This document shows, one piece after another, positions 1-64,000 of a DNA stretch of 64,000 nucleotides. Source of the stretch: Sipunculus nudus (Eukaryota; Annelida; Sipuncula; Golfingiida; Sipunculidae); NCBI GenBank assembly GCA_026874595.1, contig CM049306.1, positions 33,186,019 through 33,250,018 of the forward strand, in the 5' to 3' direction. Under the pieces are notes generated by a model. The model worked only from the letters and a program-made list of their open reading frames with translations, did no database searches and was not told the DNA's origin. The position numbers and the translations under genes are program-made. The first letter of the stretch is position 1, and every line of letters starts with the position of its first letter.

Positions 1-400
1 TCTCGAATTACAACACATGTACTTGCATTGAATAATAAAGAACATTACTTTGTCCTGTAACTTCGTTCACAAATGCATATGAAAGTATTGCAAACCAGGT
101 TTCAATTGTTGTGACATATTTGAAGCAAAAGTTAAAAGTTAAATTAAAAGGCACTACCAAAAAATAATATAAATGTATATATATATACTTTTATACTTTA
201 TATATATAGTTCTATATGTGTGTGTGTTTGTGTATATAATTGCTGCATTTCTAATAAACTGTGAACCGAACCAATGTATGAGTATATAAACATGTTTAAT
301 AAATCCTCTGATAGTGATATATACGATTAATTAAGTTTGATCATGTTATAATTTTACACTCCTCACTTCAATCTTAATGTTTATAGGATATATTTTTATC

Positions 401-403
401 ATG

Positions 404-464
<61 letters not shown>
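401..464. repeat. (TA)n microsatellite
   Basis: A nearly pure TA dinucleotide run of about 50 bases, preceded by a degenerate TA stretch. It lies in an intron and no function is visible. Confidence 0.95.
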
Positions 465-466
<2 letters not shown>

Positions 467-1384
467 GATTATATCGTCAATCAGTACATTGTGCTATTTG
501 TATAATCTATTTGAAATAAATACATTTGAACTTCACTTAATTGCTCAGCGATAATTGTTGCTGTGAAAAAATATTCAGTTGCAAGAGCAACCGCCACAAA
601 GTGCAGGTGTGATAAACCAAGAATCCTTGACCTGGTATACAAAGAGCACAGGCCTCTAAGAAGCCAGCGACTAACGTGCTGTCCCGTTTCCCTGCTCGTT
701 CATTATGTAATCGACTGTGATAGTTGGAATTAGGTTTGTGTTTTTCCAGGAGTAGCCCAGTTTTTTTCAGAGTTTACTTTATAATTTGTTAGCAAGATGT
801 TTATAGTTTTAAGTCATAGTTGTATATATTTCCGGATTGAAAATTTTCTATTGTGACCTCTGTATATAGAGTTATGATTTATAGTTGGATTTCTCAATTG
901 CAGTAATTTAGATTTTGTTTGAATTAAATAAACATATGTAATTTTGTTATTTATAATATATGTAATAAAATGAATAAAAAAAAATGTATAAAGTTTTGTT
1001 TGCTTATTTATTTCTGTTTATTTCTGATTTTTTTTGTTTGAAGGTGTTTGTGTGAATGTCTGTACTGAAATGTGTGCGCTTGAGTTCTTCCAATGATTAA
1101 ATTCACATTGAAGGTTTAATCAGCTAGGACTTAGTATGTAGCCTTGTATGTTGTAATTAGGTAGCCCAGAAGAATGTCGGCTAGTAATGAGGTAGCCCAG
1201 CAGCTGAAATGGTGCTCCATCGCCCAAGCCGCAGCCAATATGGTTGCCTGACCAGAGTTAGAGCCCAGCAATGGCATCGTAGGGGTTGCGGCCGAAATGG
1301 TTGCCCGGTGGGCGCTGGCGGCCAATATCGTCGATTTGAGGCCAGTGGCAGATATCGTCGGCAGCAGAAATCGACCTATACCAT

Positions 1385-1835
1385 TCCTTTTATATTATGC
1401 ATATACATAGATATGGGTTATGGTATGATGTATATATATATTGGTGTCATGACCTTTCCTATGAGAGTGGCCTTGACCTTGAATATTGTCATATATGGTG
1501 AAAATCACACAAAATCATTAATATCTCAATAAGGGATGCATGGATTGGTCCAAAAATCAACTTGACCAAAGATCTTGGATAGTATTGTCATGTACCGGAA
1601 ACAGGTGGTGCCACCTGTTATTCTTTTACTTGTTTTCTTGCCGTTTAATACCCCCATCATTGCCACTTAACAGTACTGTGAGCATCTTAAGTCAAAAACT
1701 AATGGACATATTTCTTTAATATTATGCATATACATAGACATGGATTATGGGATGATGTATATTGAAATTGGGGTTATGACCTTTTCTTTTAGAGTGACCT
1801 TTTCTATGAGAGTGGTCTGATATTAATTGTTGCTA
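1385..1835. repeat. Diverged tandem repeat, period about 330 bp
   Basis: The block starting near 1390 (words TTATGCATATACATAGA, then GGTTATGG, TATGATGTATAT and TCATGACCTTT) recurs near 1720 with the same order of words, giving about 1.3 copies. Between them, at 1601-1618, lies the near-perfect palindrome ACAGGTGGTGCCACCTGT. That palindrome recalls the palindrome of the tandem-core family at 16892 and 55089. It is probably a remnant of a tandem-core mobile element, but no ends were found. Confidence 0.6.
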
Positions 1836-2282
1836 AAGATGGGGGGCCTATTCTTAAAGGGGGGGGGGTTTAATTGTCTGGGGATACTATGGCACCTGCG
1901 TCACCAAGAAATATCTAGTTACTTTCTGTGTAATGCATTAGTGTTCAATTGCAAATTTTAGAGTAATTTGCATTTGATAATGTTTAATTGTATTAGAATT
2001 ATTTGTAATATTTCAGTTAAATCATTCATATCAGCTATGCTTGGAATAAAAATCTTTGATATAACTTACACATACAATTTTAAACATTTTTTTTGCATCA
2101 GTTGCTGTTTATGTTTTGGATGTCTAAGATGGGAACATAATAATATTATTACAGTTGATAGAATATGCTGTGGTCAGCTATAAATGAACTGTTCTTACTT
2201 TAATTACCAATTAATTTTCCTGGCAGCATTTGTGTGTGATCTGATTATTTTTTGCACTGGTTTTATGTCATTTTTTAAGCAG

Positions 2283-2357
2283 GAAACAATAAAATACCAC
2301 ACCAAGTAAAGATGCACAGAGATGGTGTATTCAACCTGATAGAAGAATATCTTAAAG
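2283..2357 (+). CDS. STX18: STX18 exon (first in window)
   Basis: The acceptor AG is at 2281-2282 and the donor GT at 2358. The exon enters with two bases of a split codon, encodes [20 protein letters not shown] then EYLK, and leaves with one base. It matches the helix just before the RVCKLYSEQR-like segment of vertebrate syntaxin-18. There is no start codon, so it is internal. Confidence 0.85.
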
Positions 2358-4208
2358 GTATGTGGCATAAATAGTTACGCTATCTGTAAATCTTAAAAAA
2401 TCAATCTAAAGGCAGCTTTGGAAATAAATGTAGGAATATCAGAGGGCATAACAGAAAATATTTCACAGTTATAATTAGAAATCTGCTTTCTGAGCAATGC
2501 AAGCTTTTGGCATTAACTTATTCGGCCCAAATTCCTGGGCTCATTCATGCATAAGTGACTGTACATTTGTGAATACAGTCTACTCCGGTTTATTCGCTAA
2601 TTTTGGGGTAGAGAAAATGTTGACCATAAGCAAGGTTGGTGGATCATCGAAGATGGCGGATCATTGAGGGTGTCAGCATCATCTGTTAAATGTAAAGGAA
2701 GGAAATGGGTATTTTTGAATTGTTGGCAAAGGCAAGTTTTGCTGATCTTGCTTTTTGGTAGATACATATAATAACACAATGTTTTGCATCCATAAATATC
2801 AAACCTTGTCACATATATTTAAATACTGAGCATTATTGGAATTAGTAGAATGTTGTACAAAGATATTTTGTATGTTCCAGCTGTCTGCAAGATCTACAGT
2901 GAACAGAGAGCTGTACGGGTCAAGAGAGTAGTGGACAGGAAGAGAATGTAGGTGCAATATGTCCTGTACAAATCTTGGATTTATCAAAGTGTATATATAT
3001 GTATGACTAGTTTCAAGGTTCTGACAAGGTAAAAAATCCTTTAAAATTTTCAAAGGCTTTGACAGTGCTAGAATTTAGTGTGTTAATGGAGTGTGTTAAT
3101 TGCCATGCAGAAGTAAAAAGCCACTTTGTAAAAAAAAAGCTTAATATGTGTTTTGATTTGGTAATTGGGTGTACTACCTTTATGAATTTGACTTTGTTGT
3201 TCATTGTCAATTAACTGACCTGTTCTAGAGAATATTCATTGCTCAAAAGAACAATTTACATAATCTGCAGGAAACAGGCTTCTGTGGTCTAGTGAGAGAG
3301 CTCTGGACACAAAGCCAGGAGATCATTAGTTCCCATCTCAATGGAGGAGCAATCTGAATTTTCATGTTCAGCCCCTGCCCTTAGCTCTATGCAGGCTTAA
3401 TGGGAAGGCCATGCCTCAGGGCTTTGTTTTACTCACAAATGAGTGTGCCTTTTTTTGGGTTCCTTGGTGTTATGATCAGCAAAGGGATGATAACACAAAA
3501 TAACCAGTAGGTGTAGTAGTCACTGGGCCTGGTTAACACCATGATATAACTTTAAGTGAGTGGAAGTGTGTTTTGGTGCCCTGTCACTAAAGTTTTTTTA
3601 TCAAAAGAATTTCGCTGATATGCATACTCATTTAAGCAAGCATATAGGAATTCAGACAGTCTCTCAAACAACAACAAAATTTAAAAAATATACAATATAA
3701 TATCCAGAAAGTTTTACAAAAAAAGTGTGTTTCAGATCACGATTGGAGCCAGAAAAGATATTGCCAAGGAGGTCATTATTGAATCAAGAAATACCAAACC
3801 AGAAAAAATCCAAAGCTGAAGAACCCAAGGCCAGCTCAAGTAAATATGTACATCATTTTGTAACGAGATAACAATAATGATTTTAATAAATTGTATTTTA
3901 CTGTTTGTATATAGCATCAAATCCCCATTAAATTAATGATTAATTGGACTTACAGTGTTAACAAACACTAAGATATCTCTCTTTAAGTCACCCACTCCCC
4001 ATTCTCTCTCTTGCTCTCTCTCTTTTCTGTCTCTTCAGAGAGCTTTCTGTGTTTTTAAATAATATTGCAGTATGATATAAAGGAAATAATCATAGCACAG
4101 TAATCTTTTCACTGGTCAGCTGTGTACACCAGAGTGCCAGCAAAAAAGATAAATGATGAACATCACTGTGATGTATATCGTTAAACTTAATTATGCAGTA
4201 TATATAGA

Positions 4209-4285
<77 letters not shown>

Positions 4286-7200
4286 AAAGCAGATATTTAA
4301 AAGATAAGATGGAAATATATACAATGTTCTCATGATTTAGTCATAAAAAAACACTTTTTTGTAGGCAATAATGCTAGCCCCATAGAAGAGTCTATGCCAT
4401 TGCCAGAAAATGATATGCTTACACCAGAAGAGCAACAGTTGGTATGGATTTATTTAAGTAAATTTTGTATCTGTTATGTTCAAAGTTATTTTGTATTGCA
4501 ATATATTGCAATATTTGGTACCATATTGCAATATGTATTAGGATATTTACATTGTATTACTTTTATATGAAATAAGTGTGTTTTCTGTATTATGTATTAT
4601 CTCATTTGATCTTATAGATATGAGTCTTCATTAAAAATATTCACAATAACTGCTTGAACTGTTCTTGAGATACCAAGTAAGGACCAAAGGAAAACTTGAC
4701 AACTTTAATGCAACTGTAATGTCTATAAGGGGCCCTAATTAGGCAAAAATAAGGTTTGGTTCTCAGGCACTTTCTTTCAGAAATCATGCGGGTGGGCAAA
4801 TTTTTTTTTTCACCTTTTTTTGTATGTTTCAATAGGCACTACAAAACAAAGGAAATTTTATCAAAATTGTATTATTTTATCCTCTTGAAAGAAAATTTGT
4901 AAGTTTCTTTTGAAAATAGAAAAAAAAAATTGATGTGGGATTTAAAATTGATGCAGGCTGTGCCTGAGAACCATACCTTTTATTTTTTTGGCCTTAGATT
5001 ATTTCTGTTGACCACCAATCACCACCATCAATGATCTGCCATTCTGTATTTCAGTTTGAGCAAGAAAACCAGCAGTTATTAGAAGACATGCATTGTATCG
5101 TGGATGAAGTCAAGTAAGAGATCTTCAAGTATACTTCTGTTTGTGATGCATTTATTATATCATTATCTCAGAAATATTTTTCAAATATTTCTAATCTCAT
5201 ATTAAGCAGAAGAATGTCAGTAATCTAGTTTTGATAAGGGAACTATATGACCTTGCACAGTGTGTTTAGTTTGGTATAAAGCAGCACTTGGTCATGTATG
5301 ATGATTTAAAATTTTTTTCAGCATTCACCTAGATGGCATTCTTTTCAATACAGATATATTTTACTGGTACATTAAATACATTTGTACACTTGGGGTTATA
5401 AAAAAGAAATTTTTTTGTTTTCCTGAGCAGTTCAACTTACCTGTATCCATTATCTGTGTGAGCATTTGTACTGATAAATAGATGAATACTAAAGAAAAAT
5501 GGATACTTCCACTTAATAACAACAAATAAAAACAGTGTTCCACTTAGAAACAGCTAAAACAATGTTTCTTTATTTATAAGACTAATATAATATATTCATA
5601 ATTGCTTCTTAAACGGTAAAATAATTCTGATTGTTTGAGCTGTTGCAGAAGTAGTGAAGGAAATTTGTTCCACACTAGATTGGGCTCCTCTTACTACAGA
5701 TATTTTACATAAAAATTACTTTAGGTCACTTTCATTTTTCTTTACTTTATATTCAGGCCATCAGCAAATTGGTGTGTAAATTAATGTTTCACTCTTTCGT
5801 TTTAGGCAGATAGAGGGGAAAGTGGTTGAAATCTCCAGGTTACAGGAAATCTTCACAGACAAGGTTCTAGAACAGGTGAGTGAAATATACCAAACAATGT
5901 CTGAGACAGAGGAAATATTGAATATTATAAAGTGTTGAATTGCTAATTTAGTACAGTTGTAGCGTATCTAACAGCCCTTCTGTTATTTATATCTTAATCT
6001 GTTCTACCCTCGATATGGTCATTAGAACACATTTAAAGAGACTTTATCATAAAAAAAAATAAGATTAGAATGATAATCTCATGTTTGTATTTTTTTTTAG
6101 CTCAGCTGACTATAAGTCATCTAAGCTATAGTCGTGGTCCATGGTCTGTCGTCCCTCTGTCTGTCCGTCCATAGATGTGGCACGTTTTGAAACCATAAGA
6201 CCTATGAATCCAAAATTCAGCATTATGTGAGATGTCCCCAAGATCTCCTACCAAGCCGAAAACTGGGTCTTTGTGACTTCGTTCCTTTAAGAAATTAAGG
6301 AAAAAAACTCAATTTTTTTTATAAAAACCTATTTTCACACTTCAAGACTGCCTTATATCAAAACCACTCATCTGTTTTCCTTATATTTACCATAAATATT
6401 CCTCCATATAGTTCCTATGTACATGCCAGAAATTAGATCTGTATTATATAATTTAAAAAAGGTATGGGCCCAAACGTATTGCACTTTGTAAAAAATCAGG
6501 CAAATATTTGGTCACTTAACACATAAAAAATGTTAAAGCTAGGGACCTTTTTGCAGTAATATAACTTTAATTAATCAAAATTTAATTCATGTATACCCAA
6601 AATTAGATCAAAATCTTTTAAATTTTTTAAATTATTAGCAAAAATATAAAATTGATACCTTAAATTTTGCTCAAATTTGACAATGGCGCGTGTTTTTCTC
6701 GTAAGTATATTTAATTTATTTTTCACAGCCCGGATATATGTGGAGTTAATCTGTTGAATTCTGAAATTTGAAAGTAAAAGCTTAAAAATTATTCTAATTA
6801 TTGAAGTTTTTCAGATGCTCAAATGTATTTGCATTTTGTATATCCAAGACCCAACTCTTGCTCACTACAGCCTTGCCTAGGTAACCTTATTAGTGATTCA
6901 GCACTGGCAGAACACCCCTGCTGTAATTACATTCACTTATTCTCATGGGCCCTACCCTAACACTCCCTCCCCCCCCCCAATAACCATCACCAATTATATT
7001 GCAATACATGGTTTGTTATTGTCAACTGTATTTCTTTAAATGTAAAGCTGTTTTTGATCCAATGTGCACAACTTTTCTTGAAATATTAATTCAATTACTA
7101 ATCCAAGAGATGCTACGTTGTTCTGATGTAGCATTTTTAAGAAATTATTTCCTTTTAAATAATTAAACAAAATATAATTTAACCCATCAGTAGGCTTAAT

Positions 7201-10200
7201 TTGATTATATATGAAACAAATCATGGATAAATAAAAGTGCATAAATTGTGAATTCTGGAGTTATTTTCATATATTTATTGCTTTGCAAATTTAAAAAATA
7301 TATTTTATAAAAAAAAAGAAAAATATCTGTGTGCATTATTTGATGTTACCTGACTAAATTAAGTACAAATTATGATGCAATTTAGATTTGTGAATCAATT
7401 TAAATATTCAGATATATGTGATATACTGTAAATATTTAGTAAAATTTATAAACTTAAAAAATGACTTAAAAAAAGAAAAAATAGGATGTAATGCAAATAT
7501 TTGTTCAATAATTTCCTGTCTCAGTAGAATGGAAATTAAAGTTATTTGCTTTGTTTTCCTTCTCTCTGCCTGTTTTTTAATATTTAAAAATAATTTTATT
7601 TAAATTAAATTTTATCCTTTACGTATATGCAAAGGTGCTGTAACTCCCACCAGTACCTGTAAGCACCATTGAATTTAATTCCATGTTCTGTATTTATATC
7701 CAAAGGTGTTGTAACCCCCCCCCCCCCCACCCCCCACCCCCAGTCATTGAGCCCTAGTTCCTGAGCACTGAGGATAGTATTTTTATTGCAACTTCAAAAA
7801 ATCTATGACGATGCAGTTAAAAACTGTCACAATCAGCTAAGGGCCGTGACCAATGGGTCCCTTGTTTCTATTCTTAGCTGTACTTTTATTTATGATTGAA
7901 CACTATCCAGACTGATATTAAATTATCAGAAGTTCTCCTGATGTTCTGCCCTACTTTCATTGATAAAAGACCCCTGAACTGCAGCTAATTAAAAATGATA
8001 TCCCTATTACATGTCTTTAATGTATGTTTCAAGTTGTAACAAATGATTTATGTTTATACCTTTACTTGTTTGACTTAATTAGCTTAAATGAGTTATTCAT
8101 TGTTGCAAGTGCTGAATTCTGCCCAACAATATCAAGACTAATGTGGATTCAAGGAAAATTAAATGCAGAGGGGATACAATTGATACACATGTATTCATCT
8201 TGGTGAATAACTGCTATAACTTGCAATAGATTATGGTCAAGCAAACATATTCCAATTCTCATTATATTATCATATAAAATTGCTTATGAAAAAAAATATT
8301 AATAAAAATTTTACATTTAATAAGCCAAATTCCCGGAGGAAAATAATTTTTCTCTCTATTTTTTCCACAAAAAAACATGAGGTTGTGTGATTTGTTCAAA
8401 AACTCTTGGCACATCTATGACCTTACTGTCAACTCAGCAGTGACGTCACATGCTTGGAAATCCCCTGTGACTAAAAATTCTAAAAATCTCCATAAAACCA
8501 CACTATTTCTGCCATTGTCAGTCCTGCATTTTTAGGAGAGTATAAAAACAACATGCATTACTAGATCTAAGTTGATGATAAATATAGTCCATGATGTCAC
8601 ACATGTACCACGTTTGATGATGCAATGGTACTGCAACCAGCTACGTTGTCTGACATCTGAGTAAGTTGTGGAATTTCTCTACAACACAGTGATTATACTA
8701 ACCAGAACAACAAACACAACTGACAACATTCGCAGGTCGCTCTCAGCTCATTTCGTACTTAAAAGATTTCGGAAGGGCTAGGGGGTCTTAAAAGGCTACT
8801 TATTGTTTCACAGTTGTTTCTACAAATCACCATTAAGAAAGGGGTCTCTCTCGACAAATCACTTGATATGAACTGTTATGACAACATGACTATACTCTTA
8901 CATTCTGGTTGAAGAAGACTTGACTCAAGCGACCATGCATGGAGGGATAATCAGGCCCACATGACTGTATGTCAAGCGAGAATGCTCTAATATTCCGAAC
9001 GATCGCACTGAATTTATGCGTGTTCTTATTTTAGCGCAAATCTAGCTCCTTCTAAAAGCGTGAAAATTAGAACCCTGTTAACAAAACCACTTCCACAGTA
9101 TCTGCCTGTTTAAATGCATAAATGAAAATACCTTATGTCTTACTGACCTGCCATGTGTACTTTGAAGGAAAAAGATGTAGACCGGATCGCAGACACAGTG
9201 GTAGGCTCAACAGAGAACATCAAAGAGGCAAACGAAGAAATACGAGAGGTAAGCAAAACACACAATATACTCCATTCAACTACCCCTGTCCACCTGTTAT
9301 TTGTTTGCTGCATCCACGGAACGGGGACATTGATTTTTATGTTTGTCTGTCTGTTTGGCTGTCCCTCAGTCTGTCCATCCATGAGGTTTTTGTTTCCATG
9401 CGATAACTTTCCTAAATATTATCTAATTTCATTCAAATTGGGGTCAGTGATTGCTCTCATGCATAAATTTGTTGGGATTGGTTTTGGAGTGTCTGTCTGA
9501 ACATTTAATATCACCAGCTCCAAAACAAAGCAAATTTTTCCCTTTTGTTCCCAATTCAGAACTAAAATTATGACATGTGGAAATATCTTCATTAAAAAAT
9601 GAAAACTAAAACACAAGAACTATGACATGTGGAGACATCTTCAGGGGAATATAAAAAGTAAAATATATTCAGAAGGCAAGCATGAAGATCGCTGGAACCT
9701 AATATAACAAGAGGAGGAAGCAGGGAACATAAATTCCACAAATTTGCTTGTTACTGGTTATTTTTATACAGTGCACTAAAGCTTACCTCTGTTTACCCCA
9801 GAGGCAAATCAGACAAATGTGGAGAATTTTTTACAGCAAGATAATACTCTTTAGTTTATGGATTCCGTTTGATTAACTCAGACAGAAATATGACTGAACA
9901 GATGTACAGTCTTGTTAGATATCAGTGAGGACATAAGATGACAGACTGAAACTACATTCACTTGACGATGATGTCACAGTGGTATTTGTACATCACATGT
10001 TTGTTACGTTACACATACATCCCTCCTACATCTCTCAGATGAACATATATGGCCACTTTGAACTGATGCCATATCATTTGCACCTTTTTTTACGAAGGTC
10101 TTCACAGCCCTGGCACCACAAAATAAATATATTAAATTCACGCTTATTTAACTATCACAAATCGCCGCATTGCTTCCTTGGATAAAATCTAATTTTTATT

Positions 10201-11179
10201 GGCAAGCAAAACATATTTGAAAGAAATATCGCTAAACAGGGGACAGGGATGTTGGAAGGTGGACAGGGGTGTTGGAACAGTATATGATATTTAGCTCTGC
10301 TGACTAACATTTCTATGAGCTATAGCAATGTCCCTTTGTTTACTATCCAACTTGTTTCATCCTCATATTACAAGTAATATTTGTCATGGTTCATTTAGCA
10401 ACTAGAGATGTCTAGGGAAGTAAAAAAGAACCTTGGAAACTACGTCCCTGTGACCTAATTTCTGTAATTGCATCATCTTTTTCAGTTACTACTGTATGTC
10501 CTTTCATGCAGTTTTTTTATGCAGAGTTTACACAGAGAAGCAGTTGACATTATAATTATAAAATTAATTACTTGATATTTTGTCATTTTCATTTTATATG
10601 TGTTATTGATTGGTCAGTGTTAACCTTTTAGATAAAAACTGTTGCTAAACATATTTCAGTTGTACTGCTTCAGTCTAAATGTTCTTCTGCATATAGAGAT
10701 TTATTTTCAAAGTGAGCTGAGTATTATGGCCCATTGACAACTTGTTTTCCTGTATAAGCCTGACCACTTAAATAAATGTATAACCTTCTGACAAGATTTC
10801 ACTTACAGTAAAAGAAATATACCTAGGATGATATTCACCGAATTAAAATTTTGAGATTATTGCTCTTTACAAGGTACACCCCTTATCAGAAGATATCTCA
10901 GTCCAATAAATATGATATTTTACAATTATAGCTTATGGTTGTAGGACTTTGTGTGTATATTCATTTTAAGATAATGTAAAGATTATTATTTTAAAATAAA
11001 ATATTTTAGAGAAAAAAGCTGTTTTTATAATAAGAAACATAGCAACAGGAGGCATAATATACATTTTTTTCTCATTATTTCAGGCGATGAAGAATAACGC
11101 CGGTATTCGTATATGGATCCTTTTCTTCCTGATCGTTCTCTCGTTTACCCTGCTGTTTCTTGACTGGTACAACCCGTGA
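2283..11179 (+). CDS. STX18: Syntaxin-18, C-terminal part (8 exons, 5' end missing)
   Basis: Join 2283-2357, 2881-2947, 3736-3839, 4365-4441, 5055-5113, 5806-5875, 9168-9248, 11084-11179. All introns are GT-AG and every split codon closes, giving about 208 residues and then TGA. Syntaxin-18 is the Qa-SNARE of the ER, pairing with Sec22b, USE1 and BNIP1 in Golgi-to-ER retrieval. What is seen: an Arg/Lys-rich stretch ending in RKRISRLEPE, a low-complexity acidic linker, then [12 protein letters not shown], then the Qa-SNARE coiled coil ([16 protein letters not shown] through [12 protein letters not shown]) with the central Gln in LEQ. It ends in a C-terminal membrane anchor ([19 protein letters not shown]). 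Human syntaxin-18 is about 335 residues, so roughly 120-125 N-terminal residues are encoded upstream of the window. The recognition rests on remembered family sequence, with the SNARE and tail regions nearly identical in pattern. Confidence 0.93.
2881..2947 (+). CDS. STX18: STX18 exon
   Basis: The acceptor is TTCCAG at 2875-2880 and the donor GTAGGT follows 2947. It encodes (A)[18 protein letters not shown] then RKR, a basic segment that is highly conserved in syntaxin-18. The entry phase fits the single base left by the previous exon. Confidence 0.92.
3271..3560 (+). mobile_element. Possible tRNA-derived SINE remnant
   Basis: The 5' end reads TGTGGTCTAGTGAGAGAGCT, close to a tRNA box A (TGGCNNAGTGG type). 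A weak box B-like stretch AGTTCCCATCTC lies about 45 bases later, followed by a non-tRNA body. It is intronic in STX18. The tRNA cloverleaf does not close well, so it is not a functional tRNA gene. The element's end is a guess. Confidence 0.4.
3736..3839 (+). CDS. STX18: STX18 exon
   Basis: The acceptor is TTTCAG (ends 3735) and the donor GTAAAT is at 3840. It begins SRLEPEK after the split Ile codon, then runs through a Lys/Glu/Ser-rich linker ending EEPKASS. This linker is variable between species. Confidence 0.85.
4212..4283. repeat. (TA)n microsatellite
   Basis: About 70 bases of pure TA in an STX18 intron, 80 bases upstream of the exon at 4365. Confidence 0.95.
4365..4441 (+). CDS. STX18: STX18 exon
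   Basis: The acceptor is TTTGTAG (ends 4364) and the donor GTATGG is at 4442. It encodes an acidic linker ending [11 protein letters not shown], which corresponds to the Ser/Thr-Pro-Glu-Glu segment before the SNARE region in the family. It ends in phase 0. Confidence 0.87.
4742..4993 (+). mobile_element. PIF/Harbinger-like MITE, copy 1
   Basis: The 252-bp element begins GGCAAAAATAAGGTTTGGTT and ends in the inverted complement (AACCATACCTTTTATTTTTT then TGGCC). It is flanked on both sides by TTA (4739-4741 and 4994-4996). Long inverted ends beginning GGC plus a 3-bp TWA duplication are the hallmark of PIF/Harbinger MITEs. It has no coding capacity and sits between two STX18 exons. Related copies are at 16023, 21061 and 25247. 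Confidence 0.75.
5055..5113 (+). CDS. STX18: STX18 exon
   Basis: The acceptor is TTTCAG (ends 5054) and the donor GTAAGA is at 5114. It encodes [19 protein letters not shown] plus two bases of Lys, the start of the coiled coil leading into the SNARE motif. Confidence 0.92.
5806..5875 (+). CDS. STX18: STX18 exon, first half of the SNARE motif
   Basis: The acceptor is TTTTAG (ends 5805) and the donor GTGAGT is at 5876. It encodes [20 protein letters not shown] then LEQ. The final Gln is at the expected central (zero) layer of a Q-SNARE. Confidence 0.95.
6099..6700 (+). mobile_element. Tandem-core element family H1, copy a (single core)
   Basis: It starts after a T run with a hairpin at 6099-6127 (arms AGCTCAGCTGACT and AGTCATCTAAGCT). 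A GTCTGTCCGTCC-type microsatellite near 6158-6171 follows, then about 530 bp of core including CACGTTTTGAAACCATAAG and CCAAGCCGAAAACTGGGTCT. The same order in reverse complement is found at 44230-45664, and the hairpin again at 28279. The right edge is uncertain. No coding capacity is seen. Confidence 0.7.
8327..8640 (+). repeat. Dispersed repeat with CRE-like sites, copy 1
   Basis: About 310 bp that aligns by eye, with many differences, to 20180-20480. Shared words include GGTTGTGTGATTTGTT, CTGTCAACTC and TTTTAGG/AAGGGA. It contains TGACGTCA at 8441-8448 and a degraded version (TGATGTCAC) near 8594. Element type is unknown; no clear terminal repeats were seen. Confidence 0.6.
9168..9248 (+). 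CDS. STX18: STX18 exon, second half of the SNARE motif
   Basis: The acceptor is TTTGAAG (ends 9167), with a weak pyrimidine tract, and the donor GTAAGC is at 9249. The 27 codons are in phase 0 on both sides and include [20 protein letters not shown], matching the second half of the Qa-SNARE helix. Confidence 0.93.
11084..11179 (+). CDS. STX18: STX18 last coding exon: membrane anchor and stop
   Basis: The acceptor is TTTCAG (ends 11083). It encodes [11 protein letters not shown], a ~19-residue hydrophobic segment, then FLDWYNP and TGA at 11177-11179. A tail anchor followed by only a few lumenal residues is typical of syntaxin-18. Confidence 0.96.
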
Positions 11180-13865
11180 CATTTGTTGTGCTGTTCCATA
11201 CTATAATAACATAATACGAAAGATATGGTGCATCAAATATGGGGGAGTGGGTGCCAGAGATATAATGCCAGAAATTATTTAAGAAGAGTAAAAAACTCAA
11301 AATTAAATTTTTTCGAAATTTTTCAGCTATAGCTGGAATATTAGTCATGGGTACTGTCACTTGGACCACATGGTAAATCTTTAAGAGGTCATTCTCGACT
11401 TGTAGTGAGAATTAAACATACCTATCAAAGGTGTCTTATTTGATTTAACTCTGCTAGAAAACCATGTATCTGACATATTTGTTAGGACTTTGCAACTTGT
11501 ATGCTAAAAATGGAACCGGGAGTAAGACATGATTGTTGGCATTTACCATAAATTTCACCATTTTGAAAGGCTATTTCATCATTTTCAAACTAGGCTAGTA
11601 TGTGCTTGGGAAAACAACAACAAGCCGTGTAGGACAAAACAGGCATTTAAGACCACGCATTTTTCAGGCGTATTAAAACTTTCACACAATTAGGACAGGC
11701 AGATATGATGTCTTCATGGACCTTTCAAGTGTTGTGAGAGCAAAACACTACATTATATTCATGTTGCGAGTGCAACAAACTCATGGGAGGCTCTTTATAT
11801 ATTTCAATCATTGTTGCTTATGAATGTAAACCTTGGTTTTATTTCTTTTATTAAAACAATCTGGGGTTCTGTAAAAACACATTGTGAACCAACACTGAAA
11901 GTCTAGTGGGATACTCATGAGAAAAATCTAGGGGAATATATTGCCAAATGTCATTCATGAATACAGGACAGTGTTGGTCATGATTAAGGCTGTTTATGAA
12001 AAATACATGAATAAATGATTCCTTTTTAAAAATTACAATATATATTTTTAGTGGATCAGCAATTCCTTGTAAAGTAGGCTATTATAATTTCTTGTATTTT
12101 CCACAGATTCTGGCATTATTACTCCGTACTTCTCTCCCAGGCACCACAATACAACTGTGATATAGAAAATTTACACATCTGCAGCTTGTTAAGTTTCGAA
12201 AAAATTCATAATGCTGCAAAAAAATAAATACATCTTGCAAAGACTTACCAGGATGTCGTTTTCAGTGGCAACCACACTGACACCATTTATGCATATTTGA
12301 ATGTCCCAGTAATGTATAAATTAGAATATGAATTAAATCATTTAAATTAATTTTTGATTATCTTAATATATTTAAAATTCATTTTTTGAATAGTTCACTT
12401 TGAAATGATGCTTCCTTTTGGCCACTGAATTTTCCTTGTATCAGCACACTGATGCCATTGAAGCATCTTGTGATAAAAAATCCAAGCATATTGAATAGAT
12501 TACTAGCTGGAAAACATAAACAAAATTTTGAATTGGAATTGAATTGGAACTGAGAAAACTGAATTGACCCAAAGTCTTGTAACAGCATTTATTAGGAAGA
12601 TGTCATGCATTTATTCAAGTTGTGTAAGTTTAATGCATGTAGTTAATGATAATGGTTTTGATTAGTTTATAAATATTATCCATGATATTTAAGGGTCATG
12701 TTCAGCCAGTATTGAAGTCTTGGGCTTTTTGTATGTTTATTGTAGGCAAGTTATTGATAAGCTTGTTTCTGTGTGAAATGGGGCTGTAGAAATAAATTTA
12801 TTTGAAATCACAAAACAGATAAATGGTATTTTGCTCACAGTAGGCTTTACAATACAATTCATTAACATTAATTCATAGCTAATATTCATCCTTGATTATA
12901 TAGAAAGATAACTACATGTGTCTCAGAGCTGTAAATGACTATCAATGTCACAGCCTGCATGGTTCAGAATGCTGTGGTTGGCTTTTTATTTATGAGGGGT
13001 TTAATTTCACGATGTTCACGAATGTGAAATAATCACAAATACGAAGCCCCATCCACTAAGTAGAACAAGAGGGGCCACTGGATCTGCACAGAATAGTTAT
13101 CACACCTCTAGAAACAACCTTTTCAGCAACTTGATCTGTGCATGGTTTTGAAACTGGCCCATGCATACAAGCACTAATTATTGTAAAACATGCTATAATC
13201 ACAGGGGATTGACTGGGACACAAGTAATAAGTTAATGACTTAACTAGAATATACTTAAAGTATATTGAGGAATTCTTAAAATGGTTGATATACACTGTGG
13301 ACAAAACTGAAAATCATGAAAATTTAACCCCACAAATTTAAGACCAACCAATGTATGCTGTGTAGTAAATACTATATGTATGTGGTACAGTTTGTTATCT
13401 GCCTGATATTGTACATAGCAAATGAAATAAAAGTTGAGATAATGAATAAAACTTATTATGTTAGTACATGCGATTTATATGATGAGAATAAATGCACAGA
13501 GATGGTTACTCTATTATCATTACAAATATAAATATGTCAAGATATATCAAAAAGTGCTGCAACAGGGAGAAGAAAATTTTGAGTTTTGGTGCTGTTTCAC
13601 CACCCCCACTTCTCTCTGCTTTCAAAAAAAGAGGGGAGAACTAATGACAAAACCCAAATAAGGTCCCCAAGTCTGGAAAAAAGGGGGGGGGGGGGTGACC
13701 AGGCCCCAAATATTGGTCTAAACCCTTTAAAAAAAGGTTGCTGTGGCTGAAAAAAAAGGGGGGGGGGGGTCCGGACCCCTAGGACCCCCCCCCCCCCCGG
13801 ATTCGCTTCTGGATTGTGTGATTGTTTCAGTTGCATTCATATCCTTTATTTTGTACAAGATGACT
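11180..13865 (+). other. STX18 3' UTR and downstream sequence
   Basis: AT-rich sequence after the stop codon with no supported gene. Candidate poly(A) signals are ATTAAA at 11411-11416 and AATAAA at 12010-12015, and further AATAAA words occur near 12786 and 13427-13445; none can be chosen without transcript data. Poly-C and poly-G runs lie at 13684-13798, inside a block with GGTCCGGACC and CCTAGGACCC words that looks like a decayed element end. Confidence 0.6.
11411..11416 (+). terminator. Candidate STX18 poly(A) signal
   Basis: ATTAAA lies 232 bases after the stop codon. It is the nearest common signal variant, but several AATAAA words follow within 2.3 kb, so this is only a candidate. Confidence 0.25.
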
Positions 13866-14546
13866 TGCGCTCTTTACACAGTGGTTTACAAATAGGTTTC
13901 TACCTATATCGTAAGCGCTGTTTGTTTTGACCTCTTATCCTGAATTGCTACACCAGAGGGGAGCACTGTATTTTTGTCCAATAAGATGGTTTACCAGCCA
14001 AGCGAGGAATACACGGAGCCAATGTTGTTCATTTGATGTGACAGCTCATCGCACAGGCAACCGTCTGAACAGACCACAGGCTCAGGGAGAATGGCCCTAC
14101 ACGTGGTTTGCTTAGGGCCTTGGGCACATAGGATGCCCGGCCGGTGAGCTGTAATTCAAATGAAATGTAACAACAAAGGGTGCGTGCACACCTAGCTGGC
14201 TTGTTTCAGTTCTGCAAACAATAGATACATGGCTACGCTAACATAGTCATAATGTCATAATCGAATCGAACGATGATACGAGAATGCAGAGGGAGCAATT
14301 AAAATTCGACCATAAACTGTCATCAAGCGGCGCTTGAAGCGCAGCTATGGGCGGAGCCAAGATGCCTGTCGAGTGTTTGTTAATTGGCATCTGATTGGCT
14401 GCTTGTCACATCATACGCACGTTTTTCAGCGGACAAAGAACCGCCATCTGGTGTCTAAATATATCATAAACGGTCAAGGCAAGCAAACAGCGGGAGAATC
14501 AGTTGCTTCTTTAGAAGCACAAGATTCCCGATGCCTTGGGAGCGTA
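13866..14546 (-). mobile_element. 9-bp-TSD DNA transposon (non-autonomous), copy 1
   Basis: The 681-bp element is flanked by exact 9-bp direct repeats AAGATGACT (13857-13865 and 14547-14555). Its ends are TGCGCTCT and GGAGCGTA, a short imperfect inverted repeat of TACGCTC. Over its full length it is the reverse complement of the copy at 21786-22471. A 9-bp target duplication suggests the Mutator-like superfamily, although Mutator ends are usually longer. No transposase is encoded, and the open frames inside are incidental. Confidence 0.85.
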
Positions 14547-14555
14547 AAGATGACT

Positions 14556-16019
14556 CTTCCGGAGTCATGGTTACCCTGATTCACATTTTCTTCTCTTCAG
14601 CACAGAGAAGTTCATGGAGTTGTTTCATCAGCACTCGCTTCTTTATGGGTTTTTTTGGGAATACAGTTTTTACCTTCCACCTTCCAGGGCGTCATTGGCT
14701 TTGCTGGTCCTCCACTGTTGGTTCACCACCCAATGCTCCATGACGGGCACAGCTTCGGTTTCATCCAGAGCTTCCTGAAAGACAAATTTGTTCTTGGGAA
14801 GAGTTCAAGGTAGTGTTCTCCCATGCCCCCTCTCTGATTCTACTAGTTTGACACAACTTTCCGTCCTAGTGTTCACAGGTGCTGATTTTCTTTTTGACGC
14901 CAGTAGCTTGCTTGACGCCCCCGTGTAGGTTATGATGAGACCTTAACAATCAGCTATCTTCCCTTTATAAACTGAAGGTAATCCCTTGAATCTTTTATAA
15001 ATATTGGCTAGAAAATGTGGATATCACCGCACACAGGCTGTTTTGTTTATATCTAAGTACGTGTTTATAATATGTGGGGCCCCCAAAAATAAAACATTCA
15101 AAAAGAGCATCTGGCGGCTAGCTTTTGCAACAAGTGACCTTTCTACCCTCGCATATATGCAACCTACCACCTTGGGTTACATCTTTATCCCGTTTGTCAA
15201 CAAAGCTGTGTTTACAAACACGTTGATAAGCAAGTTCATACATCCTTCGCGAAGGCATTATAAGAATTTCTCATAACCAGAATTACCCTTAGATCATTAA
15301 TATATACACAGAGGAAGCCATAAATCACATAAATTCTTTATCTAAAGGTAGGTGAATGGGCACCTTTAACCAGAGGCCCTCTTGATGATGCACAGCAGCT
15401 GTAGGTACAGCGACCTGCTTGGCCTTGTAAGATATCAGGCCTACCTACCACCCGTCTTATCTGTATTTGAACTGACCCATTAAAAAGCCACCCCTATTGT
15501 AAGGTAGACTGTCAGGGGAAGGTTAAGGCAGCAGGGCCCATCACGTCATCTCTGGTGCTTGAATGATCTTGATCAGTTTGACGTGCTAAGTGGCTAAACT
15601 AATCGACATAAGCTTGAATTTTAGGAGCCCCCGCGATTATCTAGTTTCCTATTTATTACGTTTACCTAACAGACTGGCAGTATATGTTTGGCTAATTAAA
15701 TCAGACCTTTCGGACATTTGGTGATGTTAAACTTAAATTCCTGTATTGTTTTATTTTTATCTGTTGGAATAATCCTACAGCCTTGCTGCGGATGGCTCTT
15801 TGTGTATCCAGTTTCTTCTGGTTGGGGACCTTCTGGTAGTTTCGTCAGTGCGGCTCTCTTGGCTTCAATAACTGGCAGTAACTCTGGTGGATTTTCGCGT
15901 CATGCCTTAAACCAGAGTGTGTAGTGTGGAGGTTGTCTAGTTCGGAGGTTGACTGTCTGGTTTGGACCGTGGTGCTCAGCATCTTACTAGTCAAGGGTTG
16001 CTCTACGTGAGGCGGGCGG
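14556..16019. other. Intergenic sequence, no gene recognised
   Basis: Mixed-composition sequence between two mobile elements, somewhat less AT-rich than the surroundings. Open frames up to 90 codons occur without splice context or recognisable motifs. No repeat shared with the rest of the window was found. Confidence 0.5.
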
Positions 16020-16022
16020 TAA

Positions 16023-16360
16023 GGCCAAAATAAGAAACGGTATGGTTCTCAGGCACTTTTTTTCAGAAATCAATGCGGGCGGGCATTTTTTTTTTATTTT
16101 AAATTTTTTTGTATGTTTCGATGAAAATGTCAAATGATAAGGGAAAAGCATGATAATAACAGATTTTTTGTGGCTAATCAAGTAAAAGCACTAAATAACA
16201 ATGGAATTGTATGATATTATTTTCTTGAAAGAAATGCCCGAGCGGCTGCAGCTCAAAATTGGTAAGTTTCTATTGAAAATCAAAATAAAAAGTTTTGATG
16301 CGGTGGTTTAAAATTGATGCGGGCGGTGCCTTAGAACCATACCTTTTATTTTTTTTGGCC
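16023..16360 (+). mobile_element. PIF/Harbinger-like MITE, copy 2 (longest)
   Basis: The 338-bp element begins GGCCAAAATAAGAAACGGTA and ends with the inverted counterpart (GAACCATACC ... TTTTGGCC). It is preceded by TAA (16020-16022) and followed by TGA, consistent with a TAA target duplication carrying one change. The interior matches copies at 4742 and 25247 (words TCAGAAATCAATGCGGGCGG, GGGAAAAGCATGATAATAAC). It is the best template for the family. Confidence 0.8.
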
Positions 16361-16466
16361 TGACTTTCCACTGATGAACACATTCCCTGGCGTTCGTCTT
16401 CGCCAGGCGAGTTACATCTGATCAGCCGTAGCTGTCGCTTCCGCGTTCAACTGCGTTTCAATAAGC

Positions 16467-16556
16467 GCGAGAGCGAACGCGAGCGCGATAAAAATCGCTT
16501 CTATGATAATATCACTAGAGAATTTCCATATGCGCGTCAGCGAGAGCGAACGCGAG
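16467..16556 (+). repeat. CpG-rich 17-bp word repeated 73 bp apart
   Basis: GCGAGAGCGAACGCGAG occurs exactly at 16467-16483 and 16540-16556. The first copy runs into GCGCGATAAAAATCGC, an inverted repeat. A short hairpin (CCTGGCG ... CGCCAGG) lies just upstream near 16387. It stands out as CpG-rich in a CpG-poor region and is possibly the end of an unidentified mobile element. Confidence 0.6.
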
Positions 16557-16891
16557 GGCGATTTTCTAAGGTCTTGTTGTGCCCACCTTGTCGCCGTCAA
16601 TTCAAAAGGAATGGCAGGTCCCTATAATATAGGGCGACATGGTTCCATAAGATGCTTTATGGATGACAAGATAAGGGCACCCAACGGCCTTCGGGATAGG
16701 CTTTACTCAGTCGGATGTCAAGATATATAAAAGCGAACTACATGTACTTAAAATTGGCCAGTTCTTTAAAGTCAGAGAGCCCGTCCTCCGTTAGGACCCT
16801 ACGCTGCGTACTTCCAGGCTCTTTATTTGGGATAAGCCAAAGTGTTCTCCTATCTTTCGTACAAACCCAATAAGTCAGAGATTAAAACAAT

Positions 16892-17760
16892 AAACTAGAA
16901 TACGGGTAGTCGACAAGCGACTACGTGTATCCGCCGAAATCAGAGTGGGACGGGTGAATTGAGGCATGGATTGAGTGGCAAGGGGAAATAGAGTGAGGTG
17001 TGTTGCATATTAGCAGCCGAAATGAGTATGTAGGTTGCGCCACTTACCACAAAATCCAGAAAGCTATCCAAGTTGTATACATATGCAAAATTAGAGGCAG
17101 ATAAGTCTAACCACTACTTGTATATGAGTGATTTTATCCCACAACAGACAAACAGAAGGACGCTGTGCAAAAATGGTGACAGGTGGCGCCACCGATTTTG
17201 TGTATGATTAAGAGCTGTGTAAGATCTATACACATGCAAAATTTCAGGGGGATATGTCCAACCAGTCCTGAGATATAAGCCTGAATGTCTGCAGCGTAAA
17301 CAAATGTAGGTGGCGCTACCTGCCATAAAATCAAGAAAGCTATCCAGGATGTATACACATACAAAATTTCAGGTGGATGATGCAGAGATATGAGTGATTT
17401 TATCCCAAGGCAGATGAACAGATGGATTCTGTGCAAAAATGGTTGCAGGTGGCGCCATTATTTTTAGTGTATGTTATAAAGCTATCCAACGGCTATATTT
17501 GTGTAAAATTTTTAGCCTGATCGGTCAAACGGTTCCCTAAATATGTGGATTTACTTGTGGAAACAGACGCACAAATGGACGCCGGGCAGAGAGGAAAGGT
17601 CAGAGGTCAACCAAAAATGACGGCGCAGCAGTTCACATGTGACCCGAACATAATTCCGAATTTTCAAGAATTCCGCTCAGTGGTTACAGAGGAGTTCTCT
17701 TGAAACCTCTGCGGCGGCGGCGGCGTCCGAATGAAAACCTGTGTTTTGGCGAATACAATT
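16892..17760 (+). mobile_element. Tandem-core element family H3, copy 1
   Basis: It opens AAACTAGAATACGGGTAGTC, with the hairpin GTAGTCGACAAGCGACTAC at 16906-16924 and GTATCCGCC just after. It closes with GGCGAATAC near 17749, the inverted counterpart with one change. Between lie about four ~140-bp half-units of two alternating types, marked by GGTGGCGCCACC-like palindromes near 17032, 17182, 17308 and 17446. They are followed by a GACGCACAAATGGACGC stretch. A (GGC)n insert near 17711 is absent from the copy at 55089. It is non-coding. Confidence 0.8.
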
Positions 17761-18803
17761 AAAGAAAGAAATGTGTACTTAATTATCTAGAGCTTCAGGT
17801 TGTGCACTGCCTCTAATAAGTACAAAATATAATTGAGTTCTGACAAATGTATCCAAGGTAGCTATCATGACAGTATTTGTAACACAGTTAATCACGCATG
17901 AAAAGAGACATTTTCTTCCAACAAAGAGATCAGTAAACTCCGTTCCCACGTCATTCTGTAATTCCTACGACCAGTGTACTCACAAAAGGTTTCTTCGCCC
18001 ATTTAACTGTGACCTTCGACTCGCGAGTGTTGGATAACTTAGCTCGTCCTTTACCTCTGGCCCTTACTGCGTAACTGCTTAATGCACGCGTGTTTCGGAA
18101 ATGATGCCATTAATCACCGCACAGGTACAACATGAAAATATAATATTCCGCCAACACCGGACACGTTTCTCCGTGGTAGAAAACAATGTTCCACACGAGC
18201 TTGTCGTTATATGGATAAGCCAACAAAACAATGTCCATATCAGAATATCGTATCTCAAGGTACAAAATATCTTTACGCCCAGAATTCTCTACCGTCTTGC
18301 AAATGACTGAGACTGACACAAATCTCTTCACATCCGCGCTCGTCTCCCGTATAATATATCCCGTATATATACTAGAGTAATTAATAAATTTCCACAACCC
18401 GTATGGCACTACAAATTACTTTACTTTCTTTTAATATGCCTCCTGTCAGGCACATGTACGAATATTATCCAAGCCTTTATCAAGTCATTTATCATGGAAT
18501 TCAAATCTTACACATGGTTAGCAGTTCTTAAGATGAGGACTATACACACCCACCACATTTGTAATTTCATGGCAAATTGACTGTTTGTTAATTGTTTTGG
18601 TCTGTTGTTATTATTATTATTATTATTATTAACGGTACATGTGGTGCTCACCTCTTATTAATTATTTTAACCCTATGTTGTATATTTAATGCTTAAAAAA
18701 GGCAAACAAACGATTAATAAATGTAAATTCCATAATATTTGCATTTATTTATAATTTTGCCCTGATCACTATACGTTTATTTAGATAGTTGTTCAAATCA
18801 TTA
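17761..18803. other. Intergenic sequence, no gene recognised
   Basis: No supported gene. A (TTA)n microsatellite of about eight units lies near 18606-18631. Opposing open frames of 69 and 99 codons near 18101-18409 overlap and show no family motif. Confidence 0.5.
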
Positions 18804-19240
18804 TGAACCTTTCTCCTAACCTGCCTTTTCTGGCCTATTTTTTATGAACATTTCTCCTAACCTGCCTTTTCTGGCCTATTTTTATAAACCGTTCTCCTAA
18901 CCTGCCTTTTCTGGCCTATTTTTATAAACCTTTCTCCTAACCTGCCTTTTCTGGCCTATTTTTATGAACATTTCTCCTAACCTGCCTTTTCTGGCCTATT
19001 TTTATGAACATTTCTCCTAACCTGCCTTTTCTGGCCTATTTTTATGATCATTTCTCCTTACCAGCCTTTTCTGGCCTATTTTTATGAACCTTTCTCCTAA
19101 CCTGCCTTTTCTGGCCTATTTTATGAACCTGTCCCTAACCTGCCTTTTGCGGCCTATATTTATTAATCTTTCCCCTATGACCTGCCTTTTTTGGCCTATT
19201 TTAATGAACCTTTCTCCAAACCTACCTTTTCTTGCCTCTT
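18804..19240 (+). repeat. 40-bp minisatellite, about 11 copies
   Basis: The unit contains TTTCTCCTAACCTGCCTTTT then CTGGCCTATTTTTATGAACC. The first eight copies are almost identical; the last three are diverged and vary in length. Copies abut with no spacers, so it is a tandem array. Confidence 0.95.
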
Positions 19241-20179
19241 TCGATCAGATCTCAGAATAGGCCCCTTTAAGAAAGCATCGGATTTTTTAATGATTTAATT
19301 TGGATTATTTGACCTCCAAAGTTCAACATTTAATCCTGTTACCTGTAATGTTGGATTAAACCATACTTACCTTAGCCATCTTAACAAAAAAGCCATTTGA
19401 GTCCAACCTCCCTCCTCCCATCCACAATATTATAAAAATCCCACCCTGCTCTATGGAATTGGGAACGTGCAGGTTTACCGGTCCATGCACTGCCCACACT
19501 GCATGTTTGGGGGATTTTCGTGTTTAGCTCTTTAGATAACATATAGTCCCACCAGCCGTAATTAAATAGGTAGTAAAAAATTTATCCTTTTATACATTCC
19601 AATAATGGCCACAGTCAGTGTCAAATCACTCTTAGGTGAAGAGGGCGTGCCTTGTAGTGGAGACCTTGACTAGGGGCCTTGAAACCCACGTACCTATGGT
19701 AACAAATAGAAAGCGGTAACAATATCACTACCGCGGTAAATACATGATGCAACCCCCTGATGATCTTTAAGTGCTGCATGAGTTTGGGGGTGCCAGACTT
19801 GCAAAGGTACCACATACCTGTCTAGTTTAAATTTATAACTTGAACAAGAGACATATACATAAATATTAGAACAAATATTTCATACTTGTTACTGTTACCA
19901 CCCATACACACTGTTCTCTTGGCTGAGGGCTTTCGTCAGCTTTTGCTTATATTCTAGTTGTGGTCTGAAATGAATATGATCTGCAGAGCTGGATGTGGTA
20001 TGATTGTAGTTGATCTCTCCACCACTAGATGACGCTCTAATCTGTACACCAGCAACGACTGGCCCTCGACTGCAGTACTGAATTTCAGGTCAAGAAAACG
20101 TTTACCAGATCTCATTATATTTCCATGTATCACACTTGCGGCTTGCCTGTATTTATATTTATAACCTGTGCATAAACTT
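19241..20179. other. Intergenic sequence, no gene recognised
   Basis: Nothing supportable was seen. Open frames here are short and lack motifs. Confidence 0.45.
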
Positions 20180-20480
20180 AACCCAATTCCTGGGAGAAAA
20201 ACATTGTTTTTAATTTATTTTCCCACAAAATAAAATATACCGGTAGGTTGTGTGATTTGTTATAAAGTAAACAGCCTAACTGTGAGCTCTGTCAACTCGG
20301 CAATGACCACAGGCACAGGGAAAACTCCTGTCATAAAAAATTAAGTTGTCAACAAAAATTTAGTATTTCTATCACTGGAAACACCAAATTTTAAGGGAAG
20401 AATACAAAAATAATAGATTTGAGTCATTTCTATATTTTGTCTGTGACGTCACACTTTGCACCAGGCAATCCCACCAGGGC
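20180..20480 (+). repeat. Dispersed repeat with CRE-like sites, copy 2
   Basis: A diverged copy of 8327-8640, in the same orientation. It carries TGACGTCA at 20444-20451, at the position where copy 1 has TGATGTCAC, while copy 1's intact site corresponds here to TGACCACA. The family ancestor therefore probably had two TGACGTCAC sites. Confidence 0.6.
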
Positions 20481-21060
20481 CAAGTCTCTGGACGCAGTGC
20501 TCCCCTCACATAACAAACCCACGTGCTAATTAATACATTTACCTGACCTAAAACACAGGAGCCAGTGACCAGCCAAAGAAACTCAGCTATAAATGATGCA
20601 TTAGATAATGTATGCACTATCATACCTCAGCGGCAGATCGCCACCCAAACGCCGAGTTTTAGTTTCCCGGCCCATGGCAGGGGCGATGGTTGGAATAATT
20701 CTTCCCCCCCCCCCCACCCCCCATTTGCCAAAAAAAGGAGGGGGGGGGGATAAATGTATTTTATTCCCCCTGCTAATCAGAGAGTAGGATCTATCAGTAA
20801 ATTTTGATAAAATTGTGTAGAGGATCGGGGTTGCACTGAAGAAACAATTAATTTTTGAAGGGGGTGTTACGTTCCTTCCCCTTTTTCACCACTTGAGGTT
20901 CCTATTGGAACGGGGAAAGTTTAAAAGAATGCACTCGGGTTTGCTTCAGTTCCGCACTCCTGTTCACATGAGTCCAATTGAAAGTCAAATTTGATTCTTA
21001 AACTGAAGATTTATTCTGATGATCCATACAACACAACATCATTAAAAAAAACAAAAGTTA
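20481..21060. other. Intergenic sequence with C and G runs
   Basis: Long C runs (20704-20724, broken by single A) and a G run (20741-20750) face each other. No gene was seen. Confidence 0.5.
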
Positions 21061-21105
21061 GGCCAAAAAAAAAAATAAGGTATGGTTCTCAGTGCGGGCA
21101 GATAC
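21061..21105 (+). mobile_element. PIF/Harbinger-like MITE, left-end fragment
   Basis: Only the terminal inverted repeat survives (GGCCAAAA ... AAGGTATGGTTCTCAG then GTGCGGGC). It is preceded by TTA, as for the other copies. The interior and right end are deleted. Confidence 0.7.
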
Positions 21106-21785
21106 AGATACAACATCTAATTTACTGACCTAGTGTCTTCGATTCATGGATCCACCTGGTGTCTTGATCCATGAAACGGGCTGGACTAGCAGCTACAAGG
21201 CTCTATAAGCCATGTATCATTCTGTCAGATAATATATAAAATATTATGAAGGAAAGTGATAAAATATCTCTAATTAAACAAAGTAAGGTAATCAAACATG
21301 TCAACTACTACTGTATCATCTAATTATGATTAACATTGTTAACTGACCATTTCCTGTAATCATTACAGGAGCCTGGATCACCATTATATATAAATTAATA
21401 TCAATTGATTTAATTCTATACGGATTGTATACCATGTGATACAGGGCGGTTCCTTTCCTTCCTGGTAGAGACCGCCCCATTCATAGGTATTAGTCACAGT
21501 GTTTGTTCCGCAAGTGACGAGGAGAGCCCGTGTTACCGAAGCTGTATAACATACAAATTTCATGCAAAGAAAACTTGATTTGGGGATCCTGAAGGGCGGG
21601 GGTACTCGGGTTGTCGTACGCCTACACACATCTGGCTTTAAAACTTGTATCTTTCATAAGTACTCAATCATCTATACACAGGTATACTGTTAAAGCAATT
21701 GTGACTATTTTGCTAGTTTTCTAAAAATATATGAAAATGTCGATCAGGTCGGGTTGCACGGAAATTATACAATGTGACATTGAAT
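21106..21785. other. Intergenic sequence, no gene recognised
   Basis: No supported gene or repeat beyond the left target duplication of the next element (21777-21785). Confidence 0.45.
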
Positions 21786-22471
21786 TACGCTCCCGAGGCA
21801 GCGGAAATCTTGCGCTTCTAAAGAATCAACTGATTTTCACGCTGCCAGCTTTGACCGTTTATGATATATTTAGACACCAGATGGCGGTTCGTTGTCCGCT
21901 GAAATTAGCGTGCGTATGATGTGACAAGCAGCCAATCAGATGCCAATAAACAAACACTCGACAGGCATCCTGGCCCCGCTCATTGCTGTGCTTCAAGCGC
22001 CGCTTGATGAGTTTCCGGTCGAATTTAAATTGCTCCCTCTGCATTTTCGCATCATCGATCGATTCGATTATGACATTATGACTGTGTTAGCGTAGCCATG
22101 TATCTGTTGTCTGCAGAACTGAAATAAGCCAGCGCGGTGTGCACGCACGTTTCGTTTGAATTACAGCTCATCGGCCGAGCATCCTATGTGCCCAAGGCCC
22201 TAAGCAAACCACGTCAGGGGCAATTCTCTCTGAGCCTGTGGCCTGTTCAGACGGTTATGCGGGGCGATGAGCTGTCACTCAAAACGAAATAAACATGATT
22301 GACTCCGTGTATTCCTCACTTGGCTTTGTCTTCCAGCACAAGGTCTCATCTGATTGGACAAAAATACAGTGCTCCCCTCTGGTGTAGCAATTCAGGATAC
22401 GAGGTCATAACAAACAGCGCCTTACCATATAGGTAGTAGCCCTATAGGTAAAGCGCTGTGTAAAGAGCGTA
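21786..22471 (+). mobile_element. 9-bp-TSD DNA transposon (non-autonomous), copy 2
   Basis: The 686-bp element is flanked by exact 9-bp repeats ACATTGAAT (21777-21785 and 22472-22480). It starts TACGCTCCC and ends AAGAGCGTA, giving perfect 7-bp inverted ends. It is inverted relative to copy 1 and in the same direction as copy 3 at 30053. No transposase reading frame is present. Confidence 0.88.
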
Positions 22472-22480
22472 ACATTGAAT

Positions 22481-23142
22481 ATAATAAGCTCAAACACGAA
22501 GTACTTGACAAGATCACCTAGCTGGGTCATAATTTCCACCTTGGTCCATCAATGAGATCATTATTTATTAGCACTTGGTTAACAATGTACGCACTGACAA
22601 TGGAGCTCAGCGGAAACGGTCATGGGGCCATCACCAGGGGCGTATCAAGGGATGGTTTATTTTTCGGTGGGGGGGGGGGGGGGGGATTGTAGGAATCAGT
22701 GTCTACATATGGGATGAGTGATTCAACACAGGGGCTTATAATCATTGGGTTCTTTGCTTCTGATTAATCAAAAAATTAAATTATATCATTTATTTTATTT
22801 CAGCTTGAACTAGGCCTATAAAATCAGCGTAATGCTTAAGCATGTATAAGTGATGCACATAAATGTATGCATAAGTGTTATTACAAATCCAAAATACAGG
22901 AACAGCTTTATGGGACTGCCATCAGCCTCTGGGTTAAAGTAACATTGATCAAGAACAGCAATCAGTTTCCAGCTATTCTCGTTTACAGGATAAACGGCTG
23001 CTTCCTTTTTATTAGTGTTAAAATTTCAGAAATGTAAGATGAATAAGAGATCGAGGATTTGTCTCTCGGAATCACTTCTTATAATAATATGCTATTAAAT
23101 TTGCGCCTGACAGGTCTCCCAGGTCCAGAAGTTGCACCAATC

Positions 23143-23197
<55 letters not shown>

Positions 23198-23904
23198 TGA
23201 GGGTGTGTGTGTGTGTGTGTGGAAGGGGGGGGGGGGCACAAGGGCTCCGTCCTCGTCCCCAGGTTTCTACAATAATACTCCTGAAAGAAATTCCTGTTAC
23301 TTTGATGTGAAAATTACACAATGCACACATTGGGAGGTGTAATATCTTGAATAATTAAGATTAAGAGAAATGAATATTTATATATATATAAATGTAATAT
23401 AAATTTATATTATATCTGTGTGTTGGCTTGCATCATTTATCTTGGGAAAATATTTCGTGAAACCTACCCCCCCCCCCCACCCCCCCTAAATTCTGATTCT
23501 GCCCCTGATCCAATTAAAAGGTGATGTGAGTTTATAAAGAAGTGTTTTGTCACTTTTGAAATAAATAGAGTGGCGTATGCTATATGAGGTGAATGAAATT
23601 CTTTAGTTTCTGTAACAGTAACCATAGAACACATTATATAATTTGAGAAACCAGTATATCTACGCTCCATAAACAGCGGTTACGCTATGATTAACTTTTC
23701 GCTGCACTACCTGTGGGTGGAAGGTCAACCAGGAGGTCACGCGCTGTGTTCAGAGCGTACCAGCATATCCAATTCTACTCTTATTTATTTGATATCTAAA
23801 GCAAGAATACATTGAAAAAGTCGGATCACTCCGTTCGGTGGTCAAACTGTTGCGGTGTATTCTTGTTCTTTATCTCTATTCAATGGACCAGCATGGCTAA
23901 TTAT
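22481..23904. other. Intergenic sequence with G/C runs and transposon-end-like words
   Basis: CAGGGGCGTATC followed by a G run (22634-22686), and a C run followed by GATTCTGCCCCTG (23467-23506), look like the two ends of a decayed DNA transposon. The flanking bases do not duplicate, so they may belong to different insertions. A (GT)n tract lies between them. Confidence 0.4.
23142..23220. repeat. (GT)n microsatellite
   Basis: About 78 bases of GT dinucleotides with a few GGGT interruptions, followed by a G run. Open frames across it on both strands are artefacts of the repeat. Confidence 0.95.
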
Positions 23905-24342
23905 TAGGGCTGTGCGATATTATCGATATATCGCGATACAGTGATTCTCATATTGTGTATCGCGATACAGTTTTCAAATATCGACTTTTTTATATTTTGT
24001 TAACGTCTCTCATACTGATATTATTAGTTAAAGTAATGTTTCTATTACAAATTTCGACATGTAAATGAGTTGGGAGTAATAGCGGGAATAAAGTGAAACC
24101 CGAAACCGTGTCTTTAGATGTTTTAAAGGAAACTTTCAAGCACTAGGCGGGCCTCAAATATACCCTAGGTCAATGGTCCATCCTAGAAAATTTGCATATC
24201 TGCTCGATGAAGTATTGGTATAAGAGAAGTATATCGTCGAAATAATTAATCATTCATTATTATCCTCTCCTCACATTTCTGATAACTGCAGGAAGATCAA
24301 GGGTCAACAAAACAGTTTTATCGTTTAAAAACGGCAGCCTTG

Positions 24343-24410
<68 letters not shown>

Positions 24411-24536
24411 CAGAAAACACTTACTAGTATATCTTATAAATATAATACCATGAAAATATCGCAATACGTATTAAAATACGCTACCACATATTGCATTATA
24501 TTTCAATATGAAATTTATAGGCGATACCAAGCCCTG
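23905..24536 (+). mobile_element. hAT-like non-autonomous element 1
   Basis: It begins TAGGGCTGTGCGATAT and ends GCGATACCAAGCCCTG, imperfect inverted repeats of the CAGGG type. Flanking 8-mers are CTAATTAT and CTATTTGT, similar at 6 of 8 positions as expected for an old hAT 8-bp duplication. Repeated TATCGCGATA words fill the left end, and a (TA)n tract lies at 24343-24408. No transposase is encoded. Confidence 0.6.
24343..24408. repeat. (TA)n microsatellite inside hAT-like element
   Basis: About 65 bases of pure TA within the element at 23905-24536. Confidence 0.95.
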
Positions 24537-25246
24537 CTATTTGTACATCTCTTTATTTGATTTCAGATTGTCTCTTGTTAGCCATCAGTTATATTTTTTT
24601 TGTAAAATACTGTACGAGGACTGTTTTAAGGGGCCCAGTCACCTATTAAGCATGTTGAGTTAACACGAAAAATAACGTCTTCCCTTTAAAATAAATCTGT
24701 ACCTGCCAAAATATTGCCTGTTAACGTTTGGTTACTCCTGTAGACGAGTTTTAAAAACAGTGAACCCGGCGCGATCGCAGAAGTCAACAAAAACACAGTG
24801 CGTCGGGCCGTGTGCTGCGCGGAGCCACAACGCGTGCCAAATTGGGGATGCCCTGACTGACTTGGCTCAAAAACTGTAATACATGTTTCCGCTGGCTGAA
24901 ATACCGCGTTTTGCCCCTCTTAATCGGACCTCCGGTCACGCGGCCTTGTTATGGTAAATCCGTGTTTTCCAACGCGCAGGGCTATCTATAACAAGGTGTT
25001 AAACAGTCGTATGCGAGGAAATGAGACTGTGTGCTGGAATGGTTTTGCTGGGAAACTTTTTATAAAGCAAATCTGAACTGAAAGTGTGGAAGAACAGGCA
25101 TAATATTGCTCCTGATTATGTCCCTTTAAGTTTTATGTAAGAAAAATAACTAATTACTAATATTATAGAGAACATGGAACTGGGAGATCTGCCGGTGTCA
25201 CACCGAATACTTTCATTTATTTCACCGTAATTATCGCAAGTGCTGT
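24537..25246. other. Intergenic sequence, no gene recognised
   Basis: It includes a locally GC-richer patch at 24760-24980 with several CpGs. No repeat partner or coding exon was found. Confidence 0.45.
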
Positions 25247-25496
25247 CGGGCACTTTTTTTAAATCAGTGCATGCGGGCGATTTATTGTTTAACCTTTTTT
25301 GAATGTTTCCATAAAAATGTCATAAGATCAGGGAAAAGCATGATAATAACAGAATTTGTTTGCTAAGAGGTAAAAGCACTACATAACATAGAAAATCTCA
25401 TCAAATTGTATTAGTTTATCCTCTTGAAAGGTGAAAATCAAAACAAAAATTTTTGATGGGGGGGGGGGGGGGGGGTGTTAAAATTACGGTGGTCAT
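25247..25496 (+). mobile_element. PIF/Harbinger-like MITE, interior fragment
   Basis: It matches the interior of the copy at 16023 (GGGAAAAGCATGATAATAAC, GAATGTTTCCATAAAAATGT, TATCCTCTTGAAAG), but both terminal repeats are lost or badly degraded. A G run of about 17 has expanded near 25459 in place of a short motif in the other copies. Confidence 0.65.
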
Positions 25497-28148
25497 GCTA
25501 AAACGGCTGGAATCAAGCTGTCCCAGTCAAAAGTGCTGTTTACTTCTTAGATGAATTCATCATGCCTAGATTCCTGTTTGCTTAGTTTTCTTTTGATGAG
25601 CAGGGCATTTGTTTTCATGTTATTGAAATTAGCACACAGAAGAAACCTTGCTGAAGCTATATTAAGCGAATCGCCGAATTCAGCAAGATGTGATCCGGCC
25701 GTTCGCAAGCAAAGTGTCAAGCATTTTATATATTTTATCATAAATTTATATATTATTTTATATAATTTGTATATTAAACTTTTGAAATAATAAAATATCA
25801 TAAAAATACACGATTCTTAAAAAAGAATGTGTTTATTGAGCATAATAAACATAATATGAAAATGGTAATATTTAAAAAAGAAATTTCTTGTAGTAGTGAA
25901 TACAGAATCAGGAATGGATGAATCTGTATGAAATGATTGTATTTTGTGTGGTTTCCTTTTAAGATTATTATAGTATTTAACTAAAAGGTGAAGAAAAAAA
26001 CCTATGTATGTGTGTGTGAGAGAGAGATAGAGAGAGATAATTAAAACAATTTTTTTTAATGAGTGGTCACTTTCACACGAACTAATTTATAGATATATTG
26101 TAGCACCAGTGGCAAAAACTGTTATATCTAACATCAATCCAAAAGTTGTTTTAAATCTCTATTAGACCATTAAAGTAAATATAATTTTAAATCTTGTACA
26201 CTATTCTTTCTTATGGTATACATATGTTTTAAAATTTTCATTAATTTTCATATGCTCTTTGAACATTTTCGTTTTTTTTTAGCGGGCTTATATTAAACAT
26301 CATGGCAATTTTTCTAAAAGTATTTTCTTTATCATGTTTCTATATCTACCTAATTAAAACTGAAATTTGAAAATTTAAAAGTTTTGGATTGTTTATAGGT
26401 ATAAGGATTTTTTTTTGCCAATTGTACCTTCTTTAATATAGAAGACGAAGCGTCATAAGTCGAGATCATATGCATGTACGTACCAATTCTTAACCAGTTG
26501 AATATTTACACTTTATTTCTTTATAACGTGTCACCAACTGGACAGAGAAGAAAAAAATCAATAAACAAGAAACTTTTGGTTAATCAACTTTCAATTTTCG
26601 TAAAATATAAACATGATTGCTCAATTTTATTGAGAGCTGCTCTCCCACCTGTAACTTTTCTGTAATCATGCAATGCACGTATGGACACTAACTTGAATGA
26701 TCCGACCTTATAGGTGCCGCCACCTGTGTTTTCTTCAGGTTATTGTGTTATACGGAGGATCAATCGGATGGGTTCTAATCTTGTTCTCTCCACACATCCA
26801 TATTTTATCACGGCACCGGAAATGTAGTTTCGCGTGTTGCATTTTTTCCTTGCCAGCTTCTCCTATCCGTTCATTATTTTCAACACGACAGATTGCGCTT
26901 TAATATAATAAAGACGAAGCAACACTTAGTATATAAATGACAACAAATACTTCAAACCCTACTTACCACATATTTATTTTTTTAATGCTCTAGGATCAAC
27001 TGACCATCTTGTGGTCCCTGACTTCCTAAGTCTGAGAAAGATTTTTAGGTGCCTTAGGCCCTGATTTATATTAACAATTTTCTGCCTTGGTACACAGTCA
27101 TAGTTGCCGACAGGTGGCGCTGCGATGGCCCTTACGAAAAGACCATGCTAAAACGTGCTAATTTGAGGCGTGACCACAGAGGAGCTCTATGACAAAAAGT
27201 CAGTGCGACCATCGTCAGTTATAATATAGAACTTGAAAAATCCATACCTTTATTTATATAATATCATATTTATTTGTAACTTTTCATATTGAATGTTCAA
27301 ATAATAATTGCTGAGACTATAAAACCCAGTACCATTTCTTTTGTTCAGGTCAGTAATTGGTTAATTAACTGCCCCATTGATAAGCATCATTAAAGAGCCA
27401 AATTTGCTGTGCATAATACCTAAACGATCCAGGTTTGTACAAAATCAGCTTAATTAATCCTAGTCTTTATAGAACACGCCCTGATGATGGTAGTAAAATA
27501 CAGATCACTTTGAAGTCTAATTACTGAAAAAAACGCGTCAGCAATCTCCAGCCAACCAGATGAAAAAGGTGAACTCTGTGGTACAAATGTCCTAAGGCTA
27601 GGCAACTGCACAATAAAACCTACATACAATCATACAGGTCCGTAACTTCGGTATGTTTTGTCACCATAATTAGAATGTTAACATCGTTGCATTTTTTAAC
27701 GGCAAATAATCTAAAATGAAGAAGTCCCATGCATTTTACAATGCTCTACACGTCAGGCGTAAAATTAAGTCGATAAACACTTGTTACAAGACTTAAAAGA
27801 ACATTATTTTTGTACAGAAGCTCTTGATCACGATGCCTTCTGGGCCGTTTATTCAAATATAGTTTATGCCTTGCCCTATATACAGTTCATTCAGTGCTGC
27901 GCCGTATATATGACATCGCCCAACGCCAAATGACTCCCTAAATCCTTTGGTATCAGCCAATCTGGAGTAAACTTTTTTTTTTTGCTTCTGATTAAATGTT
28001 GAAGGCCTCGACAGGCGCTCTATACTAACAACCTTTTTTCAGACAATTGTTATGCATGACACCCGTTGACCCCTCCCTGCAAGAAATTCCTGGTTCCGCG
28101 TCTGCTCGGATTGATAAATGGTGGTCCTTATTCCCCTTACCAGTGGTA
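25497..28148. other. Intergenic sequence, no gene recognised
   Basis: No supported gene. A short GT/GA microsatellite lies near 26008-26039. The phrase CTTTAATATA ... AGACGAAGC occurs near 26432 and again near 26899, so 26430-26930 may be a small element with related ends. GGTGCCGCCACCTGT near 26713 and ACAGGTGGCGCTGCG near 27111 echo the palindrome of family H3. Confidence 0.45.
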
Positions 28149-28275
28149 ATATATTCACAGTGTGGCTTTAGGGTTTATATTCACAGTGTGGCTTAAGGTT
28201 TTATATTCACAGTGTGGCTTAAGGTTTTCCATTAACACTGGGGCTTAAGGTTTTGTATTCACAGTGTGCCTTGTT
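28149..28275 (+). repeat. 26-bp minisatellite, left part
   Basis: About five units of ATTCACAGTGTGGCTTAAGG plus TTTTAT. The array resumes at 29372 after an inserted element. Confidence 0.9.
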
Positions 28276-28278
28276 TTT

Positions 28279-29363
28279 AGCTCAGCTGACTGTAAGTCAT
28301 CTGAGCTATAGCGATCACCCTTTGTCCGTCGGTCCGTTAACAGGGCACAAATCGTAACCACTGGACCTGGGATCTTCTAACTTGACATCCAGCGAGGTCC
28401 ATGAAAATTCTCCTTGAAAACCTGGAATTAGGTCCCTGTTACCCATATTGTTCGAGCTATGGGGCTCCGAAGTAACCCCCCCCCCCAAAGAATAATGGAA
28501 AATTTGATACAAAAGCTCAAGTATTTGAACAACTAATGCATTGATCACCATAATTCTTTGCATAGATATTGATTATGGAGTGTTTCATAAGCTCTGCAGA
28601 CTGATGGCGCTACTCGTATTTTTTTATATTTTTTTTACGATTTTTTTTCCCTCTATATATGAGACCTTAAAAGATGCGGTCATCTGTTAACAGGGCACAA
28701 ATCATAACAACTGGACCTATGATCTTCTCTCTTAATATGCAGGGAGGTCCATGAAAATCTCCTTGGAAACCTAAAATTAGATCTCTGTTACCAGTATCCT
28801 CTGAGTTATGGGGCTCGATCAGTAGACCCCAAAGAATAACTTAAAATTTGATACAAAAGCTCTAGTATCTCAACAAATTGTGCATTGATTGCCATGATTC
28901 TTTGCATGCATTTTCATCATGGAGTGTTTCATCAGTTCTTGCAGACTGGTAGAGTCACCTGGGTTTTTCCCCCCAATTTTTATGCATTTTCTCTCTATTT
29001 TTGAGACCTTCAAAGATGCGGCCGTCTGTTATCAGGGCAGAGAGGTCAAGGAAAAATATCCTTGGAAACCTGACAATAGGTCTCTGTTACCCATATTTTC
29101 TGAGCTATGGGGCTTATTAGCATCCCTAGCATAATTGAAAATTTGATACCATAGCAGGGCACAAATTATTACCATTGGACCTAGAATCTTCTAACTTAAA
29201 ATCCAGGGACGTCCATGAGAAAGTCTCCTTGGAAACATGAAATTAGGTCTCTGTTGCCCATAATCTTTGAGCAATGGGGCTTATAAGCACACCCCAGAAT
29301 ATTTGAAAATTTTAGACCAAAAGAGAGCACAAATGATAACCATTGGACTAAGAATCTTCTCAC
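28279..29363 (+). mobile_element. Tandem-core element with H1 hairpin, copy b
   Basis: It starts with the hairpin AGCTCAGCTGACT / AGTCATCTGAGCT (28279-28307), then a GTCCGTCGGTCCG stretch. Tandem cores follow, marked by CAGGGC(A)CAAAT at 28341, 28691, 29033 and 29155: a ~350-bp period with later units deleted. The core differs from that of copies a and c, so the same hairpin end has been combined with a different core. It sits inside the 26-bp minisatellite. It is non-coding. Confidence 0.7.
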
Positions 29364-29371
29364 TATGCTTC

Positions 29372-29790
29372 CTCAAAAGTGTGGCTTAAGGTTTTATGTT
29401 CACAGAATGGGTTAAGGATTTATATTTACATTGTGGCTTAAAGTTTTATATTCAAAGTTTGGCTTAAGGTTTTATATTCAAAGTGTGGCTTAAGGTTTTA
29501 TATTCCCAGTGTGGCTTAAGGTTTTATGTTACCAATATGGCTTAAGTTTTTATGTTCACAGTGTGGCTTTAGGTTTATTTATTCACAGTGTGGCTCAAGG
29601 TTTTATGATCACAGTGTGGCTTAAGGTTTTATATTCACAGTGTGGCTTAAGGTTCTATGTTCAAAGTGTGGCTTAAAGTTTTATCTTCACCGTGTGGCTT
29701 AAGGTTTTATATTCACAGTGTGGCTTAGTAGTATATATCACCGTATGGCATAAGGTTTTATGTTCACAGTGTGGCTTATAGTTATATTAT
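29372..29790 (+). repeat. 26-bp minisatellite, right part
   Basis: About 15 units of the TTCACAGTGTGGCTTAAGGT type, with single-base variants and a few length changes. The sequence is strongly GT-rich on the + strand. Confidence 0.9.
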
Positions 29791-29924
29791 AGTCACTGTG
29801 TGGGTGTTGGGATGAAATACTCGTGTGGCTTGTGGTGATATAATAGTAACATTTTTTTTATGGCGGTGTCCTGTTTAACGTGTGATTTGTGAAAAATAAG
29901 TGTGGTTTATCTTTGCTGTGGTTT

Positions 29925-31010
29925 ATGGTAATGTTCAGAGTGTGTTGGAGTTATGTTCACAATGTGTTGTGGTAATATCCAGAATGTTGTGGGAATGTTC
30001 AGTGTGCTGTGGTTATGTTCACAGTGTATAGTGTTTTGTGGTTATGTGCAGGTATGCTCCAGAGGCAGCAGAAATTTTGCTGATTTTCCCGCTGCCTGCT
30101 TTGACCGTTTATGATGCACTTAAACACCAGGTAGTGCACATGGGTTGTCTGGTGAAAAAACTGCTGATGTGACTAGCAGCCAACCAAATGCAAGGTAACA
30201 AACACTCTACAGGCATCAGGCTCCGCCCAGAAACCATTTATGGGGCCATTCTCTCCGAGCCTGTGGCCTGTTCAAATGGTCGCCGGGGCAATGAGCCATC
30301 ACTGAAAGCGAAATGAACAACATTGGCTTGGTGTATTCCTCCCTGGCTGGTGAACTGTTTTGTCTTCCAGCACAGGATCTCATCTGATATCACAAAGATA
30401 GAGTGCTCCCCTCTGGTGAAGAGATTCAGGATACAAGGTCAAAACAAACAGCGCTTACGATTTAGGTGGATGGCCAATGGGTAAAGCGCTGTGTAAAGAG
30501 TGTAATGTTCAGGGTGTTGTGGTAATGTTTACAGTGTACAGTGTGTGGTGGTAATGTACAGTTTGTTGTGGTAATGTTTACAGTGTACAGTGTGTGGTGG
30601 TAATGTACAGTTTGTTGTGGTAATGTTTACAGTGTACAGTGTGTGGTGGTAATGTACAGATTGTTGTGGTAATGTTCAGTGTGTAGTGTGTTGTGGTAAT
30701 GTACAGGGTGTTGTGGTAATGTTTAAAGTGTGTTGTGGTAATGTTTACAGTGTACAGTGTGTGGTGGTAATGTACAGTTTGTTGTGGTAATGTTCACAGT
30801 GTACAGTGTGTGTTGGTAATGTACAGCGTGTTGTAGTAATGATCACAGTGTACAGTGTGGTGTGGTAATGTACAGTTTGTTGTAGTAATATTTAGTGTGT
30901 TGTGGTAACGTTTACAGTGTGTTGTTGTAATGTTCACAGAGTACGGTGTTGTGGTAATGTTCAGTGTCTGGCACTAGTGGTCAGAAATGTTCACAGTGTA
31001 GTGTTGTTGT
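29925..31010 (+). repeat. GT-rich minisatellite (GTTGTGGTAATGTTCACAGT type)
   Basis: Irregular tandem units made of TGTTGTGGTAATGT, TTCACAGTGT and ACAGTGTGTGGTGGTAATGT, with a higher-order unit of about 59 bp near 30524-30660. A 9-bp-TSD transposon interrupts it at 30053-30504. Decayed variants (GTGTCTGGCACTAGT, GTTTGTGGCTTAAGTAGT) trail to about 31210. Confidence 0.9.
30053..30504 (+). mobile_element. 9-bp-TSD DNA transposon, copy 3 (internally deleted)
   Basis: The 452-bp relative of 21786-22471 is in the same direction. It starts TATGCTCCAGAGGCAG and ends AAAGAGTGTA. Flanks are ATGTGCAGG and ATGTTCAGG, a 9-bp duplication with one change. It has lost about 230 bp of interior and is more diverged than copies 1 and 2, so it is probably older or of another subfamily. 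Confidence 0.82.
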
Positions 31011-31505
31011 AATGTTCACAGTGTCTGGCACTAGTAGTCGGATATGGCTTGTGGTGGTGGTGAAAGAGCACAGTGTGTGGCTGGTGTAACTGAAAGAGTG
31101 GATGGCATCTGGTGTTATGCCACTTATGGTCATAATGTGGCATTTATAATGGTGTTCAGTGTTTGGCTTGCTGTGGAATGGACGTTTGTGGCTTAAGTAG
31201 TGTTTGTGGCTTAAGTAGTCTTGCCATGCACTGTCTGGTCTGTGCTGGTGCAATGGTCCCCGTCTGTGGCTTTAGCTGGCATAGAAGTCAAGAGATTTTC
31301 TTGGTCAGTGACTTATGTAGATCAGTGTGGGACCCTGGTTAACTCAAAGAGTTGTCTCCACCTGTATATTATGTTGATCTGTAATTAATAACTTGAGTCA
31401 TAATCAGGAGACCAAATTTTCATGTAGGTTAAAGGTTGTTTCAATAATTGGACCACATAACTCAGGAATATTAATCAACTTCATGCAGTCAAGGGAGTCA
31501 AGGGT

Positions 31506-31560
31506 AAGCTGGGTGGTCACACTGGAGCAGCTGCGATCAAAATTCAAATCCCATTACAGT
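31506..31560 (+). mobile_element. Possible tRNA-like SINE fragment
   Basis: AGCTGGGTGGTCACACTGGA resembles a box A region and AAATTCAAATCCCATTAC resembles box B. Spacing is tRNA-like, but the stem arms do not pair well. Confidence 0.25.
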
Positions 31561-34500
31561 TTGTTGGGACATGTTTTGGTCCTGAATGTTTAGCCTTAGT
31601 GCAGGTGTGTGCCAAACGTAATACTGGGGCTTGCTAATGGGAAAATATGTTGATCAATTAATGACTTAAGACAAATTTCTCACAAAATATTTTTTTGAAC
31701 AAGTAGGTCTGTAAAATATTAAAATCAATTTGTGTATGTTAAATTTACTGAAATATCTGTGCCTGTCAGAATTTCATTTGCCTTAAAATATATTGACAGA
31801 CTTTCACCACCATTTTGGTTTGGTTTCTGGCATTTTAGGGTAATAAAGAAACACAGAAGACCATGTAAACAAGCAACATTTATGTAGTAACCTTCCATGG
31901 TATACATATCATAACAACAAGTATACAAGCTTTGCTCATGTACTTAAATTCTTGTACCAAAGTCCTGTGGAACAATTCACAGATATTTATCTCATTACGG
32001 GACCCAAAATCACACTGAATGTGACCACAAGTCTTTCAGCCACTGGGCCACAAGGGCTTTCAAACCAAATGTTCAGCATACCTTTTACCCTTAAGTTTTA
32101 TTGTATTCAAACACTTATTAACAAATTACAAAAAAATATAATTAACCACAAGCAGCAACAAGCAATAACTCAACATTCTATGCTACACTGAACAAATAAA
32201 GTAAGTAAAAACCTTTAAATTAGCAACTTTAATCTAGATTTTGAACATTCAACATTACAAGCCATATCAATGATACTTGATACTTGCTCCTGCTTCAACT
32301 GTTTTTATGGCACTTAATAACACAAAATATGCTTCATGGCACTAACGGACAAAATATACTGGAATAGTTTAGAAATTGTTTCAATAATGTTAAAGAAATA
32401 TCCAAGTTGAAACTGATATAACAGATCAGTTTCAGATTTCTAGAGAAAACTAAGTATTTATATACATAACTGTTAATCATATAATTTAAATACTTTCTAT
32501 AAATGAAAGGTAACAGGAGATTTGCACTGATTTTTACAAAAGTTGGTGCAATTTCATTGCAGTTATGAAATTGCAGTTAGAGTCTTCTGTTTGGATTAAA
32601 AAAAGAATGCCTTAAATGACCCATTTTGTTCTTCAGCCAATCAGAAGGCATGACACAAGATGCACCAACCTATGCAAAATATCTGTGCAAAATACCATTA
32701 CCAAAGCATTTAAGCTAGCAACATTAATAGTATTTGAAAGGTGAGAGTGGCTAAAAGACTTTGGTCAACAAGTCATGACAGCTGTTTTTGTAACAGCCCG
32801 CAGCTGCAAGGCGGAGAACAAACTGATATTTCACGTAAGCAGTCGCTGGTGGGTTGGCTAACACATTGAAGACAGTGCAACAACCCATGAAACAGTATTA
32901 CAAGCTGGCCGTGAAGACGACTCTTCATAAAGACAGTCAAACAGCAATAGAAAAAGCAGAGTGTACAGCTACAAAAATAATCTGCCAATCTGAGTACAAT
33001 TCTGCATAAGAGGACGGCATTCTACCTTCTCCATCAATGCTTTTGTGTGGAAACAAAGACCACACTAGTTCATTTAGTAAATGAAAACTTTGTACTCTGT
33101 TTTGTATGTATGTACAGATCCCAGCTGCTTAAAGGTGTTGATTTACCGAGGCCGACTGACAGTAGATTTGAGTTATCAAAAGCAGAATTAAACGTCGGTT
33201 TAAAACCTGAAGGTGCTTCCTATAATCACAACACAGACAGCACATCATGTGACAGTCCCTGAAGCTCAAGCACTTCTTTAAGGGTATACACTACAGCCCA
33301 GCAGCAAAGGCCTAAAGTTTCTCAGTGCCTGGCATGCTAGCATGACAGCGCAGAATATTTGTATGTACAAGTCCCAGTGGTGACGACTGCCGTTGATGCC
33401 TGGTCCAGACAGTTAACTGTTAGTAAAAGCTTTCATCTTGAACATTCACAGGATGTAATATCACTTTGCTCTTTAGTAAGTGCTGATTTACCTATTAGCT
33501 GTCACACTGATGTTCACATGCACGTCAAGTGTACAACAAACACACCCAGTGAATCAAAAACATGTAACCAACCAACAGCCACTGCACAACTTTACTCATC
33601 TGTTTGTAAGGGATGCCTCAGTTTACACTTTCCCCAAAACCCTAATCAAAGAGACTACCTGACTGTGCTGTATTCATGTGACACTTTATCTCACATTAGA
33701 AACAAAGCACCTAAGGTTGCACAGTTTGAACTATATACTTTAATGTAAAATGCAGTTTCAAGCATGTATATGTAACTCAGAAATTCTCAGTTGCAGAGAC
33801 CAAAGGAATATACATGTTTAGAATAGATATTTCTATTCAAACTTAATGCATGAATTCTTCAGATGTGAATGGTGTTCAGAAGGTTTGATTCTAATATTAT
33901 CTAATTAAAATTGCTCAGACAAAGGTAGTACAGTGATTGTACATAAAATGATACAAGTTGTCCTCTGATTCAAATCCTTCTATTTCAGGATACCTTAGAA
34001 ATGTGTTCTTCACTTTGAGATGACCATAGCACATGAAAATTTCATTGCATCATTTGCTAATCACTTAAAATTTCTGAATTCTGCAACAGTGCTTGTGTGT
34101 TTATTGGCTCTGAGATATATTAGGTGAAACATTCAGGATCCACTCAAGGAATCACCAATTGCTTCAAATTACAATTCTGTTGTAGCAGTGGGTGTTCATT
34201 CACTTTAAGATGACTATGAACTATTCAAACTCCATAACAGAAATCACTGATTACTGAAAAATTCCAATCCATTTGTTGTACTTGGTGTGTATTCACTTCA
34301 AGATGACAGTGAAAAATTCTGTCACTGCATGATAATTGATAAATTTGTCTCGTTTTACAAACCTGATGTCAGACATGCCTTAAACACTCTGGACCTGTGC
34401 AGTTTGTTACCCATACAGCAGTATTAATTACACACTTTTGTCTCAAAGGCACAATGGATCAGTTAGTACAAAATACAAACAGTGTGCAAAACTACATTGA

Positions 34501-36585
34501 TACTACAAATATGTGGACAGATTTGGAGTGCAGAAAATCTCTGAAATTTACATTTATCATCACTGTAACATAATTGACAAGTATAGTCAACTTTGAAATC
34601 CTGTGTCATAAGCATTACTACAAACAAGATGTGGGCCTATCCTTTTACATCAAAGAATGAAAATAACAGAAAGGTATGATAGTACTTCCACTGAAAAATA
34701 GGAAAATTACCTTGGTCATATTTAATAGTCAGGAAACTGATGAGGGTGCGAGCTGTGATCTACTTTTGACCAATGATTACACAAGCTCTAAGACTAGACT
34801 GTCCTAATGCCCTGAAAATAAGTAAATATAGTCACCTTGTGTCCTAGACCAGAAGCTGGGTCCCTGCTAAATTATACTTGGCTGATTAATGTTCCTGATT
34901 TACTTGATATTCCAGGAATTTAATTTTCCAATTTTTCATAACAATTTCAGCTAAATGGAGAGAGGACATTTGCCTGGGGAAAAAACTCTAATTGGTTGTC
35001 CGGAATCCTCATTTGACCCAATTTGTTAGAAGAATTATATGTTAAGTACAGCAGAAGTAAAACAATCATTTCATAATTCTTCACTGAAGAAACTAATTAT
35101 AACATTTTTTTCCCCGCATGAATTTTCCTTTTTGTGAGAAAAGTATGGAAGTTAATGCTGAAAGGGAATCCTCTTCATGTCTAAGAATACAATAAACTTG
35201 AATGAATTGGTTCAGCATTTTGAGGTTATTTGACAAGATGGTAATTTTATGTGTATTTTTTCAGTTGAATCATTTGATTGGCTAAATCAGGTTTTTTTTA
35301 TCCAATCAAATAACTAGCACAGAACATGCATATGAGTAGCGCCATCAGTAAGAAAATCACAGAAATGAACCAAAACTTATCTGTCATCATGTATTCATGA
35401 CAATGCACAGGATCCCAATCTGACCTTAAAAAAGGAACTTCAACCACTAAAATTAAACTAAAGGTAGCACAGTATTGGCATGGTGGTGAGTTCCTGAGTT
35501 TGTTGCATGTGACAAACCATTATATATATATATAAACATTCACCAAATGGTGCACGACCTTCAGTCACACTCCATATATTAAATATTCAATGGACTGTAG
35601 GCTGTTTTAGGCATTTTTGTAACCTCAAGGCATGTTGCCAACCTTCAAAACAACATGGCAAATGGGACTAAAATGACATGTGATATCACAATAACACAAA
35701 TCATACTGTTCCGATCGGCTCAGGATATGAGAAACAAAAAATTTAATGGTATGCTATATTCAAATTTAGATTTTAAAGCAGTTTTCCTTCTTATCAATTA
35801 CCCATGGCACTGCAATGACTATATTAATCTGGCAATGAAGATATTTACTAACTGATTGGTCTGACTGGCAATATGGGATCACTGATCCTTAATGTTGAAC
35901 TGGCTTCTAAAATAACTCATGAAATAACCTACTAGGGGAACCTATGAAGTATGGTGTATTTCCATGAAGACTGCCATTGCCTTGGAGTTACAAATAATTT
36001 CACAAAGGCTGCATATGTGACAAAGCAGATGCCACCTACATCAAGAAAAAAAATATCTGCCAGTAATGTACTTACATTATAAAAATACAGCATTGTATTT
36101 TCTAAAGGGTAGTATGTTAAAAATTACACAGTACAAATACAATGGTACTCATTAGAAAGGAGTATGTGTATCATAAACTGTCCAGATCTCAAATCATAAG
36201 ATCACAAATGATCCTGAATGGCCATCATTCAATGGCTTGGTATCAGCAATGACGTTATGATTATCAAATACACCTGTCTTTTCGCAGTGTTAAGGTGTCT
36301 GCCATACTCATGGGTATCCACCATTGCATGGTATTAAGCCACCCGTTTTCGTTAAAATTTGGCTTCTGTGGCTCTTGGCATGTGCCATGCATATCTGTAA
36401 CCTCGCTAACCATAACCAAATTTGACTAATGAACTCGCTAACGAAACCATATGTAAACAATAAGGAAGGAAAAAATTCAATGATTACAGCAACAGACAAC
36501 ACAGCTGATTTTCATTCTGTATATGTCACAAAATTAAAGGCAATCATGACAAATATACTCAATCCACCAACAATATACCTTAAAA

Positions 36586-36959
36586 AGAGTTGGGCGATAT
36601 GTTTAATTTTGAAAATATTAATATCTGTTCTGTAAACTACTTAATACAAGCCCTACCCTAATAAAGGCCCCCTCTCAATATCCTGACAAACTGTTTACTG
36701 TAAGCAATCAAATGTAGCAATTCTTTTAAGTCATAATTGATCACATTATTCAAATAATCTGTACAAATGGAGACCACAAGTTTACACAGGATTTGAACTT
36801 GACGTTGTGACAAATCTGGCAGGACATCACTTAGTTCGCCAGTCGTTCAGATCAGACTTTTAGAGACTTGACAAAAATAAGAAAATTGAGGTTCTAAAGG
36901 GGGCAGGGGATGAGAAACAAAGTTGCGCACCTGGGGCACTTATTAAGTTTAATACATTA

Positions 36960-37017
<58 letters not shown>

Positions 37018-37276
37018 GTTTGTTTGTGAATGACAAGCAGATATAGAAAAAAAAATTGCATAAACACATTCTTAATCAAAGTTTAACACAACTGGGAATA
37101 TTTTTAAATAAAACAAAGTAACTGACTGACAGCCAGAAGTGAAGAAAGACACAAGCTTGCAGTTGCACCTACATTATTCCCGAAATATCATATCATCATA
37201 CCATAAGAGATGAATATATATCATAAATTTTAAATACTGCGATACAACCATGATAAAGGTATATCGCCCAACTCTA
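36586..37276 (+). mobile_element. hAT-like non-autonomous element 2
   Basis: Inverted ends AGAGTTGGGCGATAT (from 36587) and ATATCGCCCAACTCT (to 37275) match perfectly over 15 bases. No clear 8-bp target duplication is left. A (TA)n tract lies at 36963-37017, as in the element at 23905, whose ends also contain the GCGATAT word. No transposase is encoded. Confidence 0.7.
36963..37017. repeat. (TA)n microsatellite inside hAT-like element
   Basis: About 50 bases of pure TA inside the element at 36586-37276. Confidence 0.95.
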
Positions 37277-37902
37277 ATCCAACTATGTAATTAGTGACCT
37301 TCCGTAATCCATGGCACAAGGCAGGACAAATATATTTTATCTACATAATAATTAAGTCCAAGCCAAAATTTTGGCAAACAATTATCCTGTCTGAAGTTAC
37401 CATTAAAGCTTACAGCTGAAGTGCAGAACATGAAAAACTACCAATCAACAACATAACTAACAAAAAAAAGGATGTAAATAAGCACGATGAGGGCACTTAG
37501 TGCTGGCTATACATTGAGAAAACGATAACAAACTGTACATGAACATAGAAGAGTATGGCACACAAGAGATTGGGCAAATCTCTACACGTCACTCAAAACT
37601 ACTTGGGCTTCCTGTGTTTGAACAAGCTCTCAGACTCTAGTTAATATAACAAGCATCCTGGGAGAATAGGGGGAGTTACCCTTGTGAAGCCAAGCTTGGC
37701 TGGCTATTTGTGAGTGTGTGGACCCACAAGAACGTTGCTTTCGACAGCTGCTGTAGTAACATGTCCTAGACAGTTTTCCGTATTCCACTAGCTCTGTAAG
37801 CTGGACACGCTCAAACAGGAATGGGCACCAAATGCACCAAAATATATGTTCTCATATGTACACAGGCCGTGACGGCAATGTTGCTGGCTTTGTCTGACAA
37901 TA

Positions 37903-38680
37903 TTAGGTCCTGATATCCAAAACCTCTTGCATGAGGGGCTGGATGCTGCATGGGTTAATTTTCAGGAGGACCTGTGAGTGTTCCTCGTTCAGATTACGAA
38001 TGTCTGTTAATTTCATGAGCAGGCGTGGGTACAATGCTCGTGCCTGCCCTGACGGATAAACGGACTCCAGGTACTTCTTCAGCAGCATTGAGTACTTCTC
38101 CTGTTCCTGCGTAACCAGATCCTTACTGACCAGGTTCGGCCGATCAGGAGAAAAAAGTGATATAACCAATAACAATATCAAAGTCTTTTGGTCTGCCTGC
38201 AGATCCAGGGCTAATGATTTCACAAAAGTCATGTGGTCCTCGAACAAGCCTCCCTCTGCTCGCTGTAGCTGCTCCAACTTCATGGCATGGCTGTCTTCCT
38301 TATCGAAAGGATCCAAGAAGTGCTGCTTCTCCTTATCAAATGTTATCACAGACCTTAGAATTAACAGCTCGATGCTTCCTCCTTTTAACAAGGCTATTTG
38401 GTCTGGCTGATCCAAGGATGTAAAGGATCTCACCTTCTTAGCCATCCCGATAACACGCCGTACGCTTATCTCAGCGATGTTCACTAAATCCGACATGTTG
38501 CTGGCGTTGTCTCGTGACATCTCTTCCTCCATGTTGATTTCCAGCGAGCCGCAGTAAGCTTTGTATAGTTCCTCCACCTCCATGGCATCTTCGTGGCTGA
38601 GCGGATGAACGAGTGAGCTTGATGTCACTGGCTGGGTAGTCGGGGTATACACTCCATGTCTCTCTAGCTCCCTAACCACC
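37903..38680 (-). CDS. HR96: HR96-like receptor last exon: hinge and ligand-binding domain
   Basis: The acceptor is CCTTTTACAG before 38680; the first base completes the Arg codon. One exon encodes 258 residues to TAA-type termination at 37905-37903. Helix 3 to 5 carry [20 protein letters not shown] and [19 protein letters not shown] later part reads [20 protein letters not shown], as in VDR/HR96. The AF-2 core LMQEVL is intact, so an activating ligand-binding domain is expected. Confidence 0.95.
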
Positions 38681-41600
38681 CTGTAAAAGGGAATCAATAT
38701 AAGTGTCTGATATTGCAAGTATTATATTTAACATTACCCCGGAAATAACTTAAAATACCTAATACTGCATATTACTGCCCCCACCAGGAGGGAATGTGTT
38801 CATCCCTGTTTGTGTGATTTTGTATGTTTGTTCACAACCTAACTCACACAATCATGCAGCATTTATAAGATTTTTATGTGGATCTGGCACATGATCCAGA
38901 TTCAGGAATGTCATCAAGGAATATCACAAATGTACAGTCACTTATACAACAGTGAACCTGCGAATACGAGCCAAATTAGTGAAATAAAACATGGTTTTGG
39001 GAGCATCCCACAATACAGAACCCCACATGGCAGAGGCTTGCATTCCTCAGCATGAAGATTAAGTTTACCATGTGATTACAGTCAGTTCTGTGTGCCAGCA
39101 AGAAATATGAAGGAGTATCATTGCTTTTAGTTAAATGTGACTTATTATTGAAGGAACAGAGTTTAAAATCTGGCGTAAATCTCCATCTTAAAAGATTTGA
39201 ATACCCAAATGCCTGTGTTTCCCAGAACACAAAGTTGCAGGAGGGTCCAGATGGCTGTAACCACATCATTCATAGACATCACCACAGAGCACAGGGAACA
39301 TGCAGATGTATTTACAAATATAAAAGCATCACACGAAAGAATGCAAGAGAAGAAAGTTCAAGAAACACATGACTTCACTAGCATGAAAGACAACAGGTTT
39401 TGTCAAAGAATGACATTTGAGTAGTCACAATAATGACACTAAGTTATGCTGTTCAAAGGAACCAAAGCACCTAGGAAAGATCTTGTATAAAGTGTCAGGC
39501 TTTCCTGGTCTTGTTAAAACTGAATCAGTTGACAATGAGGTTTCCGTGTTTTTCCCACTTTTTAGAACACAGATCCCTGGACACAAAACCTTAGACAGCT
39601 TTTAAGATTTCAAGGACTAAATTTCAGGGACTTTTTTTTCCATTTTCTGAAACACCCCTGTACCTTCTTTATCATGCCATAAATTTGTCTCTGAACCATA
39701 TATTTCCATAGTTTACAGGGTGAGAAAAAAGTGGGCGTATAACAATGCACTAAATAATCATTACATTGAATTTCAACCCCAAGATTAAATTGCAATTGAT
39801 TCTTAACCTCCAAATCCATTTGTTTTATTATATCTTTACCACCCACAACCACTCAGAGAGCTGTCAATTTTGCAGAGCATGCTGGGACATTGAGACCATT
39901 TATTGTGCTTGTGCTCAAGGTCTAGTTTCAACGCTCGCCAGTTAATCTCTCCACTGGTATAGAAACAAAAATAGCAGCCATAAACAGAGCACAAGGTACA
40001 CTGTTACTTTTCTTACTAAAATTAACTAACAATCCACTGTAGTAAAATTTTTGTTTTTACTTAAAAGAAAGTCTGAAATGTGCAACATAAGTTATAATTA
40101 AATCAAGAATCGAAATTAAGAAATCGATGAAATGAAGTGATTCAAAGGCCCCTCACAATCAACAGGCCAATGAAAAAGTAATATTGATACATGAAAAGTC
40201 AATAAGGAGGGGGGGGGGCATACATTCCCAAATATTATTCTAAGCTATCATGGGGCCTTATTTCTGCCCCTTACTCTCTGAAAATTTTGTGATATTTACA
40301 TGTAAGTCGCTCTTCATTGCTTTAAAACCTCCCTTAACCTATTAAACAGTACAAAAATAATTCCCATGTCAAGCATAAAAGGCTCCTAAAATAATTCCTG
40401 ATTTCTAATGTAGTGGTCATGCTATACATGTTCTGTTACTATTTCCAACTTTCACCATGAGGGCCACAAATGATCTGATCAATGACAGCTTGGAAACATG
40501 GCTCTGAAAAAGTTTGTAACCTACAATACTCTTTGTCCTGTGACAACTCCAGGGCGGCAATATCTAGCAAACCGTGCTCCTGAATGCAAAGGTTAAGTAG
40601 TAGCTTTTATACCACGAAACAATGTTTTTTGATAGTTCCCTGATGATATGATACCTCAAACAATACGTAAAAGGTATATTATTGTTTTATTTCAAAGCCA
40701 GTTTTCTTCCTTATTTACAGAAATATAACCAAATTTCATCTCACAGAAATTACTTCAAAAGCATCAATAAAATATATTTCCAACTGTTAGCCAATCAAAC
40801 GCCATTCTATCTTTGATGTCTTATGATGTTTCCGCTTACATGCCTGTAATGGCACTAAGGGACATTTACTAAATGTTGATCATCAATTTCCATCAGATGG
40901 GGAAATATGAACATGTATAACGATACAGGGGTATCGCATCACACTGATATCATGTCTGTGTGTCATAAGGTATACTTGCACCAGAGTATATATGTTATTA
41001 ATAACAGTCCATGCAAGTGTGTACATTTGAAGGTGAACACTGACACCAAATTTCGATTATTCACCTGTTCTCTTCGATTTTTTTCCTCTTTGCTGCCTTT
41101 TCCTCCTCTGTCAAAATGTATTCTTTCCTCATGCCAATCTCAAAACATTTCTTCAAACGGCAGCGTTTGCAGAATCTTCTGTTAGATATATCCATCTTAC
41201 ACTTTTCATCGTATGGACATTTGAAGTACTCCTGCAAAATCAAAATAGATCTTAGTCTTATGAACATATTTGAATATGTGCAAATTTTGCTGAGAATAAA
41301 ACTCTTTTTTTTTTAAAGTAACATTCACCTTTTAAATGCTATCTTATCCTAAGCTACGTGTGTCCGTAAAATGCTGCAAAATATAACTGCAACATTACCT
41401 ACAAGCTATATGTTAATCATAGGAATTAAATTCTGCATACGACATGAGATAAAATATTTCATGAACATATACTTTATACATGGATTAGAAAATTTAAAAA
41501 AGATTGTTGGGTATTATTGACATTAAGTTGGCATTTAGATGTTATAATGAGTTGGATCAAAGTTTTGGCTATGACCTTGGTTTGGCTAGACTGCAAATCC

Positions 41601-44600
41601 TTTATTTTGTTATTGATTGGTAATCAGGATTTAGGCCAGACTGAATCCTATTTGTATCTGGTCTGGACAAATCGACCAGGATTCAGTCCAGCCGAGATCC
41701 TGATCAGGATTAGTCCAGACTGATTGGTCCTGATCAGGATGTGGGCCTTGACACATACATGTACACAGGTGTATGGGTTTTAATATCCCATTTAGGTTAG
41801 GCCCTCATCACCTGTGGCAGAAACAGATAGTTAGTCAACATCCTGTTCTGATTTATCAGTAAGCCACTATCTGCCCCTGGACAGCTTCAGTGACACAAGT
41901 CATTACATCAGGTGACAGAGTCAGTCATAATTCAGGTATCATATTCATGCTAAACCAGCGGGAAGAATAAACATGGACCGGGCCAGTCTAGGACCTCTTA
42001 TTACACCATACAGGTTTTTCAATGTGACATGATGTAAACTATCTGACTGACAAACAGGTCAAACTAAATCTGATCCCTGTCTGTGTGCAACTATTACCAT
42101 GACTTTTATTTTGATAGTTGCTTTATATGCGGTTATGCTGAAAGTGCACAAGAAACTATGTGAATATGCAAATCCAACAGAATCCAAAGCTGCAAATGCT
42201 CAGAAACCATTCTAACGTAATTAACATGAATATAACATAACTGTGTGATATCTTTCATGGAGTACTTTATTATGACATGTGCTTATTTGGAGATCAGCAA
42301 CTACTTTACAAGACATTAATGTAATTACAAATGCTCTAAGCACTTATTCTATTGAAATAAATCTTGAGACCTTGGATATGAGAAAAAAATAAAACAAACA
42401 TGTTATATGTTGAAAGGGATAGGAAATTTGTGTACAAATAGCAGATGGTTTATTTTCCTCTCAGAGAAAATATTTCCTGTGCATCCTAGGATAAAGACAC
42501 GTGTCTACGCTTCAAAAGCTCAAAATAATTTCTCCAGAGAAAGTGGGTTATGCTGACCTTATTTGGGTGCATTAAAGTGAATTTATAACCAAGACCTGTC
42601 TCTAAAATTATGATGACCAGCAAGTCCTCTCATGAAACCATTATACAATTACGCACTAATGCGCAGCCCGGTGGACAGCCCAGTGGACAGACATAAAGAT
42701 GACCATACATTAATCACTACATTGGAGGATGACTTAAATCTATAATAAGCTGAGCTGAAAATCAATGATAACCTTGACCACTAATTAAAAGCAGGGACGT
42801 GGCACATGATTTAACATTCACAGGTTATGCTGTGACTTACTACTCTTCATTTTAATCATGATCCTCTTTTCCTCAATTTTCATTCAATTTGCAAAGTGAT
42901 GTTATATAGTTACTGACCTTAATTTGTCTAATGTCAAATCTGAAGTTTGCAGACCTAACATTTACAAATGCTGATATTAGGAAGATCTGGTTGCTAGATA
43001 TTTTATTTAAATTATATGTTAAAACAAGGGACCTATGGGTCACGACGCTCAGCTGTTATATATGATAAAATAATATTATTTAGAAATGAGGCACATGCTG
43101 GTTTTGTGTGGTAATAAATATAAGCTGTAATATGAGTTGTTGTTGTTTAGCTTATGTATGAATTTGATAGTACCTTTGGAGACAGGGAAGAGGATTGATT
43201 TCATTTATTTTATTAACAAATGGAGTACTATTGTCACACAGATTTTGACTTGGCAATATAACTTATAAGCAGAATATATAATATAAGGGTTTAACTATTA
43301 ATTAAAAAAAATTACAAATATTGTCCCAAATATAATTTTTATTAAAAATAATAAGAGAATCATATGATTTTTTAAAATGAAATATAACTGAAATGATTAT
43401 TAAAATAATATTAAAGAATATATTCATGAATGCATTCATGAATACATTTTGAAAGTATTTGCACTGGTATTCATATACTTTCATTTTTACCTGAATTCCC
43501 ATTCTTTATGCAAGAAATTTTATAATGGAGTACATAATCATATTAGTATTTAAATACAATTACAAAGTATTCGCACCATGTCTGGTATTTATTCAGTTTT
43601 CACCAAACAATGATGTTGAGAATCCAGAATATACAAAATTCACACATTTAAATAATGATCATAAGTACCTGGTTTTATGGCTTTTATTTATATCAAAAAA
43701 TAACTGTAATAAATTCATTTTGGACTAATTTCACATCAATGTACACACTAGACACAGTAGGAATCTAGATTAATATTATCAACTGCATCTTTGTCTATCA
43801 TTAATTTCCATCATATGACCCCTAATGATTAGTAATGAATGATATGATTTACTTCTTTATCATTAAAATTGAACTGAAAAATACCATAGGTGACTGCATG
43901 GTGTTATTTGGAATACGTGACATTCTATCCATCGATACAAGATTCTTATATCATCAGTAACTGCAAGTTAATTTCCTGTTATAATAAACTAACAAATTCC
44001 TTTTCTAATTTTTATTAATTTTTTATTAAAAACCAATAAAAATTTATTAATTTATTGTTTATTGTATGTAGTTGGTTAAAACTACTAGATGAGTTGGGTT
44101 GGACACCTGGATCAACTGTGGCTGGCCATAAGCTGCCTGGATTCCCTGTATGCCTCGCCTCAAGCATGCATAATTTGCTGAAAGTTCAACAAGGTCAACA
44201 TACAGGTGACTCAAGAGGGGCTGGAGAGAGCCAAAGTCTGACAGGGTCTCATAAAAACATTAATAAAAGCTACAATTTTTGGGCAATTTCTTTCAGCTTT
44301 CTAAACTTAAAAGCTGAAATCCTTATGTGTGCATGATATGAAAATTATATCAACAGTGCTCACAGGAAACAAACGTGCCATGGTCAAAGTTGGGCAAAAT
44401 TTAAGTTACTAATTTTACATTTATACTAATAACTTATACAATTTGAAAAATTCATAACTAATTTTGCGTATTCAATTGAATCTTGATTAAATAATGTTAC
44501 ATCCCTGACAAAAAATCTCTAGCTTCAGCAATCCCCTTGTTAAGGGAGTAAATATATTTCTTGATTTTTTACAAAGTGCATTATGTTTGGGCCCATAACT

Positions 44601-46322
44601 TAAAACAATTACGCAATACTGACATCATTCTGGCATGTGCATAGAGAATGAAAAATATGTATATTATTTATGATTAAAGTCAGATCAGTGGTTTTGATAT
44701 TAGGCAGTCTTGAAGTGTAACAATGGGTTTTTAATGGAAAAATGAGGTTTTTCATTAATATCTTGAAGGTATTAAGTCCTAGTGACCAAATTCTTGGCAT
44801 GGTAGGGGATTTTGGAGACATCTAGCTGTATGCCGAATTTAAGGAACTAAGAGCTGAAGCTGGGGAGCTGAGCTCTTGCAAACTGCATAACACTAGCTTG
44901 ATGTATACAATATGTTACATGGTGCTTGAAAACTTGAATAAAATCTACAGTTTTTGGTCAACTGGTTTCAAATTTTTGGTGTTAACAGTTGAAAAGGTAA
45001 CAAAAACATGCTGTGAAAATTAAATCCACAATACTTTCAGAAAAAAAACGTGCCATGGTCAAAGTTGGGCAAAATTTAAGGTACCAATTTTTTATTTTTA
45101 TTAATATTTTAAAAAATTTAAAAGATTTTCATCTAATTTTGGGTATACAATTTAATTTTGATTAATTAAAGTTATATTACTGGAAAAAAGGTCCATAGCT
45201 TTAACATGTTTTGTGTTAAGTGATCAAATATCTTTCCTGATTTTTTACAAAATGGATTATGTTTGGGTCCATAACTTTTTTAAATTATATAATACAGACA
45301 TATTTTCTTGAATGTACATAGGAACTATAAAGAGGAATATTTATGGTAAATATGAGGAAAAACAGATGAGTGGTTTTGATATTAGGCAGTCCTGAAGTGT
45401 GAAAATAGGTTTTTAATAAAAAATTGAGGTTTTTCCTTAATTTCTCAAAGGAACGAAGTCGAAAAGACCCAGTTTTCGGCTTGGTAGGAGATCTTGGGGA
45501 CATCTAACATTATGCCGGATTTTGGATTCCTAGGTCTTACGGTTTCAAAACGTGCCACATCTACGGACGGACGGACGGACGGACGGACGGACGGACGGAC
45601 AGACGGACGGACGACGGACAATGGACCACGACTATAGCTCAGATGACTTATAGTCAGCTGAGCTAAAAACTATTTTTAACAATGTGTAAAATATAAATTT
45701 AAGGATATAATAGCATGGAAAAGAGTAGCACTAGCTTGGACTTAAAATTTAATGTCATGGAAAGATAAAGTTTAATTACCGGTAAGCAGGCATGAGAGAA
45801 ATAATGAGAAATTGCTTCAGTCCTGTTAAATACCTGAGGCAGAAAAGCCTAATGCGCATTTGCAGTAAAATGTGTAGTTGGAATCTAAGCGTTATTGATT
45901 ATACCCTCAGTAATATGAGACCTGGATTTTTAAGATGATTTTATGGCTATAAAATGAAAACAAATTACCAAGCCTTTGGGAGCATTTCTCCGGAAGAACG
46001 CTTTACAGGATTCACAAGAGATGGCGTCGAAATTGTAACCCAAGGCTCTGTCCCCACACACACCACAAATTTTGTCTTCCTTTTGCTTGCGTGCACGACC
46101 TCCACTGCCTGTCGAGCCCCCTGGTGACACTTCGCCGCTCATACCAGGTGGTGTCGGCATGTTACCATAGTCTATGCCGTCAACCTCCATTTTGATTTCT
46201 ATCGGGGATAGGGTGGTCACCCCTGACGACAGGGCGGACATCCCTGAAGGCAGTGTTCCCATGCTGGAAGTATTCATCATCTCCATGGTGACCATGTAGC
46301 GGTGTTGGTCCGCACTCCTCAC
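37903..46322 (-). CDS. HR96: Nuclear receptor, NR1I/NR1J (HR96) group
   Basis: Minus-strand join 46322-45969, 41231-41065, 38680-37903; phases close exactly (0, then 2+1). Starting from ATG at 46295-46293 it gives about 423 residues. Nuclear receptors of this group are ligand-regulated transcription factors acting in the nucleus, linked in other animals to xenobiotic, sterol and lipid responses. Seen in order: an A/B region rich in Met, Ser and Gly with IKMEVD; a C4 zinc finger [28 protein letters not shown] with P-box ESCKA (residues split here only by description); a second finger (KCPYDEKC ... [10 protein letters not shown]); a short hinge; and a ligand-binding domain with the signature [14 protein letters not shown] and an AF-2 helix PLMQEVLDI near the C-terminus. 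The ESCKA P-box is known from Drosophila HR96 and nematode DAF-12/NHR-8. The exon at 46322 begins at an acceptor, so a 5' exon must exist upstream; whether it adds coding sequence is unknown. Confidence 0.9.
38681..41064 (-). other. HR96-like receptor intron
   Basis: A 2.4-kb intron of AT-rich sequence with one G run near 40210. No coding exon was seen, and the flanking phases fit direct joining. An extra hinge exon of length divisible by three cannot be excluded. Confidence 0.7.
41065..41231 (-). CDS. HR96: HR96-like receptor exon: second zinc finger and hinge start
   Basis: The acceptor is TTTTGCAG before 41231 and the donor GTGAAT follows 41065. It encodes [20 protein letters not shown] and then [20 protein letters not shown], with the four Cys of finger 2 and the basic C-terminal extension. 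It then encodes [15 protein letters not shown] and two bases of Arg. Confidence 0.95.
41617..41755. repeat. Cluster of palindromic CTGATCAGGAT / CCAGACTGAATCC words
   Basis: ATCCTGATCAGGAT (a perfect 14-bp palindrome) lies near 41696-41709, with CCTGATCAGGAT again near 41729 and AATCAGGATT near 41622. They are interleaved with CCAGACTGAATCC and AGGATTCAGTCCAG in both orientations. It is similar in style to 58250-58470. Confidence 0.6.
44230..45664 (-). mobile_element. Tandem-core element family H1, copy c (two cores)
   Basis: Read on the - strand: hairpin at 45664-45636, then the (GTCC)n run, then two cores of about 675 bp in tandem. Core landmarks are GTGCCATGGTCAAAGTTGGG near 44376 and 45051, and ATTAGGCAGTC(T/C)TGAAGTGT near 44700 and 45382. 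It is the reverse complement of copy a at 6099, which has one core. It is intronic in the receptor gene and no protein is encoded. Confidence 0.8.
45563..45619. repeat. (ACGG)n microsatellite
   Basis: About 12 units of GGAC with two interruptions, located between the hairpin and core of the H1 element. The other H1 copies have short degenerate versions at the same place. Confidence 0.95.
45969..46322 (-). CDS. HR96: HR96-like receptor exon: A/B region and first zinc finger
   Basis: The acceptor is TTTTTTCCAG before 46322 and the donor GTAATT follows 45969. The reading frame stays open from the acceptor, but the first Met inside is at 46295 ([18 protein letters not shown]). The exon ends after NAPKGL, between the two zinc fingers, a common intron site in nuclear receptors. 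It contains the four Cys of finger 1 and the ESCKA P-box. Confidence 0.9.
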
Positions 46323-49300
46323 CTGGAAAAAAGACACTCATTAAAACTTAACTGTAAAGAAACCGATTAATTATGCACAAAAAAACTTGGTTATACTTAT
46401 TAACCTGAATTAGTTTGGATATGCTGAAACCTTAACCTCAGGTAGCTGCTTGATTTTTAAGGAGTTTCCAGTAAGCATGGATTTTCACAAATCACTTTTA
46501 GTGTTCTGTATCAAATCTAATATATCAACTACTTTTACTTGTAAAAAACTGTGTTTTTCAATATAATAAAAGATTACCTCACTGAACAGTATTATTTTTT
46601 TATCTGGCAAACAAACCCAGTATCAGTACCAACTGAAGAGGAACTTAGGGCTAAATAAATTCACGATTAAACTTTGCAAGTTTACATCTTACAGCTATTA
46701 CAACCTCGCCAAACAAAATTTTATTGTGATGCTGGTCTAAGAGCAAAGTCACATTAATGAACAGAACAGAATACAACTAGGTATGAGTTTATGCTTACAT
46801 GGGAAGTTACAGACAATTGCCGGAAGAAACTCAGTTGCAAGGAGATCTGCGATGGTGCACAAACATGTCCTTGTGACTGGTGTGGTCATGGGTAGTTGGG
46901 AGTTTATTGTGCTTTTCAGCTGTGGTAGACTATCCTGGAACCATCTTATGATGGTCTTAAGCAGGCGAAACCAATAATATGGGTTTATATATACAACCAG
47001 GGATCAGTCCGAGAGTTGGTCTTACAAAGGTCATAAAACAATTGTACTACCACATTCAACTAATAGCATGATTCACATGGACAGTCTCACACTTGGTCGC
47101 ACGACAAGTCACCAAAATTTGCAACAAGTAGCACAACAAGTCACATGTGGTCTTTGTGGATTGTGCAATGTTTGTGTGCCTGCCTTTAAGATTCAGAAGG
47201 TCTAAGTGTTATTTAAAGCCTGTGTCTTTGGACTTCATATTAATGTTTATTAAAGGATTGAGCCTTTATGGATAATTCAAAATGGAATTAATAGGCCATG
47301 CATTTATTGCTTTTGAATGACAATACTGGATAAAAAAAAAATATTCAGCAATGTTTAGTTTTGTCAGGTAATTGCTCAGCACAACAGGTGAATTTATCAG
47401 ATCATTTAATGTCATAAATATAAGATACATAAGACCTTCAAGGGAATTTTTATAACAGAACCCTCACCATTTAAAGTCACAGGTATGAAACAGAGACTGT
47501 CTCTCACCTGAGCTGTCACCTTGTTATTCAGGAATACCTGAGATGTACACGGCTAATTATGGCGACCGGTGAACCTTTGTCCTTTGTCTCTATTGTAGAT
47601 CTCTGTATGATAATGAAGTCTACTTTCACAGATGATCTACAGAGCCCCTAGATATCACAATTATGAGATGTGCCCAACAAAAACAGTGAGAATGCCTTTC
47701 GTGAATGCCTCCAATAAGCCGATTCATTTGTCAAGATGCATATGTGAAAAATAGGGTAAAAATATAATTCTTATAGCGATTTTAAGCCAAAGCACTTCAG
47801 TGCTATTCCTGACTAGAGCAGATATAAGCCAATGCAGATAGACAACAGATTTGAATACCCGGTACTAGCATCAATACTATTTGGGCTTAAAACCTAAGCC
47901 CCAACAAATTGATAATAAATTTAAACATTTAGCATAACACATTTGAAGTTTCTACACTACAGGTTAATGTATTAATTTATATTTAATAATGTTCAACATT
48001 ATGCTAATTGCTACATATTTTTGTATACATTATTCCTCTGAAATATGAAGTAAATGTTTACCAAAAATGCTCATGTACCCTATAAACATCTGCATAATTT
48101 TTTTAAAGATACATATTCTATCAGATCATCATTATTAATTTTATTATAAATTATAATTATAATAATTATTATAATTATTATATCAGATTATTAGATTTCT
48201 CTATCAACAATAAACAACTGCAACAAAAGAAAGGTTAAGGTTAGCAAAAGAATAATCCCTGTTATTGTTAATCATACTGATGGATCAGTTTCCCTATGAT
48301 GAACATAAAAAGGGTTGGTTGCATCATTCAAAATGTGTCTGATTATCCAACTCAGGCTTACATGTGGGTATGCTGAATTTATATGAATATAATCTGTCAC
48401 TAAAGTTTTAAAAGTGCACATTTTTATATCCTAAGTAATACATTACCACAGCCTGTTATGAATAACATAGCCTTTGAAATATCTACTGCATTCACTGAAA
48501 GTGTATAATGATGTTCTAAACACCCTTAGGGGGTTTCCACTAGGGGTAAAAAGTGTGCCTATTTCTGGTGGGGTTGAAGTGAAAGGGGGGGGGGGGGATG
48601 AACAAATCATCTTGAAATAAACCATTTTCCTGCATATTTCTGTGTTCAGCAGACTAGACAGCTCTCAGTCTCAGGGAATATTCAATGACCTTCATGGAGT
48701 AAAGAGCACATTTAACAGCAGCCTGAAGTTCAATGTTACAAAAAATAGTCCTGTGAACTATGAGGAGCCTTAGAACATATTCGATAGTTGATTCAAATAC
48801 CTTCCATTCAATTATTTCTTTTGCAGTAAATTTAAATTGCATTTAAATTAACAGCAAACAATTACCACCATGGGCTTTCGTTAATTTTAACAAGTAAAGG
48901 AACAATGTAGTTCTCCCTGAGTTTAATGCCACCATTTTTTTTTCTATGAGGGCAGAATGGTCTAACGACAAGTGTTAAAACTAGATCAAGGACATATAAA
49001 AGATAAATAGCCTCGACAACACTGCATGCTCCATCAAATCTGACAGATCACTGAAGCCTTCAAGGTTCTATATATATGCAAAAAAAAAAAACAAATAATT
49101 GAAACCAATCAATTCAGAGGTTAAGAATCAATTATGTACAATTTAACTGAGGTATGCAATTCAACACATCCACTATTTGATGCATTTTTACACAACTACA
49201 CAGAACCCTGCACATATCACATTACTTTTACCATACTTTTTTTCAGAAATATGATCCCACATGCTAGTTCTTAAATCAAGGAATAATCAATATAAGACAA

Positions 49301-51099
49301 AAGAATGTTATGTCAAGGTTTTCTGAGCTTATTCACAAAAGACTAAATATATTATAGCCATACCAGCTGATATTTTATTTGTGCCAAGACAGTTTTAAAT
49401 CTCACCTAGCTGATAATTAAGAACTCAGGTAAAACTCACGAGGCTGCTTAGACACTGGATGGATTTAAGAACTCAGGTAGGAATAAATTCTGGAATGCTT
49501 TATGGCAGATTAAAATCATCTCTGGTCAAAATCAAAAACAGGAACTTATCTAGGTGAACTTGATATCTGTCATATGTGAAATATGAAATGGGACAAAGTA
49601 CACCCTATAATTTTTACATATGTCAAACTATTTCAAAACCTCTCCATTTCTTTGAACTTATTTAAATTGTATTAGATTTCAGAAATTGACAAGCTAAATG
49701 ATATATAAAATGGCTGACACATACATGGGCTGCTGTTTAATTTTAACGAGTTCTTAACATAAACAAAAAGCATGACCCACTAACCTGGTAATGTCCCTCT
49801 AACATTTTTAATATAGGAGAAAACCGCTTTTCCCAGATAAAACTCCCTGGTTCACTTCCAGTGTCTTGGATGTATATGACTGTGACTGCTCAGGGTCTAC
49901 TCCAGTGACTGTCACAGTTAGATAATCAACGTACTGGCACCTCTATCTAACAGGTAGCATCACATGTACAGTAACCATGGTAACAAACGAGAACAATCAA
50001 TGTTGGCCAGAATTATAAGAACGCCACTCCCACTGGATGGAGGCTGAACCAGTTTGTGTATCCTGGCAACAAAGTTCAGCATCGCATTGATTTAATAACA
50101 CATCTGAATTGAATCCGACCAATCACAGCAGTTGAATGCAATAACTTATCTCAAACACAAAGCATGGATGCAAAATTTGAAAATGCCAAATTAATGGTTA
50201 TTTCATTTTCAGAACAGGTAAGCAAACTTAACACTAATGACCTTAAACTTTCAAGGTGAAAAATAATCAAACTTTATTTCTAAATATACACATTAAAATA
50301 AATTTATATAAAGAATACTAAATATTTGTTAAGGAATCATCTTATTAAATGACAGTAACATGTACAAAGAAAACTTAAATTTACCAAACTGTGTAAGGAT
50401 TTCATATGGCCAGTAACTAACAATGCTAAGAGACCATCACAGCATCTTTTGAACAACTTTTAAAAATCAAAACCACAGAGCATGGCAATCTCTACCAGCT
50501 AGTAACTATAATATGATTCATGTATTATTATTAAACATCACTCAAACTTGGAGTTGCATTTTTTTAAATAATTTTGCAATTAAATTATATAGATGTTGGT
50601 GCAGTCCATGATACAGCAGGTATTTTGCAGGCAGGATTTCTGCAGGGTCTGCAATTTTGTGGTTTAACAACAAGTCATATTAACAAAGAACAATCAGGGA
50701 AATAGAGGTATGAAATGAAGGCCAGTAGGCTTCAGACTTGAAATTAATTATTCTGATCTCATAAATAATTATAACTCATTTTGTTTACTTCTTATCAAAA
50801 CTATCTAAATCATACTATCAATATATAATCATACATGAATTATTCAATTAAGGATATGAATCAGTACACTATTACAATAAAAATGTACAAGTATTTTCTA
50901 GCCATGGTCATTTCACCAAAATTATTCAAAACAAAAGCACAGTATCTGAAAGTTTGGTAAATCACCACTAGAGGTCTCTCTAGTCTAGCTACTGACTTTC
51001 ACCTCTGTAAAATTCACTACTTCTGTTAAAATTACCATACTATTTTCTTACACTTGACCATGGCCTCATTCACATTGAAGATTCATGATCATGCAGGCA

Positions 51100-51100
<1 letters not shown>
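46323..51100. other. Upstream of first recognised receptor exon: intron or 5' flank
   Basis: No coding exon was recognised. A 5' non-coding exon of the receptor may lie here or further right. A G run is near 48585-48597. A short AT palindrome-rich stretch (ATAATTATAATAATTATTAT) lies near 48150-48182. Confidence 0.45.

Positions 51101-51168
<68 letters not shown>
51101..51168. repeat. (TA)n microsatellite
   Basis: About 68 bases of pure TA. Confidence 0.95.
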
Positions 51169-51174
<6 letters not shown>

Positions 51175-53439
51175 TTATATTTTAGATATTCATATATTTC
51201 CAGCTTTATGTTATAACAATGATGTCCAGGTTTTCCATCTCAGATCCCACAGTCCGACTGAGCCTTGGTCTTAGATCTCATGGTCTCGCGTCCAGGTCCA
51301 GGTCTCAGATTGGCTAGTCTTGACCCCATCGCTACGCTACACACCAATAAAGCAACCAACCAGTTCTCTGAAATTTTCTGCAGTTTTTCCGATTAAATTT
51401 TCATTGCAACATCGTGTTCACTCAATCTCAAAGTAAAAGTCTGAATATGGTAAACAGATTTACCCTTACATAAAACTGTGAGAAAATTCAGGGACTTTCA
51501 AGTAACTCAATAGGTTTATGAACACGGCTAAGGCGACAACTATATAAAACCTCAGGAGGGAGCCTCTATAAGACATGGGTGCTAATCATGTTAATAAATA
51601 AAATGAGAGTTAATCAGTATAATAGATCTACTCCGGAACTGTCCACTAATGAGGGCCATCTGGCAGGTTAAGCCTGCTGGTGGTACAAACAGTGCTTGCT
51701 CCAGCACTCCCTGGTCATATTATATAGCATTTACCCTGTTAATGAAAGTCAGCTACTTTCTGTGTAATCGCCTCTTTTTACACTATTTTATCAACAGAAT
51801 GAGTGAAGGATTTCCTGGATTATCTGTAAGCAGATGGATTGCCTCTATTTGTTGGAAAGAGGGCCTGTTATTAATAAAGGCCTATGACTCATGTTTTAAT
51901 GGCTAGTGTATTACAAACACTTGTCTAAACCATGTTGAAATCTCTTTAAAATTACAATATATATTTTAAATCTGCCAATCAGGTTAATTTAAACCAGATA
52001 TATCTTCAACCTCAGGGTGAGGTCTTAAACCTCAGAGTGAGAGGAGCCAAAACATTAGGAACCACCCCACCAGACACTGAGTTACATTCGAATATTATAC
52101 ATATGAAATATATAACAAATTTGAAATGTCCGTTTTGTGTCCACTTGGTGCCATCATACGACCCTAGGTAATCACCGGTGTATAATCCTTATTAATTCTT
52201 TGGTCAATGTCAGTCAGTATGAAATGGAACTTAGCTGTTTCATAAATGTTGAAATCTTCAGTAAAAGTTAAATTTATTTTTCACTATGACTTGATCAAAT
52301 TATTAATATAACTTCATTATGTGGACTATTATTTCTTATCTTAATTTATGCTTATGGCTTATCTCATTCTCTTAATATGTTGATTGTTTGCAATACTTTT
52401 ACAACAAGTGGTTCAGGATCCAGTGTTAAAAGCTCAGCAGGTGTTAGGAAATTAATGTTATAAGTCATTATGTTTAAAAGATATAATTGATATTTTCCAA
52501 AAAACTGTCATTAATCCAAATAATTCCCTAATTGATAGATTAAAAAAAATCTAGTTACAAATTAGGCATGACATATACACTGTCTCTGTCTTGTTTACAT
52601 TCGTGAGGTGATAAGCACATGTATCCAGTCTGATCTATTTCTCCTGTGATATCAATTTTGGATTTAATTAAATCTCACAGCTCCTATGTGTGGCTTCAGT
52701 AGTTGCCTATGTTATCCATCTGGTAGCATTTAATTCTAATTATCCATGGTCATTTACAGATTAAGTGATAGGGACCCTAGATTATACACACAGCCCTCTA
52801 TGTCCAGCCTACTGCTGTCGGTCGCAGCCTCTGGTCACTATACACTGTTTGTACCACCTGCAGGCCTATGGTCAGCTTGCAGGGAGTTCCGGATAAGGTC
52901 TATTGCATATAATATTTTACATTCTTCCATTTTGAGATGTTATTATTAGAATTGGCAGAAGGGCACATAATTGTAGCTCTCCTCAGAACTGGTCAACAGA
53001 TGACCATCTTACTCATGCCACCAGCTTGCATGACCTGGGATGCACCTGTGGTGACTGAGACATGGTCAGGCACTGTGATGTTCATTTATGACCAGGGCTT
53101 GCAGCACTCTTGCTGTCAGTAAGGACTGCTCAGTTGGCTTGATTAGCCATCCCACTGTTTGATTAACAATCCATGACCACCAGAAATCAGGAATTCATGG
53201 ACTCACGTATATTCATATCATGATTACATTTATGATTATACACCATACAGTGGAAACTCGCAATCTATGGACACTGATGAAAATAGATTTCCCTGCCCAC
53301 ACTGGTGCCTGTAAGTGTAACAGACAGGTGTCCATACTCTGTAATATAGAGCTGTTCCTAATACAGAGGAGCCTGGGAGGAGACTGTAGATATATAACAA
53401 TAAAATAGTTGATATGTCTAGATATTCTACAGTAATTGG
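51169..53439. other. Non-coding sequence, no gene recognised
   Basis: No supported gene. Words such as GGTCTCAGAT and CAGATCCC recur near 51230-51320. Confidence 0.4.
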
Positions 53440-53690
53440 TGTACTTCATGGTATTCCAAAGTCAACTGGTTTTATTTACTTCAGGATATCCCAATGTCAA
53501 CCAGTGTACACTGGAATATTCACAACTCAACTAGTTGAGACTGGAATCTCAGTGATTATTCCAATGTCAACTCCTGAGATGGGAATTTCCATGTAAACTG
53601 GAAGTTATCCAGTAAACTGGATGTTATCCACTTTACATGGGCATTCTCATCTCAGCTAGTTGAGTTCCAAACTGAACTGGATTCCCCATG
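53440..53690. repeat. Palindromic word cluster (CTCAACTAGTTGAG)
   Basis: CTCAACTAGTTGAG, a perfect 14-bp palindrome, lies near 53526-53539, with CTCAGCTAGTTGAG near 53654. The words (A/T)CCAATGTCAAC(T/C), ACTGGAATATTC / ACTGGAATCTC and AACTGGA(A/T)GTTATCC recur in both orientations. Confidence 0.6.
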
Positions 53691-55088
53691 ATCATTGTGA
53701 CAGATATATAAAATATAGAAAACAGTTAAATCTTGTCATTTTTAACTGGATTAAAATCTGACAAATACCCACTTGTGTAAGACAAGTACCTCTTGTAATA
53801 TCAATATAGGTAATATCAATATAGTTTCATTTCTCCAAGAAAGAAAATGGCTTACCGAAGAGGAGTTCAAGATTCAAGTTTTTATGTTAAACCCATTGCC
53901 TAGTTGGGCAAGTTAAATCTGACTTTTAGTTGTCCTACCACAAATTTCTAGAACTTTTACTTGCCCTGGGCAAGCGGTCCACTGTTAATATCAAGCCCTG
54001 ACCTGTTAGCCTATTTTGTCTAATATCATTAAGTAGGGCCTCACCAAAGATGGCTGGAACAGGCTAATTGACAAGGCACCAAGACACTCCTATTGAAGTA
54101 ATAATATTGTGTGTGAGTGCAGGTCTATACAAAGTCTATACAACATAAAAGTCTGTGAAAGCTATCTTATATGGGCACAGAGCCCTGCTGTGTTGGTGAA
54201 AAAATCAGTAAGAAACAGGTGTTACTACAAAACACCTGTTTGCGTGCATACAAGCAGCAAACTGATCTGTAATGGCTACAAATATAGCCATGAAAAAGAA
54301 ATTTTCAATACTCTATGCTTGCCTGGGAACAGCTATTCATGACCATGTCACCACAACTGTTTCCGATTGGCATTACTCACCCGACCAGACTCATTTACGC
54401 TGCAATAAGCTGTAGTGGACATCAGCTGCGGCGTCAAACTTACAAAGACAAGTTTCTAAAAGCTCTGTTATCTTACTTTTGTAACACTTCGCAAATCAGC
54501 TTCAATGATGGTGACCTCAAGATATGACAGAAAACTCTTGATCTTTGTCATTTATGACAATTAAAGAACACACACATTCAAGCCAACCTGTCAACTGATA
54601 CACTGTACACTGACAAGAGACCAAAAAAGATCAAAGAGGTTTTCTGACAGGGACATGCACTGGTGATTAATATAACATACAAAGCAACATCAATGCTAGC
54701 ACTGTTGGTTTAATTTCTCTTTCATTTGATCACACTGACTTTGTAGCATATTAACCTTATAATTAAAACAGACAGGCATCTACCTAGTAAAGGTGGCACA
54801 AAGTATTCAGAGGATCACACTATTGAGTAAGAAATGGTTATACAGCAATAAAATCTTCATGCTAAACATCAAAACATGCATTTATCTATAATATAACTGC
54901 TGCAAGCATGTAAGATTTTCTTTGATATCTTGTTTCTGAAAAAGATTTCAGAAATAACATTTAGTTACCATGGATAAAAATGCAAAACCATATATCAGTG
55001 ATAAGAAAAAGCTACTTGAGAACAGAGTAAGCACAAACATTCTTGTCTGTTTAGAATTGAATGCTAGTAACTGCTGAATGCATAGTTG
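53691..55088. other. Non-coding sequence, no gene recognised
   Basis: Nothing supportable was seen apart from scattered short open frames. Confidence 0.4.
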
Positions 55089-56208
55089 AAACTAGAATAC
55101 GGGTAGTCGACAAGCGACTACGTGTATCCGCCTAAATCAGAGTGGAACGGGTGAAGTGAGGCATGGATTGAGTGGGAAGGGGAAATAGAGTGAAGTGTTG
55201 CATATTAGGATGGATGTCTGCAGCCAAATTGTGTATGTAGGTTGCGCCACCTACCACAAAATCCAGAAAGCCGTCCAAGTTGTATACATATGCAAAATTG
55301 AAGGCAGATAAGTCAAACCACTACATATGAGTGATTTTTGCCCTTGGCAGACAAACAGATGGACGCTGTGCAAAAATGGTTGCAGATGGCGCCACCAGTT
55401 TTGCGTATGATAAATAGCTATGTGAGAACTATACACATGCAAAACTTTGGCCCAATCGGTCAAACGGTTCCAAAGATATGAGCTTGGATATCTGCTGCAT
55501 AAACTAGAATGTAGGTGGCGCTACCTGTCATAAAATCAAGAGAGCTGTCAGGGATGTATAAACCTGCAAAATTTTAGGCAGATATGTCAAACCACTGCCG
55601 AGATATGAGTGATTTTATCCCATGGCAGACAAATAGACGGGAGCTGTGCAAAAATGGCTGCAGGTGGCGCCATCAGTTTTGCGTATGATAAAGAGCTATG
55701 TGAGATCTATACACATGCAAAATTTTGGCCCAATCGGTCAAACGGTTCCCGAGATATGAGCTTGGATGTCTGCAGCGTAAACGTGAATGTAGGTGGCGCC
55801 ACCTGTCATAAAATCAGAAAAGCTATCCAGGATGTATACACATGCTGAACTTCAGGTAAATTAGTCAAACCACCGCAGAGATAACTGAGTGATTTTAACC
55901 CAAGGCAGACGAACAGATGGACACTGTGCAAACATGGTTGCAGGTGGCGCCACCATTTTTGTGTGTGTTATAAAACTCTCCAAGGGCTACATTTGTGCAA
56001 AAAAATTTTCCTGATCGGTCAAACGGTTCCCGAGATATGTGGGTTTATGTGTGGAAACAGACGCACAAACGGACGCAGAGCGCAGAGGAAAGGTCAGAGG
56101 TCAAAACAAAATCGGGGCGCAGCAGTTCACATGTGACCCGAACATAATCCCGGGTTTCGTAAAATTCCGCCCAGCGGTTACGGAGGAGTTCTCTGTTTTG
56201 GCGGATAC
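55089..56208 (+). mobile_element. Tandem-core element family H3, copy 2 (longer)
   Basis: It opens AAACTAGAATACGGGTAGTC, with the same hairpin (55103-55121) and GTATCCGCC (55124-55132) as at 16892, and closes with GGCGGATAC (56200-56208). The core has A/B half-units of about 140 bp making a ~280-bp unit, about 2.5 units long (A starts near 55231, 55511, 55789). Perfect GGTGGCGCCACC palindromes are at 55792-55803 and 55943-55954. The GACGCACAAACGGACGC stretch follows the core. It is non-coding. Confidence 0.85.
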
Positions 56209-59200
56209 AACTATGAAGACCAGTAATTTTCAATCTAACAATAATTAATTATCAGAATTCAAATACTGGTATTGAGGAAAATTTCACTTTTGAGTCCACT
56301 TTTGTTAATGTTTGTTTTTAATATTTTTTTTAGAAATTGTCATTCTATCAAATGCATAAACATGTGCATGACACCAATTTCAAAAGAAAAGGTACATATA
56401 TATCTATACCAGAAGATTAATTATATATTTTAATATACTAAAGGGAACCCTGATACATGTTGGACCTATATTGAATATTTCTTGGGTCATATTTATCAGA
56501 CATATTTATTAAGGGCTGTAAGATATGACATGTTACAGACAAGATTGAAATCAAGGCAGGTTTCAAATTTGCCTAGATGAGAATGCAATAATGATTTCGG
56601 CTCAGCGAGATTGTGATCTCACCTGGACAGATTTTAAATTTGCCTAGATGCCTAGGTAAGATTAAAATCCATTTTGGAGCAGGCCAGGATTTAAATTTTT
56701 GCCTAGGCGTATTCAAAATCTGCCTGAAAAGCTTTTTTTTAAACATATATATCTAAAAATACCACTCACTCTTATTCTCAATCATTCATTTAAAAGTCAA
56801 GTTTATTTTTGTTCTACCAAGATCAAACAGAACTGTAACACTATCATAAGGACCCATCTTTTTCGTCAAGCAGACTAACTTTTGCTTTTTTTATCATTTT
56901 AATGATTTCTAGATTTATTTTTGGTCCTGGCATAGATGGAAAGTGTTTGATGTCAGGAAGCAAAATGTCCCCACTCAATGACATATCAACCAGCCAACCT
57001 GAAATATATAGTTTCTAAAAGAAGCATTAGCAGAAGAGGCTGTGCCATGACTGTGTCAGTGGCACCAGCAGCTGCAAAAAACATAAAAACTCACCTGAAG
57101 ATGTCACATCCAAAGTCCCCTGGAAGACTTATTCAGATGATACGACAGACCTTTATAAAACTATGTTGACCTTCTCAAGAGAAAATATTTATCTTTGATA
57201 TAAACCTTCAATTAGACTCAAAATACTCCAAATACCTCAACCTTGAAATATTCCTTGGGGAGTGTGTAAGTGCGGATAATTGTGATAGAAATTTCCACTG
57301 AAGTTCTTCCCTGCCACAAGCTCTTCCATGCACATATTCAAAGGGTGAAATCAGTAAAAACATTTTTTTCTCTGATGAAAGTAGGACTTGCAACACACAA
57401 AACACTATCATGAAAACACAGATTATATATTTGTGAGGATAACCTCCTGTTTTTATACAGGTTTAAACACTCCACTGTGGGAAAAAAAGTATTTACTCAT
57501 ATCATCAAAAGAATACTTCTTACACACTAAAACCCAAACTATTATAACAGATTGTAATCATGGTAATCTATACACCATACCAAAGGCTCACCTGAGCAGG
57601 GCAATACCTAACTGGCCCATATTTATAAGTATTAGTACAGTACCAAAAATACAACCGCAAGCCCCAGGCATGTTGGTGATTTCAATTTCAAGCCCTGTTG
57701 CAATTCATATCCCCCCCCCCTCCCCCAAGGCCTGGCCTGAAGTGCTTTATATACAATGCCTACCTCAGCATGAAAGCTGACTTCTAATTGAAGCGTGTGT
57801 CCATAGTGAACAGTATGATCTCCTGCTCCTCTGCTGGCATTTTATGTACATCCTGAACTCTTAGTAACCTTCAGCAAACTGACCAGGAGTAATGGACCAT
57901 ATTTAATGGTGAACATGACCCCAAGAGGACACCGCAACTGACCACCACACTGGTCATCCTGATGGCCTGAGGGGGAAGAAGGAAGTTAATACACAAGACA
58001 GCTAATGGTTACTTCAGTGAATCAGATCATGTTCCTTCCTGATTTGAGTCTAGATTTACAACTGTTACAGATAGCGCTAATATGGGATTTATATATGTGT
58101 AAGAAAGGATGTTTCATGGGGATCAAAAGGTTGAAGGCTCTGCAAGTAAAAATTACCATAAATCAAATTTTATCAAAACAAGTTTTGGAGTTATTTTTGC
58201 TGGAGTTAACCACCTTCATTTCTATAATGCTAGTTTTATATATATGTCGGAGCCCTGATCTAAATCCAGTCCAGTTTAGAACTTGCCTAGTCCTGATCAC
58301 AAAAATTTTTTGGATCTGGTCTTGGCCAATTCTAAACTGGACTAGTCTAGATTGCGATTGGAATCTGGACTAGGCCAAATCAAAATCCTCCTCAATTTAA
58401 TTCTGGTCTAGGCTAATTCTAAATTGGACTAGTCCAGATTGTGATTAGGATCTGGACTGGGCCAAGATCAAAATCCATCATCTGTGGACAACACACAAAC
58501 TCGTATTCATTTATTTGCCTAGTCAGCTGTTTTTGTTTTTTTTTTCCTAATCATGAATTTTATATTATATATACAACAACAGAAACTGGGACTTAACACC
58601 ATAGACTTGCTTTTGTCTCTCTGTTTAAACATGCATGTACCACAAAGAACCACAGTTACATACTGTGTCTGGTACTTGATAAAAGTATGACCACAAAAAA
58701 ATTATACAAAATTAAACAGTGAAACTGAAGGCACTTATGTTTATGCAGTGTGATACAGTGAATGTAAAATTTATCTAGTGCCTTTAAAATGCTAAGGCCA
58801 AAAAAATGTAAGTCTTTGTTTCCGGCTATGCAACTGATTCCTAAAAAAAAGAGACCCTAAAAATTTTTTTGAAAACATTCATGTGACAAAACTGGCTAAA
58901 GCGGACAAGCGTTGGACAATTTTTTTTTTAATCGCATATATGTTGTCGCCATTGACATAGGGAACTGGAAAACTATACCACACAGTTGTTTAAAAATTGA
59001 GAGCTTATATCCCACGGAAATGCCACATACATATAGTAGTTTAGTACAGCAACTGAAGGCTTATGCATCCAGTCAAACAAATTGATGACATTGGTAACGG
59101 AAGTCATTTATTATTTAAATGTGTACTTTTCTATTTAAATATTAAAATTTATTGCATTTTCTCATTATTTAATATTTTTTATTTATCATTATTATAACTA

Positions 59201-59343
59201 AGCATGTAGAAACATATGTCGTATCCTTATATAGAATAAATAGGTTCAGTATATTTCCCAGTATTAAACCTGAATATTCAATAATCAGTCAATAAAAAAA
59301 TTCTTAAAACTAAAATTGTTTGCCCTACTTACCCTATTTTTTG
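56209..59343. other. Non-coding sequence with word-repeat clusters
   Basis: No supported gene. 56540-56740 repeats AAATTTGCCTAGATG-type words, and a C run lies at 57709-57720. TAAGGCCAAAAAAATGTAAG near 58794 may be a decayed Harbinger-like MITE end. An open frame of 130 codons at 57388-57780 has no recognisable motif. Confidence 0.4.
58250..58470. repeat. Palindromic word cluster (CTGGACTAG)
   Basis: AATTCTAAACTGGACTAGTC near 58328 and AATTCTAAATTGGACTAGTC near 58418 are about 90 bp apart, with TGCGATTGGAATCTGGACTA and TGTGATTAGGATCTGGACTG following each. That makes two tandem ~90-bp units plus inverted words (AATCCAGTCCAGTTTAGAAC) just upstream. Confidence 0.75.
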
Positions 59344-60211
59344 CTCAATCTGTAACTGGTCATTATCTGCCTACACACCAAAAATCAGGCCCGTATCTAC
59401 AGGCACTGCAAAAAAAGTCCATACATGTGCACTTTTTTATGAAATTTTCTAAGTTCAGGAGCCGTAAAACTGTCAAAAGTAGGTCAACCGGGACGAAACG
59501 CCAACTCGATCTGTAACTGGTCTATATCTGCTCACACACCAAAAATTGGGCCAATATCTGCAGGCATTGCGAAAAAAAGTCCGTACATGTGTATCTGTCA
59601 TGAATATTTCTATTTTTCATGAAATTTTCTAAGTTAAGGAGGTGTAAAACGTTCAAAAGTATGTCAACCGGGACGAAACGCGAACTCGATCTGTAACTGG
59701 TCATTATCTGCCCACACACAAAAAATCAGGGCAATATCTGCAGGCATTGCGAAAAAAAGTCCGTACATGTGTACATTTGTCATGAAAATTTCTATTTTTC
59801 ATGAAATTTTCTAAGTTTAGGAGCCGTAAAACAGTCAAAAGTAGGTCAACTGGGACAAAACATGAACTCAATCTGTAACTGGTCATTATCTGCCTACACA
59901 CCAAAAATCAGGCCAATATCTGCAGGCATTGCGAAAAAAAATCCGTACATGTGTATTTGTCATGAATATTTCTATTTTCATGAAATTTTTTAAGTTTAGG
60001 AGCCGTAAAACGGTCAAAAGTAGGTCAACCGGGACGAAACGCGAACTCGATCTGTAACTGGTCTATATCTGCCCACACACCAAAAATCAGGCCAATATCT
60101 GCAGGCATTGCGAAAAAAGTCCGTACAACTGTTTGATATGGAAGGACAGAAGGACGGAATGACGGACATGGGTAAAACTATATGCCCCGGCCACTTTGTA
60201 GCGGGGGCATA
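59344..60211 (+). mobile_element. Tandem-core element family H2, 180-bp core
   Basis: The word CTGTAACTGG ends at 59359, 59520, 59700, 59882 and 60061, giving spacings 161, 180, 182 and 179: about 4.4 cores. After the last core come GGACAGAAGGACGGAATGAC, GGTAAAACTATATGCCCC and a terminal hairpin TATGCCCC ... GGGGCATA (60181-60211). Minus-strand open frames here recur with the 180-bp period and are artefacts. The left end was not found. Confidence 0.85.
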
Positions 60212-63200
60212 AAAATATTACAAGGAAAAGTCCTTATTCTTTTATTGCTGAACAAAGCAATCCTGTGATCGGCTAAATATAGCCTGCTCTTGTCAAGCCA
60301 ATAAAACAATTACACATTATCCCCATAAATTTACAAAAACATCTTGATTTTACCTAGATATAATCTGTCTGAGTATGGATTCAGTTTCAGCATCTGACAG
60401 GAAATACATCCTTGATCCTGGTAACTGATGGAAAACTTTATAAAAATAAAAAATCTGCTTGTAGCTAAATACAGTTTCTCTTCATGTTTTCCCAGATTGA
60501 TTACAAGATTGTGCTTTATTTAGGGCAACCATCCCAAATTAAATCCTATTACAGCAAATAGGTTATCACTGCTTGATTAAAATGGCTACTCTGGTGTTTT
60601 AGTTAGGGTATCAGGGGCCATTAGTGTCAACCTAGTTTATATTTTAACATGTAATGTTGCCTATGGTAACAGTGGATGTGACAAGTTTTATTACAGGAAA
60701 GTGACAGCAAGAAGTTGGAATCTCTTGCTTAAAAAACATTCTAAATGCATATAGAGTATTTATGTACACTCCACACAAGTTCAGAATAAATCAACCCGTT
60801 TTCTGTTTTAACTTCATTATGCTTGTACATGTAAATGACTTTCGCTTAACGATCAATATAACGTTACGGCCTCAGCGTGTTTGACAATGACAGGTTCCCC
60901 GGTCTATGCTTTATGGGAAACAAAGCCGCACACATGAAACACATGAGACACGCTGGTGATGGGCACCTTTTCTTTTTCAAAATGAAACCTGGGAAAGATT
61001 TGAAGGTACCTTACTCATGGCCTGACCTGGTGCCATTAATTTTACGACGACCAGGTGAGAATGCGCTTATTTATGACACACCAAAACTTCTTTCTTGCTT
61101 TATTACAGATCATGAAATAAGACTATACCAAAGATAATGGCCATATTCTTACATTCAAACCATATGGGCCTTGCTGCCTCAATATGATTCCCCGCATGGA
61201 GCTCATTTACGAGAGCATTTGCGGGTTAACAGAGCATGCAGTAAAGCAACAGGGATGCAAAAGTGCTTGTACTTGGTTGACCCCATGGTGAAAGAACTAT
61301 TAGATCCTGAAACTGCCAACACAGTGTGCACATTCAGGGCCTACTATCCAACTCCAACCCCCCCCCCCCCCCCCCCACCACCACCACCACCACCAAAATC
61401 TGACACAGTATAACACAAGATATGTATATATGCCTGTCTGAGATCATGCAGTTCAACTAATTAAAGTTAAATAATTTTTATTGATACCCCCCATATACAG
61501 GAACTGTAACATTATCTCAGTGGGCTCTAATAATTTCTGCTTATTTTTTTCATAATAAGGATAAGAGACAAACCAAATTCATCAACTACTGTAAAACAGC
61601 AAATTTAACAAAAGAGAACTGTGACATATATTATACACCTACTACTGAATTTAAATATTTAATGCTTGAAAAGCTGTCCATTGATATTGCCAGCCTCTAT
61701 TTTACAAACAAAAATTTAAGTATCTTTCAGTGTAATTCAAATGGGTCAGCATACATGTGCAAATGACTGAAACAGGTTCCTGTGAAGGTGTAGAATATCT
61801 ATGAACTGTTCAATTTCTTAGCCTGAATAGACAAACATTGGATTCAGGACCCATTTACTTTATCATGTACATGTGTCGCATATTTCAGTGGTGAATTTCC
61901 TTGCTGTAAACTTGGTGGATCACTTATGATCGATTCCATTTCTGCTGTTCAGTTCTACTGCTAATGATTTCTTATAATTCCTGTACTTTTGAAAGGGCTC
62001 TGAAATCATATATTCAAAACTCATGACAGGTCTGATTCACAAATAATTAAATTTACTTTTACACTTTTCCGCAAACACATATGAGTTTTATATAATTTAA
62101 TATGAAAAGTTTTAATTTCTGGTTATGTATGAAAAGATTTATTTTGCAAAAAATCTTATCTTAACTTGTCTCCACTGTGTACAGTGTTTTATTTTATTTT
62201 TTATTTAATCTAATAATCTTATTTTCTTTATTAAAATTCTGTTTAATTTTATTAGAATTTCTATTGTTCAAAGCACTGTCTTTCAGCACTTTAACTTCCG
62301 AGAAATCTTTGTTTAGTCGTAAGTGATCAAAGAAGTAGCAAAGAACTTAACAGCACAGTCTGTACTGAGAAACACAGTGATATAAACGTCCTAAGAAATC
62401 TAACTTTCTGAGAGAATATCTGATGAGCTATTCTATTAAAGAAAATATCTTTTGAACTAATGCTGAGTGTATTGATCTGTGAAGTCCTTCACCAACCAAT
62501 GCTAATGTATTTTTTTTAAGAATCAAATAACAAGCTTAATATAAATCTAGTTTTCTATGTGACAAAGAACAATTTTGTTTTACAAAAAGACCCATATTCA
62601 CCTACAAAAAGTTCCATGCAACTGTTTATATTAGGATTAAGATAACATTTTTTTTCTTGAACAAATATTCTTAAATTCCCACATGCATGTAGATCTTTCC
62701 CTAGGTTTCAATTACATAAACCAGATTTCTGGGATATCTGGAAATCCTAGTCCAAATATGACAAAAAAGAAATTGCAATTTTGTTTGAGCACCAGTGACG
62801 TCCTTCAGAGTGAATTTTATTAACCTGGACTGAACTTTCAAAACATTCAAGCGGTGAAAAAACTGACACGTGTCACCAGAAGAGAGTCTAATATTAAATG
62901 GAATGTGGAATATGTTGCCAACTGTACACCAAGATCATTACTGAAACTCACAGCCTTGAACAAGCCTCCAGAATATGACTCCTTCAACAGGAATTTGCAG
63001 CTAAATGATATTAAACAGCTCTCTTTTTTACAGGGTGGAATCACATGTTGATGCTGGTTTTGTCAAACCTCTCGTTTGGGAGAATTAGGCTCTCTCAATA
63101 TCCACAATTTTTTTTTATTAATAGCTCTTTTGCTGATATGACTCTTGAAAAAGGATTAAGGTTACTTTCCTGTTAGCTTCAGGTCCGGTCTGACTCAAAC

Positions 63201-63289
63201 TATTTATACCTAGTCAACATTGCAATTTTCAGTCAAGACATGGATTACCACTTCAGGCAAAGTTCATTTTAAAGCCCATATGATGACTC
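60212..63289. other. Non-coding sequence, no gene recognised
   Basis: No supported exon. A C run continuing into (CAC)n lies at 61358-61395. Short open frames at 60877-61137 and 61171-61413 lack recognisable motifs, and the second ends in repeat-encoded proline. Confidence 0.4.
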
Positions 63290-63690
63290 CTCTAGACATT
63301 CCATTTCCAAATCTGAGCATGGGCAAACTCTTGCAGACATTTAATTTTCCCGACTTGGGATGGATCTTTCTCTGGTGGACGGTCCATTTTCCTATCTGGG
63401 CCTGAATCTCACTCTAGTAGATTTTCATTTTCCTATCTTGGACCAAATCATACTCTAGGACTAGTAGACATTCCATTTTCCTATCTGGGCCCAAATCATA
63501 CTCTAGGACTAGTAGACATTTCATTTTCCTCATCTGGGCCTTAAACCTACTCTAATGGATGAATCAAGTGGAAATTCCATTCTCCTCATCTGGGCCTGAA
63601 TCTTCTCAACTGTATTAATCTAGTGGACATTCCATTTTCCCACTTATGCATCTTACTCCAGTCAACACCAATTTAACATTTCCATCAGAG
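63290..63690 (+). repeat. Irregular tandem repeat, 42-90 bp units
   Basis: CATTTTCCTATCTGGGCC-type words recur near 63294, 63383, 63425, 63471, 63521, 63578 and 63630, separated by GAATC(A/T)(C/T)ACTCTAG-type words. The array decays to the right up to the window end. Confidence 0.75.
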
Positions 63691-64000
63691 CTAGATCCTA
63701 CCCTTGTTGACATTCAATTTTCAAACACATCTTTGATCTATTTTTGTAGGATTAGGACCTAGACCTGGCTCATGTCAAACTTGACTTCTCATTTGAGACC
63801 ATGATCTTACTGTAGTCCAGACTTGGACCTAAACATTCAAAGCAGATACAGACTGTCAACATATCACTCCAGAAAGTTGGTAAGAGTCAGGTCCAGGCCA
63901 TTATGGGAAATATGGATTTGACTTTTGTAGTCTTCAGATTGGGGGGATGAATTCCGAAAGGGGAACTAGATAATGACCAAAATTGATTCCAGGCAGAGCT

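Follow-up and report, generated by a model that had tools for sequence, protein, structure and literature searches.

Repeats in the window

The window, a 64,000-nucleotide stretch of Sipunculus nudus contig CM049306.1, holds three copies of one repeat family, which we call family 1, and a fourth, much shorter element. The three family-1 copies had been noticed in a first-pass annotation made from the letters alone, and blastn within the window recovered all of them at the same coordinates as a single family: copy B aligns with copy A (14546-13868) at 85% identity over nearly the full length, and with copy C in two pieces, 30080-30229 (76%) and 30231-30504 (79%). The fourth element, absent from that annotation, also has TACGCTC-N6-CAGCG ends. 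The features are as follows.

13857-13865, no strand: target duplication AAGATGACT, left of copy A, identical to 14547-14555
13866-14546, minus strand: family-1 copy A, 681 bp, 85% identical to copy B
14547-14555, no strand: target duplication AAGATGACT, right of copy A, identical to 13857-13865
21777-21785, no strand: target duplication ACATTGAAT, left of copy B, identical to 22472-22480
21786-22471, plus strand: family-1 copy B, 686 bp, query for the genome-wide matches
21786-21803, plus strand: left end signal of copy B, TACGCTC-N6-CAGCG, matching the bipartite-end pattern
22454-22471, minus strand: right end signal of copy B, TACGCTC-N6-CAGCG, matching the bipartite-end pattern
22472-22480, no strand: target duplication ACATTGAAT, right of copy B, identical to 21777-21785
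23651-23660, no strand: 10-bp near-repeat CCAGTATATC, left of the 99-bp element, one mismatch against 23760-23769
23661-23759, plus strand: short derivative of family 2, 99 bp, with a TACGCTC pair and bipartite ends as in family 2
23760-23769, no strand: 10-bp near-repeat CCAGCATATC, right of the 99-bp element, one mismatch against 23651-23660
30044-30052, no strand: ATGTGCAGG, left of copy C, 8/9 identical to 30505-30513, within a minisatellite and weak
30053-30504, plus strand: family-1 copy C, 452 bp, diverged, with an internal deletion, aligned in two blastn pieces
30505-30513, no strand: ATGTTCAGG, right of copy C, 8/9 identical to 30044-30052

The first-pass annotation had given all three copies 9-bp target duplications. 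Those of copies A and B are exact, but the 8/9 agreement between ATGTGCAGG and ATGTTCAGG beside copy C is weak evidence because the units of the surrounding minisatellite themselves include ATGTTCAG. Copy A has a mean identity of 89.9% to the other aligned family-1 copies. Both ends of the 99-bp element match the family-2 end pattern (C1:33209679 and 33209777), and its flanks carry the 10-bp near-repeat and no 9-bp repeat.

Duplications and end signals of two families

Family 1 is a non-coding element of about 699 bp that is abundant in the 1.43-Gb assembly. A search with copy B gave 2883 first-look candidates, of which 40 were scored, and at least 41 matches. All tabulated copies but one (39 of 40) are 686-701 bp long, the exception being copy A at 681 bp, and the longest open stretch in the consensus is 75 codons, leaving no long ORF. 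Short length, the lack of a transposase gene, many copies, fixed ends and a duplication of fixed length all mark family 1 as a MITE. Like MITEs generally, the elements are short and non-coding, occur in many near-identical copies with terminal inverted repeats (TIRs) and target-site duplications (TSDs), and have internal-deletion derivatives, here of 86-99 bp; unlike them, they make a 9-bp duplication, and family 1 also has a paired inverted CAGCG block at each end. The family is thus an ordinary kind of element, a MITE, with unusual ends, and its membership of the MULEs is unproven. None of the titles and abstract openings listed in literature searches describes such a family.

The genome-wide tabulation of flanks that had been proposed as a check upholds the 9-bp duplication. 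Among the 40 copies with both ends aligned, the duplication is exact in 31, has one mismatch in six and is absent in three, while none of 1560 pairings of a left flank with the right flank of another copy matches. This tabulation leaves out L003, whose right end was unaligned, and includes copy C as scored by eye. Short derivatives of 86-98 bp behave alike, with exact duplications in two of three and a single mismatch in the third. The target strands must therefore have been cut 9 bp apart; hAT and P elements duplicate about 8 bp. In the 37 copies used for target preference we observed a weak, symmetrical bias, with C 3 bp before the duplication in 18 and G 3 bp after it in 17, against base rates of 18%. 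Two further preferences are unmirrored, namely C at +4 (16/37) and T as the last base of the duplication (20/37). Spread without transposition, through segmental duplication, satellite or assembly artefact and with direct repeats arising by chance, could be argued from copy C in its minisatellite, from a tandem pair in L015 and from two family-2 copies with common flanks, yet the duplicated 9-mers of all 37 copies differ from one another while the exact repeats sit at the element edge, and the duplication table refutes this reading, to which we give virtually no credence.

Both ends of the element carry the bipartite signal TACGCTC-N6-CAGCG, which has 7591 matches in the genome against 33 for a reversed control. 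The first-pass annotation had described very short ends of about 7-8 bp, TACGCTC(C/T). The perfect inverted part is indeed 7 bp, but at each end six variable bases and then a fixed CAGCG block follow it, taking the signal to 18 bp, which is probably the minimum length of the functional end. The family-1 consensus also has an inverted CGCTG about 53-59 bp in from each end, so that each end forms a small palindrome; copy A and one end of the 99-bp element lack this inner pairing. Of 500 shuffles, 225 reached the observed likeness between left and right ends over 60 bp, where the ends are no more alike than shuffled sequence; 5 did so over 130 bp, none over 200 bp and 20 over 349 bp. Aligned to its own complement, the consensus scores 140, against a mean of 60 and a maximum of 122 in 100 mononucleotide shuffles.

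A second family, family 2, shares the bipartite ends and the 9-bp duplication of family 1, and its form of the end signal has 608 genome matches against 0 for the control. Among 11 copies with both flanks fetched, nine have exact duplications, one has one mismatch and one has three. The flanks are identical in two of the exact cases, C2:81795885 and C2:81813531, which hence represent one insertion, giving exact duplications at 8 of 10 independent sites. The duplications, the end-signal counts and this second family together bear out the original proposal that family 1 consists of non-autonomous DNA transposons that duplicate 9 bp. End matches number in the thousands and the duplications are clean, so both the end signal and the target preference are well resolved, and the pairing of 9-bp duplications with minimal ends offers a test of how much terminal sequence a long-stagger transposase needs.

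Coding traces in family 2 are sparse. One copy contains a 53-aa stretch resembling the N-terminus of RecQ helicase (E 3.5e-5 to a RecQ structure); a second open stretch gave no significant match, leaving a single matching copy. L116, a copy of 1454 bp, has one 97-codon open stretch that by eye looks nothing like a transposase, and only about 396 bp is common to the sequences flanking L114 and L115, two left ends of family 2; no transposase-like ORF was seen by eye in these flanks.

Candidate sources of the transposase

We think it fairly likely that these elements are MITEs relying on a DDE/D transposase of the Mutator-like (MULE/IS256) group supplied in trans. The copies are non-autonomous cut-and-paste DNA transposons without coding capacity; they would be mobilized by a transposase from another element that may recognize CAGCG and may cleave at TACGCTC. 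The assignment to the MULE/IS256 group is suggested because that group is known for 9-bp duplications. The family's duplications fall in the MULE range, given as 8-11 bp and often 9 in the excerpted part of a survey (PMC6446971), while an excerpted tabulation by superfamily assigns 4-10 bp to MuDR/IS256, 8 bp to Merlin and 0-4 bp to PHIS (PMC10045372). The same survey excerpt partly agrees with the first-pass remark about long inverted ends being usual in MULEs: TIRs span 14-500 bp, but several groups are recorded without them, among them Curupira, whose TSD is 9 bp (PMC6446971). Animal non-autonomous MULE/MuDR elements, including the TIR-poor Curupira and MULE-Mollusca, resemble the family in duplication length; TIR-poor groups are recorded in that excerpt with no or short TIRs (PMC6446971), whereas the family has a 7-bp perfect TIR and a bipartite 18-bp signal.

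MULEs are present in the assembly (131 matches), and two with guessable ends, L096 and L057, are flanked by 9-bp repeats. L096 has inverted ends identical over 29 bases, although most of the outermost 8 differ, and L057 has long imperfect ones; the termini of both are quite unlike the family's. An abundant 607-aa MULE lies in a repeat longer than 9.2 kb, and TACGCTC is absent from the 9201 bases of it that were read. The Mutator link drawn in the first-pass annotation is consistent with duplication length. Among 38 stretches derived from MULEs (124.7 kb in all, covering 32 of the 131 matches, mostly with 1.5 kb of flank per side), none bears TACGCTC-N6-CAGCG, even with one mismatch allowed. 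Should the partner prove to be a MULE, the families would point to another short-ended branch; if it is not, they would reveal a new source of 9-bp duplications in animals.

A less probable but appreciable alternative is that the partner is some other or undescribed DDE transposase with 9-bp duplications and short bipartite ends, whose autonomous element may have borne a RecQ-like helicase surviving as a relic in family 2. Consistent with this, no autonomous partner with the family ends was found among the MULE and IS1595-type (Merlin) stretches examined, and the RecQ-like fragment would be such a relic. That fragment may simply be a captured host exon, as in Pack-MULEs, and its match is significant in a single copy.

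A more elaborate version of this idea, which we regard as doubtful, places both families in an undescribed 9-bp-staggering lineage defined by TACGCTC-N6-CAGCG plus a CGCTG in inverted orientation some 40 bp to the inside, with an autonomous member outside the known MULEs that carries a RecQ-like helicase. An ACCAG-centred subterminal block, 87-89 bp from three of four family ends, would then scatter inward-facing CTCF-like sites. The resemblance to CTCF sites was noticed after the fact and scored out of 14 against CCASYAGRKGGCRS, which we take to be the IUPAC core of the CTCF motif. The family-1 consensus scores 13/14 at 89 bp from one end and 12/14 at 87 bp from the other, the higher score being reached in 2 of 200 shuffles. 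In the family-2 copy L117, a 12/14 match lies 87 bp from one end (reached in 19 of 200 shuffles), and there are further 11/14 matches elsewhere in the copy.

An ISL2EU/PHIS partner, carried in the 3267-bp copy L100, is improbable. L100 does have TACGCTC...GAGCGTA ends and a 9-bp flanking repeat whose left side has two extra bases, and its interior matches DDE_Tnp_4 (6.3e-17) and YqaJ (8.6e-12), a SWIM-like match (0.0085) falling below the cut-off. On its two sides, however, the insert is bordered by consensus positions 1-554 and 556-699, almost all of family 1, and within it lies a separate inverted repeat starting AGGG, with AAT adjoining, as a nested ISL2EU would show; this junction was seen in that single copy. 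The ISL2EU genes thus look nested, and we rejected this partner on the strength of an insert with its own inverted repeat inside a nearly complete family-1 copy. PHIS elements (PIF/Harbinger, ISL2EU, Spy, Pangu, Nuwa) differ further in their duplications, given as 0-4 bp in excerpts of two sources (PMC4482050; PMC10045372), against 9 bp in family 1. Another copy, L101 (2133 bp), also holds a nested insert, which bears its own 61-bp inverted repeat.

Still less probable is a Merlin (IS1595-like) partner able to make 8- or 9-bp duplications. Such elements are abundant here, with 150 matches scored among 209 candidates, many on small bacterial-looking contigs, and the excerpted description of Merlin gives a TSD of 8 or 9 bp, near the family's, along with terminal GG and TIRs of at least 24 bp (PMC8101967); family 1 instead has TAC termini and a short TIR. 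TACGCTC-N6-CAGCG with at most one mismatch occurs in 0 of 20 IS1595-type stretches (78 kb; 10 chromosomal, 10 small-contig). The absence of the end signal from the stretches read, together with the local 8-bp duplications and GG ends, disfavours Merlin. None of the local features was seen in three of the 10 chromosomal Merlin stretches; the other seven have an 8-bp flanking repeat, GG termini and matching inverted ends.

Family 1 and its target duplications

The first-pass annotation described three copies of a ~680-bp transposon family bounded by 9-bp target duplications, an observation that is confirmed and extended here. Copies A (13866-14546, minus strand), B (21786-22471) and C (30053-30504) are present in the window and share one family of ~699-bp non-coding elements, which we call family 1. 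The duplications at A and B are exact, while copy C has a flank repeat matching at only 8/9 positions, which adds little to the duplication evidence because the surrounding minisatellite contains the same word. Minisatellite arrays with 26- and 49-bp units surround this copy at 28081-31046. The window also contains a fourth element, of 99 bp (23661-23759), which shares these ends and had been overlooked; its flanks form a 10-bp near-repeat, not a 9-bp repeat.

The window spans C1:33186019-33250018 of a 1.43-Gb assembly (153 contigs), which we searched with copy B. This gave 2883 first-look candidates, 40 of which were scored, listing 41 matches; all but one of these are nearly full length, and the exception is a partial match adjoining another copy. 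With sequences taken from eight search loci and 32 fetched stretches, we tabulated the flanks of 40 copies with both ends, comprising 39 genome copies and copy A; L003, whose right end was unaligned, was set aside, and copy C was scored by eye. The claim of 9-bp duplications stands genome-wide, since 31/40 copies have an exact duplication, 6/40 have one with a single mismatch, and left and right flanks of different copies matched in 0/1560 comparisons. Three tabulated copies (L024, L026 and L034) lack a 9-bp duplication, and edge-to-edge repeats of 7, 8, 10 or 11 bp occur in 0/40. Mean identity to the family-1 consensus is 97.6% (88.2-99.0), a range that reflects the best-scoring copies, which all tabulated copies except A are; copies A and C diverge more than these. 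One stretch (L015) carries a truncated copy (301-823) and a complete one (about 909-1607) in tandem, ~85 bp apart.

A bipartite end shared by two families

A comparison between the 99-bp element and the ends of family 1 shows TACGCTC, six variable bases and CAGCG at both ends. The inverted ends of 7-8 bp reported earlier cover the TACGCTC block, and the end signal runs on past it, which partly contradicts the first description. Genome-wide, this 12-base signal has 3733 + 3858 matches; its reversed pattern has 14 + 19. Among the matches listed, the variable bases are mostly CCGAGG or TTTACA, which mark family 1. In the family-1 consensus an inverted copy of the inner block (CGCTG) occupies positions 55-59 counted from the left end and 53-57 from the right, so each end can self-pair. 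CAGCG/CGCTG pairs are found at both ends of copy C and at one end only of the 99-bp element; in copy A one end lacks a pair and the other carries a different one.

Excluding CCGAGG and TTTACA revealed a second family, with CATAAR on the left and TGAACA on the right (608 matches; control, 0). Thirteen end pairs were picked by eye among the matches listed; nine span 545-608 bp, and the other lengths are 99 bp for the window copy and 159, 788 and 1454 bp. Eleven of the 13 were fetched with both flanks: the 9-bp duplication is exact in nine, differs at a single base in another and at three bases in the last. The copies C2:81795885-81796463 and C2:81813531-81814110, both among the nine, share the same flanks and represent a single insertion in a segment later duplicated ~18 kb away; exact duplications therefore occur at 8/10 independent sites. 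Three internally deleted family-1 derivatives (86-98 bp) were also fetched, two with an exact duplication and one with one mismatch.

A putative CTCF-like block lies 89 bases from the left end and 87 from the right end of the family-1 consensus, and 87 from the CATAAG end of a family-2 copy (L117). Three of the four family ends have such a block at an equal distance, facing inward.

Elements that lack genes but have fixed ends and duplications of constant length at unrelated insertion sites depend on a transposase acting in trans, as is established for MITEs. Both families would be moved in the same way, and the 9-bp duplication implies that the target strands are cut 9 bp apart. Across 37 copies there is a weak symmetrical target preference (C three bases before the duplication in 18/37, G three bases after in 17/37) alongside two unmirrored ones; the symmetry suggests that two transposase subunits may contact the target. 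The transposase may bind at CAGCG and cut at TACGCTC. The elements are of an ordinary kind; it is their ends that are unusual, and these are now better defined.

Candidate sources of the transposase

The family had been suggested to be a short-ended or undescribed non-autonomous one, with a duplication length known from Mutator-like elements (MULEs). In the literature, duplications measure 4-10 bp for MuDR/IS256, 8 for Merlin and 0-4 for PHIS (PMC10045372), and there are MULE groups with 9-bp duplications and with TIRs ranging from none to 500 bp (PMC6446971). The genome search returned 131 MULE matches and 150 scored Merlin/IS1595 matches. Local Merlins have 8-bp duplications and GG ends in 7/10 chromosomal stretches. 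A 9-bp flanking repeat occurs at two MULEs. The inverted ends of L057 are long and imperfect; those of L096 match over 29 bases, with differences in most of the outermost 8. No ends were found in two other extended MULE stretches, and nothing convincing in the remaining 3.3-kb MULE loci. The bipartite end, allowing up to one mismatch, is present in 0/38 MULE and 0/20 IS1595-type stretches. Because no MULE stretch read carries it, duplication length is the sole ground for the MULE assignment, which is probable but unproven.

The ISL2EU-type coding pieces (DDE_Tnp_4 and YqaJ, about 692-3028) inside L100, a 3267-bp copy with family-1 ends, were rejected as a partner: they most likely represent a nested insertion, since they have their own inverted repeat and near-complete family-1 sequence surrounds them. 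L101 likewise holds a nested transposon with 61-bp inverted ends (about 556-2000).

IS1595-type transposases are numerous on small contigs (C101-C138), which are probably bacterial sequence (symbiont or contaminant) with expanded insertion sequences. A high-copy repeat of >9.2 kb (C10:28513400-28522600, L072, L065 and L073; C1:77753500-77762800, L074, L071 and L075) is 99%, 99% and 97% identical between these two copies over three parts. A 607-aa FLYWCH-MULE ORF lies in this repeat, as do a weak RING-like match, two ORFs of C-type-lectin type and one of 500 aa that matches nothing in Pfam; the whole is possibly a composite element or a virus-like one. Counted by eye, an open frame of exactly 607 aa is present in 43 of the 131 MULE matches listed.

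Coding stretches and neighboring repeats

On the minus strand of one family-2 copy (L107+L114), an open stretch encodes 53 aa resembling the start of a RecQ helicase (E 3.5e-5; 0.012 only against Pfam DEAD). The underlying DNA is common to another copy (81%), and the stretch could derive either from an exon that was captured or from a parent gene of which it is a relic; a second open stretch, from L117, had no match. Nuclear-receptor pieces in the window, which point to an animal genome, are:

37903-38721, minus strand, nuclear-receptor ligand-binding piece
45930-46337, minus strand, nuclear-receptor DNA-binding piece

Another repeat family has copies at 6094-6811 and 44253-45669, and a further one, at 16892-17700 and 55089-56194, carries 278-bp internal tandem units.
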